Part shown: positions 1 through 64,000 of the stretch, piece after piece
How positions within the stretch are numbered: position 1 is the first letter of the stretch
Layout: every line of letters starts with the position of its first letter
Assembly: GCF_002803075.1 (NCBI RefSeq)
Contig: NZ_NNBK01000009.1
Span: 101,704-165,703, forward strand
Direction of reading: 5' to 3'
DNA length: 64,000 bases
Source: Streptomyces sp. CB01373
Lineage (GTDB): Bacteria; Actinomycetota; Actinomycetes; Streptomycetales; Streptomycetaceae
Program-made: the position numbers and the translations under genes
Notes under the pieces: generated by a model
What the model saw: only the letters and a program-made list of their open reading frames with translations
Database searches by the model: none
Told to the model about the DNA's origin: nothing

Positions 1-59
1 CGCGAAGAGCGATCCGGTCTCGCCATCGCTGTATGTGTGCGGCATGCGCGCGACAGGCG

Positions 60-1397
60 TCACGCCGTGGTGATCTTGACGGTGTACGCGCCGGACGCCG
101 TGCGGTTCTCCACCTCCACCCGGACCCCGTCGCCCGGCACGGTGAAGCTCTCCCCCACGTCGATCGGGGCGTCGGCGAGCGCGGGCTGGACCGAAGACTC
201 CTCGCAGGCCCCGGTGTGCGGATGGGCGTCGATCACCTCGATCGGGCCGCCACCGGACTCCGCCCCGCTGCGCACCCGGTACACCAGCACCCCCTGCCGG
301 CACCCGGTCACGTCGTTGCCGATCGACGCCCGCGCCTCGATGGCCAGCACGCTGTCGCTCCCGGTGCGCACCACCACCAGCTTCGTTCCGCCGCCGAGCC
401 CGAACAGCGGCGGCCCGGCGGCGGCCGTCACCGACGGACCCTCCTCCGGCGGGCTCGCTCCCGCCGGGCCCGCCTCCACCGGCTCCAGGGTCACCCGGGT
501 CGGCCCGCCTCCCCGCACGCAGGTCACCTGACGGGGGTTCAGCCAGCCGAGCTTCCACTTGTGCCAGGCGAAGAGGTCGGGGGACAGGCCGAACTGGCTG
601 CCCATCAGGTCCCAGTCCCCGACGTAGGTGTCCCAGTCGCCCTTGCCGTCCGCGGGCCGGTGGTACAGGTCGGGCAGGTCGAAGACGTGCCCGGTCTCGT
701 GGGCGAGCACCAGCCGGTCCGGCGGGTGCCGTTCGAAGACGGTCACCACCCGCCGGATCTCCTTGCCGTCGGCCACCAGCGGGGTGTCCAGGTTGACGAC
801 CTTCGTCGCGTCCGAGTCGACGCCGGGCGCGTCCGGGTCGGCGACGAAGTAGACGATGTCGTAGCGCGAGAAGTCGACCTGGGGATCGGCCGCGGCTAGC
901 GCGTCCCGCAGATACGCGGTGCGGTCCCGGGCGTTCCAGTCACGGTGCACGGCGTACGCGGTGGACGGGCGCGGCATCCGGATCCAGCGCCGCAGCGGGT
1001 GGGGGCGCAGGGTGAACCTGCCGTACGACGCCTGTTCGAAGTACCGGCTGGTGGCCGGGAAGTGGTCGGCGGCGAGTTCGGCCGGGGTGGTCCGCGGGGT
1101 GGAGTCCGGGAAGGACAGGAACACGAGGACGGCGTTCAGCGTCCGGGTCGGCCGTACGTAGGCGGGGTTCCAGGTGTCCAGCCCCTCCGAGTGGTGGGCG
1201 TCCGTGCGTCGCAGGGCGCAGGGCGCGGGGGAGAACGGTTCGGCGACCGAAGGGCCGCCCAGGATCGAGGTGGCGGCGACCGCCGACATGGTGGTGAACA
1301 CGGCCGCGGTACTGCGCAGCCTGGGACGTGCCCCGGCCAGGTTCAGCGCGTTGCGGACGTCATGGCCGAGTGCCTTCAGGGGCGGCTGACACGGCAC
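60..1397 (-). CDS. secreted M6-like zinc metalloprotease
   Basis: Predicted secreted endopeptidase of 445 aa. The zinc site HETGH, followed five residues later by Asp, is at about residues 233-243 (HExxHxxxxxD), as in immune-inhibitor-A/M6-like peptidases. The N-terminus has basic residues, a hydrophobic stretch and an Ala-rich end that look like a Sec signal, although the charged region is long. I chose the GTG start because GGAGGT sits 4-5 nt upstream; an upstream ATG would add 35 residues with no ribosome site. The C-terminal third is beta-rich and looks like an accessory domain. It is transcribed away from the GGDEF/EAL gene across a shared regulatory region. The class is solid; the substrate is unknown. 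Confidence 0.82.
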   Translation of the reverse strand: MPCQPPLKALGHDVRNALNLAGARPRLRSTAAVFTTMSAVAATSILGGPSVAEPFSPAPCALRRTDAHHSEGLDTWNPAYVRPTRTLNAVLVFLSFPDSTPRTTPAELAADHFPATSRYFEQASYGRFTLRPHPLRRWIRMPRPSTAYAVHRDWNARDRTAYLRDALAAADPQVDFSRYDIVYFVADPDAPGVDSDATKVVNLDTPLVADGKEIRRVVTVFERHPPDRLVLAHETGHVFDLPDLYHRPADGKGDWDTYVGDWDLMGSQFGLSPDLFAWHKWKLGWLNPRQVTCVRGGGPTRVTLEPVEAGPAGASPPEEGPSVTAAAGPPLFGLGGGTKLVVVRTGSDSVLAIEARASIGNDVTGCRQGVLVYRVRSGAESGGGPIEVIDAHPHTGACEESSVQPALADAPIDVGESFTVPGDGVRVEVENRTASGAYTVKITTA

Positions 1398-1797
1398 GGG
1401 GACCTCCGGGGGCGGTTCACGGGACACCGACCCCAGCCTGTGGGAGTTTGGAGAAGTACGCCCTGTTTGTCTGCACCGGAAGGGTGAGGGAGGCGAGTTC
1501 ACGGCAGGACGGCCCGACAGAGGTCCGGGAAAAGAACACCTCCGGACCGCTCACGGAACGTCACAGATGGTCAGCCGTACAAAGAACTCGTCCATGTGTG
1601 GTCGAAAACGATGTCGGTGAGTGGCCGGTCGTCGCGCGGGACAGGCGAGTGGCTGGAAGGGGTTCGCCGACGGCATCTATGATCGACACACTTTTCCTGC
1701 ACTTTCCTGCGCGGACACGGGCCGGGACGCCGTCCACCAGCCGGCGGACCACCCGACGAGACCGAAAAGAAGACCGAGTGCACTGCGGGAGCGAGCG
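1398..1797. other. divergent intergenic region
   Basis: About 400 bp between the divergent protease and cdgA-type genes. It must hold both promoters. I see a clear BldD-box match in it but no convincing small gene. Short open frames here run into the cdgA frame upstream of its GTG and lack ribosome sites. Confidence 0.6.
1561..1573. promoter_or_regulatory. candidate BldD box upstream of cdgA
   Basis: TCAC-AGATG-GTCA fits the published BldD pattern TNAC-N5-GTNA exactly. It lies about 225 bp upstream of the chosen cdgA start. cdgA is a known BldD target in S. coelicolor (established); binding here is inferred. Confidence 0.55.
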
Positions 1798-3906
1798 GTG
1801 AGCGGAACGTCCGAAGGGCCGACGCCCGCGGCAGACCTCATCCGACCTACTGTCACGGAGAGTGATGCCGCGAGGCCTCCGGGTACGGACCCGGTCGCGG
1901 CGGTCGCCGCCGAGCGGGCCGTGGCCCCCACCGCGCCCGCGCCCTCCGGCACCGGTCCCGCCGGGTTCCTGCCCGCCCACGGCCTCACCCGGATGGCGGA
2001 ACCGGCCCCGGCGGCCCCCCGATTCACCGTCCTGGCCGAATCCGCACCGGCCGTCGTCGACCTGCTCGGGTCCGCACCACCGCCGGCCGGCACTGTCCCG
2101 GAACCGGAATCAGTCCCGGATTCCCACCCGGACGCCGACGCCCTCTCGGAGCCCGGCCCGGACGCCGGGGCCGAGCGTCCCTTTCGGTCCGCCTTCTCCG
2201 CGGCGCCGTTGGCGATGGCCGTCGTCGACCCCGAGGGCCTGGTCGTCAGTGCCAACGAGACCCTCGGCGCGCTCCTCGGCACCGGCCCCGACGAGCTGAC
2301 CGGCCGGCCCGCCGCCGAGCTGGTGGACCTCGCCTCCGACGCGCGCACCCGCAACGCCTACGCGGAGGTGCTGCGCGGCCGGCAGGCCCGGCTGCGCTGC
2401 GCCCGCCGGCTCAAGCACCCGGACGGCCACCGGCTGTGGGTCCAGGTGACGGTCGCGCCGCTGACCCCCGGCTCCCCCGGCGTGCTGCTGTCCGTGGCGG
2501 ACATCAGCGCCCGGCGCGAACTCCAGGCCCGGCTGCGGCACTTGAAGAACCACGACCCGGTGACCCAGCTGCCCAACCGCACCCTGTTCTTCGAGCGCCT
2601 GTCGGCCGCGCTGGAGACGGAGTCGTACGAGGGCGGCGGGAGCGGCCGGATCGGCCTGTGCTCCCTGGATCTCGACGGCTTCAAGGCGGTCAACGACACC
2701 CTCGGCCACCGCATCGGCGACCGGCTGCTCGCCGCCGTGGCCGAACGGCTGACCCGGTGCGCGGACGCGGCAGGGCACGGCCGGACCAGCACGCCGCTGG
2801 TGGCCAGGCTCGGCGGCGACGAGTTCGCGCTGCTCGTCGAGGACTCGACCGGCACCGAGCAGCTCGCGGAGCTGGCGGAATCGGTTCTCTCGGCCCTCCA
2901 GGAGCCCTTCGAGGTCGCCGGCCGGCGCCTGTCGGTGTCGGCGTCCATCGGCGTGGTCGAACGGCGCGCGGCCGGTTCGTCGGCCACCGCGCTGATGCAG
3001 GCCGCCGACACGACGCTGTACTGGGCGAAGGCCGACGGCAAGGCCCGCTGGACCCTGTTCGACCCCGAGCGCAACGCGCACCGCATGACCCGCCAGGCCC
3101 TGGTCTCCACCCTGCGCGCGGCCGTGGAGCGCGGCGAGTTCGCCCTGGAGTACCAGCCGCTGGTCGGCATGGAGGACGGGCGGCTGCGCGGGGTCGAGGC
3201 CCTCGTCCGCTGGCGGCACCCGGAGTTCGGCACGCTGACGCCGAATCGGTTCATCGCCCTTGCGGAGGAGGACGGCTCGATCGTCCCGCTGGGCCGCTGG
3301 ATCCTGGGCACCGCCTGCCACCAGGCCCGCCGATGGCAGCTCGACCACCCGGACGAGCCGCCGATCTTCGTCAGCGTCAACGTGGCCGTCCGCCAGGTGT
3401 GGGACTCCGACCTCGTCGCGGACGTGGCCGAGGTCCTGGCCGAGACCGGTCTCGCGCCGCACCTGCTGCAGCTGGAGCTGACCGAGTCGGCCGTGATGGG
3501 CTCGGCCGGCCGGCCGCTCGAGGCGCTGCGCTCCCTGAACGACATGGGCGTCCACATCGCCATCGACGACTTCGGCACCGGGTACTCCAACCTCGCCTAC
3601 CTCAGCCGGCTGCCGGTGTCGGCGCTGAAGCTGGACGGCTCCTTCGTACGCGGATTCCAGCACGAGGAGCCGGAGGGCGCGGCGAGACGGCCGAACCCCG
3701 CGGACGAGGTCATCGTGGAGGCGATGATCCAGCTCGCGCACCGGCTGGGGCTGACCGTCACCGCCGAGTGCGTGGAGACGTCCGACCAGGCGAGCAGGCT
3801 GCGCCGGATCGGCTGCGACACCGGGCAGGGGTGGCTGTACTCCCGGCCGGTGTCGCCGGACCGCATCTCCGAGCTGCTGGGCGGCCGCGCCTGCGGACGC
3901 GGCTGA
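1798..3906 (+). CDS. cdgA: PAS-GGDEF-EAL cyclic-di-GMP enzyme (CdgA-type)
   Basis: Bifunctional c-di-GMP protein of 702 aa, predicted to be soluble. A low-complexity Ala/Pro N-terminus (1-130) is followed by a PAS/PAC sensor (about 135-245), a diguanylate cyclase domain with intact GGDEF at 339-343, and a phosphodiesterase domain with EAL at 467-469 and a DDFGTGYS motif. Both catalytic signatures are complete, so net activity cannot be read from sequence. The start is GTG with GGGAG six nt upstream; the open frame extends 59 codons further without a ribosome site. The architecture and the distance to chb and cslA fit S. coelicolor CdgA (SCO2817), a BldD-controlled developmental regulator. Its stop lies 6 nt from the convergent LLM gene. 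Confidence 0.85.
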   Translation: MSGTSEGPTPAADLIRPTVTESDAARPPGTDPVAAVAAERAVAPTAPAPSGTGPAGFLPAHGLTRMAEPAPAAPRFTVLAESAPAVVDLLGSAPPPAGTVPEPESVPDSHPDADALSEPGPDAGAERPFRSAFSAAPLAMAVVDPEGLVVSANETLGALLGTGPDELTGRPAAELVDLASDARTRNAYAEVLRGRQARLRCARRLKHPDGHRLWVQVTVAPLTPGSPGVLLSVADISARRELQARLRHLKNHDPVTQLPNRTLFFERLSAALETESYEGGGSGRIGLCSLDLDGFKAVNDTLGHRIGDRLLAAVAERLTRCADAAGHGRTSTPLVARLGGDEFALLVEDSTGTEQLAELAESVLSALQEPFEVAGRRLSVSASIGVVERRAAGSSATALMQAADTTLYWAKADGKARWTLFDPERNAHRMTRQALVSTLRAAVERGEFALEYQPLVGMEDGRLRGVEALVRWRHPEFGTLTPNRFIALAEEDGSIVPLGRWILGTACHQARRWQLDHPDEPPIFVSVNVAVRQVWDSDLVADVAEVLAETGLAPHLLQLELTESAVMGSAGRPLEALRSLNDMGVHIAIDDFGTGYSNLAYLSRLPVSALKLDGSFVRGFQHEEPEGAARRPNPADEVIVEAMIQLAHRLGLTVTAECVETSDQASRLRRIGCDTGQGWLYSRPVSPDRISELLGGRACGRG
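1853..1865. promoter_or_regulatory. second BldD-box match inside cdgA 5' end
   Basis: TCAC-GGAGA-GTGA also fits TNAC-N5-GTNA and is a perfect four-base inverted repeat. It sits 55 bp inside the chosen reading frame, so it would be an intragenic operator, or the true start is further downstream. Confidence 0.4.
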
Positions 3907-3912
3907 GCCCGC

Positions 3913-5061
3913 TCAGTCGCCGGGCTGGGTACTGACGTCGGCCGGCAGTCCGTAGGCGTCCGCGATGAGTTCGTAGCTGCGCAGGCGTACGGCGCCGCTG
4001 TGCGCGTTGCTCGTGATCATCAACTCGTCGGCGCCGGTGCGCTTTTGCAGGTCGTCGAGACCGGAGCGGACCTCGTCGGGGGTGCCGTGGACGACGTTGG
4101 CGTTCCAGGAGTCGACGAACTCCCGCTCCATCGGGCTGAACTCGTACGCCTCCGCCTCCTCGGGGGTGGGCACGAGACCGGGGCGGCCGGTGCGCAGCCG
4201 GACCATGTTCAGGGCGGCGGCCAGCACCTGGCGACGCGCCTCGCGCTCGTCCTCGGTGGCGAGGGCCGCGACACCGATGAGGGCGTACGGGGCGTCCAGC
4301 ACCGCGCTCGGGCGGAACGAGTCGCGGTAGAGGTCGAGGGCGGGGACGGTGTTCTGCGCGGAGAAGTGGTGGGCGAAGGCGAACGGCAGGCCGAGCGTGC
4401 CGGCCAGGCGGGCGCTGAAGCCGGAGGAGCCGAGCAGCCAGACCGGCGGGCGGTGCGGGGACTGCACGCCACCCGGGGAGGTCGCCTGGACCGGGCCGGG
4501 GACGGCGTGGACGCGGCGGTAGGGGTGGCCGTCGGGGAAGTCGTCGTCGAGGAAGCGGATCAGCTCGGCGAGCTGCTGGGGGAAGTCGTCGCCGCCCCGG
4601 TCGATGGGGGTCCCCCCTGCTCGAGCGGAGCCGAGAGCTTGGGGGAGTTCGGTGCGGCGCAGGGCGGCGGCGGTGGCGCCGTCCGTGCCGGGGGCGCGGC
4701 CGAGGCCCAGGTCGACCCGGCCGGGGGCCATGGCCTCCAGGGTGCCGAACTGCTCCGCGATGACCAGCGGCGCGTGGTTGGGCAGCATGACGCCGCCGGA
4801 GCCGAGGCGGATGCGTTCGGTGTGGGCGGCGAGGTGGGCGAGGATCACGGCCGGGGAGGAGGAGGCGACGCCCGGCATCGAGTGGTGCTCGGCGACCCAG
4901 TAGCGGTGGTAGCCGCGGGACTCCGCCGTCTTCGACAGGGCGACGCTGGTGCGCAGCGCGTCGGTGGCGGTGTGGCCCGCGCCCACGGTCACCAGGTCCA
5001 GTACGGACAGGGGTACCGGGGCGGTCCCGTGTGTGGTGCCCTTGATCTCGTCTCCCGCCAC
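3913..5061 (-). CDS. LLM-class flavin-dependent oxidoreductase
   Basis: Bacterial-luciferase-like monooxygenase of 382 aa with a single TIM-barrel domain. The N-terminal signature [15 protein letters not shown] and the later [13 protein letters not shown] segment are typical of the MsnO8-like LLM group that uses FMNH2. The start is GTG preceded by GGAGG at normal spacing. Residues about 139-152 are coded by an inserted dispersed palindrome that keeps the frame and falls in a surface loop between conserved blocks, so the enzyme is probably still functional. It is transcribed towards cdgA. The physiological substrate is unknown. Confidence 0.85.
4606..4646. repeat. dispersed Streptomyces palindromic repeat, exonised
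   Basis: A 41-bp imperfect inverted repeat with outer arms TCCCCC/GGGGGA and inner CTCG/CGAG. The same type of element is commonly seen between genes in Streptomyces genomes. Here it lies inside the LLM gene and is translated in frame. Confidence 0.7.
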
Positions 5062-5417
5062 GGGTGCCTCCAGCTGGTTGACCGTTCACTTTCCTGATCG
5101 GGGTCAACAGGGCACCGCTGCCATTTGTTCCTTGCCCACCCACCCGCCCGTCTCGGTTGCGTTCAGAGGAACCGCCACGGGGCTCCGCCCCGGACCCCGG
5201 GGCGCGAGGATCCGCCGCGGACCCCGGGGCGCGTCACTTCGCCCCCCGCCCCCCGGACCGCGAAGCTCGCCCCCGGCCCCCCGGCCCCCCGGACCCCGGG
5301 ACCCCCGGACCCTCGGATCCCCGGATCCCCGGACCGCGTGCCTCCGCCCCGGGCCCGTCGGGCCCGGGCCCGTCGGGCCCGGGGCGGAGGGCCCCGTGCG
5401 GCTCCCTCGGACCGTGT
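5062..5417. other. C-rich low-complexity intergenic region
   Basis: About 356 bp upstream of the LLM gene and downstream of fdhA. From about 5220 to 5340 it consists of degenerate CCCCGGA-type units with extreme strand asymmetry, ending in a large inverted repeat. Open frames through it are compositional artefacts. No gene seen. Confidence 0.7.
5341..5390 (-). terminator. large GC inverted repeat downstream of fdhA
   Basis: A 50-bp nearly perfect inverted repeat whose arms each contain a further hairpin (GGGCCCG-T-CGGGCCC, twice in tandem). It starts 28 bp past the fdhA stop, as expected for a strong factor-independent terminator without a U tract. It could also extrude as a cruciform. Confidence 0.6.
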
Positions 5418-6572
5418 TCACGCCGCGAGCGCGTGACCCGGGTGGAGGACCACCTTGGTGTAGCCCTCGATCCGCTTGTCGAACTTCTGGTACGCCTGGG
5501 GCGCGTCGGCCAGCGGCAGCTCGTGCGAGACCACGAAGCTGGGCTTGGCGCGCCCGGCCATGATCAGATCGCGCAGCTGCCGGTTGTACTGCTTGACGTT
5601 GCACTGGCCGGTGCCCATCTGCTGGCCCTTCTCGAACATCTTGCCGATGGAGACCAGCAGCTGGCCGTGCTTGGCGTGCTCGTCGGGGCCGCCCGGGTCG
5701 GAGGGCACGTACAGACCCGGCACGCCGAGCATGCCGGTGGGCCGCACCGTCATGACGAGGGTGTTCAGGACGACGGCGGGCTCCTCGTGGCTGACGTCCT
5801 TGTGCGACTGGGCCTGGTAGCCGACGGCGTCCACACCCTTGTCGGTGCCCTCGCCGTTGGTCATCTCCTTGATCTGCTCGGCAGGGTCGCCCCTGGTGAA
5901 GTCGATGGGGATGGCCCCGATCTCCTCCGCCTTGGCGAGCCGCTCGGGCACCCGGTCGACCGAGAACACCTTCGACGCGCCGCGCAGCAGTGCCGAGTAG
6001 GCGGCCATGAGGCCCACCGGTCCTGCGCCGAAGACGGCGACGGACTCGCCGGGCTTCACCTGGGCGAGTTCGCAGCCGTGGTAGCCGGTCGGGAAGATGT
6101 CCGCGAGCAGGACGAAGTCCGTCTCGAACTCTTCGCCCGGCGGCAGCTTCAGGCAGTTGAAGTCGGCGAACGGCACCCTCAGCCGCTCGGCCTGGCCGCC
6201 GGTGTAGGGGCCCATCGCCACGTATCCGTAGGCGCCTCCGGCGAAGCCGGGGTTCACCGTGAGGCAGAACCCGGTCTTCCCGGCGAGACAGTTCTTGCAG
6301 AACCCGCAGGCCACGTTGAACGGCATCACGACCCGGTCGCCCCGGGACAGCGACGTCACGCCGTCCCCGGTCTCCTCGACGATGCCGAGGTTCTCGTGGC
6401 CGAAGACGATGCCGGACTGGGCGGCCGTGCGGCCCTCGTACATGTGCAGGTCGGACCCGCAGATCGCGGTGGACGTGACCCGTACGATCACATCGTTCGG
6501 GTGCTGGATCTGGGGATCGTCGACGTCCCTCACCGTGACGTTGAAGGGCTTTTCGTAGACGACGGCTTTCAC
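5418..6572 (-). CDS. fdhA: glutathione-independent formaldehyde dehydrogenase
   Basis: Zinc-dependent medium-chain dehydrogenase of 384 aa that oxidises formaldehyde to formate with NAD and needs no glutathione cofactor (Pseudomonas putida FdhA family). Visible features are the catalytic zinc ligand region CGSDLHMYEGR, GHENLG, a structural-zinc Cys cluster (CGFCKNCLAGKTGFC), and the Rossmann motif GAGPVGLMA. I chose the GTG start because GGAGG lies 8 nt upstream and the N-terminus MKAVVYEKPFNV is the usual one; 45 extra upstream codons are non-homologous in appearance. Probably detoxification. It is followed by the large hairpin terminator. Confidence 0.9.
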   Translation of the reverse strand: MKAVVYEKPFNVTVRDVDDPQIQHPNDVIVRVTSTAICGSDLHMYEGRTAAQSGIVFGHENLGIVEETGDGVTSLSRGDRVVMPFNVACGFCKNCLAGKTGFCLTVNPGFAGGAYGYVAMGPYTGGQAERLRVPFADFNCLKLPPGEEFETDFVLLADIFPTGYHGCELAQVKPGESVAVFGAGPVGLMAAYSALLRGASKVFSVDRVPERLAKAEEIGAIPIDFTRGDPAEQIKEMTNGEGTDKGVDAVGYQAQSHKDVSHEEPAVVLNTLVMTVRPTGMLGVPGLYVPSDPGGPDEHAKHGQLLVSIGKMFEKGQQMGTGQCNVKQYNRQLRDLIMAGRAKPSFVVSHELPLADAPQAYQKFDKRIEGYTKVVLHPGHALAA

Positions 6573-6761
6573 CTGGGTCACCTCCGCGTCGAACGCTGGA
6601 CGACGGCGGCGACGACGGGCCGTTGCCGGGGGGGACACCAACCAGGGGGATGACACAGGAAGGCGGGGGCGCTCGGTCGTCCCGGGCCCCGGGCGTTCTC
6701 GCTGCACCGCCGGACACTTCCAGAGTCCGCCCGCGTGACCGCGACCGCAACCGCGCCGGTG

Positions 6762-7493
6762 TCACGCCTGGACGATCGGCTCCCGTGTGAACAGCGCACC
6801 CAGAGCGGGGGCGTTGACGCGGCGGTCGGTGAGCCGCAGCGCCTCCCAGACGGTCACCTGGTTCGCCGTGAGGACGGGCTTGCCGAGCTGCTTCTCCAGG
6901 GCGGGCAGGTGGGAAACCGTGTGCAGGGCGGTGTCGGGCAGCAGGACCGCGTCCGCCCCGGGGACGTCCGCCTCGCGCGCCAGGGCCAGGATCTCCGCCT
7001 CGCCCCAGGTGCCCGCCTCGGCGGCGGTGACGATCCCGGCGCTGCGGGCGGCGGCCACCTCCACCTTCCCCGCGTGCAGGAAGTCCGTGAACAGGCGGGT
7101 GACGTCCTCGGGGTAGGTCGCGGCGACCGCGACCCGGCGGGCGCCGACCTCGGCCGCCGCGTGCACGAAGGCGAACGAGGTCGAGGAGGCCGGCGTGCCC
7201 GCCGCCCTGGCCAGCTCGCGGACCTGCTCGTGCGCGCCCTCCCAGCCGCGTACGAAGCCGCCGCTGGTGCACGCCCACACCACCGCCTCCGCGCCGGACA
7301 GCCGCAGCCCCTCCACGCCCCGGGCGAGCCGCTCGGGCGCGCCCATCTCGTACAGCGCGTCCACCCGGTGGACGTCCTCGCCGATGTCGGTGTGGACCAG
7401 GTCCACCCGGATGTCGCTGCCCAGGAGCTGCTCGATACGCGGATAGTCGTCCTCTGCGGAGTGGCCCGGGTAGAGGAATCCGAGTGCGGTCAT
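6762..7493 (-). CDS. Asp/Glu racemase / maleate isomerase family protein (1)
   Basis: A 243-aa protein of the aspartate/glutamate racemase superfamily branch that contains maleate cis-trans isomerases and arylmalonate decarboxylases. The paired active-site Cys regions are visible: VVWACTSGGFV near residue 80, and a second half around LLPDTALHTVSH where Asp replaces the usual second Cys, as in arylmalonate decarboxylase-like members. Its ATG overlaps the stop of the paralogue upstream (ATGA), so the two are translationally coupled and may form a pair. Part of the catabolic locus with an ABC importer; the reaction is unknown. Confidence 0.75.
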   Translation of the reverse strand: MTALGFLYPGHSAEDDYPRIEQLLGSDIRVDLVHTDIGEDVHRVDALYEMGAPERLARGVEGLRLSGAEAVVWACTSGGFVRGWEGAHEQVRELARAAGTPASSTSFAFVHAAAEVGARRVAVAATYPEDVTRLFTDFLHAGKVEVAAARSAGIVTAAEAGTWGEAEILALAREADVPGADAVLLPDTALHTVSHLPALEKQLGKPVLTANQVTVWEALRLTDRRVNAPALGALFTREPIVQA

Positions 7494-8335
7494 GGCCTGC
7501 CTTCCTGCGGTTCGTCGGACAGTACGGGCCAGGCGCCGCCGTCCTCGTGCCGCGGCCTGGGCGGCGCGGGAGGCACACCGGACGGCAGCGCCTGGTACGG
7601 CCCCACGGGTCGGGTACCCAGCCGGCGCAGGGCAGCCCACATCGTGACCTGGTTGGCCGAGATCACCGGTATGCGCAGTTCGGCCTCCAGCTGCGGGATC
7701 ACGTCGTAGGTCGGCAGGTTCGTGCAGGACAGGAACAGCGCCTGCGGCTGGTCGCCGCGGGCGGCGCGGCGGGCCATGTCGGCCACGCCGCGGTACGGCA
7801 CCTTCCAGATGTGCCGGGTCAGCCCCATGCAGGCGCACCCGGTGACGGTGACGCCGGCCTCGGCCAGGTAGTCCTGGAGGGAGCGCGTCAAGGACACCGT
7901 GTACGGGGTCACCAGCGCCACCCGCCGGGTGCCGAGTTCCGTGAGCGCCTCGAGGAGGGCCCCGGGCGTGGTGACCGCGGCCACCGCGCCCGCCCGTGTC
8001 ATCGCCGCGCACAGGGCGCGCTCGCCGGCGATCCCGCCGACGAAGCTGCCCGAGGCGCAGGCGTAGGCGACGACCTCGGGCGTGACGGCGGTCAGGGTGC
8101 GCACCGCGGCGGCGAGCGTCCGGTGCTCGCTGACCAGCCGGGCCAGGTCCAGGCTCACCTCGACCGGCATGAACGGCGTCCGGGTCAGGTGCAGCGAGAC
8201 CTCGTCCGGCGCCCACCGCCACAGCTCGCGGTCCAGCGCGAAGTCGAAGGGGGCGACGACCCCGACTCCGCGCTGCGGGCGGGGTCCGCCGAGGAAGGAG
8301 ATCCCCGTGCCGTTCATGTCGTTCGTGGCGTCCAC
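7490..8335 (-). CDS. Asp/Glu racemase / maleate isomerase family protein (2)
   Basis: Paralogue of the downstream gene, about 281 aa. It keeps both Cys regions, VAYACASGSFVGG and LFLSCTNLPTYDV, so it has the two-cysteine layout of maleate isomerase/racemase enzymes, unlike its partner. The start is uncertain: GTG at 8335 has AGGT 7 nt upstream; GTG at 8344 and ATG at 8317 are alternatives, while the open frame extends to 8482. It is the first gene of a two-gene operon divergent from the dehydrogenase-amidase pair. One two-Cys copy plus one Cys/Asp copy suggests related but distinct steps. Confidence 0.72.
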   Translation of the reverse strand: MDATNDMNGTGISFLGGPRPQRGVGVVAPFDFALDRELWRWAPDEVSLHLTRTPFMPVEVSLDLARLVSEHRTLAAAVRTLTAVTPEVVAYACASGSFVGGIAGERALCAAMTRAGAVAAVTTPGALLEALTELGTRRVALVTPYTVSLTRSLQDYLAEAGVTVTGCACMGLTRHIWKVPYRGVADMARRAARGDQPQALFLSCTNLPTYDVIPQLEAELRIPVISANQVTMWAALRRLGTRPVGPYQALPSGVPPAPPRPRHEDGGAWPVLSDEPQEGRP

Positions 8336-8517
8336 GGCAGACACCTGCCTCACGTGCGGGAGACGGAGGGGCGCCGCCGACGGCAGGTGAACGACACGGT
8401 GGGACAGCGGAGAGCAACCGTCCGTACGGACGCCCGTGTTGACGATGGTGGATTCGGGTGCGAGCGTGGTCAATCCGTGCACGTCAGACGGCCGCCCCTT
8501 TCGAGAAACGGCTCGCC

Positions 8518-9465
8518 ATGAGTGTCCCCGTCCTGCTCGTCCTGGACGCCGATCCGCCGCCGCGTCTGGGCCGGCTCACCGGCCGCGCCCGGATCGTGCG
8601 CACGGACGCGGCCGGGCTGGCCGCGCGGCTGCCCGAAGCGGACGTGCTGCTCGTGTGGGACTTCGCCTCCACCGCGGTGCGGGACGCCTGGCCGGGCGAG
8701 GGGCCGCGGCCGCGCTGGGTGCACACGGCGAGCGCGGGTGTGGACCATCTGATGTGTCCGGAACTCGCGGCGTCCCCCGCGGTGGTGACCAACGCCCGGG
8801 GCGTGTTCGACGAGCCGATCGCCGAGTACGTCGCCGCGCTGGTCCTCGCCCTGGCCAAGGACCTGCCGCGGACCCTGGACCTCCAGCGCGAGGGGCGGTG
8901 GAGGCACCGCGAGTCGCAGCGGGTGGCCGGTACGCGCGCGTGTGTCGTGGGCTCCGGGCCGATCGGCCGGGCGATCGCGCGCACGCTGGGCGCGCTGGGG
9001 GTGCGGGCGGCGGTCGTCGGCCGTGCCGCGCGCACCGGTGTGCACGGCCCGGAGGACCTGGACCGGCTCGTCGCCCGCGCCGACTGGGTGATCGCGGCGG
9101 CTCCGCTGACCGAGGAGACCCGCGGCATGTTCGACGCCCGCCGGTTCGGGCTCATGCAGCCCTCGGCGCGCTTCGTCAACGTCGGCCGGGGGCAGCTCGT
9201 CGACGAGGAGGCGCTCGTCCGGGCGCTCACGGACCGCTGGATCGCGGGCGCCGCCCTGGACGTCTTCCAGGACGAACCCCTCACCCCCGACAGCCCGTTG
9301 TGGCGGGTGCCGGGCCTGGTCGTGTCCCCGCACATGAGCGGTGACACGGTCGGCTGGCGGGACGAACTGTCGGCCCAGTTCGTCGAGTTGTACGGCCGCT
9401 GGGAGGCGGGCGAGCCGCTGCCGAACATCGTCGACAAGCAGCGCGGGTACGTACCGGGACACTGA
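8518..9465 (+). CDS. D-isomer-specific 2-hydroxyacid dehydrogenase
   Basis: NAD(P)-dependent dehydrogenase of 315 aa that reduces a 2-keto acid or oxidises a D-2-hydroxyacid. The nucleotide-binding motif VVGSGPIGRAIA is near residue 145. The substrate-binding Arg lies in NVGRGQLVDEEAL, followed by the catalytic Glu region and a terminal catalytic His in VVSPHMSGDT. It begins 18 nt before the amidase, so they form an operon. The start ATG follows only a weak GAGAA site. It is expected to process a keto or hydroxy acid released from the locus substrate. Confidence 0.85.
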   Translation: MSVPVLLVLDADPPPRLGRLTGRARIVRTDAAGLAARLPEADVLLVWDFASTAVRDAWPGEGPRPRWVHTASAGVDHLMCPELAASPAVVTNARGVFDEPIAEYVAALVLALAKDLPRTLDLQREGRWRHRESQRVAGTRACVVGSGPIGRAIARTLGALGVRAAVVGRAARTGVHGPEDLDRLVARADWVIAAAPLTEETRGMFDARRFGLMQPSARFVNVGRGQLVDEEALVRALTDRWIAGAALDVFQDEPLTPDSPLWRVPGLVVSPHMSGDTVGWRDELSAQFVELYGRWEAGEPLPNIVDKQRGYVPGH

Positions 9466-9483
9466 CCCCTGTCTGGAGGCGCG

Positions 9484-10887
9484 ATGACCGAGCTCACCGA
9501 GCTGACCGCGGGAGAACTGCTCGACGGCTACCGCAAGGGCGAGTTCAGCCCCGTGGAGGCCACCCGGGCGGCCCTGGAACGGGCCGAGCGGATCCAGCCG
9601 GAGGTGAACGCGTTCGTCCGGATCACCGCCGAGGACGCCCTGGCACGGGCCCGTGAGTCGGCGGACCGGTGGCGGCGCGGAAGCCCGTCGGGGCTGCTGG
9701 ACGGGGTGCCGGTCACCGTCAAGGACATCCTGCTGCTGCGCGGCCACCCGACCCTGCGCGGCTCCAGGACCGTGCAGGAGGAGGGCCGTTGGGACGAGGA
9801 CGCCCCCTCGGTGGCCCGGCTGCGCGAGCACGGCGCGGTCTTCCTCGGCAAGACCACGACCCCCGAGTTCGGCTGGAAGGGCGTCACCGACTCACCGCTG
9901 ACCGGCGTCACCCGCAACCCGTACGACCCGTCGCGCACCGCGGGCGGTTCCAGCGGTGGCAGCGCGGCGGCCGTGGCGCTCGGCGCGGGCCCGCTGTCAC
10001 TGGGCACGGACGGCGGCGGCAGTGTGCGCATCCCGGCCGCGATGTGCGGGATCTTCGGGATGAAGCCGACGTACGGCCGGGTCCCGCTGTATCCGCCCAG
10101 CGCCTTCGGCACGCTGTCCCACGTGGGTCCGATGACCCGGGACGCGGCGGACGCGGCGCTGCTGCTCGACGTGATCGGGGTGCCCGACGCGCGGGACTGG
10201 TCGGCGCTCGGACCGGCCACCGGCTCGTTCACTCAGGCGCTGGCCGGCGGGGTGCGGGGGCTGCGGGTCGCCTACTCGCCGTCCCTGGGCGGACAGGTAC
10301 CGGTGCGTCCGGCGGTCGCCACGGCGGTGCGCCGGGCGGTGGCGGAGCTGGCGGACCTCGGCGCGTACGTCATCGAGAGCGACCCGGACTTCGCGGAGCC
10401 GGTGGAGGCCTTCCACACCCTGTGGTTCAGCGGCGCGGCCCGTGTCGTCCAGCATCTGGGGCCCCAGCGGCGGCAGTTGCTCGATCCGGGGCTGCGGGAG
10501 ATCTGCGCGGCCGGCGCCCGGCTGTCGGCGCTCGACTACCTGGCCGCCGTGGACGTGCGCATGGAACTCGGCCGCACCATGGGCCACTTCCACCAGAGCT
10601 ACGACCTGCTGGTCACGCCGACGCTGCCGATCACGGCGTTCGAGGCGGGCGCGGAGGTGCCGAAGGGCTCGGGGCACCGGCGCTGGACCGGGTGGACGCC
10701 GTTCACGTACCCGTTCAACATGACCCAGCAGCCGGCGGCGTCGGTGCCCGTGGGCAGCGACGAGGACGGGCTGCCGGTCGGCCTCCAGATCGTGGCCGCG
10801 CGGCACCGCGACGAGCTGGTGCTGCGGGCGGCCCACGCGCTGTACGAGGCGGGGGTGGCGACCCGGCTCACGCCCGCCGGAAGGTGA
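9484..10887 (+). CDS. amidase signature family hydrolase
   Basis: Amidase of 467 aa that hydrolyses a C-N bond, with a complete Ser-cisSer-Lys triad: Lys80 (TVKDI), the GGSSGGS loop with Ser156/157, and nucleophile Ser180 in GTDGGGSVRIP. GGAGG lies 4 nt before the ATG. It ends 20 bp inside the convergent DUF3830 gene. It probably releases ammonia or an amine from a small amide in the catabolic locus. Family membership is certain; a GatA role is excluded by the lack of gatB/gatC and by context. Confidence 0.88.
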   Translation: MTELTELTAGELLDGYRKGEFSPVEATRAALERAERIQPEVNAFVRITAEDALARARESADRWRRGSPSGLLDGVPVTVKDILLLRGHPTLRGSRTVQEEGRWDEDAPSVARLREHGAVFLGKTTTPEFGWKGVTDSPLTGVTRNPYDPSRTAGGSSGGSAAAVALGAGPLSLGTDGGGSVRIPAAMCGIFGMKPTYGRVPLYPPSAFGTLSHVGPMTRDAADAALLLDVIGVPDARDWSALGPATGSFTQALAGGVRGLRVAYSPSLGGQVPVRPAVATAVRRAVAELADLGAYVIESDPDFAEPVEAFHTLWFSGAARVVQHLGPQRRQLLDPGLREICAAGARLSALDYLAAVDVRMELGRTMGHFHQSYDLLVTPTLPITAFEAGAEVPKGSGHRRWTGWTPFTYPFNMTQQPAASVPVGSDEDGLPVGLQIVAARHRDELVLRAAHALYEAGVATRLTPAGR

Positions 10888-11362
10888 GGGTCTCCCCCGC
10901 GGCGCCGGAGCGCCACAGGTCGTTGCAGGCCCGGGCCATGGCGTCCAGGCCCTCGGTGACCTGGCCCCAGACGATGCCGGGCACCCAGCCGACGTCGCCG
11001 TTGAGCAGGAGGTTGTTGCGTTCGTAGAACAGGGCGAGGTCCACGACCGTCGGCCCGGCGCCGGGTACGCGGTCGTAGCCGTAGGCCTGCGTGCCCAGTT
11101 CGGCGCCGGCGAACGAGAAGTAGCAGAGATCGCCCGGGATCGGAGTGACCGTCGGATTCTCCAGCGGTGGCTCCGCCCGGGCGAACGGCTCGAAGAGGGC
11201 GTAGATCTCGTTGCGCGCGTACTTCGCGTGGAAGACGTCCCCGCTCAGCGGGAGCGCGTCCCAGACCGCGGCGCAGGTGCGCGGCGCCCGGCCGTCCAGC
11301 AGCCGTGCCGTGCAGCGGATTCCGCGCCGGTCCAGCGCGACTTCGACGTGGCGTTCCGCCAT
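10868..11362 (-). CDS. DUF3830 (cyclophilin-like fold) protein
   Basis: A 164-aa protein of the DUF3830 family, which has a cyclophilin-like beta barrel and no established activity. Recognisable blocks are FHAKYARNEIYALFEPF, IPGDLCYFSF and NNLLLNGDVGWVPG. GAGGAGG lies 4 nt before the ATG. It is divergent from the transporter operon and convergent with the amidase, overlapping it by 20 bp, so it is the only minus-strand gene between plus-strand pathway genes. DUF3830 members recur in such racemase/amidase neighbourhoods (recalled, not searched), which suggests an accessory enzyme. Confidence 0.78.
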   Translation of the reverse strand: MAERHVEVALDRRGIRCTARLLDGRAPRTCAAVWDALPLSGDVFHAKYARNEIYALFEPFARAEPPLENPTVTPIPGDLCYFSFAGAELGTQAYGYDRVPGAGPTVVDLALFYERNNLLLNGDVGWVPGIVWGQVTEGLDAMARACNDLWRSGAAGETLTFRRA

Positions 11363-11590
11363 GGCGCCTCCTCACGGTCGCTGAGGGCCCGTCTGCCCGA
11401 AGGAACGGGAGTTCACACCCGCCCCGCGCCTCCGCGTCCGCCTCCGCGCCCGGACACGGAACGGCATCTCCCCGGACACCGTTGGATCACATCCCCAAGT
11501 CCACCCGCATAGACCACTCAGAGCGGGCAGGCGCCACCACTGTCCGCGAAGGGCCCGAGCCGACGAGGCCCTCTTGGAGGGTGAGTATCC

Positions 11591-12490
11591 ATGTCCGAGT
11601 TCCCCAACCTGTCCCGCCGGGGCTTTCTGACCAGGACGGCGGCCGTGGGCGGCATGCTCACCGTCCCCGGGCTGCTGGCCGCGTGCAGCAGGACGGACAG
11701 CGGCGACGGCAAGGGCTCGAAGCTGGCACAACTGAGGAAACAGGGCTATGTGAAGGTGGCCTACGCCAACGAGGCCCCGTACGGATTCGAGGAGGGCGGG
11801 CAGCTCAAGGGCGAGGCACCGACGCTGCACAGAGAGATCTTCAAGGCGCTGGGAGTGGACGAGCTGAAGCCGGCCTTCTCCGAATGGGACGGTCTGATCC
11901 CCGGACTCCAGGCCGGCAAGTACGACGTGATCAGCGCGGGCATGGCCATCATCCCGGAGCGCTGCCGGAAGGCGCTGTTCTCCGAGCCGGAGTTCGTCTC
12001 GCCCACCACGATGATGGTGAAGAAGGGCAACCCGAAGAACCTGACCGACCTCGCCTCCGCCAAGGCGGCCGGGGCGACCCTCGGCGTGATGTCGGGCGCG
12101 GTGGAGAAGGGCTACGTCACCGCCGCCGGGATCTCCGAGAGCGGCATACGGACGCTGCAGAAGCCGCAGGACGGAGCGGACGCGGTCGCGCAGGGCAGGA
12201 TCGACGCCTTCGTGCTGACGGGCATCTCGCTGCGCTGGCTGGCCAGGACCAACCCGAAGGTCGAGGTCACCGAGTCGTTCGTGCCGGTGGTGAACGGCGT
12301 GAAGCAGTACAGCCCGGGCGGCGCCGTCTTCCGCAAGGGCAGCGAGGAACTCCGGGACGCCTTCGACGAGCAGCTGAAGAAGATCACCTCGGATCCGGAC
12401 CGGTACGTGCGGCTCGTCGGGGAGTACGGGTTCGGCAAGGACACGATCCCGCCGGCGGACCTGAAGACCGCCGACCTGTGCAAGGGCTGA
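11591..12490 (+). CDS. ABC importer substrate-binding lipoprotein (EhuB-like)
   Basis: Solute-binding protein of 299 aa, amino-acid/ectoine type. It carries a twin-arginine motif (SRRGFL, residues 8-13) and a lipobox LLAAC with Cys32, so it should be a Tat-exported lipoprotein. The rest is the type II periplasmic fold (SBP family 3), starting LRKQGYVKVAYANEAPYG. GGAGG is 10 nt upstream of the ATG. It heads the operon with two permeases and an ATPase. It resembles EhuB of the ectoine system, but no ectoine-degradation genes (doeA/doeB, eutBC) are here, so the ligand may be different. Confidence 0.85.
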   Translation: MSEFPNLSRRGFLTRTAAVGGMLTVPGLLAACSRTDSGDGKGSKLAQLRKQGYVKVAYANEAPYGFEEGGQLKGEAPTLHREIFKALGVDELKPAFSEWDGLIPGLQAGKYDVISAGMAIIPERCRKALFSEPEFVSPTTMMVKKGNPKNLTDLASAKAAGATLGVMSGAVEKGYVTAAGISESGIRTLQKPQDGADAVAQGRIDAFVLTGISLRWLARTNPKVEVTESFVPVVNGVKQYSPGGAVFRKGSEELRDAFDEQLKKITSDPDRYVRLVGEYGFGKDTIPPADLKTADLCKG

Positions 12491-12505
12491 CGGGGTCGCC
12501 TGCCC

Positions 12506-13249
12506 ATGGCTGACTTCTACTCGTACTTCTTCGACCACATGTCCGCCGTGTGGTCGGGGCTCCTGGTGACGGTCGAGGCCACGGTCCTCGGATCGGTCGT
12601 CGCGCTCGCCCTGTCCTTCGTCTTCGGCTTCGCGGCCGGCAGCAGGCTTCCGCTCGCCCGGGGCGTGTCGCGGGTGGTCGTGGAGTTCCTCCGCGGCACC
12701 TCGCTGTACGTCCAGCTCTTCTGGCTCTACTACGCCTTCCCGCTGCTGGCCGGGTACGAGCTGTCGCCGCTGTTCTGCGGTGTGGTGGCGTTCGGCATGA
12801 ACTACGGCGCCTACGGCTCCGAGGTGGTGCGCGGCGCGCTGAACGCCGTGCCCAGGGCGCAGTGGGAGGCCGCCGTCGCGCTGAACATGACGCCCCTGCA
12901 GCGCATGCGCCGGGTGATCCTGCCGCAGGCGTGGGTGCAGATGATCCCCTCGTTCACGAACCTGCTGATCCAGTTGCTGAAGTGCACCCCGCTGCTGTGG
13001 CTGATCTCCGCGGCCGACCTGACGACGGTGGTCCAGCAGATGCGTGACCGCACCGGCGCGACCACCTGGGCCTATCTGACCCTGCTGGTGATCTACTTCG
13101 TCCTCGCCTACGCGCTGACCCTGCTGATGAACGCCCTGGAGCGACACGCCAAGTCGCGGCTCGGCCTGCGCACGGACCGCCGCTCGCTGCTGCGCCGCCG
13201 CGGCCCCGGGCCGGCGCGCGAGCCCGAGACGGCGGGAGGCGCCTCGTGA
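12506..13249 (+). CDS. ABC importer permease (EhuC-like)
   Basis: Inner-membrane permease of the polar amino-acid ABC family, 247 aa. About five membrane segments and the EAA-type loop (YGSEVVRGALNAVPRAQWEAA) that contacts the ATPase are visible. It starts 15 nt after the binding-protein stop and its stop overlaps the next GTG (GTGA). It pairs with the next gene as a heterodimeric channel. Confidence 0.87.
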   Translation: MADFYSYFFDHMSAVWSGLLVTVEATVLGSVVALALSFVFGFAAGSRLPLARGVSRVVVEFLRGTSLYVQLFWLYYAFPLLAGYELSPLFCGVVAFGMNYGAYGSEVVRGALNAVPRAQWEAAVALNMTPLQRMRRVILPQAWVQMIPSFTNLLIQLLKCTPLLWLISAADLTTVVQQMRDRTGATTWAYLTLLVIYFVLAYALTLLMNALERHAKSRLGLRTDRRSLLRRRGPGPAREPETAGGAS

Positions 13250-13890
13250 GCTACGAATGGGACTGGGACGCGGTCCGCGACTCGCTGCCGCTGCTGTGGC
13301 ACGGCTTTCTCACCACGCTGCTGGCCACGGTCCTCGGCACCGCGGTGGCCGCCGTGCTCGGCCTGCTCGTGGCCGTGGCCGGGCGGGCGCCGACCCGGCT
13401 GGTCACCGTGCCGGTACGGGCGGTCACCGAGTTCGTCCGGTCCACCCCGCTGCTGGTGCAGCTGGTCGGCGCCTACGCGGTCCTCAACACGGTCGATCCG
13501 CTGACCATCGGCGTCGCGGTGCTCGGCATCCACTACGCCTCCTACCTGTCGGAGGTGTACCGGGCGGGCATCGACGCCGTACCGAAGGGCCAGTGGGAGG
13601 CCTGCCGGGCGCTGTCCATGTCGCCGCGCCGCACCTGGCAGGCGGTGATCCTGCCGCAGGCGGTGCGCAAGGTGCTGCCGGCGCTGGGCAACTACGGCAT
13701 CTCGATGTTCAAGGAGACCCCGTTCCTGGCCGTCATCACGGTCCAGGAGATGGTCGCCAAGGCCCGGGAGTACGGCGCGGACCACTTCACCTACGCCGAG
13801 ACGTTCACACTCGCGGGCCTGTTCTTCCTGGCGGCAAGCTATCCGACCTCGCTTCTGATGAGAAAGCTGGAGAAGCGCCTTGGCCACTGA
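13246..13890 (+). CDS. ABC importer permease (EhuD-like)
   Basis: Second permease of the importer, 214 aa, with its own EAA loop (YLSEVYRAGIDAVPKGQW) and about five membrane segments. The GTG start overlaps the preceding stop (GTGA), indicating translational coupling. The 3' end overlaps the TTG start of the ATPase gene. Confidence 0.87.
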   Translation: MSYEWDWDAVRDSLPLLWHGFLTTLLATVLGTAVAAVLGLLVAVAGRAPTRLVTVPVRAVTEFVRSTPLLVQLVGAYAVLNTVDPLTIGVAVLGIHYASYLSEVYRAGIDAVPKGQWEACRALSMSPRRTWQAVILPQAVRKVLPALGNYGISMFKETPFLAVITVQEMVAKAREYGADHFTYAETFTLAGLFFLAASYPTSLLMRKLEKRLGH

Positions 13891-14713
13891 CCCTTTGCAG
13901 AAGACGCCGCCACAGGCGCCCGAGAACGTGACGCCGGACGCGCCGCCCGCGGATCTGGTCCGCTTCGACCAGGTGGTCAAGCGCTTCGGCGGCCACGTCG
14001 TGCTCGACCGGCTGGACTTCGCCGTCCAGCGCGGTGAGCACGTGACGCTGATCGGGCCGAGCGGCTCGGGCAAGACGACCATCCTGCGGCTGCTGATGAC
14101 GCTGGAGCGCGTCAGCGACGGCGTGATCCACGTGGACGGCGAGCCGCTGTCCCACATGCCCGGCCCGGACGGGGCCCTGCGGCCGGCGGACGAGAGGCAT
14201 CTGCGCCGGATCCGCAGGAAGATCGGGATGGTCTTCCAGCAGTTCAACCTGTTCCCGAACATGAAGGTGCTCCAGAACATCACGGAGGCGCCCGTCAACG
14301 TGCTCGGGATCGGCCGCGACGAGGCGGAGGAGCGGGCCCGGGAACTCCTCGACCTCGTCGGACTCGCGGACAAGACCGACGCCCATCCCTCGCAGCTGTC
14401 CGGCGGCCAGCAGCAGCGGGTGGCGATCGCCCGGGCGCTCGCCATGCGGCCGGAGATCCTGCTCCTGGACGAGGTGACCTCGGCTCTGGACCCGGAGCTG
14501 GTGGCCGGTGTGCTCGACCTGCTGAGGGAGATCGCGCACACCACCGACATCACATTGCTGTGCGTGACCCACGAGATGAACTTCGCCCGGGACATCTCCG
14601 ACCAGGTGCTGATGTTCGACTCGGGCCGGGTGATCGAGTCCGGGCCGCCGCAGAAGCTCTTCGGCGATCCCGACCACGAGCGGACCCGGGAGTTCCTGAG
14701 CGCTGTCCTGTAG
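13880..14713 (+). CDS. ABC importer ATPase (EhuA-like)
   Basis: Polar amino-acid-type ABC ATPase of 277 aa. It has Walker A GPSGSGKTT with Lys65, signature LSGGQQQR, Walker B ILLLDE and the H-loop THEMNFA. The start is TTG with GGAG 8-10 nt upstream, overlapping the permease end by 11 bp. An extra N-terminal tail of about 25 residues precedes the ATPase fold. It completes the four-gene importer operon. Confidence 0.88.
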   Translation: MATDPLQKTPPQAPENVTPDAPPADLVRFDQVVKRFGGHVVLDRLDFAVQRGEHVTLIGPSGSGKTTILRLLMTLERVSDGVIHVDGEPLSHMPGPDGALRPADERHLRRIRRKIGMVFQQFNLFPNMKVLQNITEAPVNVLGIGRDEAEERARELLDLVGLADKTDAHPSQLSGGQQQRVAIARALAMRPEILLLDEVTSALDPELVAGVLDLLREIAHTTDITLLCVTHEMNFARDISDQVLMFDSGRVIESGPPQKLFGDPDHERTREFLSAVL

Positions 14714-14798
14714 GGGCCGCTCCGGGGGCGCCGGCGGCCTTCCGGGCCGCCGCGGCGCCCCCGGCCTCCGGGGTGGTCGAAGCACCCCCGAGGACCAG

Positions 14799-14804
14799 GT
14801 AGTA
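14799..14804 (+). promoter_or_regulatory. candidate -10 of tRNA-Lys gene 1
   Basis: TAGTAT in an AT-rich patch 44 bp before the tRNA is the only good -10 hexamer between the ATPase stop and the tRNA. No matching -35 is obvious. Confidence 0.35.
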
Positions 14805-14847
14805 TTTTCTTCGTCGCCGGCCGCGGGAAGCGGACGGCGGGAGTCAT

Positions 14848-14921
14848 GCGCCGCTAGCTCAGTTGGTTAGAGCAGCTGACTCTTAATCAGCGGGTCCGGG
14901 GTTCGAGTCCCTGGCGGCGCA
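14848..14921 (+). tRNA. tRNA-Lys (anticodon CTT), copy 1
   Basis: Complete 74-nt cloverleaf: acceptor GCGCCGC/GCGGCGC, D-loop AGTTGGTTAGA, anticodon loop CTCTTAA giving CTT for AAG codons, T-loop GTTCGAGTC. CCA is not encoded (the gene is followed by CAG). It is identical to the copy 4.1 kb downstream. A terminator hairpin follows directly. Confidence 0.97.
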
Positions 14922-14927
14922 CAGATG

Positions 14928-14960
14928 AAGGGCCCCTCGTGATGACGAGGGGCCCTTTTC
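14928..14960 (+). terminator. factor-independent terminator after tRNA-Lys 1
   Basis: Perfect 11-bp stem GGGCCCCTCGT/ACGAGGGGCCC with a GATG loop, followed by TTTT. It ends the tRNA transcript and lies 5 bp before the stop of the convergent DUF3592 gene, so it may serve both. Confidence 0.9.
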
Positions 14961-14964
14961 GCGC

Positions 14965-15426
14965 CTACGGCAGGAAGCCGTCCGCCGTCGAGAAGGACGC
15001 GTGGACGACGACCATGAAGATCACGCAGCCGGTGATGAACACGCCCAGGAAAGCCAGCAGGCAGCCCGACTCCGCCGCGAGCTTCCCGCGCGCCGGGGCG
15101 TGGGCCGTCGCCCGCTCCGGCCGCTCCGCCACGTAGTGCACGGTGACGATGTCGCCCTCGACGACCGTCGCGGGTCCGTTGCTCTCCTCGAAGCGGACGC
15201 CGCGGCCGTCACGCGTGGTGAACTCGTAGACGTGGTGCAGCCTCGTGCGCACCATGCTCTCCCCGCCGCCGCTGGTCGTGGTGTACGTCCGCAGACACCG
15301 CGCCTCGGCCGTGAGCCCGCTGCCCCAGGCGCCGCGCACCTCCCGGGCCCGGCGGAGGACCCTGGTCAGCATCAGGACCGCGGCGCCGATCATGAGCAGC
15401 GGCACGACGTAGAACAACGCTTCCAT
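14965..15426 (-). CDS. DUF3592 membrane protein
   Basis: A 153-aa protein with an N-terminal membrane segment (ALFYVVPLLMIGAAVLML), a small beta-rich domain between (about 30-105) typical of DUF3592, and a second membrane segment near the C-terminus (LLAFLGVFITGCVIFMVVV). The topology puts the beta domain on one face of the membrane. No function is known for the family. The ATG follows GGGGGA. It is a single-gene unit convergent with tRNA-Lys 1. Confidence 0.78.
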   Translation of the reverse strand: MEALFYVVPLLMIGAAVLMLTRVLRRAREVRGAWGSGLTAEARCLRTYTTTSGGGESMVRTRLHHVYEFTTRDGRGVRFEESNGPATVVEGDIVTVHYVAERPERATAHAPARGKLAAESGCLLAFLGVFITGCVIFMVVVHASFSTADGFLP

Positions 15427-15525
15427 GAGATCCCCCGAACTCCGGTGCCGCCGTGATCGGCCGGCGTGGGGGGAATCTACCCACGCCGGCCGGCCCGGCG
15501 GCTCAGGGAATGCTCAGATCCGCGC

Positions 15526-16131
15526 TCAGAACGTGACGTCGGAGCAGGCGTAGAACGCGTTGCCCGTGTCGGCGATCGTCCAGACCGCGAGGATGACGTG
15601 GTGGCCGCTCAGCCCGCTGGGCAGGTTGCCGCTGTGGCTGAGGGTGGACGGCGGGCGCTGTCCGTTGTAGGGCACCGTCAGGAACGGGGTCGTGTTCAGG
15701 TCGGCGCGGGTCAGGGCGTGGTTCTGGTTCCAGCCCTGCTTGGTCACGTAGTACTTGAAGTCCGTCGTGGCGTGCATGGCCGTGAACTGCCAGCGGAAGG
15801 TGTAGCTCTGGCCGCCGTTGACCTTGGTGGTCGGCCAGGCGCCGCCCGAGGGGGTCTTGGGGCTGTCGAGCTGGCTGAACCGGGTGTTGTTCCCGGAACA
15901 GAGCTGCCCGTCGGACGCCCCGGAGGCCGGGAAGCCCTTGGGGCCCTCGACGCTCTGCGGCTCCCACTGGATGTCGCCGCAGTTGGCGACGGTCCCGTTG
16001 TTGCAGAGCTTCTGCCGGCTGATGGGCAGGTCGGTGTAGCCGTGGCTGCTCGCGCCGCCGGTGGAGAGCACGAAGGCTCCGGCGGTCGCGATGCCGAGCA
16101 CGGCTGCGGAGATCTTGGCCTTGGTGCGCAT
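15526..16131 (-). CDS. AA10 lytic polysaccharide monooxygenase, chitin-binding (Chb type)
   Basis: Secreted copper enzyme of 201 aa that cleaves crystalline chitin oxidatively. The signal peptide ends ASS|H, leaving His30 as the mature N-terminus of the copper histidine brace. The second brace ligand is His120 (FTAMHATTDF), and the axial Phe193 is in NAFYACSDV. There are four Cys for disulfides, no extra carbohydrate module, and a single-domain length like Streptomyces CHB proteins. Its position upstream of cslA matches S. coelicolor chb (SCO2833) as I recall it. A DasR-type operator overlaps the promoter, so it should be induced by chitin breakdown products. Confidence 0.93.
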   Translation of the reverse strand: MRTKAKISAAVLGIATAGAFVLSTGGASSHGYTDLPISRQKLCNNGTVANCGDIQWEPQSVEGPKGFPASGASDGQLCSGNNTRFSQLDSPKTPSGGAWPTTKVNGGQSYTFRWQFTAMHATTDFKYYVTKQGWNQNHALTRADLNTTPFLTVPYNGQRPPSTLSHSGNLPSGLSGHHVILAVWTIADTGNAFYACSDVTF

Positions 16132-16172
16132 ACTGCCGCTCCTGGAGACGTGGGGGAGGTTCAGTGAGCTGT

Positions 16173-16188
16173 GCAGGTCTAGACCAAG
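16173..16188 (-). promoter_or_regulatory. DasR-responsive element (dre)
   Basis: Read on the minus strand, ACTTGGTCTAGACCTG matches the dre core TGGTCTAGACC. It lies between the predicted -10 and the LPMO start, where a bound repressor would block transcription. DasR control of chitinolytic genes is established; occupancy here is inferred. Confidence 0.8.
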
Positions 16189-16191
16189 TTC

Positions 16192-16220
16192 AGGCTATTG
16201 CCGTTACTTGAACATGTCCA
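16192..16220 (-). promoter_or_regulatory. predicted promoter of the LPMO gene
   Basis: On the minus strand, TGGACA (-35, at 16220-16215), a 17-bp spacer, then TAGCCT (-10, at 16197-16192). It sits immediately upstream of the dre site. Confidence 0.5.
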
Positions 16221-16249
16221 TACCAAAGGCGGGACCTCCCCCGCCCCCG

Positions 16250-17395
16250 TCACGACCCCGGTTCCCGGCCTCCCGCGCAGAACGCCACCGTCAAATCCCG
16301 CACCAGCAGCTTGCGTTCGTAGTCGTCGAGATCGACAAGACCCCGCGTGGTCAGCCGGGTCACGGTGTCCTCCACCGAGTCCACCACCGAAGTGAGCATG
16401 GTCGCCCGGTGCCGCGCGTCCAGTGCGGCGACGCTGCGCCGGTGCATGGCGGCGGCGACCTCGGGCGCGTACTCGACCCGGACCGGCCGCACCGAGAACA
16501 CCTCGAGACCGACCGGCGCCACCTCCCGCGCCACCAGCCGGGTCAGCGTGTCCGCGGGGGCCGCCCCGCCCCGCGCGGCGCCCGGCGGGTCCACCGGCAC
16601 CCGGGCCAGCGCCGCCTCGACGCACTCGCGCAGATACGTCTCGTGGTCGTCGATCGCGAGCGTGGCCCGCGCGGTGTCCCGCACCCGCCACACCACCAGC
16701 ACCACCACCCGCAGCGCGACCCCGCCCGGATCGGCGGCCGGCATCGGCTCGCTGCGCCAGTGCCGCAGCCTGACGTCGATCGGGCGGCGCGGCATCAGAG
16801 GATTGAGCCACAGCAGCCCGGTGCGCCGGACGGTCCCCCGGTAGCGGCCGAACAGGCCGAGCACCCAGGCCCGCCCGGTCCCGCCCCGGGCCAGTCCGCC
16901 GAAGCCGAACAGGGCGAGCGCTCCCGCCCCGGCGTACGCGGCCCACTGCGGTCCGCCGAGTCCGGCGCCCGCCGGCTCCGGCAGCCGCAGCGCCTGCGCC
17001 GCGACGTCCGGCAGCACCCCGGCCCACCACGAGGTGAGCACACAGCCCGCCGCTCCGCAGGCTCCGGCCAGCACCCCGGCCGCGCCGGGCAGCACGCGCG
17101 CCGGGTGCTCCGCCAGTTCGGGGTCCACCTCCGGCACCGGGCGGGCCGGCGCGGGCACCCGGCGCCCGCGCCCCAGCCGCGGCTGCTCGCCCGTGCCCTT
17201 CCTGCTGCCCACCACCGCGGGCCTGGCCGCCAGCGGGGCCGGACCGGGTTCGTCGCGGAACAGCAGATGGACGGGGATCTCGGTGGTCGACTCGTTCTGG
17301 ATGAGCCGGGGGGCACAGCGGCCCGCCCGGCCGTCCGGTGCCGTCATCGCCTCGCGCCCGTCGGATTCGGGTGTGGGGGACGTGGTCGTACTCAT
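16250..17395 (-). CDS. SPFH/band-7 domain membrane protein
   Basis: A 381-aa stomatin/prohibitin-like protein. An N-terminal disordered, basic-Pro region (1-90) precedes two membrane segments (about 95-120 and 150-168), then an SPFH domain starting near LLWLNPLMPRRPIDVRLRHW and a short helical C-terminus. SPFH proteins form membrane scaffolds; the partner is not evident here. GGAGGCAGGT precedes the ATG. It is upstream of, and co-directional with, the LPMO gene, but the dre promoter lies between them. Confidence 0.8.
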   Translation of the reverse strand: MSTTTSPTPESDGREAMTAPDGRAGRCAPRLIQNESTTEIPVHLLFRDEPGPAPLAARPAVVGSRKGTGEQPRLGRGRRVPAPARPVPEVDPELAEHPARVLPGAAGVLAGACGAAGCVLTSWWAGVLPDVAAQALRLPEPAGAGLGGPQWAAYAGAGALALFGFGGLARGGTGRAWVLGLFGRYRGTVRRTGLLWLNPLMPRRPIDVRLRHWRSEPMPAADPGGVALRVVVLVVWRVRDTARATLAIDDHETYLRECVEAALARVPVDPPGAARGGAAPADTLTRLVAREVAPVGLEVFSVRPVRVEYAPEVAAAMHRRSVAALDARHRATMLTSVVDSVEDTVTRLTTRGLVDLDDYERKLLVRDLTVAFCAGGREPGS

Positions 17396-17468
17396 ACCTG
17401 CCTCCAGCCTCCGCGCCAGATGGTTCAGACGTTCGTACGGTGGGTCGGCGGCCCCGCGGGGACCGCGG

Positions 17469-18770
17469 TCATGCGAAGAGCCGGCGCCAGGTGTCCGGCC
17501 CCGGCAGGCCGTCCGCCGCGCCGCCCCGCCACCCCTGGGCGCGCTGGAAGGCCTCGACGGCCCGCCGGTCCGCGTCCGACCAGCGCGGCCCCGGCCCGTT
17601 CCGGTAGAACCGGCCGTACCCCTTCCGCACGAGCTGCCGGCCCAGCTCGGTGACGTAGCGGTTCTCGGCGCCGGGCCGGAACATCTCCCGTCCCGGATAG
17701 CCGGGCACCCCGTGCGAGGCGGGGGCCGCGGCCTTGATGTCCTTGCCCTTCCCGGTCACCAGCAGCCGCCACGTCCCCGGCCCCGGCAGCCCGTTCGCGG
17801 CCGCCCCGGTCCAGCCCTGGGCCCGCTGGAAGGCCCGGGTGGCCCGCCGGTCCGCCTCCGACCAGCGCGAGCCGGGCCCCTTGGCGTAATAGGAGGCGCC
17901 GCCGCGGGCGGCGAGCATCCGGCCGAGGCGGGCGACATGCGGGTTGTCGGCGCCGGGACCGAAGTACGCCGCTCCCGGGTACGGCGCGGAAGAGGGCGCG
18001 GCGGGGGCGGCCAGGTCCCGGGTCAGGCCCTTGTAGCGGTAGGGGACGTACCGCTTGGAGTTGCTCCAGTAGGCGTACGGGGTGGTGATGCGGCGGGTGT
18101 GCGGCGGCACCTGCTCGTAGGCGGTGTACGAGATGTGCCGCGGGTCCTTCCAGCCGCCGAAGAGCACCACGTGCGAGCCCTTCTGGGGGTTGTCGGGGTT
18201 GTGGAAGAGCAGGATGTCGCCGGGCTGGAGCTGGTCCTTGGTGATCCGCACCGCGTACTGGCCGAGGCTGCCCGTCCACTCGTTGCGCGGCAGGTTCCAG
18301 GCCATCGAGACGTAGCCCGAGCAGTCCTGGCGGTATCCGTCGCGCCAGAAGCGGCTCATGCTGTACGGCACCCGGGCGTCCAGCCACTTCTTGGCCCGGC
18401 CGACGATCAGCGACCGGGTGGTGGCGCCGATCGCGAGCGGCTCCCCCTCCTTGACCGGCCGGTTCGGCCCGTCCGGCCCGAACAGCGCGCTCACGCCGCC
18501 CTGCGGGGTCCCGGACTCGCCGCCCGGGGGCTGGTCGGCCCGCGGGGCGGACGGCCGGCCCGCGGTATGGGTGGCTGCCGCCGCCGGTACCGCCTGGCCC
18601 GCGCCGAGGGCCGCGGCGGTGACGGCCGCCACGACCAGCGCCCGGTGCGCGGCGGCCGGACGGGCCGGGGTGCGGCCGGACGGGGAGCGGAAGAGGCCGC
18701 GTCCGCGCACGCACCCGGGGCAGTCGCAGTCGCTCGCGGGATCGATGTCCTCGAACACCGGAGACCTCAT
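17469..18770 (-). CDS. secreted NlpC/P60-like protein with two C-terminal peptidoglycan-binding repeats
   Basis: A 433-aa predicted cell-wall protein. After a Cys-rich N-terminal patch (CDCPGC) comes a hydrophobic export segment ending in AAAATHTAG. The central domain has QDCSGYVSMAW with the likely catalytic Cys and a SHVVLFGGW His, as in NlpC/P60-like amidase folds. The C-terminal part holds two tandem copies of a ~70-residue repeat, each ending WR-LPGPxTWR-type and containing RWS(E/D)ADRRA..AFQRAQGW. The ATG at 18770 has AGGA upstream; the open frame runs 20 codons further. It lies next to the cslA locus, as SCO2835 does in S. coelicolor (recalled). Confidence 0.8.
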   Translation of the reverse strand: MRSPVFEDIDPASDCDCPGCVRGRGLFRSPSGRTPARPAAAHRALVVAAVTAAALGAGQAVPAAAATHTAGRPSAPRADQPPGGESGTPQGGVSALFGPDGPNRPVKEGEPLAIGATTRSLIVGRAKKWLDARVPYSMSRFWRDGYRQDCSGYVSMAWNLPRNEWTGSLGQYAVRITKDQLQPGDILLFHNPDNPQKGSHVVLFGGWKDPRHISYTAYEQVPPHTRRITTPYAYWSNSKRYVPYRYKGLTRDLAAPAAPSSAPYPGAAYFGPGADNPHVARLGRMLAARGGASYYAKGPGSRWSEADRRATRAFQRAQGWTGAAANGLPGPGTWRLLVTGKGKDIKAAAPASHGVPGYPGREMFRPGAENRYVTELGRQLVRKGYGRFYRNGPGPRWSDADRRAVEAFQRAQGWRGGAADGLPGPDTWRRLFA

Positions 18771-18956
18771 GCGATCTTCCTCACAGTCAATAGGTGTATA
18801 TCCCGATCTGTGCACGTTGATCATTGCCACAACTGTCCACCGGGCGCGAACATTGACGGTCCGAATGATGTACAGGGCGGCCCGGCCGGCCCCGGGGGCC
18901 GGACACAGGTGGTCGGGAGGCCCCCGCAGGTCATGTAAAGTGAACGATGTCAGTAG

Positions 18957-19030
18957 GCGCCGCTAGCTCAGTTGGTTAGAGCAGCTGACTCTTAATCAGC
19001 GGGTCCGGGGTTCGAGTCCCTGGCGGCGCA
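18957..19030 (+). tRNA. tRNA-Lys (anticodon CTT), copy 2
   Basis: A 74-nt gene identical base for base to copy 1. Here the next three bases are CCA (19031-19033), so the mature 3' end is encoded. A -10-like TAAAGT lies about 18 bp upstream. A strong terminator follows within 10 bp. Confidence 0.97.
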
Positions 19031-19038
19031 CCACGACA

Positions 19039-19081
19039 AAGGCGAGCCCGGTCCCACAGGACCGGGCTCGCCTTCGCGTTT
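19039..19081 (+). terminator. factor-independent terminator after tRNA-Lys 2
   Basis: A 14-bp perfect stem (GGCGAGCCCGGTCC and its complement) with a CACA loop, then TTCGCGTTTT. It ends the tRNA unit. Confidence 0.88.
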
Positions 19082-19219
19082 TGGCGGCCGAACCCCCTCG
19101 ACGCACGTTCTTCCCGCAATGCGCGCGTATGGCCGGTAAACTCCGAGTTTCGCGTCTTGCGATCATGCTGAGCACCGTAGAACCCTGGATGTCGAACTGC
19201 CGCCTCTTTGGCGGCACTT

Positions 19220-19254
19220 GGGGGGTGTGAGGGATGTTGGGGGGTGTTGGGGGG
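19220..19254 (+). promoter_or_regulatory. G-quadruplex-forming motif
   Basis: Four G tracts (6, 3, 6 and 6 long) separated by TGTGA, ATGTT and TGTT meet the G3+N1-7 quadruplex rule on the coding strand, about 230 bp before cslA. A regulatory role is inferred only. Confidence 0.5.
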
Positions 19255-19262
19255 TTGTAGGA

Positions 19263-19337
19263 GCCGGTTGTCCGGCGGCGCGGTGAGCCGTGACTCCCGC
19301 GCGCCGACGGCTGCCATGCGGCGGCCGGACAACCGGC
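19263..19337. repeat. 14-bp inverted repeat pair upstream of cslA
   Basis: GCCGGTTGTCCGGC at 19263 and its exact complement GCCGGACAACCGGC at 19324, with a 47-bp spacer. This could be a looping operator or an RNA stem. The flanks (CGGCGG/CCGCC-like) add partial pairing. Confidence 0.6.
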
Positions 19338-19482
19338 GGGCCGCGATGCCTGTCTCCGGGGTGGGACCGACGACCAGGTGATCCGCGGCCGGCACGCACA
19401 CGTCCGTCACGGGCCGAGGGGGGCCTCGAACGGGCGAAGGAACCGACGAACACGCGCTCGCATGCGTGTGGGGGGATGAGTC

Positions 19483-21507
19483 ATGACGTCGACGCCGACG
19501 GGCGCCCGGCACGAATCCGATCCTTCTGAGACGACCCGGCTGAGAGTGCCGGGACACCGCACCGGCACCACGGGGACCTTCCGCAGAATCAAGAAGTCCC
19601 TGCCGAAGTACGACTACGAGCACTACAGCCGGCTCGCCGGCCCTCTCACCGAGCCCGACCCGGACAAGCCGTACACGGTGCAGTACCGCTCGCTGATCTC
19701 GCAGGAGCCGCACCGCGTCCGGGTCGCGCTGATGCTCGCGGCCGCGCCGCTGCTGTCGCTGGTCCTGCTGGCCTGGCTGCTCCAGCCGGCGCACTGGACC
19801 GTACGCGACTACCCGGCCTACGACTTCCTGCCGGCGCTCGACATGGTGATGCTGGTCTCGATCGGCCTGATCGAGTTCTTCCGCTGCATGAACGTGCTGT
19901 CCAACGCGCACGCCACCCTGGTCGCCCGCGACCCGGTCCCGGTGGTGCCGCAGAGCGGCACGCGGGTCGCGTTCCTGACCTCCTTCGTGCCCGGCAAGGA
20001 ACCGCTGGAGATGGTGACCAGGACCCTGGAGGCCGCCGTACTGCTGCGCCACCGGGGCCTGCTGCACATCTGGCTGCTCGACGAGGGCGACGACCCGGAG
20101 GTGAAGGAGGTCTGCGCGCGCCTGGGCGTGCACCACTTCAGCCGCAAGGGCGTCGAGCGCTGGAACCAGGCCAAGGGCCCGCACCGCGCCAAGACCAAGC
20201 ACGGCAACTACAACGCCTGGCTCCAGGCGCACGGCGACGAGTACGACTTCTTCGCCTCCGTCGACACCGACCACGTGCCGCTGCCCAACTACCTGGAGCG
20301 GATGCTGGGCTACTTCCGCGACCCGGACGTCGGCTTCGTGATCGGCCCGCAGGTCTACGGCAACTACGACACGTTCGTCACCAAGGCCGCCGAGTCGCAG
20401 CAGTTCCTGTTCCACGCGCTGATCCAGCGGGCCGGCAACCGCTACGGCGCGCCCATGTTCGTCGGCACCTCGAACGCCGTGCGGATCAAGGCGCTCAAGC
20501 AGATCGGCGGACTGTACGACTCGATCACCGAGGACATGGCCACCGGCTTCGAGATGCACCGCGCCAAGAACCCGGCGACCGGCCGCAAGTGGAAGTCGGT
20601 GTACACCCCGGACGTGCTCGCGGTCGGCGAGGGCCCGAACGCCTGGACCGACTTCTTCACCCAGCAGCTGCGCTGGTCGCGGGGCACCTACGAGACGATC
20701 CTCAAGCAGTACTGGAAGGGCTTCGGCACCCTGCCCGCGGGCAAGCTCTTCAACTACACGATGATGATCATCTTCTATCCGATGTCCGCCCTCAACTGGA
20801 TCCTCGCGGCGCTGAGCTGCGCGCTGTTCCTGGGCCTCGGCGCCTCGGGCGTGAACATCGACCCGACCGTGTGGCTGATGCTGTACGGCAACGCCTCCGC
20901 GCTCCAGATCGGCCTGTACGTCTGGAACCGGCGCCACAACGTCTCCCCGCACGAGCCGGAGGGCTCCGGCGGGGTGGCCGGCATGGTGATGTCGGCGCTG
21001 TCGGCGCCGATCTACGCCCGCTCGCTGATGGACGCCGCACTGCGCCGCAAGAGCAAGTTCGTGGTGACCCCGAAGGGCGAGTCGGCGAGCCCCGACACGC
21101 TGTTCGGGACGTTCCGCATCCACTGGTTCTTCATCCTGGTCTTCGGCGGCTCGCTCGTCGCGGGCTTCGTCCTCGGGCACTCCCACCCGGCGATGGTCAC
21201 CTGGGCGATCTTCGCCATGCTCGTCACCGCCACACCGATCTTCGCCTGGCGGTGGACCCTGCGGCAGGAGCGGCGCCGGCAGGCGACCGCGTCCGCCGCG
21301 CCTCAGCCGCCGGCCGCGGTCGCGGCGCACCCGCACCGGGCGCACACACCGGCCCAGGGGACGCCGGTCCCGGCGGCGGAGGTACCGCCGGGGCAGGGAC
21401 CGGGCAACGCGGGCAGGCAGGGGCCGAGTTGGGCCGGAAAGGACGCGGCGACGGGCGAGCACACCATGGAGATCGCCCTCGGTGGACTGGGGGGACGTAA
21501 GGAATGA
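19483..21507 (+). CDS. cslA: cellulose synthase-like glycosyltransferase
   Basis: Membrane processive GT2 enzyme of 674 aa that makes the beta-glucan at hyphal tips in Streptomyces. Two N-terminal membrane segments (about 78-100 and 113-132) are followed by the GT-A core with the aspartates in LLDEGDD and SVDTDH, then TEDMATG and the polymer-binding QQLRWSRG. Three or four further membrane segments and a Pro/Ala-rich cytosolic tail of about 70 residues follow. The ATG is preceded by GGGGGATGAGTC. The stop overlaps the glxA start (ATGA). Gene order with glxA and GH6 matches the S. coelicolor/S. lividans cslA-glxA locus. Confidence 0.94.
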   Translation: MTSTPTGARHESDPSETTRLRVPGHRTGTTGTFRRIKKSLPKYDYEHYSRLAGPLTEPDPDKPYTVQYRSLISQEPHRVRVALMLAAAPLLSLVLLAWLLQPAHWTVRDYPAYDFLPALDMVMLVSIGLIEFFRCMNVLSNAHATLVARDPVPVVPQSGTRVAFLTSFVPGKEPLEMVTRTLEAAVLLRHRGLLHIWLLDEGDDPEVKEVCARLGVHHFSRKGVERWNQAKGPHRAKTKHGNYNAWLQAHGDEYDFFASVDTDHVPLPNYLERMLGYFRDPDVGFVIGPQVYGNYDTFVTKAAESQQFLFHALIQRAGNRYGAPMFVGTSNAVRIKALKQIGGLYDSITEDMATGFEMHRAKNPATGRKWKSVYTPDVLAVGEGPNAWTDFFTQQLRWSRGTYETILKQYWKGFGTLPAGKLFNYTMMIIFYPMSALNWILAALSCALFLGLGASGVNIDPTVWLMLYGNASALQIGLYVWNRRHNVSPHEPEGSGGVAGMVMSALSAPIYARSLMDAALRRKSKFVVTPKGESASPDTLFGTFRIHWFFILVFGGSLVAGFVLGHSHPAMVTWAIFAMLVTATPIFAWRWTLRQERRRQATASAAPQPPAAVAAHPHRAHTPAQGTPVPAAEVPPGQGPGNAGRQGPSWAGKDAATGEHTMEIALGGLGGRKE

Positions 21508-23438
21508 AGGACCAGGCCGGCCTCCGGCGCGCCCGACGGCTCGGGATCGGCGCGGTGGTGGTAGTCGCTCTAGCCGGGATGAACGGGCCGTGGCTCTACC
21601 GCTTCGGCACGGAGCGCTATCACGAGTACAAGATCAACAAGCCGGAGTACAAGGCCGAGAACGGCCACTGGGAGATCGTCGAGTTCCCCGAGGAGTACCG
21701 GCAGAACACCATCCACGCCGTGCTGCTGCACACCGGCAAGGTGCTGATGGTCGCGGGTTCGGGCAACAACAAGAAGAACTTCGACGCGCGGCGGTTCGAC
21801 ACCCGGATCTGGGACCCGGTCAACGGCACGATCAAGAAGGTGCCCACGCCCGAGGACCTGTTCTGCACGGGCCACACCCAGCTCGCCGACGGCAACATCC
21901 TGATCGCCGGCGGCACCAAGCGCTACGAGAAGCTCCAGGGCGACGTCACCAAGGCCGGCGGCCTGATGATCGTCCACAACGAGAACCCGGACAAGCCGAT
22001 CACGCTGCCCGCGGGCACGACGTTCACCGGGAAGGAGAACGGCAGGACGTTCGTCTCCAAGGACCCGGTGCTGGTGCCGCGCGCCAAGAAGAACTTCGAC
22101 AAGGCCGGCCGGTTCCTGGGCAACACCCCGGGCCTGGGCCGCATCTACGTCGAGGCGCAGAAGAGCGGCGCCCGGTACGAGACGGGCAGCCAGGACAACT
22201 ACCGGATCCAGGGGCTGTCCGGCGACGACGAGCGCAACACCTACGGCATCGCGGAGAAGCTCGCCCTGGACAAGAAGGACTTCCAGGGGATCCGGGACGC
22301 CTACGAGTTCGACCCGGCCGCCGAGAAGTACATCAAGGTCGACCCGATGAACGAGGCCCGCTGGTACCCGACGCTCACCACCCTGAGCGACGGGAAGGTC
22401 CTCAGCGTCTCCGGCCTGGACGACATCGGCCAGCTGGTCCCGGGCAAGAACGAGGTCTTCGACCCCGGGACCAAGAAGTGGACGTACACGCCGAAGGTCC
22501 GCCAGTTCCCGACCTACCCGGCGCTGTTCCTCCTGCAGAACGGCAAGCTGTTCTACTCCGGCTCCAACGCGGGGTACGGTCCGGCCGACGTGGGCCGCGA
22601 CCCGGGCGTCTGGGACGTGGACAGCAACGAGTTCACCAAGCTGCCCGGTCTGAGCGACGCGCGGATGATGGAGACCTCCGGCACGGTGCTGCTGCCGCCC
22701 GCGCAGGACGAGCGGTTCATGGTGATCGGCGGCGGCGGGGTGGGCGAGTCCAAGCTGGCCAGCCGGAAGACCCGGATCATCGACCTGAAGTCGAAGAACC
22801 CGCGCTTCACGGACGGCCCGACACTGGAGAAGGGCACTCGCTACCCGCAGACATCGATCCTGCCCGACGACTCCGTCCTGGTCTCCGGCGGCTCGGAGGA
22901 CTACCGGGGCCGGGGCGACTCCAACATCCTCCAGGCCCGGCTCTACGACCCGGCGACCAGCACCTTCAAGCGGGTCGCCGACCCGCTGGTGGGCCGCAAC
23001 TACCACGCCGGCTCGATCCTGCTGCCGGACGGCCGCTTGCTGTTCTTCGGCTCCGACTCGCTCTACGGCGACAGGGCCGACACCAAGCCCGGCACGTTCG
23101 AGCAGCGCGTCGAGATCTACACGCCGCCGTATCTGTACCGGGACGCGCGGCCCTCACTGTCGGGCGGCCCGCAGACCATCGCGCGGGGCGCCTCCGGCAC
23201 GTTCACCTCGCAGCACGCCGGCACGGTCAAGAAGGTCCGGCTGATCCGCCCGAGTGCCTCCACGCATGTGACGGACGTCGACCAGCGCTCGATCGCGCTG
23301 GACTACACCATGTCCGGCGACAAGATCACGGTGACGGTGCCGAAGGGCCGGAACCTGGTGCAGTCGGGGTGGTACATGCTGTTCGCCGACGACGACCAGG
23401 GGACGCCCAGCGAGGCACAGTGGGTGAAGGTCCCGTAG
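21504..23438 (+). CDS. glxA: GlxA radical copper oxidase, galactose-oxidase-like
   Basis: Membrane-anchored mononuclear copper oxidase of 644 aa, required with CslA for tip glycan deposition. An N-terminal signal-anchor (residues 13-26) is followed by a seven-bladed kelch-type propeller and a C-terminal E-set domain. Cys121 (DLFCTGH) and the Tyr of ARWYPT near 288 are the expected thioether cross-link pair, with Trp just before that Tyr as in GlxA rather than in galactose oxidase. Copper ligands appear in GRNYHAG and THVTD. Translationally coupled to cslA. A bidirectional terminator follows. Confidence 0.93.
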   Translation: MKDQAGLRRARRLGIGAVVVVALAGMNGPWLYRFGTERYHEYKINKPEYKAENGHWEIVEFPEEYRQNTIHAVLLHTGKVLMVAGSGNNKKNFDARRFDTRIWDPVNGTIKKVPTPEDLFCTGHTQLADGNILIAGGTKRYEKLQGDVTKAGGLMIVHNENPDKPITLPAGTTFTGKENGRTFVSKDPVLVPRAKKNFDKAGRFLGNTPGLGRIYVEAQKSGARYETGSQDNYRIQGLSGDDERNTYGIAEKLALDKKDFQGIRDAYEFDPAAEKYIKVDPMNEARWYPTLTTLSDGKVLSVSGLDDIGQLVPGKNEVFDPGTKKWTYTPKVRQFPTYPALFLLQNGKLFYSGSNAGYGPADVGRDPGVWDVDSNEFTKLPGLSDARMMETSGTVLLPPAQDERFMVIGGGGVGESKLASRKTRIIDLKSKNPRFTDGPTLEKGTRYPQTSILPDDSVLVSGGSEDYRGRGDSNILQARLYDPATSTFKRVADPLVGRNYHAGSILLPDGRLLFFGSDSLYGDRADTKPGTFEQRVEIYTPPYLYRDARPSLSGGPQTIARGASGTFTSQHAGTVKKVRLIRPSASTHVTDVDQRSIALDYTMSGDKITVTVPKGRNLVQSGWYMLFADDDQGTPSEAQWVKVP

Positions 23439-23471
23439 CCCCGCACACAGTCCGGTAGCCCGGCAGGCAAA

Positions 23472-23502
23472 GGGGGCGCCCTCCGTTTCGGAGGGCGCCC
23501 CC
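23472..23502. terminator. bidirectional terminator between glxA and the GH6 gene
   Basis: A 14-bp perfect GC stem (GGGGGCGCCCTCCG and its complement) with a TTT loop lies between the two convergent stop codons. No long U tract on either side. Confidence 0.8.
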
Positions 23503-23521
23503 AAGTCATGTATTCACGCCG

Positions 23522-24550
23522 CTACTTGCCGGCCCTCGCCAGCTTCAGGGCGTAGTCGGCCCACCAGTCCCCCGCCTTCGGGCCGCCCTTGCAGGTGCCG
23601 TCGGACTCGCCTGGCCGCTTGACCCACAGATACGCGTCGGCAAGCGGGTCGTCCGTGCTGGTCGTGGGCGTCTCGCCGAGAGCCCGCCCCGGCGGGTTGC
23701 ACCAGCGTTCGCCCGGATCCCCGCCGTCGTAGGGGCCGTTGCCGTTGCGGCTGGTGTCGACGACGAAGTGCGTGCCGCCGAGCCTGGCGGACAGTTGCCT
23801 GCCGTAGGCGAGGGAGTCCTGGGTGGGGTAGAAGTTGGAGACGTTGACCGCGAAGCCGTCGGCCCGGTCCACGCCCGCGCGGCGCAGCGGCTCGAAGATC
23901 TGGTCCGGGTGGCCCCAGCCCGCGTTGCCCGCGTCCACGTACACCTTGGTGTTCTTCAGGGACTTGAGCCGTTCGACCGCGCCCTTGAGCAGGTCGTAGC
24001 GCTCGTCCTGGAACTCCTCAGGGGTGCAGCCGTCCACCAGGTGCAGCAGGGCGTCCGGCTCCAGGACCACCGTGGCCGGGCGGTCGCCGATACCCCGCGC
24101 CACGCCGTCCACCCAGGCGCGGTAGGTGTCCCCGTCGGCGGCGCCGCCCTGCGAGTACTGGCCGCAGTCGCGGTGCGGGATGTTGTAGAGGACGAGCAGC
24201 GCGGTGCGGCCCGCCTTGTCGGCGGCCTCGGTGAAACCGCGGGCCTCCGGCTCGGGGTTCTCCGGGCCGATCCACTCGCCGGTCGGCTGCCCGGCGATCT
24301 TCCGGATCTGCTCGGCCTCGGCCTTCTTCCCGGACTTGAGGTAGACGGCGACCTGACGGGCCGCGCCGCTGTCCGGGTTGACCCAGAACGGGTCGGCCTC
24401 CCTGGGCTGTTGGGTGATTGCGGCGCCGTCGTCCTTGTCATCGCCCCCGGAGGCGCACCCGGCGGCCAGCAGTGCCGCCCCCAGCACCGCCACGGACGCC
24501 CGGACCCCCGCCGCACGGGCACACGAGAGGGCCCCCCTCATGCCGTACAT
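23522..24550 (-). CDS. cslZ: GH6 endoglucanase lipoprotein (CslZ-type)
   Basis: Glycoside hydrolase family 6 enzyme of 342 aa, inverting beta-1,4-glucanase. The N-terminus MYGMRGALSC leads to a hydrophobic stretch ending in lipobox LLAAGC, so it is a membrane-tethered lipoprotein. GH6 marks: catalytic acid region VVLEPDALLHL, CGQYSQGG, VYVDAGNAGWGHP and the DTSRNGNGP block with the base region. I chose the ATG at 24550 with GGGGGA upstream; the frame extends 14 codons more. Convergent with glxA, probably trimming or releasing the CslA product, as proposed for the SCO2838 homologue. Confidence 0.85.
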   Translation of the reverse strand: MYGMRGALSCARAAGVRASVAVLGAALLAAGCASGGDDKDDGAAITQQPREADPFWVNPDSGAARQVAVYLKSGKKAEAEQIRKIAGQPTGEWIGPENPEPEARGFTEAADKAGRTALLVLYNIPHRDCGQYSQGGAADGDTYRAWVDGVARGIGDRPATVVLEPDALLHLVDGCTPEEFQDERYDLLKGAVERLKSLKNTKVYVDAGNAGWGHPDQIFEPLRRAGVDRADGFAVNVSNFYPTQDSLAYGRQLSARLGGTHFVVDTSRNGNGPYDGGDPGERWCNPPGRALGETPTTSTDDPLADAYLWVKRPGESDGTCKGGPKAGDWWADYALKLARAGK

Positions 24551-24633
24551 GCCATCCCCCTTGGTGCACTCGGCCGGTTCCCATGCTGTCACAGCTCACA
24601 GATCGTCCGAGGGCTCTCGACGGGCACGAGGGC

Positions 24634-25311
24634 TCATTGACCGGCGCCCGTGAGGTGCGCCGACACGACCACGTGCGCCGTGCAGCCGCCGCTCTCCCGG
24701 TCGGCGGTGGCGCCGCAGCCGATCAGCCACAGCTCGGCGCGGCCCTGCTGCCGTGCTCCGGACGCCTGCCGGACGTCGAGACCGTCGCGGGGCAGGACCT
24801 CGACGTCGTCGACGGTGAAGTCGGCGACGCTGCCGTCGTCGCGGACCACCCGGACCGCCTCGCCGGGACGCAGCGAGCCGATCCGGTCGAACGCCCCGGT
24901 CCCGTTTCCGGCGCCGAGGTCGCCCACCAGCAGCGCGGTCCCGGACGCGCCCGGTTTCACTCCGGCGCCGTACCAGCCGACCGTGCCGGACCGGTCCGCC
25001 GGCGGCGGTTCGACGGCGCCCCGCGCGTCCAGGCCGCGGGCCACCACGGGTGCCCGTACTCCCAGGCCGGGAATGTCCAGGCGCCGCGGCGGGGCGTCGG
25101 CCGGCGGGTCGGCCGCCGCGGGCGGCCGGTCCGCGGAAGGCCGGCCGGCCGCGGCCATGTCCCCGGTCGCCGACGGGGCCAGGGACTCCCGTACGTCGGC
25201 CAGATCGCGTCCCCACAGCCACAGCCCGAGCAGCAGCACCACCCAGGCCAGGCCGGCCAGGAGGCGCCCGGTGCAGCGGGAGCGGGTGCGGGTGCCGTCG
25301 TGGTCGGACAT
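24634..25311 (-). CDS. class F-like sortase lacking the catalytic His
   Basis: Sortase-fold protein of 225 aa with an N-terminal signal-anchor (LLAGLAWVVLLLGLWLWG), a Pro/Ala linker and a C-terminal sortase barrel beginning LDIPGLGVRAPV. The Cys region is present as LWLIGCGA. Where sortases have GHVD, this one reads VGDLGAGNGTGAF, with Asp in place of the catalytic His. It may be an inactive or re-purposed transpeptidase. It starts 13 bp after the stop of the surface-protein gene upstream, hence an operon. The fold is clear; activity is doubtful. Confidence 0.75.
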   Translation of the reverse strand: MSDHDGTRTRSRCTGRLLAGLAWVVLLLGLWLWGRDLADVRESLAPSATGDMAAAGRPSADRPPAAADPPADAPPRRLDIPGLGVRAPVVARGLDARGAVEPPPADRSGTVGWYGAGVKPGASGTALLVGDLGAGNGTGAFDRIGSLRPGEAVRVVRDDGSVADFTVDDVEVLPRDGLDVRQASGARQQGRAELWLIGCGATADRESGGCTAHVVVSAHLTGAGQ

Positions 25312-25324
25312 GACGGTCCCGCCC

Positions 25325-25693
25325 TCAGCGCGACCCGCGGTCGCGACGGCCGCGCGCCCGTGGGAGAAGGACGGCCGCCCCGGCGGCACCGGCGAGCACC
25401 AGCCCGGTCACCTCGTGCGCCGCGCCGGGCGCGGGCGGAGCGGCGGGTGCGGGGGTGGCCCCGGGGGTCCGGGTGGCTGGAACGAACAGTGCCGGTGGTG
25501 TGCGTGGTGGGCTCGGGGGAGCCGCGGCCACGGGTGGCTTCGACGGCGCTACGGCGGCGAGGGCGCCCGGGGCCGCCGGAGGGCCGGACGGAAGCGGACC
25601 GCCCGTGCCCGTTCCGTCCACGGCGTCGGCCGCCGGGACGAGTGCCGCGGCCGCCAGAAGTCCCGTGCAGAGTGTGAGGCGCAATGGACCCAT
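25325..25693 (-). CDS. small secreted Pro/Ala-rich surface protein
   Basis: A 122-aa protein with a Sec signal ending PAADA, a Pro/Ala/Thr-rich extended middle, and a C-terminal hydrophobic segment (GLVLAGAAGAAVLL) followed by an Arg-rich tail. The layout is that of a sortase substrate, but I find no LPXTG or LAXTG before the hydrophobic segment. GGAGG lies 7 nt before the ATG. It is operonic with the degenerate sortase, which makes the missing motif notable. It may simply be membrane-anchored. Confidence 0.65.
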   Translation of the reverse strand: MGPLRLTLCTGLLAAAALVPAADAVDGTGTGGPLPSGPPAAPGALAAVAPSKPPVAAAPPSPPRTPPALFVPATRTPGATPAPAAPPAPGAAHEVTGLVLAGAAGAAVLLPRARGRRDRGSR

Positions 25694-25814
25694 CGTGAAA
25701 CCTCCGCCATCAGGAGACTCCCGACGGGCCCGGGCCGCATCCGCTGGGGTGCGGTGCTGCTCCGTACGGGTGAGAAGAGGTTTGTGAACGGGAAGCGGTT
25801 CGCGGACGGGGCTC

Positions 25815-26594
25815 TCAGATCCGCTCGACGAGGTCCGCGATCGAGTCGACGACGTGGGACGGCCGGAACGGGTAGCGGTCGATCTCGCCCGGCTGCGTGA
25901 CACCGCTGAGCACCAGGAACGTCCGCATCCCCGCCTCCAGGCCCGCGAGCACATCGGTGTCCATACGGTCGCCGATCATCGCGGAGGTCTCCGAGTGGGC
26001 ACCGATCGCGTTCAGCCCGGCGCGCATCATCAGCGGGTTGGGCTTGCCGATGAAGTACGGCTTCCTGCCGGTCGCCGCGGTGATCAGGGCGGCGACCGAG
26101 CCGGTCGCGGGCAGGGCGCCCTCGGCGGACGGGCCCACGTTGTCCGGGTTGGTGGCGATGAACCGGGCGCCGTCGTTGATCAGCCGCACGGCCTTCGTCA
26201 TGGCCTCGAACGAGTACGTCCGGGTCTCGCCCAGGATCACGAAGTCCGGGTCGTGGTCGGTGAGGATGTAGCCGATGTCGTGCAGCGCGGTGGTCAGGCC
26301 GGCCTCGCCGATGACGTAGGCGCTGCCGCCGGGCCGCTGGTCGTCGAGGAACTGGGCGGTGGCCAGGGCGGACGTCCAGATGTTCTCCATCGGCACGTCA
26401 AGGCCCATGCGCTGCAGGCGGGCGTGCAGGTCGCGCTGGGTGTAGATGGAGTTGTTGGTCAGCACCAGGAACGGCCGGCCGGAATCACGCAGCTTCTTCA
26501 GGAAGGCGTCGGCACCGGGGATCGGAACACCCTCGTGGATCAGGACACCGTCCATGTCGGTGAGCCACGACTCGATGGGCTTGCGGTCTGCCAT
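25815..26594 (-). CDS. HAD-IIA family phosphatase (NagD-like)
   Basis: Cytosolic HAD-superfamily phosphatase of 259 aa with an IIA cap. Motif I is WLTDMDGVLIHEG (nucleophile Asp14, acid/base Asp16 by position), motif II VLTNN, motif III Lys in YFIGKPNP and motif IV MIGDRMDTD. NagD-type enzymes act on UMP and other small phosphates. AGGAGG precedes the ATG by 9 nt. It follows the phosphonate-type remnant cluster but has its own ribosome site and an intergenic gap. Confidence 0.88.
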   Translation of the reverse strand: MADRKPIESWLTDMDGVLIHEGVPIPGADAFLKKLRDSGRPFLVLTNNSIYTQRDLHARLQRMGLDVPMENIWTSALATAQFLDDQRPGGSAYVIGEAGLTTALHDIGYILTDHDPDFVILGETRTYSFEAMTKAVRLINDGARFIATNPDNVGPSAEGALPATGSVAALITAATGRKPYFIGKPNPLMMRAGLNAIGAHSETSAMIGDRMDTDVLAGLEAGMRTFLVLSGVTQPGEIDRYPFRPSHVVDSIADLVERI

Positions 26595-26670
26595 GTGCTT
26601 CGGCCTCCTGCCGTACGCGTACTTGCGTGAGTCCAGCCTAGCCAGTGGCCGGATCCTGCCGGTGGCCGGT

Positions 26671-26748
26671 TCAGCTGATGGACGGCCCGAGCAGCGCGAT
26701 GACCTCGCCGGGTTCGACGGTGACGGAGTCGAAGCGGATTCCCATCAT
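26671..26748 (-). pseudogene. truncated phosphonate-type ABC transporter ATPase
   Basis: A 25-codon frame starting at an ATG that overlaps the hydrolase stop (ATGA). It reads MMGIRFDSVTVEPGEVIALL then GPSIS and a stop. The beginning is the N-terminal strand and the run into Walker A (normally LLGPSGSGKT) of an ABC ATPase, but a block between DSVTV and EPGEV and everything after GPS are missing. In related clusters the AEP-type ATPase, permeases and binding protein follow this hydrolase, so this looks like the stub of a deleted transporter. Confidence 0.7.
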
Positions 26749-27446
26749 CCGGCTTCCCTGAACAGGGCGGGCAACTCGGCCACGGAGCCGAGGACATGGG
26801 TGGCGCCGGCGTCGTGGAGGTCCTGGGCGCCGTGCGCGCCGGTCAGCACTCCGGCGACGACGCCCGCCCCGGCGCGGACGCCGCTGAGCACGTCGTAGGA
26901 GGTGTCGCCGACGACGGCCACCTGCCGCACGCCGTCGGCCGCCTTGGTGCGGACGAACGCCTCCAGGACCATGTCGGGGTAGGGCCGCCCGCGCCCGCCG
27001 GCGTCGGCCGGGCAGAGGGTGAGCGGCACGAGATCCCGCCAGCCGAGCGCGTCGAGGATCGCGTCCTGGGTGACGCGTGCGAAGCCGGTGGTCAGCACGA
27101 CCGTGCGGCCGTCGGCCCGCAGCTCCTCGACGGCCTCGCGGGCGCCGGGGACCGGGGCGATGAGGCCCCCGTCGACGAGGTCGCCGTACGCCTTCTCGAA
27201 GGCGGCGTTGGCGCGCTGGGCCAGGTCCTCGGCGCCGAACAGGTGCCGGAAGACGGAGATCTTGGACTCGCCCATGGTGGCGCGGACGTAGGCGAGCTTG
27301 CCGGCGTGGTCGGCGGAGCCGGGCTCGACGCCGAGTTCGGCGGCGGCCGCGGCGAAGGCGCGCTCGACCAGGCCGCCGTCGGCGACGGTGGTGCCCGCCA
27401 TGTCCAGTACGACGAGGCGGATGTCGTTGGTCGTCAGGTCGGTCAT
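26745..27446 (-). CDS. phosphonatase-like HAD hydrolase
   Basis: HAD hydrolase of 233 aa of the phosphonatase-like (TIGR03351-type) group. Motif I is VVLDMAGTTVADGG, where the Ala-Gly-Thr after the nucleophile Asp is typical of PhnX relatives. The cap-domain Lys of true PhnX that forms the Schiff base is not obvious. Motif II is VLTTG and motif IV VVGDTSYDVLSG. GAGGA precedes the ATG. It is the third gene in an operon-like series with the FAD oxidoreductase and GntR regulator. Likely acts on an organophosphonate-derived compound. Confidence 0.82.
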   Translation of the reverse strand: MTDLTTNDIRLVVLDMAGTTVADGGLVERAFAAAAAELGVEPGSADHAGKLAYVRATMGESKISVFRHLFGAEDLAQRANAAFEKAYGDLVDGGLIAPVPGAREAVEELRADGRTVVLTTGFARVTQDAILDALGWRDLVPLTLCPADAGGRGRPYPDMVLEAFVRTKAADGVRQVAVVGDTSYDVLSGVRAGAGVVAGVLTGAHGAQDLHDAGATHVLGSVAELPALFREAG

Positions 27447-27453
27447 CGGTTCC

Positions 27454-28578
27454 TCACCAGTCCAGTTCGTCAGCGGTCTGCTCGGCGATCGCGGGTGCGC
27501 AGGTCATGCCGCGCCCGCCGGGCCCGGTGACCAGCCACACCCCGTCGCGCACCTGCTGCCGGTGCACGACCCGGCCGGGGTCGGTGCACTGCGCGTACAC
27601 GCCGGCCCAGCGGCGGCGGACCTTCGGCAGCGGACGGCCGAGGAGGGACTCCACGACACGGGTGAGGTGCTCGTAGGGGTCCTCGACGGTGTCGAAGGCG
27701 AAGGGGTGCTCGTACTCGTGGGTGTCGCCGATGGTGAGTCCGCCGTCGGCGCGCTGCACCATGAGGAGCTGCATCCGGTGGGCTGCGGCGATCTCGGCCT
27801 GCGGCCGGCCGGCGTTGAGTTCGTCCAGGGCCTCGGACGCGTAGGCCGGGTAGTACCGGAAGCTGTCGGCGTCCGCGACCGACGTCGGCAGCGGCTCGCC
27901 GAGCGGGTCGGTCTGCATCATCTGGAGCCGTACGCGGCGGACCGGCAGGCCGGGGCCGGCGAGTTCCCGTACGAGTCCGCCGAGCCAGGCTCCCGTGCAC
28001 AGCACCACCGCGTCGGCGGTGTGGACGTCGCCGTGGTCGTCGCGGACGGCGCCCTCGCCGACGACGTCCCGGACCTCGCGCCCGGGCAGAAAGGTGTAGT
28101 TCGGGTGCTTGAGCAGTTCGGCGCGCAGGGCGAGCTGGGCGGTGCGCGGCTCGACGGCCGCGTCGCGCTCGCAGTACAGGGCCGCGTCGAACTCGCCGCG
28201 CAGGGCGGGGTTGAGGGCGCGGGCCTCGTCCGGGGTGAGCAGCTCGCGGCCGCGGACGGCGGCGTCGGGGCGGGCCACGGCGGCCTCGGCCACGGCGCGT
28301 TCGAGGTCGCCGCGGACGGGGGTCAGGGAGCCGTTGGCGCGGAAGCCCAGCGCGGGGACGCGGCCGCCGATCTCCTCCCACAGTTCCCGGGCGCGCAGGG
28401 CGGTGTCGAGTTCCTCGCCGGCCGCGCGGCCGCTGACCCATATCTGCCCGAAGTTGCGCAGCGAGGCGCCTCGGGCCTCGGCCTCGCGCTCGATCTGTAC
28501 GACCTCGTGGCCGCGTTCCACTGCGTGCCAGGCGTGCATGGTGCCCACCACGCCGGCTCCTACGACTGTCACTCTCAC
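27454..28578 (-). CDS. FAD-dependent oxidoreductase (TIGR03364-like)
   Basis: DAO-family flavoenzyme of 374 aa. The FAD-binding motif VVGAGVVGTMHAWHAVERGH is at the N-terminus, then RNFGQIWVSG and a C-terminal VTGPGGRGMTCAPAIAEQ block. The TIGR03364 group is found in 2-aminoethylphosphonate-type clusters and probably oxidises an N-substituted aminophosphonate or related amine. The start is uncertain: GTG at 28578 has AAGGA about 10 nt upstream; GTG at 28587 is too close to it. Seven bases separate its stop from the hydrolase ATG. Confidence 0.82.
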   Translation of the reverse strand: MRVTVVGAGVVGTMHAWHAVERGHEVVQIEREAEARGASLRNFGQIWVSGRAAGEELDTALRARELWEEIGGRVPALGFRANGSLTPVRGDLERAVAEAAVARPDAAVRGRELLTPDEARALNPALRGEFDAALYCERDAAVEPRTAQLALRAELLKHPNYTFLPGREVRDVVGEGAVRDDHGDVHTADAVVLCTGAWLGGLVRELAGPGLPVRRVRLQMMQTDPLGEPLPTSVADADSFRYYPAYASEALDELNAGRPQAEIAAAHRMQLLMVQRADGGLTIGDTHEYEHPFAFDTVEDPYEHLTRVVESLLGRPLPKVRRRWAGVYAQCTDPGRVVHRQQVRDGVWLVTGPGGRGMTCAPAIAEQTADELDW

Positions 28579-28654
28579 GACGACCACGTTCCTTTCGGAT
28601 GGGGAACCACAGGGGTCCTGCTGACAACGAGAGCCTGAACGAGTCGGCAGAATT

Positions 28655-28665
28655 GGGCTAGACCC
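28655..28665. promoter_or_regulatory. candidate GntR operator upstream of the oxidoreductase
   Basis: GGGCTAGACCC is a partial palindrome with CTAG at its centre, resembling HutC/UTRA-type GntR sites, in a short AT-rich stretch between the regulator stop and the oxidoreductase start. Position fits local control; the match is weak. Confidence 0.35.
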
Positions 28666-28732
28666 GTTATCTTTTCGTTATTCGCAGGGGGTGGATCGGC
28701 CCGGTTCGTCGGTGGCGCCGGCGGGTGGTGGC

Positions 28733-29488
28733 TCAGCCGCGCAGATGGGTGGTGAAGGAGAACCGGTCCCCCCGGTACAGGCTCCGCACCCGCTCCAGCG
28801 GGCGCCCCTCCGTGTCGCGTGAGACGCGGTGGATCAGCAGCATGGGGACCGCGGGCGGGGTGCCGATGAGCAGGGCCTCGCGCGGAGTGGCGAGCACCGT
28901 CTCGATGCGCTCGTCGGCGTCTCCGAAGGCGATGCCCAGTTCCTGGAGGTAGGCGTAGAAGGACGAGTCCGGGTCGAATCCGGTGTCCAGGTCGGGTACG
29001 CGGGCCACCGCCACGTAGGTGCTCTCCAGGCCGACCCGCTCCTCGTCCGCGAGGAGCACGCGCTCCAGGTGCCAGACGGGCTCGCCGCGGGTCAGGCCCG
29101 TCTCGGCGGCGAGGGCCTCCGGGCAGGGGAAGCGGTCCAGGGTGACGAGGGAGCGTCCGGGGGTGCGGCCCTGCCGCCGTACGCCTTCGGTGTAGCTGAC
29201 CAGGGACAGCGGCTGCTCCAGCTTGGGGCCGGCGACGACCGTGCCGCGGCCCTGGCGCCGCAGCTTGCCCTCCAGGACGAGTTCGCGCACCGCCTGCCGC
29301 ACGGTCTCGCGGGCGACCCCGTACTCCTCGGACAAATCGCGCTCGGTGGGGATCGGGCGGCCCTCGTCCAGTCCGCCGACGAGGTCGTCGATCCTCGCCT
29401 TCACCGCGTAGTACTTGGGAATGCGGCCGTGCTCCGGAATACCGGAACGCACGGGGGCGCCGGGGGCCTGGTCGTTGGGGTAGTCCAC
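28733..29488 (-). CDS. GntR-family regulator with UTRA domain
   Basis: Transcription factor of 251 aa, HutC subfamily. A winged helix at residues about 25-90 (PIPTERDLSEEYGVARETVR) is followed by a UTRA ligand domain ending LERVRSLYRGDRFSFTTHL. It is upstream of and co-directional with the oxidoreductase-hydrolase pair, so it is the likely local regulator. The GTG start lacks a ribosome site, so the transcript may be leaderless or the true start is slightly downstream. Confidence 0.83.
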   Translation of the reverse strand: MDYPNDQAPGAPVRSGIPEHGRIPKYYAVKARIDDLVGGLDEGRPIPTERDLSEEYGVARETVRQAVRELVLEGKLRRQGRGTVVAGPKLEQPLSLVSYTEGVRRQGRTPGRSLVTLDRFPCPEALAAETGLTRGEPVWHLERVLLADEERVGLESTYVAVARVPDLDTGFDPDSSFYAYLQELGIAFGDADERIETVLATPREALLIGTPPAVPMLLIHRVSRDTEGRPLERVRSLYRGDRFSFTTHLRG

Positions 29489-29537
29489 GCGGGAGATCGT
29501 CGCAGATCCGGGCGGGGGCTCGAGCGGTGGCTCGGGG

Positions 29538-30266
29538 TCAGCCGCGTCTGCGGGTCAGCGTCAGGGCGCCGCCGGTGGCGAGCAGCGCGGCGGCGACCGT
29601 GAGCGCTCCGGGCGGGGTGACCGGGCCCGTGCGGGCGAGTTCGCCGGGAACGTGGTCGCCGGGGGCGTGGCGGCCGCGGGGCGGCCTCGGGTGGTGCGGG
29701 CCGGTGTCGGCGTCGTCGGGGTCCGTGTCGATGCGGAACGCGTAGTCGTCGGACTGGCCGACCCAGTCCCCGTTGCCGTCGTGCCGCTGCACCACGGCGG
29801 CCGTCGCGGTGACCTCGTCGGCGACGGCGTCGGAGGTGATCTCCAGCCGAACCGTCACGGTGACGGTCTCGCCCGGGCCGACGGTGAAACCGGGCGGACC
29901 GGCGTCGAAGGGACCGACGAGTTCCTGCTGATCGGTGGTCTCGAAGGACACCGGATGCGCTTCGGAGCCGTTGTAGAACTCCATGTGGGCCTGGTCCGCC
30001 CTGAGAGCGCGCCGGGTGTCTACGAGCACCACGACCGGGTGGATGGCGGAGCAGGTGCGGGAGGTCGTGTTGGTGAGGTCGATGAGGAAGTCGCCGTATC
30101 CGCCGCCCGCCCAGTAGGTGTCGGGGCCCCCGTGGATCCGGCTGGTGATCGGGAACTGACGGTCGTCCGGCCCGGCGCAGGTGAGCCCCGACACGGCATG
30201 GGCCGGTGCGGCCGGAAGGGCGACGGCTGCGGCAAGGCAGAGGAACAGGGACGTGCACAGGCGCAT
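29538..30266 (-). CDS. secreted LAXTG cell-wall-anchored protein
   Basis: A 242-aa surface protein. It has a signal peptide ending AAPAHA, a beta-rich ectodomain with two Cys, an acidic-His linker (DPDDADTGPHHP), then ELARTG, a hydrophobic segment (ALTVAAALLATGGALTL) and a TRRRG tail. That is a full sorting signal, and LAXTG is the class E sortase motif in Streptomyces. It should be attached to peptidoglycan. No active sortase is adjacent. The function of the ectodomain is unknown. A GTG two codons upstream is an alternative start. Confidence 0.78.
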   Translation of the reverse strand: MRLCTSLFLCLAAAVALPAAPAHAVSGLTCAGPDDRQFPITSRIHGGPDTYWAGGGYGDFLIDLTNTTSRTCSAIHPVVVLVDTRRALRADQAHMEFYNGSEAHPVSFETTDQQELVGPFDAGPPGFTVGPGETVTVTVRLEITSDAVADEVTATAAVVQRHDGNGDWVGQSDDYAFRIDTDPDDADTGPHHPRPPRGRHAPGDHVPGELARTGPVTPPGALTVAAALLATGGALTLTRRRG

Positions 30267-30421
30267 GAACACATGACCGTGCCGGACAGCCCGGCCCCGG
30301 CAGGTCAGCCACCCCGACCCGCCCACGAACGCCCCCACAAGTCCGCCCGATCGGCCCCGGGGACGGGCGCGGGCCCCAAAGACACGCGCGGGTCCGGGCG
30401 GGCCAGGCGGGCGAAGGCGGG

Positions 30422-30479
30422 CACGCGAGGCCGGACGAGGCCGAGGCGGACACGCGCGGCCGGACGAGGCCGAGGCGCC
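30422..30479. repeat. 29-bp tandem duplication
   Basis: Two adjacent copies of a 29-bp unit sharing the 20-bp core GGCCGGACGAGGCCGAGGCG, lying just after the ROK regulator stop and upstream of the LAXTG gene. Nothing else is visible in this 220-bp gap. Confidence 0.7.
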
Positions 30480-30485
30480 CGGCAG

Positions 30486-31622
30486 TCAGCCGTCCCCCCG
30501 GCCGAACACCGGCGCGAGCAGCAACTGGGCCGCGCCTTCCGCGACCCCGCGCTCACCTCCCGGCGCGATCCGGACCGGCACCGCGTCACCCGGCGCGCCC
30601 TCCCGCCGGGCCCGCGCCACGAGCACGTCGGCCACGCCCGTCACGAACGCCTCCGGAGCCGCCGCCACCGTACGGCCGCCGAGCAGCACCAACTCGATGT
30701 CCAGCAGGCCGACGAGGTTCGCGGCCCCGGCCCCCAGCACGCGCGCCGCCTCCGCGATCTCCCCCCGTTCCACGGCCGCGAGGCACAACACCTCGACGCA
30801 CCCCCGGTCCCCGCACCCGCACAACGGCCCGTCCAGCTGGATCACCTGGTGCCCGAACTCACCCGCCCCGGTCCGCGCCCCCCGGTGCACGCGCCCTGCG
30901 ATCACCAGCCCGGCCCCGAGCCCGGTTCCGAGGTGGAGGTACGCGAACGAACGGCCCTCCCCCGCGACCGCCAGCCCAAGCGCCGCCGCGTTCGTGTCCT
31001 TGTCGACCACGACCGGCACCCCGAGCCGCCGCGCGAGCGCGTCCCGCAACGGAAACCCGTCCCACTCCGGAAACCCGGTCACCCGATGCAGCACCCCCCG
31101 CCGATGATCAAGCGGCCCGGGCAACGCCACCCCGGCTCCGAGGAGGGTCCGGACGTCGGAGGGCCGGGCGCGAGTTCCCTCGGCCGTGGCCGCCCCGGCC
31201 TCCGCCGCTCCGCGCCCCAGCACCTCCCCCACCAGCCCCTCCACCTCGCGAGCCACCGTCGCCACGACGGACTCCGCGCCCGCGCCGAGGTTCAGCGGGC
31301 CACGGCGTTCGCCGGTCACGGTGCCGTTCAGGTCGACGACGACCAGACGGAGTTCGTCGCGCTCGACGTGGACCCCCACCGCGTGCCCCGCCTCCGGCAC
31401 CAGTCGCAGCACCGTGCGCGGTTTACCGCCCGTCGACGCCCGCCGGCCCGCCTCCGCCGCGAGGCCCTGCTGCCGCAGCCGTGCCGTGATCTTGCTGACC
31501 GCCTGCGGAGTCAGCCCGGTCCGCTCCGCGAGTTCCAGCCGGCTGATCCCCTCCGCGCCCGCCCCGCGCAGCAGATCGAGCACCAGCGCGGCGTTGTGGC
31601 TGCGCAGGGCCGGCAGGTTCAC
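30486..31622 (-). CDS. ROK-family transcriptional regulator
   Basis: Sugar-responsive repressor type, about 378 aa. An N-terminal winged helix (ISRLELAERTGLTPQAVSKI) is followed by an actin-like ROK domain with the sugar-binding GEFGHQ and the zinc motif CGCGDRGCVEVLC. I chose GTG at 31622 with GGGGGA 7 nt upstream; the frame is open to GTG at 31697, so up to 25 more residues are possible. It is divergent from a Gfo/Idh/MocA oxidoreductase and probably controls it through the intergenic palindrome. Confidence 0.84.
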   Translation of the reverse strand: MNLPALRSHNAALVLDLLRGAGAEGISRLELAERTGLTPQAVSKITARLRQQGLAAEAGRRASTGGKPRTVLRLVPEAGHAVGVHVERDELRLVVVDLNGTVTGERRGPLNLGAGAESVVATVAREVEGLVGEVLGRGAAEAGAATAEGTRARPSDVRTLLGAGVALPGPLDHRRGVLHRVTGFPEWDGFPLRDALARRLGVPVVVDKDTNAAALGLAVAGEGRSFAYLHLGTGLGAGLVIAGRVHRGARTGAGEFGHQVIQLDGPLCGCGDRGCVEVLCLAAVERGEIAEAARVLGAGAANLVGLLDIELVLLGGRTVAAAPEAFVTGVADVLVARARREGAPGDAVPVRIAPGGERGVAEGAAQLLLAPVFGRGDG

Positions 31623-31770
31623 CCCCGCCGTCCCCCTGCCCGTCACTCCCGAGACCGTCACCGCGTCCGCTCCGCCCTTCCACCGCTCACACAGCACTAC
31701 TCACACAGCACTGCTCACAGAACACGGTCCACGCAGCACCGCTCTCGTAGCCATTCTGCCCGCCGCTTGC

Positions 31771-31795
31771 ACTTCGGCAACAGCGTTGCGAAAGT
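31771..31795. promoter_or_regulatory. candidate ROK operator
   Basis: Inverted repeat ACTTCGGCAAC-AGC-GTTGCGAAAGT (9 of 11 arm positions pair), ending 7 bp before the oxidoreductase ATG. A bound regulator would cover that start site. Confidence 0.5.
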
Positions 31796-31802
31796 AGGGC
31801 CC

Positions 31803-32873
31803 ATGACTGGCACCCCCCTCCGCGTCGGCCTCGTCGGCTATGGCCTCGCCGGCTCCGTCTTCCACGCCCCGCTGATCGCCGCGACAGAGGGCCTGGCCCT
31901 GGACACGGTCGTCACCTCGAACCCGCAGCGGCAGGAGCAGGCCCGCGCGGACTTCCCGGACATCCGCCTCGCCGCCGCCCCCGACGAGCTGTTCGCCCGC
32001 GCCGGCGAGCTGGACCTGGTCGTCCTCGCCTCCCCGAACAAGACGCACGTCCCGCTCGCCATGGCCGCCCTGAAGGCGGGCCTGCCGGTGGTCGTGGACA
32101 AGCCGATCGCCGGGACCGCGGCCGAGGCCCGCGACCTCGCCGCCCTGGCCGACGAACGCGGACTGCTCCTGTCCGTCTTCCAGAACCGCCGCTGGGACAA
32201 CGACTTCCTCACCCTGCGCCGGCTGCTCGCCGAGGGCGAGCTGGGCGACGTATGGCGGTTCGAGTCCCGTTTCGAGCGCTGGCGTCCGCAGCCGAAGGGC
32301 GGCTGGCGCGAGTCCGGCGACCCCGCGGAGATCGGAGGCCTGCTGTACGACCTCGGCAGTCACGTGGTCGACCAGGCCCTGGTGCTGTTCGGCCCCGCCA
32401 CCCTGGTGTACGCCGAGTCGGTGGTGCGCCGCGCCGGCGCCGAGGCGGACGACGACACCTTCATCGCGATCACCCACGCCAATGGCGTCCGCTCCCACCT
32501 CCACGTCTCCGCGACGGCCGCCCAACTCGGCCCCCGTTTCCGGGTGCTGGGTTCCCGGGCGGGCTATGTGAAGTACGGCCTGGACCCGCAGGAGGCCGCG
32601 CTGCGGGAAGGCACCCGCCCGAACACCGACGGCTGGGGCGTCGAGGACGAGGCTCTGTGGGGCCGCGTCGGCTCCGGCGACTCGCCACTGACCGGCGGCG
32701 GCCGTCCCGTACCGAGCGTGCCCGGCGACTACCCGGCGTACTACGCGGCCGTCGCCGCCGCCCTCCGCGACGGCGCCCCGAACCCGGTGACCGCCCAGGA
32801 GGCCGCCGCCGCCCTCGACGTCCTGGAGGCGGCCCGCCGCTCGGCCCGTGACGGCGTGGCGGTGCCGCTGTGA
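31803..32873 (+). CDS. Gfo/Idh/MocA family oxidoreductase
   Basis: NAD(P)-dependent dehydrogenase of 356 aa acting on a sugar or inositol-like compound. The N-terminal Rossmann motif VGLVGYGLAGSVFHAP is present, the catalytic Lys-Pro pair is VDKPIAG near residue 100, and the C-terminal beta domain has GGLLYDLGSHVVDQAL with the usual His. Overlaps the next gene by GTGA. No strong ribosome site precedes the ATG. ROK control suggests a carbohydrate-linked role. Confidence 0.88.
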   Translation: MTGTPLRVGLVGYGLAGSVFHAPLIAATEGLALDTVVTSNPQRQEQARADFPDIRLAAAPDELFARAGELDLVVLASPNKTHVPLAMAALKAGLPVVVDKPIAGTAAEARDLAALADERGLLLSVFQNRRWDNDFLTLRRLLAEGELGDVWRFESRFERWRPQPKGGWRESGDPAEIGGLLYDLGSHVVDQALVLFGPATLVYAESVVRRAGAEADDDTFIAITHANGVRSHLHVSATAAQLGPRFRVLGSRAGYVKYGLDPQEAALREGTRPNTDGWGVEDEALWGRVGSGDSPLTGGGRPVPSVPGDYPAYYAAVAAALRDGAPNPVTAQEAAAALDVLEAARRSARDGVAVPL

Positions 32874-33364
32874 CGAACGACGCGCGCCCGGCCCCCGCGG
32901 CCACCCCGAGCATCGAGGAACTGGAGGCCCAGGAACGCCGTCTGGTCCTCCCCCGCTTCACGTACGACGACGCCTGGGCGCTGGGCTCGCTCCTCGTGGA
33001 ACTGGCACGGGAGCGGCAGGCCCCGGTCGCCGTCGACATCCACCGCGCCGGCCAGCAGCTCTTCCACGCGGCCCTGCCCGGCTCGACCCCCGACAACGAC
33101 GCCTGGATCGCCCGCAAACGCCGCGTGGTGGAGCGCTACGGCTGCGCCTCCTACCTGGTCGGCGCCCGATTCCGGGCCAAGGGCACGACCTTCGAGGCCT
33201 CCTCCCGCCTGGATCCTGACCTGTACGCGGCCCACGGCGGTTCGTTCCCGCTGCACGTCGAGGGCGCGGGCGTGATCGGCGCGGTGACGGTGTCCGGACT
33301 GCCGCAGCTGGAGGACCACCGGATGGTGGTCGAGGCACTGGAGCGGTTCCTGGGCGAGGGGTGA
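32870..33364 (+). CDS. UPF0303 / HbpS-like domain protein
   Basis: A 164-aa protein of the DUF336/UPF0303 fold, annotated in databases as heme-degrading domain. Visible family blocks are FTYDDAWALGSLL, VAVDIHRAGQQLFHAALPG and a C-terminal GAVTVSGLPQLEDH. The GTG start overlaps the dehydrogenase stop, so the two are coupled. A metabolic role with the dehydrogenase is more likely than heme handling here, but this is inference. Confidence 0.8.
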   Translation: MTNDARPAPAATPSIEELEAQERRLVLPRFTYDDAWALGSLLVELARERQAPVAVDIHRAGQQLFHAALPGSTPDNDAWIARKRRVVERYGCASYLVGARFRAKGTTFEASSRLDPDLYAAHGGSFPLHVEGAGVIGAVTVSGLPQLEDHRMVVEALERFLGEG

Positions 33365-33406
33365 GGGAGCACGAGGATCACCGCCGGCCCACCCGCCCGG
33401 TCGCGT

Positions 33407-33859
33407 TCAGAGGCGCCAGAGCAGCGCGATCAGGCTGACGAACGCCAACAGGCTCATCGGAACCAGGAAGGGTGAGACACCGGGCCGCCGGGAGGCCGAA
33501 CGGGACAGTGCGGCGATGGTCCTGGCATTCGCCAGGGCCGCTGCCGTCCAGAACACCGTCCAGAGCGGTTCGAAGAGCCAGGCCGGGGAGTCGGCGAAGA
33601 AGTTGTAGCCCAGCAACCAGTTGAAGCCGTCGTTCAGCGACACCACGGCGGCCACCAGGAGCGTCCAGGGCATGCAGAGGATGACGGCCAGGAACCGGGC
33701 CGTCGAGTCGGTGTCCACCAGGCCCAGGCCCTCGGCCGATGCCAGGATCCCCAGAACGGCGACAGAGCCGACGTATGCGCGGGTGGTCCAGTCGCTCGTC
33801 GCGTCGTTCAGAGCGCAGCGGGTGTTCAGGGTGGCGGTCACGAGCAGCCCTTCGCTCAA
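33407..33859 (-). CDS. small four-helix membrane protein
   Basis: A 150-aa hypothetical with four hydrophobic segments, e.g. FLAVILCMPWTLLVAAVVSL and FLVPMSLLAFVSLIALL. The start is TTG with GGAGG 7 nt upstream; the open frame extends far upstream without a start signal. I recognise no family. Divergent from the F420-type LLM gene. Confidence 0.6.
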   Translation of the reverse strand: MSEGLLVTATLNTRCALNDATSDWTTRAYVGSVAVLGILASAEGLGLVDTDSTARFLAVILCMPWTLLVAAVVSLNDGFNWLLGYNFFADSPAWLFEPLWTVFWTAAALANARTIAALSRSASRRPGVSPFLVPMSLLAFVSLIALLWRL

Positions 33860-34000
33860 GGTGATCCCTCCGGGGTCACTCAAGATCAAGATTACTGCTC
33901 CAGGGGGAAGCCGCGGATTGTCCCGGGACGCCCTCCGGTTGGGGACTGCCCCAGGCGCGACGATCAAGCCACAGCACCCCATCCGGAGGGATCGGAACCG

Positions 34001-34903
34001 ATGAACGACACCACAGGCCACGCGCACTCCTTGCGGGAGACCATCGGCCGGTACGGCATCTGGAGCATCGGACTCCGCTCGGAGAACGCGGCCCGGCGCG
34101 GCGAACTCGCCGAGGCGGCCGCGGAGTTGGAGGAACTCGGCTACGGAACCATCTGGCTGGGCGGCAACAGCACCGCCCGCAACGCCGCCCCGCTGATCGA
34201 GGCGACCGGGCGGATCGCCGTCGCCACCAGCATCCAGAGCGTCTGGCAGCAGGACGCCGGCGACAGCGGGGCGGAGTTCACGGCGCTGGAGGCCGCCCAC
34301 CCCGGCCGCTTCCTGCTCGGGCTCGGAGTGAGCCACGGCCCGCGTGTGCAGCAGTACCGGAAGCCGTACTCGACGATGGTCGGCTATCTGGACCGGCTCG
34401 ACGAGCTCGACCGGTCGGGTGAGGGCGGCGTGCCCGCCGGGCGCCGCGTCCTGGCCGCCCTCGGCCCCAGGATGCTGCGGCTCGCCCGGGACCGTGCGGC
34501 CGGCGCGATCCCGTACCTGACCACGCCGGACCACACCGCGCAGGCCCGCGAGATCCTGGGCGAGGCGCCGCTGCTGGCACCGGAGTTCAAGGTCGTCCTG
34601 GAGACCGACCCGGCCCGCGCCCGCGCGGTGGCCCGCGAGTACCTCGCCCCCTACCTGGAGCTGCCGAACTACACCGACAACTTCCTGCGCCTCGGCTTCA
34701 CCGACTCCGACGTCACCGGCGGCGGCAGCGACCGCCTGATCGACGCGGTGTTCGCCTGGGGCGAGGAGTCCCAGATCCGCGAGCGGATCGAGGCGTTCCA
34801 CGCGGCGGGCGCCGACCACGTGGCGCTCCAGGTGGTCACCGCCGGCCCGCGCGACGCCCTGCCCAGGGAGGCGTGGCGCAGCCTGGCCCCCCTGCCGGCG
34901 TGA
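34001..34903 (+). CDS. F420-type LLM-class oxidoreductase
   Basis: TIM-barrel luciferase-like protein of 300 aa of the TIGR03620 type, members of which are predicted to use coenzyme F420. Blocks seen: GYGTIWLGGN, IAVATSIQSVW, HPGRFLLGLGVSHGP and a C-terminal ADHVALQV. GGAGG lies upstream of the ATG. A single gene divergent from the small membrane protein; its stop faces the FAH-family gene. Substrate unknown. Confidence 0.82.
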   Translation: MNDTTGHAHSLRETIGRYGIWSIGLRSENAARRGELAEAAAELEELGYGTIWLGGNSTARNAAPLIEATGRIAVATSIQSVWQQDAGDSGAEFTALEAAHPGRFLLGLGVSHGPRVQQYRKPYSTMVGYLDRLDELDRSGEGGVPAGRRVLAALGPRMLRLARDRAAGAIPYLTTPDHTAQAREILGEAPLLAPEFKVVLETDPARARAVAREYLAPYLELPNYTDNFLRLGFTDSDVTGGGSDRLIDAVFAWGEESQIRERIEAFHAAGADHVALQVVTAGPRDALPREAWRSLAPLPA

Positions 34904-34933
34904 CCGGACCGCACCGCCCCAACCCGCGGTGCG

Positions 34934-35821
34934 CTACGCGTCCTTGAGTTCCTGCCGCTGCCGGCCAAGACCCTCGATCTCCAGCTCGACCACGTCTCCG
35001 GCCCGCAGATACGGCTTCGGCTCGGGCTGCCCCAGGGCGACCCCGGCCGGTGTACCGGTGTTGATGACGTCCCCGGGGTACAGGGTCATGAACTGGCTCA
35101 CGTAGCGCACGACTTCGGCGACGGGGAAGATCTGGTCGGCGGTCGACCCGTCCTGCCTCAGCTCGCCGTTGACCCACAGGCGCAGCGGCAGCGCCTGCGG
35201 GTCGGGGACCTCGTCGGCGGTGACGAGCCAGGGGCCGAGCGGGTTGAACGTCTCGCAGTTCTTCCCCTTGTCCCAGGTCCCGCCGCGCTCGATCTGGAAC
35301 TCCCGCTCGGAGACGTCGTGCGCCACCGCGTACCCGGCGACGTGCGCGAGCGCCTCCTCGTGCGACTCCAGGTAGCGGGCCGTACGGCCGATGACGACCG
35401 CCAGTTCCACCTCCCAGTCGGTCCTGGCGGCGCCGCGCGGCACGAGCACGGTGTCGTCCGGCCCGACCACGGTGTCCGACGCCTTGAGGAAGATCACCGG
35501 CTCGGCGGGCGGCTCGGCGCCGGTCTCGCGGGCGTGGTCGTGGTAGTTCAGCCCGATGCACACGACCTTGCCGATCCGCGCGACCGGCGGCCCGATCCGC
35601 GACGCGTCCGGGTCGGGCCCGGTCCCGTCAGGACCGGTCCCGTCGAGCGCGGGCAGCTCGCCCGCGGCCGCGGCGTCGCGGATCCGGGCGAGTGCCGCGT
35701 CGTCGGCGAGCAGCGCGCCGTCGATGTCCGGGACGATGCCCGACAGGTCGCGCAGGACCCCGGTCGCGTCCAGCAGCGCGGGCCGCTCCGCACCCGCCGT
35801 GCCGACTCGCAGCAGCTTCAT
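34934..35821 (-). CDS. fumarylacetoacetate hydrolase family protein
   Basis: FAH-fold hydrolase or isomerase of 295 aa. An N-terminal variable domain (1-85) precedes the catalytic domain beginning IGKVVCIGLNYHDHARE. Metal ligands are in FLKASDTV, DWEVELAVVIG and AHDVSEREFQIERGG. Such enzymes act on acylpyruvates or 2-oxo-hepta-dienoates in aromatic breakdown. The ATG follows GGGAG. No pathway neighbours are present, so the substrate is unknown. Confidence 0.87.
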   Translation of the reverse strand: MKLLRVGTAGAERPALLDATGVLRDLSGIVPDIDGALLADDAALARIRDAAAAGELPALDGTGPDGTGPDPDASRIGPPVARIGKVVCIGLNYHDHARETGAEPPAEPVIFLKASDTVVGPDDTVLVPRGAARTDWEVELAVVIGRTARYLESHEEALAHVAGYAVAHDVSEREFQIERGGTWDKGKNCETFNPLGPWLVTADEVPDPQALPLRLWVNGELRQDGSTADQIFPVAEVVRYVSQFMTLYPGDVINTGTPAGVALGQPEPKPYLRAGDVVELEIEGLGRQRQELKDA

Positions 35822-35991
35822 GTGTCCAACTCCCTCGATCGCGGGGCGCCCGGCCGATGAAGGCGACCTGGGTGCGGCGGACGCGGCCATCGGAGGACTG
35901 GTCGATCGTCCAGGGTCGACCAGCACTCCGCAAGACGGCGTTCACGTACTGGACCGTAGCCCCGCCTGTGGGAACGGCCGGGCCCGCGCGC

Positions 35992-36696
35992 TCACCGGTA
36001 CAGCAGGAACCGCTCGGCCGCGCTCCACGCCGTACTGGTCACCACGTACAGCGCGGCGGCCAGCGGCACCACCGCCACGGTGACCAGCGTGAAGAAGGAC
36101 ATGTACGGCATGGCCCTGCCGACCGCGCCCACGGCCCCGCCGCTCCCGCCCGCCATACCCGCCACGTCCGTCGCGTCCAGGGACTTCCTCGCCCGGACGA
36201 AGTTGAACGCGGCGACCACGGCCACCACCGCGAACAGCCCCAGATACACGGCTCCGGCCGCCCCGAACGCCCCGCCGCCGGCCAGGGCGTCGGCCCACCG
36301 CCCGTCGAGCGGCGCGGCCAGCAGCCGGTGGCCGAGCAGTCCGGCGCCGTCCGCGTCCGGCGTCGAGAACAGGTGGTACAGCAGGAAGAAGGCGGGCAGT
36401 TGCAGCAGGCTGGGCAGGCAGCCCGACAGCGGCGACACCTTCTCCTCGGCGTGCAGCTCCAGCACGGCCTTCTGCAGCTTCTCGGGGTTCTTCCGGTACT
36501 TCGCGCGCAGCTCGCCGATCCGCGGCTGCAACGCGGCCCGCGCCTTCTGCCCGCGCGCGGCGGCCCGGGAGAGGGGGTGGAGGAGGAGTCGCACGAAGGC
36601 GGTGAACAGGACGATCGCGGCGGCGGCCGCCGAGGCGTGGAACAGCGGCTGGAGCAGGTCGGCGAGTTGCTCGACCAGGCCGGCGAAAACGGACAT
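35992..36696 (-). CDS. YidC/Oxa1-family membrane insertase (second paralogue type)
   Basis: Membrane protein insertase of 234 aa. It has five membrane segments, the conserved cytosolic loop AALQPRIGELRAKYRKNPEKLQKAVLEL-like region after TM1 (about residues 55-85), and the positively charged TM1 end FVRLLLHPLSRAAARGQ that supplies the insertase Arg. It is shorter than housekeeping YidC and away from the rnpA-rpmH locus, so probably a specialised paralogue. GGAGG precedes the ATG. It follows a DUF6412 gene, a pairing I recall from other Streptomyces. Confidence 0.85.
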   Translation of the reverse strand: MSVFAGLVEQLADLLQPLFHASAAAAAIVLFTAFVRLLLHPLSRAAARGQKARAALQPRIGELRAKYRKNPEKLQKAVLELHAEEKVSPLSGCLPSLLQLPAFFLLYHLFSTPDADGAGLLGHRLLAAPLDGRWADALAGGGAFGAAGAVYLGLFAVVAVVAAFNFVRARKSLDATDVAGMAGGSGGAVGAVGRAMPYMSFFTLVTVAVVPLAAALYVVTSTAWSAAERFLLYR

Positions 36697-36787
36697 GAGT
36701 GAGCCCTCCGGGGGTCTCGTCGTGCCAGGCGTACGGCGATGGCGTACGGGGATGACGGCATGACGACCCGCGCGGGGTCACTCGGTT

Positions 36788-37153
36788 TCACACGGTGGGG
36801 TGAGCGGTGCCCTGCGCGGTGGTCGCCGGGAGGGCGTGCCCGGGTGCCCTGGGCCGCGGCCGGCCCGCGGCGTCGGGGTCGCGCTGGGGCAGGAAGGCCG
36901 TACGGCGGTCCCGGTCCCGGATGGCCGTACGCACCCGGGTGGGCGGTACGGCGGGTGTGCAGCGGGAGGCGAGCACCGCGCAGGCGACGAGCGCGGAACC
37001 GGCCGCTGCGGTCGCGGCGAGCGCGAAGGCCACGGTCCCGGAGAGGCCTCCGGCGGCGGACAGGGCGACCGGAAGCAGGACGAAGAGGGGCAGGAAGAGA
37101 GACAGGAGCAACGGCACGGCGGAGGGACGCGTGGCGACACGACTGCGGATCAC
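36788..37153 (-). CDS. DUF6412-like small membrane protein
   Basis: A 121-aa protein with two hydrophobic helices (AVPLLLSLFLPLFVLLPVAL and an Ala-rich second) and a charged C-terminus containing RTAFLPQRDPDAAGRPRPRA, the conserved tail of DUF6412 proteins. GTG start with GGAGG 8 nt upstream. Adjacent to and upstream of the YidC paralogue; possibly a dedicated client or partner. Confidence 0.7.
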   Translation of the reverse strand: MIRSRVATRPSAVPLLLSLFLPLFVLLPVALSAAGGLSGTVAFALAATAAAGSALVACAVLASRCTPAVPPTRVRTAIRDRDRRTAFLPQRDPDAAGRPRPRAPGHALPATTAQGTAHPTV

Positions 37154-37248
37154 GCCGGCTCCCTCCCATGGGGGTGCGCCGCGGTGCTCCGGCACCTGCG
37201 GCTCACTGTCCCGTTGTCTCGTCATCTGCTTGTACAGGGCTCATCCGG

Positions 37249-37776
37249 TTATACAGGATCGATGTCGAGCGGTTGCAGCAGCCGCCTCGGCTTGAGCAGG
37301 GCCCGGCCGACCGGATCCGCCGGGTCCGGATCGAGTCCTGGTCCCGGCTCCATGAGGACGTCCTCGACCGGTACGACGGTTGCACAGGCGGGGCACTCGC
37401 CGTACGGCCCGAGTTCGGTACCGCAGTCCGCGTGCCGGAAGTAGCGCAGCCGGACCTCGGTGAAGTGCTCGCGCCCCCACAGGCCGAGGGCCCGCAGGGT
37501 GGGCCACAGCGCGATCCCGCGCTCGGTGAGGACGTACTCGTCACGGGGCGGCGAGTCCTGGTACCGCCGCTTCTCCAGGATCCCCTCCGCCGTCAGCGTC
37601 TGGAGGCGGGCGGCGAGCACCGCGCGGGGAATGCCGAGGTGGACCAGGAAGTCGTTGTACCGCCGGACCCCGTAGAGCGCGTCGCGGATGACCAGCATCG
37701 TCCAGCGCTCACCGATGATCTCCAGCGCGCGGGCGATCGAGCACTCCTGCGTCGCGTAGTCCTTGCCCAGTGCCAT
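37249..37776 (-). CDS. HxlR-family winged-helix regulator
   Basis: A 175-aa MarR-like HxlR regulator: CSIARALEIIGERWTMLVIRDALYGVRRYNDF is the family N-terminus, with the conserved Cys near residue 12. The C-terminal extension (about 105-175) carries a CxxC-like CPAC that might bind metal. Divergent from an MFS pump over two identical palindromes, so probably its repressor and autoregulator. Confidence 0.87.
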   Translation of the reverse strand: MALGKDYATQECSIARALEIIGERWTMLVIRDALYGVRRYNDFLVHLGIPRAVLAARLQTLTAEGILEKRRYQDSPPRDEYVLTERGIALWPTLRALGLWGREHFTEVRLRYFRHADCGTELGPYGECPACATVVPVEDVLMEPGPGLDPDPADPVGRALLKPRRLLQPLDIDPV

Positions 37777-37806
37777 GCGTCCACTGTAGCCACTTTCCGA
37801 GCACTT

Positions 37807-37868
37807 GGTTCAATGACCGAACCTTGGGGTGTTACGGTTTCGGAGCAGGTCGGTTCAATGACCGAACC
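37807..37868. promoter_or_regulatory. twin HxlR operator sites
   Basis: The 17-bp palindromic GGTTCAATGACCGAACC occurs twice, at 37807-37823 and 37852-37868, in the same orientation and 45 bp apart (about four helical turns). It lies between the divergent HxlR and MFS genes. Cooperative binding by dimers is likely. Confidence 0.8.
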
Positions 37869-37912
37869 TACGTGAGTCTCTTCTCCGCACAGCCCCTCGG
37901 AAGGACGGACCC

Positions 37913-39346
37913 ATGACCGGGCCGAACTCCCCCACCACCTCCCCCGCGGCCCCCACGGCAGCGGCCGCCACCACGCGCACCGCCGCCCCACGCCTCAAGC
38001 GCCGGGACGGGCCTCCGCACCCCCGGTTCACTCTGGCCGTGACCAGCGCGGCCACCACCGTGGCCCTGATGACGTACACGGCGCCGATCGTCACCCTCCG
38101 CGGCACCGCGGCCGCCCTGCACACTCCCCTCTCCGCCCAGGCATGGCTGCTCAACGGCACCCCGCTCGGCCTGGCCGCCCTCCTCCTGATCGCCGGCAGC
38201 CTCGCCGACGACTACGGGCGCCGCCGCGTCTTCCTGGCCGGCACGCTGACCCTGGGCCTGACCACCGTGCTGGGCGCGCTGGCGACGACGACCTGGCAGT
38301 TCACGCTGGCCCGTATCGCCCAGGGCGGGGCGAGCGCGGCGCTGCTGGCCAGCAGCCTGGGCCTGCTCGTGCACGCTTTCCCCACCCCGCGTGGCCGGCT
38401 CCACGCGACCGGCGTCTGGGGCGCCTTCGTGAGCGGCGGCATCGCGGTCGGCCCGGTGGTCACGGGCGCCCTGCCCAACTGGCGGGCCGCCTACGCCGTC
38501 CTGGGCGTCGCCGCCCTGGTCACGGCCGCACTCGGCACCCGCACCCTGTCGGAGTCCCGGGCGCCGAGGGGCGGCCGGCCGGACGTCCTCGGCGCACTGA
38601 CCTTCGCGCTGGCCCTGGTGGCCCTGGTGGCCGCCCTGACCCTGGGCCGGGACGGCTGGCTGCGGGTGCCGGTGGGACTGCTGCTCGCGGCGGCCGTGGC
38701 ACTGCTCGGAGTCTTCGCGCTCCTGGAGCGCCGCACCGGCACGCCGATGATCGACCTGTCCCTGCTGCGCCGCCCCGGCTTCCTGGCGTCCTCGGCGGGT
38801 GGACTGTTCACGGGCCTGGCGGTGATCGGCCTCTTCAGCTTCCTGCCCGCGGTGCTCCAGCAGACGCTGGGCATGTCGCCGCTGACCAGCGCCTGGCTGC
38901 TGCTGCTGTGGTCCGGCACCGGTTTCGTGGTGGCCCTCCAGGCCAAGCGCCTGGCGGGACGGGTGACGCCGCGCCGGCAACTGGTCCTGGGCTTCGTCCT
39001 CCACGCGGCCGGCGTCCTGACGATGCTCGGCGCGATCGGCTCCGGCTCCTGGCTCCGCCTGCTGCCGGGCCTGCTCCTTGGCGGCGTGGGCACCGGCCTG
39101 CTGAACGCCTCGCTGCCCCTCCTGTCGGTGGAGTCGGTCCCGCCGGAGCGCGCCGCGATGGGGTCCGGCGCCCAGCAGACCCTCCGCTACATCGGCTCCT
39201 GCGCCGGAGTCGCCCTGACCATCGCCCTCGCGACGTCGACGGGCAGCCTGTCCAGGGGCGCCGACGTGGCGATGGCGCTGTCGGCGGGACTGGCGCTGGC
39301 GGGCGCGGTGGGCGTGGGGGTGGCGCGGGAGCGGAAGCGGGGATGA
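37913..39346 (+). CDS. MFS drug-efflux type transporter (DHA2-like)
   Basis: Proton-coupled exporter of 477 aa with about 14 hydrophobic segments. It carries the loop motif DDYGRRRVFLAG after TM2 and an EmrB/QacA-like motif C region (GAFVSGGIAVGPVVTG). GGAAGG precedes the ATG. Divergent from the HxlR repressor over twin operators, so inducible efflux of a toxic compound is likely. Confidence 0.88.
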   Translation: MTGPNSPTTSPAAPTAAAATTRTAAPRLKRRDGPPHPRFTLAVTSAATTVALMTYTAPIVTLRGTAAALHTPLSAQAWLLNGTPLGLAALLLIAGSLADDYGRRRVFLAGTLTLGLTTVLGALATTTWQFTLARIAQGGASAALLASSLGLLVHAFPTPRGRLHATGVWGAFVSGGIAVGPVVTGALPNWRAAYAVLGVAALVTAALGTRTLSESRAPRGGRPDVLGALTFALALVALVAALTLGRDGWLRVPVGLLLAAAVALLGVFALLERRTGTPMIDLSLLRRPGFLASSAGGLFTGLAVIGLFSFLPAVLQQTLGMSPLTSAWLLLLWSGTGFVVALQAKRLAGRVTPRRQLVLGFVLHAAGVLTMLGAIGSGSWLRLLPGLLLGGVGTGLLNASLPLLSVESVPPERAAMGSGAQQTLRYIGSCAGVALTIALATSTGSLSRGADVAMALSAGLALAGAVGVGVARERKRG

Positions 39347-39439
39347 GGGCGCGGGGCGGGACGTACCGGCGCGGACCGGGGACCTAGGGAGGACGGGGCC
39401 GGGCTCGGGGATGCCTCGGGGATGGGCCCCTGGGGATGA

Positions 39440-39454
39440 GGTCCCCTGGGGACC
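39440..39454. terminator. small palindrome after the MFS gene
   Basis: GGTCCCCTGGGGACC (7-bp arms) in a gap otherwise made of GGGGAT-like repeats. It could be a weak terminator for the MFS transcript; no U tract. Confidence 0.35.
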
Positions 39455-39516
39455 CCGGATTCCCCTGGCCTGCAGATACCTCACTTTTGTCACTCCCCGG
39501 CAGTACGGTGTCCTCC

Positions 39517-40557
39517 ATGCGCCCCGCCACGCCCGCCGAAGACGCCGACCACGCCACCGAAGCGGCCCGCCTCGAGCGGACCGCCGATCTGTACCCCGAG
39601 GACGCCGAGGCCCTCCTCCTCCAGGCCGCGGCCCACCGGGAGTTGTCCGGCGACCGCCCCGCCGCGACGACCCTCTACGACCGGCTGCTGTCCTCCGACG
39701 CCGCCCTGGAGAACCCCCACCTGGTCCGGGCCCTCAAAGCCGCCAACCTCTGGGAGTACGGCCACGAGGCGGAGGCGAGAGCGATCATCGAGGGCGTCCG
39801 TTCCGCGGCGCCCCGCGACCCGGCGCCCTGGGTGATCGTCGCGGAGTCCCTGGAGGCACACGACGAACTCGAAGCAGCGCACGAGACGTTCACCCAGGGC
39901 GTGGAGCTGCTTCTCGCGGAGGCCCAGCAACCCCCGCGCGCCACCCACCCGCTCGTCTTCGGCCGCCACCGCGTCCGCCGCATGCTGGGCGCGGGCCACG
40001 ACGACTGGGACATGCTGGCCGACACCCTGCACAACTCCCCGGTCCCGCTGGACGAACTCCATGACCCGAAGCGCGTCTGGTCCCTCGGCTCGGAGAACCC
40101 GGCCGAACTGCAGGCGGAGATCACCCGCCTCCGCGCCGAACTCGGCGCCTACCGCGCGGCCCTCTCCCGCCCCTTCCCGGTGGCGGTCCTGCACTGGCCG
40201 GCGGAAGAACTGTCCGAACTGCTCACGGCCTACGACGGCCTCACGTCCGAATACCCCTCCCACGCGACCCACTTGGCGACGATAGAGGCCTCCCTGCGCG
40301 AGCTGGCCTCCTCCGGCACCCCCAACCTGGGCATCGTCACGGGCACGGTTCCCTCCTACGAGGCCTTCGCCGCCTCGGAGGCCGCCTCCCCGTCCGACCC
40401 GACGCTGCTGCCCCAGTACGCGACGACCCTGGCGGCCCGGGGCCGCGCGGTCGCCTGGCCACCGCAGCGGGGGTCACAGTGCTGGTGCGCCTCGGGGCAG
40501 GCGTACGGGGAGTGCCACGGGGCGGCCAAGCCCGCCGAACCCGCCGGAACCGTCTGA
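39517..40557 (+). CDS. TPR/SEC-C motif protein
   Basis: A 346-aa soluble protein. The first 150 residues are helical with TPR-like repeats (PEDAEALLLQAAAHRELSGD). The C-terminus carries a SEC-C zinc motif (CWCASGQAYGECHG). SEC-C tails are found on SecA and many uncharacterised proteins and mediate binding. The frame extends 27 codons upstream, but the ATG at 39517 fits the helical start. Convergent with the LysR gene. Function unknown. Confidence 0.75.
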   Translation: MRPATPAEDADHATEAARLERTADLYPEDAEALLLQAAAHRELSGDRPAATTLYDRLLSSDAALENPHLVRALKAANLWEYGHEAEARAIIEGVRSAAPRDPAPWVIVAESLEAHDELEAAHETFTQGVELLLAEAQQPPRATHPLVFGRHRVRRMLGAGHDDWDMLADTLHNSPVPLDELHDPKRVWSLGSENPAELQAEITRLRAELGAYRAALSRPFPVAVLHWPAEELSELLTAYDGLTSEYPSHATHLATIEASLRELASSGTPNLGIVTGTVPSYEAFAASEAASPSDPTLLPQYATTLAARGRAVAWPPQRGSQCWCASGQAYGECHGAAKPAEPAGTV

Positions 40558-40578
40558 GCGCGCCGGAGGCGAGCGGGT

Positions 40579-41520
40579 TCAGTCCCGCTCGTGGGCGCCG
40601 GCCTCAGCCGGCCGGTGCGCGGGCCGGCCGGGACGACTCGCGCCGAAGGCCGTCACGAGCAGGTCGAGCAGCGGCGCCGAGCAGGGGTGCGGGTCGCGGC
40701 GCGGAGTGAGCGTATGGATGCCGCGGGTCGGGGGATCCACGAGGGCCACCGTGGTGACATCGGTCCGCAGCGCGCCGCCCAGCACCCCCGGCATCAGCGC
40801 GATGGCGTGGCCGGCCGCGACCAGCGCCAGCTTGCCGGGTAGATCGGCCGCGGCGAGGTCGATGCGGGCGGTCACTCCGGCGCGGGCGGCGTGCTGGCGC
40901 AGCAGCGCCGCCGAGCCCTCGTTGTCCTCCACCCAGGTCTGGTCGGCCAGGGCCTGGACACGCACCGGGGCGCCCCCGGCCAGCGGGTGGCCGAGGGGCA
41001 GCACGACGACCATCTCGTCCATCCCCAGGAACCGTCGTTCGAGACGCGGGTCGTCGGGCAGCCCCGGCGGCGCGTCGGTGACCACGGCGAGGTCCAGGTC
41101 GCCTGAGACCACACGGTCGTACAACTCCAGGCTGAGTCCGGGCGACAGGCTCCACAAGACCGTTCCGGCGGTGTCCAGCAGGCGGCGTATCGCCACGGGC
41201 ACGATCCCGGCGGCCAGGGAAGGCGTCGCACCGACGGCCAGGCGCCGTACCGGCGCACCGTCCCGCAGGTCCCGCACGGCACGAACCGCCCGGTCGGCCT
41301 CGGTGAGCGCGGCCGTCGCGTGACGGCGGAACACCTCCCCGGCAGGCGTCGGACGCACACCACGCGCGTGCCGCTCCACCAGCGGCACCCCGAACTCGCG
41401 CTCCAGTCCGGCGATCTGCCGGGAGACGGCCGACTGCGTGTAGCCGAGTTCGTCGGCCGCGGCCGACAGCGACCCGAGCCGGCACACCGTCACGAAGGCC
41501 CGCCATGAAGTGAGCGTCAT
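40579..41520 (-). CDS. LysR-family regulator
   Basis: LysR-type transcription factor of 313 aa. The winged helix at 1-60 includes GSLSAAADELGYTQSAVSRQI; the periplasmic-binding-like effector domain occupies 88-290. Divergent from the reductase fusion gene, with an intergenic stretch of 96 bp that contains a direct GTATGC repeat, so it probably activates that gene. The ribosome site is weak. Confidence 0.87.
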   Translation of the reverse strand: MTLTSWRAFVTVCRLGSLSAAADELGYTQSAVSRQIAGLEREFGVPLVERHARGVRPTPAGEVFRRHATAALTEADRAVRAVRDLRDGAPVRRLAVGATPSLAAGIVPVAIRRLLDTAGTVLWSLSPGLSLELYDRVVSGDLDLAVVTDAPPGLPDDPRLERRFLGMDEMVVVLPLGHPLAGGAPVRVQALADQTWVEDNEGSAALLRQHAARAGVTARIDLAAADLPGKLALVAAGHAIALMPGVLGGALRTDVTTVALVDPPTRGIHTLTPRRDPHPCSAPLLDLLVTAFGASRPGRPAHRPAEAGAHERD

Positions 41521-41616
41521 GGCCCGCAAGTATGCCCGCCGGTATGCGAATCCCGCAGACCTGCCCTGCGAGATCTGCGCTTGTCGCAGTCCTCGTGGTG
41601 TCCGAGGCTCGGACGC

Positions 41617-42804
41617 ATGACCACACCTCACACCGTTCGCACTGTCGCCGTGCTCGGCCTGGGCCGCATGGGCGCCGCGATCGCGGCCCGACTCGCCGGC
41701 CAGAACTGGGACGTCGTCGGCTGGACCCGGTCCGGCCGCCACGTCGCCGGCGCCGTCGAGACGACTCGCGACCCGGAGGACGCCGTGGCGAAGGCGGACG
41801 TCGCGCTCCTGGCACTGTTCGACGGACAGGCGTGCCGGCAGGTCGCCGACCGCATCCACCCCGCCCTGCGACCGGACACGATCGTGCTGAACACCAGCAC
41901 CATCGCCCCCGCCGAGGCCGCGGCACTGGCACGGCGGCTCGGCCCGTCCTACGTCCACGCGCCCGTGCTCGGCTCCGTACCGGCGGTGGCCGCCGGCACC
42001 CTGCGGATCCTCGCCGCCGGAGAGCAGGACGCACTCGCCGGCGTCCAACCGCTGCTGCGCGCGCTCGGCACCGTACGGCCCGTCGACGACGCCGCCACCG
42101 CCGCGGCGCTCAAACTGATCGCCAACAGCAGTCTCGCCGGCGCCGTCCTCGCCCTGCGCGACGCACTGCGGCAGGCCGACGCCCTGGGCCTCCCCCGCGC
42201 CCAGGCGCTGGACGTCCTCGAACTCGGCCAGCTCGGCGGCCTGGTCACCCGCAAGCGGACCTTCCTCGCAGACGGGGCGGCCTCGACCACGGCCCCTGGG
42301 GAGTTCACGATCGGCGCGCTGGCCAAGGACATGGCGCTCCTGGCCACCGCGTCGAACAGCCCCCTGCGCAGCGCGGCCGACCTGGCCGGCACCCCGGCCG
42401 ACCCGGAGGCCGACATCGCCGTGGCCGCCACGGTTCCCGCCGTGGACGACGCCGTGCTCGAACCGCTGCGCCGCTACATCGAGGGCCACGCCACCGGCGA
42501 CCCCGCCCACTTCCGCGAGGCGTTCCTGCCCACCGCCCACATCGAGGGCATCCGGGACGGCGCGTTCGCGTCATGGCGCCTGGACGAGTACTGCGGGCTC
42601 TTCCCCGGCCACCCGGCCACGGACGAGCCGGCCCGCACCCGCCGCATCGACACCGTCGACGTCCACGGCACCGTAGCCACCGCGACCATGACCCTCCGCC
42701 ACGGCCCGGACACCTTCACCGACGTCTTCCTGCTGGTCCGGGCCGAGGGAAGGTGGCGCATCGCGAACAAGGCGTACCACCGGACTCCCCGGCCGGCGGC
42801 GTGA
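41617..42804 (+). CDS. NAD(P)-dependent 3-HIBADH-like reductase fused to an NTF2-like domain
   Basis: A 395-aa fusion. Residues 1-280 are a beta-hydroxyacid dehydrogenase-like reductase with VLGLGRMGAAIAARL, the ALFDGQ/TSTIAP region and the catalytic Lys helix ALKLIANSSLAG. Residues about 285-390 form an NTF2/Lumazine-binding-2-like domain (LRRYIEGHATGDPAHFREAF ... GRWRIANKAYHR). Reductases of this family are normally single-domain, so this pairing is unusual. LysR-controlled by position. The substrate is unknown. Confidence 0.82.
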   Translation: MTTPHTVRTVAVLGLGRMGAAIAARLAGQNWDVVGWTRSGRHVAGAVETTRDPEDAVAKADVALLALFDGQACRQVADRIHPALRPDTIVLNTSTIAPAEAAALARRLGPSYVHAPVLGSVPAVAAGTLRILAAGEQDALAGVQPLLRALGTVRPVDDAATAAALKLIANSSLAGAVLALRDALRQADALGLPRAQALDVLELGQLGGLVTRKRTFLADGAASTTAPGEFTIGALAKDMALLATASNSPLRSAADLAGTPADPEADIAVAATVPAVDDAVLEPLRRYIEGHATGDPAHFREAFLPTAHIEGIRDGAFASWRLDEYCGLFPGHPATDEPARTRRIDTVDVHGTVATATMTLRHGPDTFTDVFLLVRAEGRWRIANKAYHRTPRPAA

Positions 42805-42828
42805 CCGTCCTGGCCCTCTCATCACAAT

Positions 42829-42921
42829 GGTGCCGGGCCGCCGGTTCCGGCGGTGCTGTGGCTGATGGCGGGGGTGGCCGCGGCCCTGCAGGCCGTCCAC
42901 GACGCGGGCATCGTGCAGTGA
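42829..42921 (+). pseudogene. Ser/Thr protein kinase fragment
   Basis: An in-frame stretch reading PAVLWLMAGVAAALQAVHDA then GIVQ and a stop matches the helix leading to the HRD catalytic loop of Streptomyces Ser/Thr kinases (normally ...HDAGIVHRDLKP). The fragment stops exactly where HRD should begin. No start codon or ribosome site precedes it and no other kinase part lies nearby. It marks the left edge of the accessory block. Confidence 0.6.
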
Positions 42922-43023
42922 AGTAGACCGCGATGCCGGAAATCGGCTTCATAGCCATGGACATGGTCGTCTGGCGGGCAGCGTAGCCAGATCTCCTCCA
43001 TGCGCTGCATCCAGGTTCTTCGA

Positions 43024-43046
43024 TTGTCAGCGGCCCCTGTTACAAC
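43024..43046 (+). promoter_or_regulatory. RecA-independent DNA-damage promoter (PafBC type)
   Basis: TTGTCAGCG-N8-TACAAC fits the actinobacterial RecA-NDp consensus TTGTCRGTG-N8-TAnnnT with one mismatch in the upstream block and one in the -10. It is 32 bp upstream of the helicase GTG, with the correct orientation and spacing. Confidence 0.65.
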
Positions 43047-43077
43047 AGAGCCACTGAAACGTGATCGAGGGGACTTG

Positions 43078-46000
43078 GTGACGGAATCACAGGGTGGGGG
43101 CCAGCCGGTCGCTGGCGTGTACGAACGGCTGATCACTCAGGACGTGCGCGATGAGCTGGGGCAGCTCGCGGCCATGGGGTGGAAGGCCGTCGACGCCGAG
43201 GTGAGCAAGGAGTCCTCACCTCACGTTCTGGCCCGGCATGTCGGCGAGGTGGTCGCCCGCACGCTCAACCAGCTCCCCTCCGACCAGCGCGTCCCCTTCG
43301 TCAACAAGGTCCTGGAAGCTCTGGCCGTCAGCCAGACCGACGCCGAGCCCGTCAGCACGGTCGTCGACGGCCCCCGCCAACTGCTCGCCCTCGCACAGCA
43401 GGAGGCGCCGGGAGCCTATGCGATCCGCCCCCTCACTCCGCTGTCCGAAACCTCGTTGCTCACGAACTCGCCGGATGACCTCAGCCTGGGTGCCGAGCTT
43501 CGCGCCGAGCTCGCGACCGCGGACCGTATCGACCTGCTTTGCGCGTTCGTGAGGTGGTACGGCATCCGAGTCCTGGAGGACGCTCTTCGCGCCGCCAAGG
43601 AGCGCGGCGTACAGATCCGGGTCATCACGACCACGTACATGGGAGCCACCGACCGTCACGCGCTCGACCGGCTGGTGCGGGACTTCGGTGCGACCGTCAA
43701 GGTCAACTACGAGATCCGCTCCACACGCCTGCACGCCAAGGCCTGGCTGTTCCGGCGGAAGACGGGCTTCGACACCGCCTACGTCGGCAGCTCGAACCTG
43801 TCCAGAGCCGCACTGCTCGACGGCTTGGAGTGGAACGTACGGCTGTCGTCCGTCGCCACACCCGCGGTGCTGAACAAGTTCGAGGCGACGTTCGACGCGT
43901 ACTGGAGCGACACCGCCTTCGAGGCATACGATCCCGATCTCCACGGCGAACGCCTCGATGGAGCGCTCGCCCAGGCGGGCGGCACCAGCTCCACCACCGA
44001 CCTGAAGATCAGCCTCTCCGGTCTCGAGGTACGTCCCTTCCCTCACCAGCGGGACATGCTGGAGCGGCTCACCGTCGAGCGGGAGCTCCGTGGGCGGCAC
44101 CGGAACCTGCTGGTCGCGGCGACCGGTACCGGGAAGACGGTGATGGCCGCCCTGGACTACCGCAGCCTGTGCAAGGAGTCGGACGGCAGCCGGCCGAGGC
44201 TGCTGTTCGTGGCCCACCGCAAGGAGATCCTCAAGCAGTCTCTGCGTACGTACCGAGAGGTGCTGGACGACGCGTCGTTCGGCGAGCTGCTGCACTCGGG
44301 GCAGGACCCGCGCGACTGGAACCACGTCTTCGCCAGCGTCCAGTCTCTCGATGTGCAGCAGCTTGAGCAGCTGGCCCCCGATCGTTTCGACATCATCGTC
44401 ATCGACGAGTTCCATCACGCCACCGCGACGACGTACAGGCGGGTCATCGACCACTTCACGCCGAAGGAACTCCTCGGTCTGACGGCGACCCCTGAGCGGA
44501 TGGACGGACTCAACGTCCAGGACGAGTTCTTCGAGGGCCGGATCGCCGCCGAGATGCGGCTGTGGGAAGCCCTGGAGAACGACCTCCTGTGCCCCTTCCA
44601 CTACTTCGGTGTCCCTGACGGCACCGATCTGACGAACCTGGGCTGGCAGAGAGGCTCGTACACCGACCAGGAGCTCGGCAACCTCTACACGGGCAACCAC
44701 GCCCGCGCCCGGATCGTGGTGAAGCAGATCCGGGACAAGGTCTCCAACCCGGAAGCCATGCGCGCGCTCGGCTTCTGCGTGACCAAGGCACACGCGCACT
44801 TCATGGCGGACTTCTTCCGCGAGGCCGGTTTCAACGCCGTGGCACTCGACAGCGACTCACCCGCCGACACGCGCGCCCAGGCCTTGTCTGACCTGCGCGG
44901 CGGCAACCTCCAAGTGATCTTCTCCGTCGATCTGTTCAACGAGGGCCTCGACATCCCCGACGTCGACACGCTGCTCCTCCTCCGCCCTACCAACAGCGCC
45001 ACCGTCTTTCTCCAGCAACTGGGCCGGGGGCTGAGGCGTACCGAGACGAAGCCGGTACTCACGGTCCTCGACTTCATCGGACAGCACAGGGCGGAGTTCC
45101 GCTTCGAGGACCAGTTCCGGGCACTGACCGACCTCTCGCGGAACCGGCTCATCGAGCACATCGAGCACGACTTCCCGCAACTGCCGTCCGGCTGCCAGAT
45201 CATCCTGGAGGGCAAGTCCAAGGACCTCATCCTCGGCAACATCCGCACTCAAGTGAACGCCACGGTCAAGACGTTGGTGAAGGAGGTCCAGGCCTACAGC
45301 ACGCCGCTCCTCGCCGACTATCTTCGGGAGAGCCGCCGGGAGATCAAGGAGCTCTACAAACGCGAGAACTCCTGGACGACCATCCTGCGCCGGGCCGGTC
45401 TGATCGAGGAGTCCGCGTCGGCTGAGGAAGCGGCCCTACTCAAGCGGGTCCACGCTTTCCTCCATGTGGACGACCCGGAGCGCGCGGACGCCTACCTCCG
45501 CCTCCTCCAGGACGATGCTCCACCGTACGAGGAACTGGGCCCGACGGATCAGTCGTACGCCCGCATGCTGTTCTTCAACCTGTGGGACAACGCGGGAGGC
45601 TTCACCAGCTTCCAAGAGGGCCTTGCATCGCTTCGTCCTCAGCAGGCGTTCCGGGATGAGTTGCGACAGGTGCTGTCTCACGTCATCGAGCAGGCCGACC
45701 ACTTCCCCATCTCGCTGTCCGGCCGCCTCAGCCAGGTCCCGCTGAAGATTCACAGTGCCTACAACCGCTCGGAAATCCTCGCCGCCCTCGGTGTGGCCCG
45801 CTTCGGAGGGCAGATGCCGCGCTCCTTCGCTCAAGGGGTCCAGTGGGTCGAGGAGCTCCAGACGGACGCCCTGCTCATCACGCTGGAGAAGAACGAGAAA
45901 GACTTCTCGCCCACCGTCCGGTACAAGGACTACGCCTTGAGCCCGACGCTCTTCCACTGGGAGTCGCAGAACGCAACGGCCGAGGGCTCCCGAACCGGGA

Positions 46001-46215
46001 TGCGGTACCGACAGCACGAGCAGCGCGGCAGCCACGTTCTGCTGTTCATGCGGCGCTACAACGACACGGACATAGGCAAGCCCCAGCCGTGGATGCTCCT
46101 CGGCCCGGCGACGTACCAGTCCCACACGGGCAGTAAACCGATGGCGATCACCTGGCGCTTGAAGCACGATCTCCCGGCGGACGCCTGGACGTACTCGGCC
46201 ATCACGGCGAGTTGA
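43078..46215 (+). CDS. PLD nuclease-SF2 helicase-DUF3427 protein
   Basis: A 1045-aa predicted DNA-processing enzyme. The N-terminal third contains one phospholipase-D-type nuclease half-site (HAKAWLF at 219, then SSNLSRAAL). A DEAD/DEAH-type SF2 helicase follows: Walker A ATGTGKT with Lys353, DEFH at 443-446, motif V NEGLDIPDV, motif VI QQLGRGLRR at 646-654. The C-terminal ~400 residues are DUF3427-like. The GTG start has GAGGGG upstream. Enzymes of this architecture resemble restriction-type translocases and are suspected phage-defence or repair proteins. Its damage-type promoter supports this. Codon choice is less GC-extreme than in the neighbours. Confidence 0.87.
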   Translation: MTESQGGGQPVAGVYERLITQDVRDELGQLAAMGWKAVDAEVSKESSPHVLARHVGEVVARTLNQLPSDQRVPFVNKVLEALAVSQTDAEPVSTVVDGPRQLLALAQQEAPGAYAIRPLTPLSETSLLTNSPDDLSLGAELRAELATADRIDLLCAFVRWYGIRVLEDALRAAKERGVQIRVITTTYMGATDRHALDRLVRDFGATVKVNYEIRSTRLHAKAWLFRRKTGFDTAYVGSSNLSRAALLDGLEWNVRLSSVATPAVLNKFEATFDAYWSDTAFEAYDPDLHGERLDGALAQAGGTSSTTDLKISLSGLEVRPFPHQRDMLERLTVERELRGRHRNLLVAATGTGKTVMAALDYRSLCKESDGSRPRLLFVAHRKEILKQSLRTYREVLDDASFGELLHSGQDPRDWNHVFASVQSLDVQQLEQLAPDRFDIIVIDEFHHATATTYRRVIDHFTPKELLGLTATPERMDGLNVQDEFFEGRIAAEMRLWEALENDLLCPFHYFGVPDGTDLTNLGWQRGSYTDQELGNLYTGNHARARIVVKQIRDKVSNPEAMRALGFCVTKAHAHFMADFFREAGFNAVALDSDSPADTRAQALSDLRGGNLQVIFSVDLFNEGLDIPDVDTLLLLRPTNSATVFLQQLGRGLRRTETKPVLTVLDFIGQHRAEFRFEDQFRALTDLSRNRLIEHIEHDFPQLPSGCQIILEGKSKDLILGNIRTQVNATVKTLVKEVQAYSTPLLADYLRESRREIKELYKRENSWTTILRRAGLIEESASAEEAALLKRVHAFLHVDDPERADAYLRLLQDDAPPYEELGPTDQSYARMLFFNLWDNAGGFTSFQEGLASLRPQQAFRDELRQVLSHVIEQADHFPISLSGRLSQVPLKIHSAYNRSEILAALGVARFGGQMPRSFAQGVQWVEELQTDALLITLEKNEKDFSPTVRYKDYALSPTLFHWESQNATAEGSRTGMRYRQHEQRGSHVLLFMRRYNDTDIGKPQPWMLLGPATYQSHTGSKPMAITWRLKHDLPADAWTYSAITAS

Positions 46216-46227
46216 TCCACGACACCG

Positions 46228-46887
46228 CTAAAAGTCGGCGGGTTCGGCCTCGGCTTCGAAGTGCGCCTGAGCTCGCTCCAGAACCTCGTCCGGGTCCCGG
46301 CCATGGGCGCCGAGCCAGTGAAGGAGGTCGGCGATCACGTTGATCGCCGTCTCCTCCGCCACCGCCGTCCCGAGCCGAGTGAGCCGGGAGCGTTGTGGCA
46401 ACTTCGCCACGTCGGTATAGAGCCCGAGCACGTGCACGGCTCGAGCCATGCGCGGCCCCGAGGTGTGCCCGTCGTCCGCGGACAGACTCGTGCCCAGCTC
46501 ACACCAGGTGGCCTTGCGTCCGTCGGTGAGGTCGACGCCCCAACGGTCGGTGATGGCCTCGATAAGAGCCATACCGCGACCCGTCTCGGCGTCCGAGTCC
46601 GCGTCCGTAAGGATCGGAAGGACCCGCGGATCAGGGTCGTGGACTTCGATACGTAGGCGGGTGCCGTTCATGAAGACGGCGAGCGTGGTCGGAGTCGCGG
46701 GCCCCACGTGCTTGATGACGTTGGCGACGAGCTCGCTGACGCACAGCTGGGCGGCGTCGCTGACTTCCTGCAAGCCCCACAGCTCCAGGTGGAGCCGCAG
46801 CAGGCGCCGCAGTGCGGCAACCTCTTCCGCCTGCGCCAAGAACGGCAGTTCCCATGCCCTTCTTGGCATGCATCCGGCGCATTCCAT
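46228..46887 (-). CDS. histidine-kinase-like ATPase (RsbW/anti-sigma type)
   Basis: A 219-aa protein whose residues 15-135 form an HATPase_c domain: N-box CVSELVANVIKH, then DPRVLPIL and the G-box AETGRGMALIEAITDRWG. There is no sensor or phosphoacceptor. This stand-alone type is abundant in Streptomyces and usually sits beside Scr1 regulators, as here. The C-terminal 80 residues are helical and specific to this protein. I chose the ATG at 46887; the frame extends 45 codons. Convergent with the helicase (12 bp gap). Confidence 0.82.
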   Translation of the reverse strand: MECAGCMPRRAWELPFLAQAEEVAALRRLLRLHLELWGLQEVSDAAQLCVSELVANVIKHVGPATPTTLAVFMNGTRLRIEVHDPDPRVLPILTDADSDAETGRGMALIEAITDRWGVDLTDGRKATWCELGTSLSADDGHTSGPRMARAVHVLGLYTDVAKLPQRSRLTRLGTAVAEETAINVIADLLHWLGAHGRDPDEVLERAQAHFEAEAEPADF

Positions 46888-46965
46888 GATGTACCCCGCT
46901 TCCTCACTCAGACTGTCGACGAGGCCCTGTGCGCTCGGTGACCTCACAGCAACCAAGAGTTGCAG

Positions 46966-46990
46966 TGAGAGTTCCAAAATGGAACTCTCA
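46966..46990. promoter_or_regulatory. palindromic operator of the Scr1/ATPase pair
   Basis: Perfect 11-bp inverted repeat TGAGAGTTCCA/TGGAACTCTCA with an AAA spacer, and weaker outer pairing GTTG/CAAC. It lies between the divergent ATPase and Scr1-type regulator genes, 79 bp from the former and 114 bp from the latter. Confidence 0.75.
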
Positions 46991-47103
46991 TCTCCAACGA
47001 AGAGGAGCGCGACGCAGCACAACGCGCCCCGGCGCGCGCCACCTTGCCGTCTCTGCCGAGAGGCGACGACGATCTATCCGCACCGACAGGAAGGGTCACA
47101 GGC

Positions 47104-47949
47104 ATGACGGTTGGACCAACCACCCGTAGGCGCCAACTGGGAGCTGATCTACGTCGGCTCCGCGAGCTCAAGGGGCTGACTCTGGAGGAAGCGGGCGCTC
47201 GCGTCGGGATCTCGAAGGCGACCCTCAGCCGCTACGAGACAAAGGAAGGCTCGGTGAAGTGGCCGGCCGTCGACGCTCTTTGTCGTGAGTACGGCGCGAC
47301 GGATGAGGAGCGTCTGGCTCTGGTGGAGCTGGCCAAGGGCGCAAAAATCCAGGGCTGGTGGCGCTCCCTGGCCGACCCCATCCCCGAGTCCATGAACCTC
47401 ATGCTCACCCTCGAAGACGAGGTCGTACGCGAGGACCACTACGCCTGCATGTACGTCCCCGGCCTGCTCCAGACCCGCGCCTACGCCGAAGCGGTGCACC
47501 GAGCCTCGGAGGTGCAATGCCCGGAGCGCGAGGTCCAGCACATGGTCGACATCCGCATGAAGCGGCAGGAGTTGTTGGATCGTGAGGAACCACCGCGCAT
47601 CTGGTGCGTGATCGACGAGGCAGCGCTCCGACGACAGGTAGGCGGTCGGGAGGTCATGCGGCAGCAGTTGGAACACCTGCTTGCTGCGTCCCAACGCCCC
47701 CGAATCAACATCCAGGTACTCCCGTTCTCGTGCGGCGCCCACGCGGCAGCCGTCGGCAGCTTCGCCGTCCTCCGTGGTCAGGCACCCGAACTCGACGTGG
47801 TGTACGTAGACCTCATCGGCGGCGGCCTCTTCATGGAGAAGCCTCAGGAACTGGAGCGCTATAGGCTGGCGTTCGAATACCTCAGCGCTCAGGCACTCGA
47901 CTTCGAGTCCTCCGCTGAGCTCATCGAGCGGATTAGCAGGGAGCGTTGA
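47104..47949 (+). CDS. Scr1-family helix-turn-helix regulator (DUF5753)
   Basis: A 281-aa regulator: an XRE-type helix-turn-helix (GLTLEEAGARVGISKATLSRYE, about residues 21-42) followed by the DUF5753 effector domain with YVPGLLQTRAYAEAVH and INIQVLPFSCGAHAA. The ATG has AAGGG upstream. Its stop overlaps the DUF397 start by one base (TGATG). Such pairs regulate development or secondary metabolism in several Streptomyces (established for the class). Confidence 0.9.
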   Translation: MTVGPTTRRRQLGADLRRLRELKGLTLEEAGARVGISKATLSRYETKEGSVKWPAVDALCREYGATDEERLALVELAKGAKIQGWWRSLADPIPESMNLMLTLEDEVVREDHYACMYVPGLLQTRAYAEAVHRASEVQCPEREVQHMVDIRMKRQELLDREEPPRIWCVIDEAALRRQVGGREVMRQQLEHLLAASQRPRINIQVLPFSCGAHAAAVGSFAVLRGQAPELDVVYVDLIGGGLFMEKPQELERYRLAFEYLSAQALDFESSAELIERISRER

Positions 47950-48167
47950 TGGCAACGTCGGCAGAAGTGCCCTGGTTCAAGTCCTCTTACAGCGGCGGCA
48001 GTGGGACCGAGTGCATAGAGGCCGCCTTCGTCGCGTCCGGCGTACTCGTGCGGGACTCCAAGCAGCCCGGGCACGCCCATCTCACCGTGTCGGCGGAGGC
48101 ATGGACGGGCTTCGTCGCTGGCGCACGCCACACCCAATTCGCCGGCCGCCACCGCCCCACTGCGTAA
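47949..48167 (+). CDS. DUF397 protein
   Basis: A 72-aa protein with the complete DUF397 pattern: WFKSSYSGGSGTECIEAA, VLVRDSKQPG and a final AWTGFVAGAR. DUF397 proteins are small partners of Scr1 regulators, possibly acting as antagonists in a toxin-antitoxin-like pair. Translationally coupled to the regulator. Confidence 0.9.
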   Translation: MATSAEVPWFKSSYSGGSGTECIEAAFVASGVLVRDSKQPGHAHLTVSAEAWTGFVAGARHTQFAGRHRPTA

Positions 48168-48226
48168 GTCCCGCCTGGCGCCCGGTGCAGTCTCGCGACC
48201 CGGCGAACCAGGGGTGGACGGGTCCC

Positions 48227-48457
48227 TCACAAGGCGATCGGTCGATATGTCAAGGCCTGCTCGACCACCTCGTCGGCTGAGAGCGCTCGCTCTGGCGGCC
48301 AGTAGATCAGGTCGGCGACCCACCCGGTTGGACAGGCCAGGGCCCTGTCGAGCATGTCCAGCCAGTTGCTCGCCTCCTCATCAGAGGCGTAATCCACGTC
48401 CATGATCCGCTGCACGAGTGTGACGGCCTGAGCCCTGCTCATCTCCACTGCGCCCAT
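48227..48457 (-). CDS. colicin E-type immunity (Im9-like) small protein
   Basis: A 76-aa acidic protein: MSRAQAVTLVQRIMDVDYAS, then a helix and CPTGWVADLIYWPPE, ending LTYRPIAL. The order helix-helix-(P/T)xG..DLIY(Y/W)P matches the nuclease-binding region of Im9-family colicin immunity proteins. ATG with GGGGGA upstream; the frame is open 24 codons further. No colicin/pyocin nuclease is in the window, so it is an orphan. Alternative: a general regulator with the same fold. Confidence 0.65.
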   Translation of the reverse strand: MGAVEMSRAQAVTLVQRIMDVDYASDEEASNWLDMLDRALACPTGWVADLIYWPPERALSADEVVEQALTYRPIAL

Positions 48458-48523
48458 CAGATCCCCCTTCCTGCGCAGGAGCGCAATGGGCCCATGCGAG
48501 CTGGCGAACCTTGGTACAGATTC

Positions 48524-48541
48524 AGTCACGATCGGGTGACT
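48524..48541. promoter_or_regulatory. operator-like palindrome
   Basis: AGTCAC-GATCGG-GTGACT, a perfect 6-bp-arm inverted repeat between the divergent immunity-like and membrane-anchored protein genes. A second small palindrome GTGCA-ACT-GCAC-like lies about 15 bp further on. Regulator unknown. Confidence 0.45.
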
Positions 48542-48620
48542 TTCACCGTTTCAGTGCAACTGCACACGCCCTTCACCAGTCACACAAGGGCAACACGTAA
48601 GACATGCACCAGGGGAACCA

Positions 48621-49343
48621 ATGAGCCAGCAGTACCCGCAACAGCCTCAGCAGCCCAGCTGGGGAGGCCCGCAGCAGCCGGGGGCGCCCATGCCTCAGCC
48701 GCCGAAGAAGAGTGGTGCGGGGAAGATTGTCGGGTTCGGCTGCCTCGGTGCCTTCGCTCTGTTCATCGTGATCGGCATCATCGGCTCGATCGTGGGTGCC
48801 GGAGACAGTAAGAGCGACGGCAAGACCAGCTCCACCAAGAGCAGCGCCCCGAGCGAAGACGCCAAGGCCGACGATCTCGCCGAGACCACGACCTCTGTCC
48901 TCAGCGGCAACATCACCTCCTGGGTCGACAAGATGACCAGCCGCGGCGTCACCTGGGAGAAGCAGGGCACCAAGGAGAGCATCGCCGGACTGCCGCCCAC
49001 CCGCGACTGGTTCGGCGAAGCCAAGGGCGCCACCTTCAGCGCCCCCTCCTTCGTCGCCCACGCCATCACCGACACCCGCCGAGGAATCCTCAGCCTGTCC
49101 TGCGACGCCGCCGGCATCCCCGAGGGCGACCCCTCCGAGCAGGTCGCCATCTTCACCGACTGCGTAACGGCCGCCGCTCTCGACGGCATCGACGACGCCA
49201 AGGTCCGCACCTGGATCCAGGCCAAGCTGCCCGCCATGTACGGCAAGGACGGCATGCAGGCCGAACACCTCGAACTCGGCAAGGCCACGCTCAGCATGGA
49301 CACCGCCGGGGACACCGCCGCGATCAGCATCGAGTCGCAGTAG
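48621..49343 (+). CDS. membrane-anchored protein with Pro/Gln-rich cytosolic N-terminus
   Basis: A 240-aa protein. A Pro/Gln-rich start (1-30) precedes one membrane helix (IVGFGCLGAFALFIVIGIIG), then a Ser/Lys/Asp linker and a 150-residue extracytoplasmic domain with two Cys (LSCDAAG and FTDCV). The N-terminal composition is common in actinobacterial proteins neighbouring Ser/Thr kinases or FHA proteins. Family not recognised. Confidence 0.68.
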   Translation: MSQQYPQQPQQPSWGGPQQPGAPMPQPPKKSGAGKIVGFGCLGAFALFIVIGIIGSIVGAGDSKSDGKTSSTKSSAPSEDAKADDLAETTTSVLSGNITSWVDKMTSRGVTWEKQGTKESIAGLPPTRDWFGEAKGATFSAPSFVAHAITDTRRGILSLSCDAAGIPEGDPSEQVAIFTDCVTAAALDGIDDAKVRTWIQAKLPAMYGKDGMQAEHLELGKATLSMDTAGDTAAISIESQ

Positions 49344-49671
49344 TGACCTTCGGCGGTTGTGGTTCTTGAGGCCCGTTGCCGCGCTCCTCAGGAGGTGCCG
49401 TAGATCCCATCGGGATGGCCATCCTCCCCTCCTTGCCCAGCGATCCCAGAAGTTCTCCCACACCCCTCCCGCCCCACCACGCCTGATCTGCACCTTCCTG
49501 TCGTGCGGCCTTGCGCGGGGGCGACCTTGGGGCGAATCTGGAAGCCGCCCGTCGAGGGCTGCGGCAACGGGCGTGGGGGGCCAGCTGTCTGTGCCGAGCT
49601 GCCGGATTTCGGGACCGCGCACGCCGAGGTGGGCCGAGGGCCAGTACGGACAGATCCAAGGGGGAGTGGCC
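49344..49671. other. intergenic region before the FHA gene
   Basis: About 330 bp without a supported gene. Open frames here simply extend the FHA frame upstream without a ribosome site. No repeat or hairpin of note seen. Confidence 0.55.
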
Positions 49672-51576
49672 ATGCCGGCTTCGATCACCGGGCGTGTGGG
49701 GCCCCTGGCCGGGCGGCGGTTCCCCGTCGGCGCCGCGCCGGTCACCTTCGGGCGCAGTGGTGACAGCAGTGTCGTGATCGCCAGTGGGCGGGCCTCGCGC
49801 CTGCACGCGGAGGTGCTGCGCGAGGCGGGCCGCTACGTCCTGTACGACCGCGGAAGCCGCAACGGGACGCTGGTCAACGGCAATAAGGTGACGTCCCACG
49901 TCCTCGCGTCCGGCGACGAGATCACCATCGGCGACGAGGTCTTCGGCTTCGAGATCCCCGAGTCGATGGAGACGATCACAGATGTCCTGGGCCCGCTCGC
50001 GACCGTCGCGCCGGGCCCGGTCCTGAACGTCACCGTCTCCGGCGGCGGGCCCGTGGGGTTGGGCTTCGCCCTGCTGCTGGAGCACCTGATGGGCCGCCGT
50101 GTGGCCATCACGATGTACGACGGCCGCTGGACCGAGGACGGTTCGCGGGTCGTCTGGAAGAACGAGGCACAGGGCAACGTCCGGCGGCAGCAGGTCGTGA
50201 CCGTCCAGAGCCGCCAGTACCTGAACCTCCCCGAGGAGGTCCAGGAGCGCCTGTTCGGCGCCGGCGCGTACACCGAGATGTGGCCGGCCGGGCCGGACTC
50301 CGTGCAGGGCTACGGCCCGCGGAACATCCGGATCGCATACGTCGAGGACGTACTCCTCGAGATGGCGAACGAGAAGTCCGACCGGATCCGGCTCGTGCCC
50401 AGCCGCTTCGACCCGGCCGAGCAGCGTGAGGCGGTGGTCAAGGACCACGTGCTCGCCATCTGCGAGGGCGGCCGTTCGCGGACCCGGGACCACCTCGCCG
50501 ACAAGTTCGGCGCCCCCGACGCGTCGATCTACTCCCTGAACGGCCACCACGTCCAGGACGTCGTGCTGGGCCTGCGCGTGAAGTCCGACCTGCCGGACCC
50601 CATGGCCGTCCTGCTGACGGTGGCCCAGAACCGCTTCCTGCTCAACTCCCTCAGCGGCGAGGGCTTCCTGAACATGCGCCTCACCGACGCCGAGGCCCAG
50701 GAGGTCATCGGGGTCGACCCCGTGCGGCACGTGTTCGAGCAGTGTGTCGCCTCGCGGCCCTGCCTCATGGGCCGCAACGACGAGGGCGACTTCCGCTGTT
50801 CGACCCATGGCACGCTGTTCCTGCCCGCCCTGGTCAAGGGTTCGGCCCTGTGGAAGCGCGTACTGGAGGGCCTGGTCCTCTTCGGCGTCACCGAGGAGAA
50901 TCTGAGCGCCGTCACCGGGTTCCGCCTGGACATGGTGCAGCGGCCCCGCTTCACAGCCCGGCTCCACTCCGCGACGTCCGCCACCCCGGGAACGTACGGG
51001 TTCCTGCTCGGGGACGCGGCCAACGCCATCCACTTCTGGCCGGGCCGCGGGCTCAACAGCGGCCTCGCGTCGGCCATCTCGCTCGCACGCTCCCTCAGCA
51101 ACGCCTGGCGGGGGAAGGCCTTCCGCGACGCCGACTTCGTCCGTCACGAGGCGGCGATGTCGATGCTCCAGTACCGGCACAAGAGCCGCGCCTGGAACGC
51201 CATGGTCACCACCGACGAACACGGCGACACCTGCGCGATCAAGGACACGATCGCGCAGAGCATCGAGGCGGCCGCGCCGGACGCTCCGAACGGCGCGGCC
51301 GGCAAGGCGGACGAGGCGGACCTCGACGCGTTCATGGACCGGCTGCGGGAGGTCCGCGACCGCCTCTCACCGCGTGTCCCCGGCATGCCGGACGACGCGA
51401 CCCTCCGCGACCACCTGCGGAAACTGAAGCCCGAGACCATCCGCACCCTGCTCGCGAGCGGCGCCTGGGACACCCTGACCGTCGGCGGCGAAGAGGTGGA
51501 CATCGACATCTTCTACCGGCAGATCTCCTCGCCGGCACCCGTCATGAAGCAACCCGATCCCCGTCTCAAGGCCTGA
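49672..51576 (+). CDS. FHA domain fused to FAD-dependent monooxygenase-like protein
   Basis: A 634-aa fusion. Residues 1-105 are an FHA phosphothreonine-binding domain with GRSGDSS, SRLHAEVL and DRGSRNGTLVNGNKV. Residues about 120-480 resemble a flavin monooxygenase: dinucleotide motif SGGGPVGLGFALLLEHL and the FAD-ribityl motif GDAANAIHFWPGRGLNSGL. The last 150 residues are helical and charged. ATG with GGGGGAG 5 nt upstream. The pairing suggests an oxidoreductase recruited or switched by kinase signalling. The next feature downstream is a MITE. Confidence 0.82.
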   Translation: MPASITGRVGPLAGRRFPVGAAPVTFGRSGDSSVVIASGRASRLHAEVLREAGRYVLYDRGSRNGTLVNGNKVTSHVLASGDEITIGDEVFGFEIPESMETITDVLGPLATVAPGPVLNVTVSGGGPVGLGFALLLEHLMGRRVAITMYDGRWTEDGSRVVWKNEAQGNVRRQQVVTVQSRQYLNLPEEVQERLFGAGAYTEMWPAGPDSVQGYGPRNIRIAYVEDVLLEMANEKSDRIRLVPSRFDPAEQREAVVKDHVLAICEGGRSRTRDHLADKFGAPDASIYSLNGHHVQDVVLGLRVKSDLPDPMAVLLTVAQNRFLLNSLSGEGFLNMRLTDAEAQEVIGVDPVRHVFEQCVASRPCLMGRNDEGDFRCSTHGTLFLPALVKGSALWKRVLEGLVLFGVTEENLSAVTGFRLDMVQRPRFTARLHSATSATPGTYGFLLGDAANAIHFWPGRGLNSGLASAISLARSLSNAWRGKAFRDADFVRHEAAMSMLQYRHKSRAWNAMVTTDEHGDTCAIKDTIAQSIEAAAPDAPNGAAGKADEADLDAFMDRLREVRDRLSPRVPGMPDDATLRDHLRKLKPETIRTLLASGAWDTLTVGGEEVDIDIFYRQISSPAPVMKQPDPRLKA

Positions 51577-51588
51577 GGACCACAGGAA

Positions 51589-51756
51589 CTAGTGCTGTGG
51601 CCGGGAAGGTTTGCCGGAAAGCTCGCGGCGTCCGGTGCGGTGCATCGCAAGGCGGAGCATCGCCCGTGTACTGGATGTACTCGGGTGATGCGACAACGCG
51701 GCGAGGTGCCGTGCCGGGCGTCGCGAGCCGGTGAACCTTTCCGGTCACAGCACTAG
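51589..51756. mobile_element. 168-bp MITE
   Basis: Terminal inverted repeats of 29 bp (25 of 29 match) starting CTAGTGCTGTG and ending CACAGCACTAG, no coding capacity, and palindromic interior segments. The outer CTAG on both sides fits insertion at TA within CTAG, as in IS630/Tc1-type elements (inferred). Its right end overlaps the last codon of the M20 gene. Confidence 0.82.
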
Positions 51757-52955
51757 CGACGGCCGCGCTCGGCCAGTCGCTTCAGCAACCGGCTCCGCTG
51801 CTCCTCGTCGGTCGCCAGGCCCAGCGCGGTCCAGGCCATGGCGAGCCCGCCGTCCAGGACGGCGAGATCCGCGCTCGCGGTCGTGCCGTAGCGCGTGAAC
51901 TCGGGGTTGTGCATGATCGCGTCGCCGCAGTCGTAGCCGATCATGGGATGGATGGACGGCACGATCTGCGAGACGTTGCCCATGTCCGTCGAGCCGCCGC
52001 GCAGCCGGGGATCGCGCGGCGGCACGGTGCGGCCGAGGTCGCCCGCCGCCTCGCGGTACAGCGCGCACATGTCCAGGTCCTGCCGCAGATCGGCGTAGTC
52101 GTTGCCGACCGTTTCGAGCGCCAGCTCGGCCCCCGTCGCCAGTGCCCCCGCCTCGAAACAGGCGCGCACCCGTGCCTGGAGTTCCCGCAGTTCGTCGATG
52201 GTCTCGGCGCGGCAGTCGTAGTCCGCCGTCGTACGGCCGGGGATGACGTTGGGTGCCTCGCCGCCGGAGGTGACGATGCCGGAGACGACCGCGCCGGGCG
52301 TCATCTGCTGCCGGTAGGCGCTGATCGCGACCTGCGCGATCATCATCGCGTCGGCGGCGTTCACCCCGCGGTGCGGCATCGCCGCCGCGTGCGCGGTACG
52401 GCCGGTGTACACGACCTTCCAGCTGCTGATGGCGAGCGAGGTCATGCCGACGGCGTCGGTGGGCGCGGCGTGGGCCATCATCGCCGCAGCCACGTCGTCG
52501 AAGGCCCCTTCGCGCAGCATGTCGGCCTTGCCGCCGCCGTACTCCTCGGCGGGCGTGCCGAGGAGTTTGACGGTGACGCCGATGTCGTCGGCGACCGAGG
52601 CGAGCGCGAGGGCGGCGGCGGTGGCGGCGGCGCCGTTGACGTTGTGGCCGCAGGCGTGGCCGATGCCGGGCAGCGCGTCGTACTCGGCGCAGATCCCGAT
52701 GACCAGGTCCCCGGAGCCGGCGGTCGCGGTGAACGCGGTCGGCAGGCCGCACACGCCTCGCTCGACCGCGAAGCCCGCGCCCTCGACCAGGTCGGCGATC
52801 TTCCTGGCGGACCGGTGCTCCTCGTACGCGAGCTCCGGCTCGGCGTGCAGGCTGTGGCTGAGCGCGAGGACCTGGTCCTGCGCGCGGGTGAGGGTGTCGC
52901 GGCAGCGTTGCTTCAGCCGGGCTCCGGTCACGGAACTTCCTTCGGCGCCGGTCAC
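51753..52955 (-). CDS. M20 family amidohydrolase
   Basis: Metal-dependent amidohydrolase of 400 aa of the PepV/AbgB-like group that includes aminobenzoyl-glutamate hydrolases. Metal-binding blocks are EYDALPGIGHACGHNVNG, GTPAEEYGGGKADM and AHAAAMPHRGVNAADAM; the C-terminus has GGSTDMGNVSQ. AGGAGG precedes the GTG, which overlaps the MFS stop (GTGA). The TAG stop is the end of the MITE. Length is normal, so little of the C-terminus was lost. Paired with a transporter, it likely processes an acylated amino acid. Confidence 0.87.
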   Translation of the reverse strand: MTGAEGSSVTGARLKQRCRDTLTRAQDQVLALSHSLHAEPELAYEEHRSARKIADLVEGAGFAVERGVCGLPTAFTATAGSGDLVIGICAEYDALPGIGHACGHNVNGAAATAAALALASVADDIGVTVKLLGTPAEEYGGGKADMLREGAFDDVAAAMMAHAAPTDAVGMTSLAISSWKVVYTGRTAHAAAMPHRGVNAADAMMIAQVAISAYRQQMTPGAVVSGIVTSGGEAPNVIPGRTTADYDCRAETIDELRELQARVRACFEAGALATGAELALETVGNDYADLRQDLDMCALYREAAGDLGRTVPPRDPRLRGGSTDMGNVSQIVPSIHPMIGYDCGDAIMHNPEFTRYGTTASADLAVLDGGLAMAWTALGLATDEEQRSRLLKRLAERGRR

Positions 52956-54391
52956 AGGGCCTCCTTCACGGGGCGGCGGTAGAGCAGGGAGACGAGCGCG
53001 CCCGCGAGGGACACGGCGGCGCAGATCGCCCAGGCGTGGGTGTAGGCGGTGACGGCGGGCAGCGACCTGCCCGCGACGGTCTCGGCGGCGAAGACCGAGA
53101 GCACCACGGCGGCGCCGAGCGAGCCGCCGACGTTGATGAGGAGTTCGTTGATGCCGGAGCCCACCGAGGTCTGGTCGTGCGGTACGGCCTCGACGGCGAG
53201 GGTCCGGGTGGAGTGCTGGAGCAGCCCGCTGCCGAGACCGACGACGGCGGTGCAGGCGAGGTAGGGCACGAGGCTGCTGTGGGAGAAGTACACGGCGAGG
53301 TTGCCGGCAGCCATCAGCAGCGAGCCCGCGAAGAGGGTCCGCCGGTCGGAGAGCCGCGCGGCGACGACGGGCGCGACCAGGGCGCCGAGCACGAGCGCCA
53401 GCATGTTCGGCAGCAGCGCGAACGCGGTGGCCAGCGGGGTGAGCCCGAGCCCGTAGCCCGCCTCGGCCCGCGAGGTGCTCAGGAACACCGGGTTGGCGAC
53501 CAGCAGACCGAGCATGCAGGAGCTGAAGGTCAGGGTGACGATCGCGACCACGACGACGTTGCGGCGCCGGAACAGGCGCACGTCCATGACGGGCGCCGAG
53601 GTCCGCAGCTCGGCCAGCACCCACACCGCGGTCACCAGCAGGCCGCCGACCAGACAGCCCAGCGTCTTCGCCGAGTTCCACTCCCAGCCGGGCGCGCCGC
53701 CCTGCCCGAGCCCCAGCGTGACGGCGACGAGCCCGACGCACAGCAGTCCGGCGCCGAGCCAGTCCGCGGACCCGCCCGGCCGTTCCTCGGTCTCCGGCAG
53801 CAGCGGCCAGGTGACCGCGAGGGCGAGACCCACCGCGACGGCGGGCACCCACAGCGCGGCGGTCGGCACCGCCACGTACTCGGCGATCAGGCCGCTGCTC
53901 ACCGTGCCCAGTGCGAGCCCGCCGACCAGCGCGGCCACCATGAAGCTGATGCCGCGCCGGCTCTCGTCGGCGGTGCGCCGGTTGCGCAGGATGCCGACGA
54001 GCAGCGGGAAGAAGCCTGCGAACGCTCCTTGGAGCACCTGCCCCGCGAGCAGCATCCCGAACGACCGGCTCAGCCCCACCAGGAGCGAGCCCGTCAGGAC
54101 GATGGCCAGGTTCCAGCGCAGCACGCGACGGTGGCCGTGCAGGTCGCCCAGCCGGGACAGGATGGGCGTGAAGGCGACGCTGGAGAGCAGGTTCGCGATG
54201 CTGATCCAGTTCAGCTGGGCGACGTTCACGTGCAGGGTGGTGGTGAGCCCCTTCAGCAGGGGGCCCAGGAAGCCCTGGGTGATGCCGCTGGACAGCTCCA
54301 CCAGGACCAGGGAGACGATCACCGCCGCGACCGGGGTCGGGCGGAGGGCGGATCTCGCGGGTGAAGGGGCGAGGATCGGGGTGTCGTTCAT
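52952..54391 (-). CDS. MFS transporter (DHA-type)
   Basis: A 479-aa exporter or importer with about 14 membrane segments. Motif A-like loop SRLGDLHGHRRVLRWN; a motif C-like region at LVGGLALGTVSSGL. First gene of an operon with the M20 hydrolase (4-bp overlap). Divergent from the tandem Lrp/AsnC gene, the likely regulator. Ribosome site weak. Confidence 0.86.
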   Translation of the reverse strand: MNDTPILAPSPARSALRPTPVAAVIVSLVLVELSSGITQGFLGPLLKGLTTTLHVNVAQLNWISIANLLSSVAFTPILSRLGDLHGHRRVLRWNLAIVLTGSLLVGLSRSFGMLLAGQVLQGAFAGFFPLLVGILRNRRTADESRRGISFMVAALVGGLALGTVSSGLIAEYVAVPTAALWVPAVAVGLALAVTWPLLPETEERPGGSADWLGAGLLCVGLVAVTLGLGQGGAPGWEWNSAKTLGCLVGGLLVTAVWVLAELRTSAPVMDVRLFRRRNVVVVAIVTLTFSSCMLGLLVANPVFLSTSRAEAGYGLGLTPLATAFALLPNMLALVLGALVAPVVAARLSDRRTLFAGSLLMAAGNLAVYFSHSSLVPYLACTAVVGLGSGLLQHSTRTLAVEAVPHDQTSVGSGINELLINVGGSLGAAVVLSVFAAETVAGRSLPAVTAYTHAWAICAAVSLAGALVSLLYRRPVKEAL

Positions 54392-54415
54392 GGAAGCCGC
54401 ACCTGTTCACGAAAA

Positions 54416-54436
54416 GTGGCTGGCGGAAAGTGCCAC
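54416..54436. promoter_or_regulatory. inverted repeat between MFS and Lrp genes
   Basis: GTGGC-N11-GCCAC (extendable to AGTGGC/GCCACT), about 25 bp upstream of the MFS start. Plausible site for the divergent regulator. Confidence 0.4.
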
Positions 54437-54514
54437 TCAAGGTCGCCCGAACGACTTAGTCTCGGCAATGAATCCCCGAAGATTCAGTGGAAACAAGCAT
54501 TTGAGAGGTGATCG

Positions 54515-55501
54515 TTGGCGGATTCAGTCAAGCCCGGCGAAGCGGTGCCGTCGGTCCTGGACGCGCTGGACCACGCCATCCTCCGGCTGCTGGCCCGCGA
54601 GCCGAGGGCCGCCTGGGCGGATGTGGCGGGCCGCCTCGACGTGCATGAGCGCACCGTCGCACGCCGGCTGGACCGGCTCATCGGCTCCGGCCTGGTGCGG
54701 TTCACGGCGTTCCTGGTGCCCGAGTACCTGGGCGAGGGACTGGTCGTGGAGCTGGCGGTGCGCTGCGCGCCGGGGAAGCTGCACGCGGTGGCCCTCGCGC
54801 TCGCGCGCCGCCCGGACACACGCTCCGTGGACGTGGCCACCGGCTCGCCCGAGGTGCTGGCCGAGGTCCTCGTGCCGGGGCCCGAGCAGCTCCTGAGCAC
54901 GGTGGACGGGTCGATCGCCGGCATTCCCGGCGTCACCGACGTGCACACGGCGGTGGTCCTGCGGCTCCTGCTGACCGCCAACGACTGGGACCCGTACCGC
55001 CAGGAGCCCACACCGTCCCGCCGTCGCGTCGCCGAGGGCGGTGTCCTGCCCGAGCCGCTGGTCATCGACGAGCTCGACCGCCATCTGGTGGCTCTGCTGG
55101 AGCGGGACGCGCGCATGCCCATGGCCCGGCTCGCCCGCGAGCTGTGCGTGAGCGAGACCACGGCCCGGCGCAGGCTCGCCCGGCTCATGGACTCGCACGT
55201 GCTGCACCTGCGCCTGCACGCCGAGCCCGGTGTGCTCGGCTTCCCCGTCGAGGCCCGCTTCCGGCTCTCCGTCGAGCACCGCGCGCTGGAGGCGGCCGTA
55301 CGCCGCCTGGCCCGTGAGCCCGATGTACGGCATCTGGTCATCACCACCGGCCGGGCGAACGTGCTCGGCTACTCCAGCCACCGCTCGGCCCAGGACGTGC
55401 ACGCCTTCACGACCCGGGTGTTCGCGGAGCTGGACGGAGTGACGGGGGCGGAGGCGGCACTGTTGCTGCGTTCGTACAAGAGGGCCGGGGTGGTCGTCTG
55501 A
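54515..55501 (+). CDS. tandem Lrp/AsnC-family regulator
   Basis: A 328-aa protein that contains two complete Lrp/AsnC units: helix-turn-helix 1 at about 15-60 (AWADVAGRLDVHERTVARRL) plus an effector domain, then helix-turn-helix 2 at about 185-225 (MARLARELCVSETTARRRL) plus a second effector domain. It is twice the usual length and could act as a pseudo-dimer. TTG start with GAGAGGTG upstream. Divergent from the MFS-M20 operon. Confidence 0.87.
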   Translation: MADSVKPGEAVPSVLDALDHAILRLLAREPRAAWADVAGRLDVHERTVARRLDRLIGSGLVRFTAFLVPEYLGEGLVVELAVRCAPGKLHAVALALARRPDTRSVDVATGSPEVLAEVLVPGPEQLLSTVDGSIAGIPGVTDVHTAVVLRLLLTANDWDPYRQEPTPSRRRVAEGGVLPEPLVIDELDRHLVALLERDARMPMARLARELCVSETTARRRLARLMDSHVLHLRLHAEPGVLGFPVEARFRLSVEHRALEAAVRRLAREPDVRHLVITTGRANVLGYSSHRSAQDVHAFTTRVFAELDGVTGAEAALLLRSYKRAGVVV

Positions 55502-55527
55502 CCCGCCCCGGCCCCGGCCGCACGGCC

Positions 55528-55725
55528 CTACGCCCGCTCCCCCGGCCCCGCCGGCCAGACCACCGCCTGGGCGACGACGACGTTCTCGCCGTCGAAGGTG
55601 AGGGCGGGGCCTTCGTGGAGTCGGTAGCCGAGGTCGAGCGCCTCGCTCACGCGCCGGCAGAACGAGGCGTCGTCCGGGCCGGTCAGGACCCGGTAGCGGG
55701 GCAGTCCGTCTGGTGGTGTGGTCAT
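55528..55725 (-). CDS. DUF1737 protein
   Basis: A 65-aa protein with the DUF1737 pattern YRVLTGPDDASFCRRVSEAL, LGYRLHEGPALTFDGENV and VVAQAVVWP. Family function is unknown. A stand-alone small gene with an ATG start. Confidence 0.82.
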   Translation of the reverse strand: MTTPPDGLPRYRVLTGPDDASFCRRVSEALDLGYRLHEGPALTFDGENVVVAQAVVWPAGPGERA

Positions 55726-55796
55726 GGGGGAAGGGTCTCAGGCCCGCTCTGTGTGTCCGTGAGCGGGCCGCCCTGTCGACCGGGGCCGGGTCCGGG

Positions 55797-56270
55797 TCAG
55801 CCGAACATGCCCGGTTCGTAGTCGCCTGCCGGCTGCTGGACGATGACATTCAGGCGGTTGTAGGCGTTGATCATGGCGATGAGGGTGACCAGGGCCGCCA
55901 GCTGGTCCTCGTCGTAGTGCTTGGCGGCGTCGGCCCACGCCTCGTCGGTGACGCCGCCCGCCGCGTCGGCGATGCGGGTGCCCTGCTCCGCCAGTTCGAG
56001 CGCGGCGCGTTCGGCCTCGGTGAAGACCTTGGCCTCGCGCCAGGCGGCGACCATGCTGAGGCGTACGGCCGTCTCGCCGGCGTGGGCGGCCTCCTTGGTG
56101 TGCATGTCGAGGCAGAAGCCGCAGCCGTTGATCTGGCTGGCGCGGATCTTCACCAGTTCCTGGGTCGACGCCGGGAGCGGCGAGTCCGTCACCGTCTTGC
56201 CCGCGGCGTTGATCTGACGGAGGAACTTGGCCGCGAGGGCGTTGCCGAAGAGGTTGAGACGGGCTTCCAT
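55797..56270 (-). CDS. carboxymuconolactone decarboxylase family (AhpD-like) protein
   Basis: A 157-aa helical protein with the AhpD-type site CGFCLDMHTKEA (CxxC and His), typical of alkylhydroperoxidase-like members. ATG preceded by GGAG; the frame is open 139 codons upstream but that part is not coding in style. Likely antioxidant or thiol-linked. Confidence 0.87.
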   Translation of the reverse strand: MEARLNLFGNALAAKFLRQINAAGKTVTDSPLPASTQELVKIRASQINGCGFCLDMHTKEAAHAGETAVRLSMVAAWREAKVFTEAERAALELAEQGTRIADAAGGVTDEAWADAAKHYDEDQLAALVTLIAMINAYNRLNVIVQQPAGDYEPGMFG

Positions 56271-56320
56271 CCTGGGCTCCTTGTGGTTGTTCACAGCAGT
56301 TCGCTCTGCTCTGTTCTTCT

Positions 56321-56340
56321 TCGTTGCGCTTCGTTGCGCT
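56321..56340. repeat. 10-bp tandem repeat
   Basis: TCGTTGCGCT twice in tandem, inside a pyrimidine-rich 60-bp stretch upstream of the CMD-family gene. No known role. Confidence 0.6.
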
Positions 56341-56514
56341 GCGCTCGTTTTCGCTCGCATACCTACGACGGGCGCGGCCCGCGATGTGTGACAGACCCGC
56401 CGCGACAATCGACGTGACCTGCGTCTCACCGCCGGACGGGGTTGGCGGGCCCCGTCGATCCGCCGCCCGGCGTGCGGGTTAGCCTGTTTTGTCCTACGAG
56501 TGCGGGAGGCAGTG

Positions 56515-56823
56515 ATGGCGAGGGTTCCTGCGGCAGTGGTCGCCGCGAGCGGGCTGGTCGGTGGGTACGGCGTGGCCCGCTGGACCGGGAAGCGGCAACT
56601 GGGCGGGGCCGTGCTGGCCGTCGCCGGGGCCGCGTCCGCGTGGCAGTGGCGGCAGCGGGCCGGCGGGAAGGCGGCAGGGGCGCTCACCGCCGCCTACGTC
56701 GCCGCCTTCGCCGGATCGCATCCGCTGGCCAGGAAGATGGGCGCCTGGCCGTCCGTGTTCACCGTCGCGGGCGCGGTCGCCCTCACCTCCTGGGCCGTCG
56801 CCGACCGGCGGGACGCCCGGTAG
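56515..56823 (+). CDS. small hydrophobic protein
   Basis: A 102-aa protein made mostly of short Ala/Gly-rich hydrophobic segments (about three), with RWTGKRQLGGAVLAVAGAA and LARKMGAWPSVF. ATG with GGAGG 5 nt upstream. Similar hypotheticals are common in Streptomyces; no function known. Confidence 0.68.
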   Translation: MARVPAAVVAASGLVGGYGVARWTGKRQLGGAVLAVAGAASAWQWRQRAGGKAAGALTAAYVAAFAGSHPLARKMGAWPSVFTVAGAVALTSWAVADRRDAR

Positions 56824-56922
56824 GCCCCGTCGGGAGCACCGGTCGGAGTGGTGGCGGGAATCCGTTGACCCCTGTCACTCCCGCCACTTCTTCAAGATCG
56901 GCTGGGTGTCTAGCGTCGGGGC

Positions 56923-57402
56923 GTGACCAAGTTCCTTCTCGCCGTGCACGTGCTGGCCGCGATCGTCGCCATCGGGCCCGTCACCGTCGCCGCCAGCATG
57001 TTTCCGCCCGCCGCGCGCCAGGCCTTGGCCGCGCCCGAGGATCCGCGGGCGGTGCAGACCGTGCTGTTGCTGCTGCGCATCTGCCGGGTCTACGCCGTCG
57101 TCGGGGTCGCCGTCCCGGTGTTCGGGTTGGCCACGGCCAAGAACATGGGCGTGCTCGGCGACACCTGGCTGATCGTGTCGATCGCGCTCACCGCGCTCGC
57201 CGCCGTCGTCCTCGTCGCGCTGGTGCTGCCCCGGCAGACCGCCATAGCCGAGGCGCTCGACGAGCAACGGCCCGTGGGGCAGGGCGGTGACGAGCGCAGG
57301 GCGACGGTTCGGCTCGCCATGTTCACCGGCATGTTCAACCTGCTGTGGGCCGCCGTGACGGTCCTGATGATCGTCAGGCCGGGTTCCACGACAGGAGCCT
57401 GA
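56923..57402 (+). CDS. DUF2269-like integral membrane protein
   Basis: A 159-aa protein with four membrane helices (FLLAVHVLAAIVAIGPVTV at the N-terminus, the last near LAMFTGMFNLLWAAVTVLM), as in the DUF2269 group. The GTG start has no ribosome site but a -10-like TAGCGT lies 6 nt upstream, which fits a leaderless mRNA. Confidence 0.7.
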   Translation: MTKFLLAVHVLAAIVAIGPVTVAASMFPPAARQALAAPEDPRAVQTVLLLLRICRVYAVVGVAVPVFGLATAKNMGVLGDTWLIVSIALTALAAVVLVALVLPRQTAIAEALDEQRPVGQGGDERRATVRLAMFTGMFNLLWAAVTVLMIVRPGSTTGA

Positions 57403-57426
57403 CGGCGACCTGCCGGGACAGCACAG

Positions 57427-58905
57427 CTAGGGCAGCGCCTTCGGCTCCGGTGTCTTCACCGCCGTCAGCGGTGTGGCGATGTCCTCCAGGGAGCGGCGTT
57501 CGGCCTTGACCGCGAGGAAGGCGGCGACCAGGCCCGCCGCGCACATCAGCGCCGCGCCGATCTGGAAGGCGAGGACCGTGTCGCCGACCCTGCCGGTGCT
57601 GGTGAGGTCGGCGAAGAGGAGCGGGCCGCTGATACCGCCGGCCGCGGTGCCGAGGGCGTAGAAGAAGGCGATGGACATCGCGCGGGTCTCCATCGGGAAG
57701 ATCTCGGAGACCGTCAGATAGGCGCTGGAGGCGCCGGCCGAGGCGAAGAACAGCACCACGCACCAGCAGGCCGTGAGCGTGCCGGCGTTCAGCGTGCCGC
57801 GGCCGAAGAGCCAGGCCGTGCCGAACAGGAGCAGGCCGGACAGCAGGTAGGTGGAGGAGATCATCACCCGGCGGCCGACCGTGTCGAAGAGGCGGCCAAG
57901 CAGCAGCGGGCCCATGAAGTTGCCGGCCGCGATGACGGCGAAGTAGTAGCCGGTGCGGTCGGCGGGCACGTGGAAGAACTTGGTCAGGATCGCGCCGAAG
58001 CCGAAGGTGATGGCGTTGTAGAGGAACGCCTGGCCGACGAAGAGGGAGAAGCCGAGGGCGGCGCGCCTGCGGTAGGCGGCGAAGACCGTGCGGCCGATCT
58101 CGACGAAGCTCACGCTGCGGCGCTGGCGGATGGTGATCTCGCCGTGCGGTGCGGGGAGCGGCTCGCCCCGCTCGGCCGCGATCCGGCGTTCGATGTCGGT
58201 CACCACCTCCTCCGCCTCCCGGTCCCTGCCGTGGATCAGCAGCCAGCGCGGGCTCTCCGGGACGTGCCTGCGGACGAGGAGGATCACCAGGGAGAGGACC
58301 GCGCCGAGCGCGAACGTCAGCCGCCAGCCCACGTCAGCGGCGAGGATGCCGGTGTTCAGGGCGAGGATCGACAGCAGGGAGCCGCCGACGGCGCCCACCC
58401 AGAAGCTGCCGTTGATGATCAGGTCGACGCGGCCCCGGTACGCGGCGGGGATCAGCTCGTCGATCGCGGAGTTGATGGCCGCGTACTCGCCGCCGATGCC
58501 GAAGCCGGTCAGGAAGCGGAAGAGGAAGAACCACCAGGCCTCGAAGGAGACGGCGGTCAGGGCGGTGGCCGCCAGATACACCGCGAGGGTGATCATGAAG
58601 AGCTTCTTGCGGCCGTAGCGGTCGGTCAGGCGGCCCCAGAAGAGGGCGCCGACGCAGGCGCCCGCCACATAGAGGGCGGCCGCGGTGCCCGTGACCTGTG
58701 CGGAGCTGATCGACAGACCGCTGCCGGGCTCCGACAGCCGGCTGGCGATGTTGCCGACGACCGTGACCTCCAGACCGTCGAGGATCCACACGGTGCCGAG
58801 ACCGACGACGATCGTCCAGTGCCAGCGCGACCATGGGAGGCGGTCCAGGCGGGCGGGGATGTCGGTGGTCACGGTACGGCCGGTCTCGGCCTCGGCGGTG
58901 GCCAT
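57427..58905 (-). CDS. MFS metabolite:proton symporter
   Basis: A 492-aa transporter of the sugar-porter/metabolite-H+ symporter class. Twelve membrane segments; loop motifs GRLTDRYGRKKLF and GRLFDTVGRRVM in the two halves, RFLTGFGIGGEYAAINSAIDELIP in TM4-5, and PESPRWLL before the central loop. GGAGG precedes the ATG. The substrate is probably an organic acid or polyol; not resolvable. Confidence 0.88.
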   Translation of the reverse strand: MATAEAETGRTVTTDIPARLDRLPWSRWHWTIVVGLGTVWILDGLEVTVVGNIASRLSEPGSGLSISSAQVTGTAAALYVAGACVGALFWGRLTDRYGRKKLFMITLAVYLAATALTAVSFEAWWFFLFRFLTGFGIGGEYAAINSAIDELIPAAYRGRVDLIINGSFWVGAVGGSLLSILALNTGILAADVGWRLTFALGAVLSLVILLVRRHVPESPRWLLIHGRDREAEEVVTDIERRIAAERGEPLPAPHGEITIRQRRSVSFVEIGRTVFAAYRRRAALGFSLFVGQAFLYNAITFGFGAILTKFFHVPADRTGYYFAVIAAGNFMGPLLLGRLFDTVGRRVMISSTYLLSGLLLFGTAWLFGRGTLNAGTLTACWCVVLFFASAGASSAYLTVSEIFPMETRAMSIAFFYALGTAAGGISGPLLFADLTSTGRVGDTVLAFQIGAALMCAAGLVAAFLAVKAERRSLEDIATPLTAVKTPEPKALP

Positions 58906-59065
58906 GGGCTCCCTCCACGACGACGGCGGCACGACGAGCGGAACGCCAAGCGGGTTCCCCCGAACCGCGTGGATCACGCCCCGCGCACGGCCGACCGGCC
59001 CAGCGGCAACTCGGCCGACAAGTCCGCAAACGAGCAGAATGGCCCCCCATCGCCGGAGCCCGGCC

Positions 59066-60385
59066 CTACGCCCCCAAGGCCCGGGTCACCGTGTAGATCA
59101 GCACTCCCGCCAGCGAACCCACCACCGTGCCGTTGATGCGGATGAACTGGAGGTCGCGGCCGATGTGGGCCTCGATCTTGCGGGTGGTGTGCTCGGCGTC
59201 CCAGCCAGCGACGGTGTCGGTGATCAGGGAGGTGATCTCCTTGCGGTAGGTCGTCACCACGTAGACCGCCGCACCCTCGACCCAGGAGTCGACCTTGCCC
59301 TGCGCCTTGGGGTCCTCGGCCATCCGGGCGCCCAGGGACAGCAGCGAGGCGCGGACCCTGAGGCGCAGCTCGCTGCGCTCGTCCTCGGCCGCCGCGACGA
59401 TCATGGACCGTACGGCCGTCCAGGCGGAGGCGATCAGGTCCTGGACCTCGCCGCGGCGCAGCACCTCGCCCTTGAGCCGCTCGACACGCCCGCGCGTGTC
59501 GGTGTCGGACTGGAGGTCGGAGGCGAAGTCGGTGAGGAAGCGGTCGAGCGCGCCGCGCGCCGGATGCGAGGGCATGTCCCGCATCTCGGTGATGAAGCGC
59601 AGCAGTTCCTTGTAGACCCGCTCGCCGACCTTCTTGTCGACGAACCTCGGGGTCCAGCCGGGCGCGCCGCCCTGCACCGCGTCCATCACGGAGTCGCTGT
59701 GCAGCACCAGCCAGTCGTGCGCGCGGGAGACGACCAGGTCGACGACCCGTTTGTGGCCGCCGTCGGCGACGACCCGCTCCAGCAGCTTGCCGATGCCGGG
59801 CGCGATCTCCTGCGTGTTGGCTCTGCGGGTGATCGCCTCACCGACGACGGCCTGGATGTCGGAGTCACGCAGGACGGCCAGGGCGCCGCGCAGCGCGGTC
59901 GCCAGTTCCGCGGTCACCCGGTCCGCGTGCTCCGGCTGGGCGAGCCAGGCGCCGAGGCGGCTGCCGATGCCCACGGCGCGCAGCCGCTGCCGTACGACGT
60001 CCTCGGAGAGGAAGTTCTCGCCGACGAACTCGCCCAGCGAGACGCCGAGCTGGTCCTTCTTGTTGGGGATGATCGCGGTGTGCGGGATGGGCAGGCCGAG
60101 GGGGTGGCGGAAGAGGGCGGTGACCGCGAACCAGTCGGCGAGCGCGCCGACCATGCCGGCCTCGGCGGCCGCGGCGACGTACGACGTCCAGGCGCCGGCG
60201 CCGGTGTGCTCGCCCCACTTGGCGAGCACGTACACGACGGCGACGAACAGCAGCAGCCCCGCGGCGGTCAGCTTCATGCGGCGCACCCCGCGTTGCCGCT
60301 CCTCGTCGGCGGGGCTGAACACGGTCATCGCGCGGTGGGATACGGCGTCCGCCGTTTCCGGGCCGGCCTGGGTCGTCTGTTCCAT
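59066..60385 (-). CDS. DUF445 membrane protein
   Basis: A 439-aa protein of the DUF445 (YjiN-like) family: two N-terminal membrane segments with WTSYVAAAAEAGMVGALADW and FRHPLGLPIPHTAIIPNKK, a long helical cytosolic middle, and a C-terminal membrane helix (INGTVVGSLAGVLIYTVT). Family function unknown; possibly membrane organisation. ATG with GGAG close upstream. Confidence 0.88.
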   Translation of the reverse strand: MEQTTQAGPETADAVSHRAMTVFSPADEERQRGVRRMKLTAAGLLLFVAVVYVLAKWGEHTGAGAWTSYVAAAAEAGMVGALADWFAVTALFRHPLGLPIPHTAIIPNKKDQLGVSLGEFVGENFLSEDVVRQRLRAVGIGSRLGAWLAQPEHADRVTAELATALRGALAVLRDSDIQAVVGEAITRRANTQEIAPGIGKLLERVVADGGHKRVVDLVVSRAHDWLVLHSDSVMDAVQGGAPGWTPRFVDKKVGERVYKELLRFITEMRDMPSHPARGALDRFLTDFASDLQSDTDTRGRVERLKGEVLRRGEVQDLIASAWTAVRSMIVAAAEDERSELRLRVRASLLSLGARMAEDPKAQGKVDSWVEGAAVYVVTTYRKEITSLITDTVAGWDAEHTTRKIEAHIGRDLQFIRINGTVVGSLAGVLIYTVTRALGA

Positions 60386-60587
60386 CCACTCCACCCGTTC
60401 GGTGATACCGCACACAATTGTCCCTTCCTGACCGACTCCTGGAACGGAACAAGAGTTCCCGGCGTCTGTCGGAAGGGGGGTTGGGCAGGATCCTGTCAAT
60501 TGTTCCCGGGCCCATCCGCCACCATGTGCCCATCAGTTCGGAGCCCGGGGGCTCCGGCCGGCTCCGCCCGAGGAGAGCGTCACCAGC

Positions 60588-61919
60588 ATGACAAGACGGC
60601 ACGGTTACGCCCTGCTGACCGCGATCGTCGCACTGATCGTCGTCGTTTCCGCCGCCCTCTGCGCCGGCGGCGCCTCCGGCACCGGCCGCCTGGCCGCCGC
60701 TCCGGCCACCGGCCACGCGCCGGGCCATTCCGCCGCACCGGCCGCCGCCGGCACCTGGGTCGCCACCTGGGCCGCCTCACCGGCCGCCGCCGAACCCGGC
60801 ACGGAGACCACGGGCATGGGGGGCCGCTCGGTGCGCAACGTCGTGCACACGAGCGTCGCCGGGACGAGTGCCCGCATCACGCTGTCCAACCTCTACGGCC
60901 ACTCGCCGCTGCGCGTCACCCACGCCACGATCGCCGTCGCGGCCGGCGACGCCACCGCGGCCGCCGCCACGCGCACCATGCGGCGGCTCACCTTCGCCGG
61001 CGCCCTCTCGGTCGTCGTACCGGCCGGCGGGCAGGTGATGAGCGACTCCGTGTCCATCGCCGTACCGCGGGGCGGCGACGTCCTGGTCACCACCTACTCC
61101 CCCACCCCGTCGGGCCCGGTCACCTACCACCCGCAAGCCCGCCAGATCTCCTACGTCGCCCAGGGCGACCGCACCGAGGACGTGACCGGGACGCCGTACG
61201 CCGAGCAGACGGCGGTCTGGCGCTGGCTGAGCGCGCTGGACGTGTTCAGCGACGAGGCCGACGGCACGGTCGTCGCCCTCGGCGACTCGATCACCGACGG
61301 CATCACCTCCACCGTCGGCGCCGACCGCCGCTGGACCGACGTCCTGTCCGGCCGGCTGCGGGCGGCGGTCGAGGCGGGCCGGGACGTGCCGCGCTACAGC
61401 GTCGTCAACGAGGGCATCAGCGGCAACCAGGTGCTGGCCGACGGGCTCGGGCGGCCCTCGGACAACCCCAGCGGGCTGAACCGGTTCGAGCGGGACGTGC
61501 TGGAGCGGACCGGGGTCAAGGTCGTCGTCATCGACCTCGGCGTCAACGACATCCTGCGCAATCCGGGGCGCGCCGACCCGGAGCTGATCACCGGCGGACT
61601 GCGCACCCTGGTGACGCGGGCGCACGCGCGCGGGCTGACGGTCGTCGGGGCGACGCTGATGCCGTTCGAGGGGTACCGCATGTACACGCCCGCCCGGGAG
61701 GCGGTACGGCAGCAGGTCAACGCGGAGATCCGGGACGGGCAGGTGTTCGACGCCGTGGTCGACTTCGACCGGGCGCTGCGGGACCCCCGTGATCCGCGGC
61801 GGTTGCTCAGCGCGTACGACTGCGGGGACCATCTGCACCCCAGTGACCTGGGGTACCGGACGATGGCGGAGGCGTTCGAGCTGGACCTGCTGAACGGGGC
61901 GGGGCAGGCGCAGCTGTAG
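60588..61919 (+). CDS. secreted SGNH/GDSL hydrolase
   Basis: Extracellular esterase/lipase-like protein of 443 aa. Signal peptide to about residue 30, an N-terminal beta domain (45-215), then the SGNH blocks GDSITDGI (nucleophile Ser), GISGNQ, GVNDI and a final DHLHPSDLGY with the catalytic Asp and His. GAGGAGAG lies upstream of the ATG. Substrate unknown; acetyl-ester release from polysaccharide is plausible. Confidence 0.9.
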   Translation: MTRRHGYALLTAIVALIVVVSAALCAGGASGTGRLAAAPATGHAPGHSAAPAAAGTWVATWAASPAAAEPGTETTGMGGRSVRNVVHTSVAGTSARITLSNLYGHSPLRVTHATIAVAAGDATAAAATRTMRRLTFAGALSVVVPAGGQVMSDSVSIAVPRGGDVLVTTYSPTPSGPVTYHPQARQISYVAQGDRTEDVTGTPYAEQTAVWRWLSALDVFSDEADGTVVALGDSITDGITSTVGADRRWTDVLSGRLRAAVEAGRDVPRYSVVNEGISGNQVLADGLGRPSDNPSGLNRFERDVLERTGVKVVVIDLGVNDILRNPGRADPELITGGLRTLVTRAHARGLTVVGATLMPFEGYRMYTPAREAVRQQVNAEIRDGQVFDAVVDFDRALRDPRDPRRLLSAYDCGDHLHPSDLGYRTMAEAFELDLLNGAGQAQL

Positions 61920-61941
61920 GGAGCCGGCCGGCCGCGGCTGA

Positions 61942-61989
61942 TCGAGCCTGCGGCAAGCCGTGCGGCCGGGGGCTATTCGAGCCTGCGGC
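61942..61989. repeat. 13-bp direct repeat around DUF1707 gene end
   Basis: TCGAGCCTGCGGC at 61942 and again at 61977; the second copy codes for the last residues of the DUF1707 protein. Probably a local duplication. Confidence 0.5.
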
Positions 61990-62662
61990 GTTCCGCCCTG
62001 CGTTCCAGCTTCTCCTGGCGGCGCTCCTCCTTGAGCCGGCGCCGCTCCGCCTCGGTGTTCTTCCGCCTGATGCTCACGCCGCCCCAGAAGGCCACACCGG
62101 TCACGATCACACGCGGGGCCCCCGGCTCGCCCCCCACGCCCTCCTCGCGGTGGTCGAAGCCGCCCATGATGCCGATGCCGCGCACCACGACCTCGACGCC
62201 GGGCGGGACGATCACGTCCACACCGCCCATGATCGCGACGCAGTTGATCTCGACCTCATGGTCGGCGAAGTCGGCGTCGCGCAGGTCGACGACGCCGCCG
62301 CCCCAGAAGGTGAAGCAGCTGAACTTCTTGGGCATGGTCCAGCGCCCCTTGCGCTCGAACCCGCCCATGATGGCGACGGCCCACGACGAGGTCCCCCCGC
62401 CGCCGACCACCCGCGACGCCCAACTGCCGTCCTGTGCGGGCCGCTTGACCATGTTCACCGCCGGTGCGGCCACCCCGGGCACGGGCAGGTCCCGGGTGAG
62501 CGGCGTGAGTTCGCCGTAGGTGCGTGCCCGGTACGCCGCGTCCAGTCGCTCCTCGAACTCGCTCATGTCGAGGCGCCCCTCGGCCACGGCGTCCCGCAGT
62601 TGCTCGGCGACTCGTTCACGATCGGCGTCGGAGGCGCGAAGCTCCGGCAGGTCCTCGGTCAT
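61973..62662 (-). CDS. DUF1707 SHOCT-like / LiaF-like protein
   Basis: A 229-aa protein. The N-terminal 60 residues are DUF1707 (LRASDADRERVAEQLRDAVAEGRL, then EFEERLDAAYRARTYGEL). The C-terminal domain repeats IMGG(F/V) motifs of a beta-helix like cell-wall-active LiaF proteins. A basic tail follows. Often tied to envelope stress sensing. Its ATG is 9 bp beyond the stop of the ABC ATPase gene, in the same direction. Confidence 0.85.
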   Translation of the reverse strand: MTEDLPELRASDADRERVAEQLRDAVAEGRLDMSEFEERLDAAYRARTYGELTPLTRDLPVPGVAAPAVNMVKRPAQDGSWASRVVGGGGTSSWAVAIMGGFERKGRWTMPKKFSCFTFWGGGVVDLRDADFADHEVEINCVAIMGGVDVIVPPGVEVVVRGIGIMGGFDHREEGVGGEPGAPRVIVTGVAFWGGVSIRRKNTEAERRRLKEERRQEKLERRAERRRLE

Positions 62663-62671
62663 GGCAGCAGC

Positions 62672-63694
62672 CTACGAGACCGCTTTCTCGGCGTACATCC
62701 TCGCGATGACCGCCTCGATGTCGGGCTCCCTCACCGACAGGTCCACCAGCGGATACTCCGCCGCGATCCGCGCCACCAGAGGCGCCGCCGACTCGGCGGC
62801 CGGGAAGGCCAGCCACTGCCGGGGCCCCTCGACCCGCACCACGCGCGCGGACGGCAGCTCGATCGGCGGCAGCTCGCGCTCCAGGTCGACCACCAGGGTG
62901 CGCTCGCTCTCGCCCGCCTGGTGCAGACCGGTGAGCGGGCCGTCGTACATCAGGCGCCCGTGGTCGATGACCATCACCCGCGAGCAGAGCTGCTCGATGT
63001 CCTGGAGGTCGTGCGTGGTCAGCAGCACCGTCGTACCGCGTTCGGCGTTCAGATCGCGCAGGAACCCACGGACCTTGGCCTTGCTGATGACGTCCAGGCC
63101 GATGGTCGGCTCGTCCAGGTAGAGGACCTCCGGATCGTGCAGCAGGGCGGCCGCGATGTCGCCGCGCATCCGCTGGCCCAGCGAGAGCTGCCGTACCGGC
63201 ACGTCCAACAGGTCGCCGAGTTCGAGGAGTTCGACACAGCGGTCGAGGTTGTCGCGGTAACGGGCGTCGGGGATCCGGTACATGCGGTGCATCAGCCGGT
63301 AGGAGTCGATCAGCGGCAGGTCCCACCACAGGGTCGTACGCTGCCCGAACACCACCCCGATGCGCCGGGCGAGCCGGGTCCGCTCGCGGGACGGGTCGAT
63401 GCCTGCGACCCGCAGCCGGCCGCCGCTCGGCGTCAGGATGCCGGTGAGCATCTTGATCGTCGTCGACTTGCCCGCCCCGTTCGGGCCGATGTAGCCGACC
63501 ATCTCGCCGCGCGCCACGCTGAAGGAGATCGAGTCGACCGCCCGCACCTGCCGCCGCTCGCGCCTGAGGAACCCGGTCTTCTTCCGTACGTCGAAGACCT
63601 TCTCGACCCGGTCGACCTCGATGAGACCACCGCCCGCGCCGGCCGCATCGCCCGCGGTGTCCCTGCCCTCCACGCCGTCCGCCGTCATCGCCAT
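62672..63694 (-). CDS. ABC exporter ATPase (ABC-2 type)
   Basis: A 340-aa ATPase of the DrrA/NatA-like group with the FLRRERRQV insertion seen in ABC-2 systems with DUF990-type permeases. Walker A GPNGAGKSTT, signature LSLGQRMR, Walker B VLYLDEPTIGLD, switch LTTHDL. The C-terminal 90 residues are the regulatory extension. It follows the permease gene by about 50 bp, in an operon. Confidence 0.9.
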   Translation of the reverse strand: MAMTADGVEGRDTAGDAAGAGGGLIEVDRVEKVFDVRKKTGFLRRERRQVRAVDSISFSVARGEMVGYIGPNGAGKSTTIKMLTGILTPSGGRLRVAGIDPSRERTRLARRIGVVFGQRTTLWWDLPLIDSYRLMHRMYRIPDARYRDNLDRCVELLELGDLLDVPVRQLSLGQRMRGDIAAALLHDPEVLYLDEPTIGLDVISKAKVRGFLRDLNAERGTTVLLTTHDLQDIEQLCSRVMVIDHGRLMYDGPLTGLHQAGESERTLVVDLERELPPIELPSARVVRVEGPRQWLAFPAAESAAPLVARIAAEYPLVDLSVREPDIEAVIARMYAEKAVS

Positions 63695-63746
63695 GCGCTT
63701 CTACGTCCCTTCACCTTCGTGCCTTCACCTTCGTGCCTTCGCCGTC

Positions 63747-64000
63747 TCAGTTCCCGGTACTGCGGTACGACCGCAGGCCCACCCGCCAGGCCGCCCCCGC
63801 CAGCGCGCAGCACGCCACCGCGACCAGCGGCGGCGTGAACGCCGTCCACCGGGGCAGGTCGAGCGGATAGGGCCGCCCCAGCACGTACAGCGCGGGCAGC
63901 CAGTTGACGAAGGCCAGCGGCAGGACGAACGTCACCCCGCGCACCAGCTCCTTGGCGAACACCGTCGGCGGGTACTGGAGCAGCGTGGTCCCGCCGTAGG
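63747..64000 (-). CDS. ABC-2 family permease, C-terminal part
   Basis: The last 83 or so codons of a membrane protein, open to the window edge: VFAKELVRGVTFVLPLAFVN, WLPALYVLGR and a final hydrophobic segment LVAVACCALAGAAW. This matches the end of DUF990-type ABC-2 permeases that pair with the ATPase next door. Truncated by the window. Confidence 0.8.
   Translation of the reverse strand, partial: YGGTTLLQYPPTVFAKELVRGVTFVLPLAFVNWLPALYVLGRPYPLDLPRWTAFTPPLVAVACCALAGAAWRVGLRSYRSTGN

What the first reader, a model, noticed from the sequence alone, without database searches (positions are those of the whole stretch)
43024..46215. PLD-helicase-DUF3427 enzyme behind a DNA-damage promoter
A restriction-like enzyme with nuclease and translocase parts sits alone behind a RecA-NDp (PafBC) promoter. 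This predicts induction by DNA damage or phage attack. I know of no PafBC-controlled defence gene of this type, so it may be an undescribed damage-triggered anti-phage or repair system.
Basis: partly seen in the sequence, partly recalled or inferred. Interest (0 to 1): 0.75.

Follow-up and report, generated by a model that had tools for sequence, protein, structure and literature searches.

The report
Restriction enzyme behind DNA-damage promoter
A Streptomyces gene for an enzyme that very probably cuts foreign methylated DNA sits behind a switch normally used for DNA-repair genes, and a second defence system (Wadjet) carries a similar switch in many related bacteria, which suggests that DNA damage may turn defences on.

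Summary
Window 43078-46215 (+) encodes a 1045-aa PLD nuclease, SF2 ATPase and DUF3427 protein, with a RecA-NDp (PafBC-type) box, TTGTCAGCGGC-N6-TACAAC, at 43024-43046, 31 nt before the start codon. The enzyme is not a new kind: it is a SauUSI-type, modification-dependent (Type IV) restriction enzyme, probably the orthologue of S. coelicolor ScoA3I/Sco2863, and its C-terminal domain is predicted to be an SRA domain (the 5-methylcytosine-reading fold). The regulation looks new. The box passes a strict test in 41 of 56 Streptomyces orthologues drawn genus-wide (shuffles 0.9%) and in 0 of 35 homologues from other genera. The genome has 38 such boxes (reversed control 1), many before repair genes, and encodes PafB and PafC. 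This promoter is distinctive: an extended -10 (TGn) without the final T. Unexpectedly, Wadjet JetA genes also carry RecA-NDp-like promoters: 6 of 6 in Streptomyces and, by a pattern loosened after inspection, 14 of 22 in other actinomycetes (shuffles under 0.2%). PafBC-controlled, damage-inducible defence is the best reading. Induction was not tested; one published dataset shows sco2863 rising with recA, lexA and dnaE2 in one of two conditions that raise those genes.

The parts
43024..43034 (+). RecA-NDp / PafBC-type box TTGTCAGCGGC (10 of 11 to TTGTCAGTGGC)
43038..43046 (+). extended -10 element TGT-TACAAC (TGn plus a -10 without the final T)
43067..43073 (+). likely ribosome-binding site GAGGGGA
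   Evidence: read from sequence
43078..46215 (+). Type IV restriction enzyme gene, SauUSI-type, 1045 aa (GTG start; stop included)
43573..43905 (+). PLD nuclease domain (residues 166-276); HxK motif at 43732-43740
44029..45036 (+). SF2 ATPase/translocase (ResIII and Helicase_C, residues 318-653)
45541..46194 (+). DUF3427 = coupler part and SRA-type modified-base reader (residues 822-1039)
39436..40557 (+). neighbour whose relatives lie upstream of the gene in 59 of 64 orthologous loci with full flanks; C-terminal SEC-C-like motif read by eye, no Pfam hit
19483..23438 (+). CslA-like and GlxA genes, positional landmark of the locus (SCO2836-SCO2837 in S. coelicolor)

Best explanation
The gene encodes a SauUSI-type, modification-dependent (Type IV) restriction enzyme: the C-terminal SRA domain reads 5-methylcytosine (or a like base), the SF2 ATPase then translocates on the DNA and the dimeric PLD nuclease shreds it. 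In Streptomyces it has a dual-mode promoter. An extended -10 (TGnTAnaaC) lets the housekeeping RNA polymerase start at a low basal level, enough for standing restriction. A PafBC-type -26 box lets ssDNA-activated PafBC recruit that polymerase and raise expression when DNA is damaged or when invading DNA leaves ssDNA. Shown here: domain make-up, catalytic residues and two base-pocket residues, SRA fold by model, promoter conservation in the genus, the same box before repair genes, PafB and PafC encoded. Inferred: m5C specificity, PafBC binding, basal and induced modes, benefit against phages or plasmids.
For: Enzyme: PADLOC mREase_IV 1905 bits; profile to SauUSI 7clg_A E 8.4e-134; C-terminal model matches SauUSI at Z 13.4 and SUVH5/6, ScoMcrA, UHRF SRA domains at Z 8-10. 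Promoter: strict box in 41 of 56 genus-wide orthologues against 24 of 2,800 shuffles and 64 of 77 close ones; box columns carry 1.2-1.7 bits; present in both deep Streptomyces clades. Regulon: 38 sites against 1 control; 13 of 18 scanned targets are repair or replication proteins. PafB and PafC encoded. RecA-NDp promoters are on record in Streptomyces. sco2863, the probable orthologue, rises log2 1.98 with dnaE2, dinP, uvrA, recA and lexA on topA down-regulation (PMC6637917, passages).
Against: No expression data for this gene here. The -10 lacks the final T of 24 of 27 own sites. 15 of 56 orthologues fail the strict test: 13 keep a decayed form 28-59 nt before the start, L186 and L203 show none, and one pass, L201, lies only 13 nt from the start and may be chance. 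sco2863 is absent from the table for topA up-regulation, in which recA, lexA, dnaE2, dinP and uvrA still rise, and those authors explain the response by LexA. Stratton et al. saw no conserved M. smegmatis PafBC motif in S. venezuelae. Orthology with Sco2863 rests on position and kind, not on its sequence. SauUSI E126 is R226 here and Y831 has no clear partner.
Confidence: 0.7

Rival explanations
1. The enzyme is a Type IV restriction enzyme, but the promoter is an ordinary extended -10 promoter, constitutive or controlled by an unknown factor that binds TGTCAG; PafBC plays no real part.
For: The -10 core is more conserved than the box; loci such as L026, L055, L059 and L060 keep the core with 1-5 of 11 box bases; the layout with TGn and no final T is unlike the other own sites.
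Against: The box has the exact sequence and 6-nt spacing of the repair-gene boxes and stays in most orthologues; a single-gene regulator with the same motif is unlikely.
Confidence: 0.2
2. It is a DNA-repair nuclease-helicase that acts on damaged or stalled DNA of the cell itself, not a restriction enzyme.
For: Shared promoter with repair genes; the ATPase resembles RadD among others.
Against: Best match by far is SauUSI with an SRA domain; full-length in only 57 of 199 Streptomyces genomes (hand count), unlike core repair genes; Sco2863 is listed as restricting m5C DNA.
Confidence: 0.07
3. It is a suicide device: on severe damage it cuts the cell's own (methylated) chromosome to stop phage spread.
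For: A shredding nuclease (PMC7913695, abstract) under a damage promoter would fit; broken copies occur.
Against: Neighbour on the upstream side is stable (59 of 64 loci) and nothing resembling an immunity partner was seen in the neighbours scanned.
Confidence: 0.03

Closest known systems
SauUSI (Staphylococcus aureus Type IV restriction enzyme; PDB 7clg)
   Same: PLD nuclease, SF2 ATPase, coupler and SRA-type DUF3427 in the same order; HxK, Walker A, DExH and two base-pocket residues kept.
   Different: About 100 extra N-terminal residues; E126 is R226; Y831 has no clear partner. Regulation of SauUSI was not examined here.
ScoA3I / Sco2863 of S. coelicolor
   Same: Same genus, helicase with HsdR-like domain (PMC1934918, passages), position downstream of cslA-glxA fits, m5C restriction in vivo (PMC3874153, passages).
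   Different: Sequence not seen here, so orthology is inferred; no report of PafBC control found (4 papers).
RecA-NDp / PafBC regulon of mycobacteria and Streptomyces (recA of S. rimosus; SCO6735)
   Same: TTGTCAGTGGC-N6-TA layout before repair genes; conserved in Streptomyces and UV-inducible for SCO6735 (PMC5087735, passages).
   Different: Here the target is a restriction enzyme and the -10 is extended and lacks the final T.
BrxR/CapW-type WYL regulators of defence systems
   Same: WYL-domain regulators tied to defence genes, Type IV enzymes and Wadjet among them (PMC9122601, passages).
   Different: Those are encoded beside the defence genes (co-localised); PafBC is a chromosomal, global damage activator.

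Membership tests
SauUSI-type Type IV restriction enzyme | PLD nuclease - SF2 ATPase - DUF3427 in one chain, with HxK and Walker A residues | tested here: met
SauUSI-type Type IV restriction enzyme | C-terminal SRA fold with modified-base pocket | tested here: met
   Fold by model: Z 13.4 to 7clg_A. Pocket: D858 and W868 kept as invariant D951 and W961, F841/I842 as L/I, Y831 unclear; so the pocket part is partial.
SauUSI-type Type IV restriction enzyme | ATP-dependent cleavage of m5C/hm5C DNA only | not testable with these tools
   needs biochemistry
SauUSI-type Type IV restriction enzyme | motif H(X)K(X)4E of SauUSI | tested here: inconclusive
   HxK met; E126 aligns with R226. The role of E126 was not stated in the passages seen.
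RecA-NDp (PafBC) promoter | TTGTCAGTGGC box, 6-nt gap, TA of the -10 | tested here: met
   10 of 11 with exact spacing; conserved in the genus
RecA-NDp (PafBC) promoter | -10 of the form TANNNT | tested here: not met
   TACAAC here; no T at the last place in the 41 strict genus-draw sites (C 31, A 9, G 1). So it is filed as a variant that works like RecA-NDp, not as a canonical member; dnaB of this genome also has TACAAC.
RecA-NDp (PafBC) promoter | PafBC-dependent induction by DNA damage | not testable with these tools
   PafB and PafC are encoded; indirect expression hint only
LexA (SOS) regulon | SOS box TCGAAC-N4-GTTCGA at the promoter | tested here: not met
   no match with up to 3 mismatches between 41405 and 43880

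The most novel reading that the evidence does not exclude
In actinomycetes PafBC is a global ssDNA-triggered switch for immunity as well as repair. Independent anti-DNA defence systems have been wired to it: a SauUSI-type enzyme in Streptomyces, through a promoter tuned to keep basal activity, and Wadjet JetABCD more widely. DNA broken or unwound during invasion would thus raise the cell's own anti-DNA nucleases.
Probability: 0.45. Interest if true: 0.8.

Novelty: new variant of a known kind. Interest (0 to 1): 0.6.

Why it matters
How bacteria decide when to express costly, self-threatening nucleases is an open question. The WYL regulators of defence described in PMC9122601 (passages) lie beside their systems; a chromosomal damage activator that drives two unrelated DNA-targeting defences would join the DNA-damage response with immunity in a large phylum. 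It could bear on variable methylated-DNA barriers in Streptomyces, which matter for strain engineering. It also makes directly testable whether PafBC works in Streptomyces, which Stratton et al. left open (PMC9380542, passages).

Tried and rejected
LexA control: no SOS-box-like match near the start, and none above 10 of 12 in the 38 loci of other genera or divergent copies. This promoter on DUF3427 genes in general: 0 of 35 outside the genus pass the strict test. Of those 35 genomes 27 hold perfect TTGTCRGTG-N8-TANNNT sites elsewhere (165 sites against 3 in the control, summed by hand), but the three nearest outside homologues (L122, L123, L124; 60-62% identical) come from genomes with 0, 2 and 0 such sites, so absence there says little. 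A looser pattern finds 1 of 35 (L123), whose layout looks like a degenerate form. Defence genes in general: Mrr_cat gives 1 of 30 loci, these 30 being those the tool turned into loci from 61 genomes.

Recent mobility: no plasmid or phage record reaches 60% identity; among the best 80 of 412 IMG/VR relatives the highest is 44%. Whole-protein model: too poor to use (mean pLDDT 54); the C-terminal domain alone worked. Not followed: a GATCACTTTT element within 60 nt upstream of the box in 15 of 75 promoters, absent from the window's upstream sequence shown.

A first anchored script used a wrong spacing and found nothing; corrected. Rows dropped: L012, L032 and L054 of the 80 loci have no upstream DNA; L064, L075 and L080 lack the -10 core at up to 1 mismatch but are among the 77. 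One search kept 80 of 150 relatives. The 57 full-length copies and the glxA distances were worked out by hand. Patterns without the final T, and TGTCNG-N10-TANNNT for JetA, were loosened after I had looked at the loci; with the test fixed beforehand (at least 11 of 12) JetA gives 6 of 24 against 2 of 2,400 shuffles. The 18 regulon proteins sent to Pfam were picked by eye from 37.

Odds for the best explanation and the novel case are stated for the first time in a complete form here.
Full report
WHAT IS THERE. The window lies in a Streptomyces-type genome (all 80 loci listed are Streptomyces; unnamed assembly of 7.88 Mb). ORF 43078-46215 (+) encodes 1045 aa with PLDc_2, ResIII, Helicase_C and DUF3427 domains. 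Upstream, 43024-43046 reads TTGTCAGCGGC-CCCTGT-TACAAC, 31 nt before GTG 43078. It is the only match to TTGTCAGTGGC-N6-TA with up to 1 mismatch in the window, 0.02 being expected.

THE ENZYME IS OF A KNOWN KIND. PADLOC's mREase_IV model matches residues 102-1042 with 1905 bits. A profile of 26 homologues matches SauUSI (7clg_A) with E 8.4e-134 over profile positions 116-1003. The HxK residues, Walker A (349-354) and D443, E444, H446 are invariant in those 26. SauUSI reads 5-methylcytosine with a C-terminal SRA domain (PMC7913695, abstract and passages). A model of window residues 800-1045 (mean pLDDT 83, pTM 0.84) matches SauUSI best (Foldseek E 6e-6; VIA Z 13.4, 187 residues, 3.9 A), then SUVH6 and SUVH5 (Z about 10) and ScoMcrA, AbaSI, PvuRts1I, TagI and UHRF SRA domains (Z about 8-9). 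Of the pocket residues named in that paper, D858 and W868 align with invariant D951 and W961, F841 and I842 with L933 and I934; the partner of Y831 is unclear (V921, in a gapped stretch). E126 of the SauUSI motif is R226 here. The full-chain model was poor and not used.

LOCUS AND ORTHOLOGY. The window carries LPMO, CslA-like and GlxA genes at 15526-23438, about 20 kb upstream of the gene. Of 21 Streptomyces genomes in few contigs that carry the enzyme, 17 have GlxA, and in 14 of these 17 it lies 17-30 kb upstream on the same strand (distances by hand; the other three are far away). In S. coelicolor cslA-glxA are SCO2836-SCO2837 (PMC3543389, passages), so SCO2863, a putative helicase with an HsdR-like domain (PMC1934918, passages), fits by position and kind. 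Sco2863 = ScoA3I is listed as restricting m5C DNA in vivo (PMC3874153, passages). A relative of the window's 39436-40557 gene lies upstream in 59 of 64 loci with both flanks, while the LysR and NAD-binding genes between it and the enzyme recur in 0 of 64, so they are a local insertion. Full-length copies occur in 57 of 199 Streptomyces genomes (hand count) and some genomes hold broken or partial copies: an old locus that is often lost.

THE PROMOTER IS CONSERVED IN THE GENUS. Strict test: at least 8 of 11 box bases and TA at 6 nt. Of 77 close orthologues with upstream DNA 64 pass. In a genus-wide draw of 56 orthologues (64-87% identical) 41 pass, against 24 of 2,800 shuffled regions. Of the 15 that fail, 13 keep a decayed form 28-59 nt before the start and two (L186, L203) show none; one pass (L201) is misplaced and may be chance. 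A looser pattern, TGTCNG-N10-TA, chosen after inspection, is found in 47 of 56 against 0.45% of shuffles. In 75 promoters aligned on the -10 core, box columns 2-9 carry 1.2-1.7 bits while the 40 columns upstream carry 0.02-0.60; offset windows reach 8 of 11 in 2 of 5,025 cases. In the same 75 the box falls below 8 in 11, four of them at 5 or less. On a 93-row FastTree the box is in both deep Streptomyces clades (28 and 29 rows), and the strict label needs at least 12 changes, so decay is frequent. Outside the genus 0 of 35 pass, although 27 of those 35 genomes hold perfect TTGTCRGTG-N8-TANNNT sites elsewhere. The three nearest outside homologues come from genomes with 0, 2 and 0 such sites, so it stays open whether the box arose in Streptomyces or was lost there.

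IT IS THE REPAIR-GENE BOX. The genome has 38 sites with up to 1 mismatch, against 1 for the reversed pattern. Of the 37 other sites I sent 18 downstream proteins, picked by eye, to Pfam: 13 have DNA repair or replication domains (UvrA, UvrB, RecA, an RNase_T exonuclease, Exo_endo_phos, MGMT, DnaB, an Lhr-type helicase, DinB-type polymerase, uracil-DNA glycosylase, PDDEXK_1, RuvC, UvrD helicase), two are SWIM proteins, one is DUF3375 and two have no hit. The other 19 were judged by eye only or not at all; several have a broken TA or no evident link to repair. PafB and PafC are encoded, on the same contig as the Pup-ligase-family genes. RecA-NDp promoters in Streptomyces are on record: S. rimosus recA (PMC2375139, passages) and the UV-inducible SCO6735 (PMC5087735, passages). 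Against this, Stratton et al. report that an initial search did not find the M. smegmatis motif conserved in S. venezuelae (PMC9380542, passages).

A DISTINCTIVE FORM. Of the 27 own-genome sites with TA, 24 end in T; only this gene has TGn before TA. In the genus draw 40 of 41 strict sites have TGn, with last base C 31, A 9, G 1. TGTCAGYG-N5-TGNTANNAC occurs once in the genome without mismatch, at this gene (three times with one mismatch allowed, control 0). My reading (inference): the extended -10 supplies basal transcription that a -10 without its last T would lack, and PafBC, which in mycobacteria engages a -26 motif by sigma adaptation and is activated by ssDNA (PMC11804915, passages), adds induction. 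Published RNA-seq shows sco2863 up (log2 1.98) with dnaE2, dinP, uvrA, recA and lexA on topA down-regulation (Table 5); it is not in the table for topA up-regulation, where those repair genes rise too, and the authors explain the response through LexA (PMC6637917, passages). This is indirect support at best.

A SECOND DEFENCE SYSTEM. One of the 38 sites precedes a complete JetABCD (Wadjet) operon: JetA, JetB, JetC and JetD models at 675, 269, 1453 and 440 bits. JetA1 was found in 5 of 101 Streptomyces genomes and these 5 have exact TTGTCAGTG before JetA, in upstream DNA that hardly aligns otherwise (two JetA are 99% identical, the others 48-79%). In 394 genomes of the class 24 have JetA1. With the test fixed beforehand, 6 of 24 loci pass against 2 of 2,400 shuffles. 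Inspection then showed shorter matches, and TGTCNG-N10-TANNNT within 200 nt upstream is found in 6 of 6 Streptomyces loci and 14 of 22 others, against 0.17% and 0.05% of shuffles. Three of the 14 are over 90% identical to each other; the median JetA identity is 53%. Of the 8 misses, four are fragments or weak matches (under 350 bits). Two sites lie 6 nt before a start codon, as leaderless transcripts would have it (inference). Mrr_cat genes give 1 of 30, so this is not a trait of defence genes in general. The one paper in the library with both words PafBC and Wadjet is the BrxR study; it names Wadjet once, as co-localised with BrxR homologues, which is a different link.

VERDICT. A known kind of enzyme, an unusual and well-conserved regulation, and an unexpected parallel in Wadjet. 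The step from box to PafBC-driven induction is inference and is easy to test.

Noticed in passing
G000:C26:40628-40646 (-); operon in L121:3783-10777: Complete Wadjet JetABCD operon behind TTGTCAGTGGT-GGCCTC-TACGGT; similar boxes before JetA in 6 of 6 Streptomyces loci and 14 of 22 loci of other actinomycetes.
   Followed up: partly
L109:72-1490 (-): SWIM-domain protein matching PADLOC SWIM_XIII (166 bits) behind a RecA-NDp box in the same genome; a further candidate for damage-linked defence.
   Followed up: no
L098 (dnaB) of the own genome: The replicative helicase gene dnaB has a RecA-NDp-type box with the same unusual -10 TACAAC but without TGn.
   Followed up: no
upstream of the box in L008, L011, L065 and other orthologues: A GATCACTTTT element (up to 1 mismatch) lies within 60 nt upstream of the box in 15 of 75 promoters; possible second control site.
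   Followed up: no
window 40579-42804: LysR regulator and an NAD-binding/lumazine-binding-type gene lie between the SEC-C-like gene and the enzyme; relatives occur in 0 of 64 other loci with full flanks, so they look like a local insertion.
   Followed up: partly
window 49654-51576: FHA domain joined to a weak FAD_binding_3 match in one protein, an unusual pairing.
   Followed up: no
window, both strands: 60 matches to TCGAAC-N4-GTTCGA with up to 3 mismatches against 25 expected; probably codon make-up, not SOS boxes.
   Followed up: no
G049:C1:16178-17398 and 10659740-10660960: A related helicase stretch appears twice, near both ends of one linear chromosome, in a longer protein; looks like a terminal-repeat gene.
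   Followed up: no
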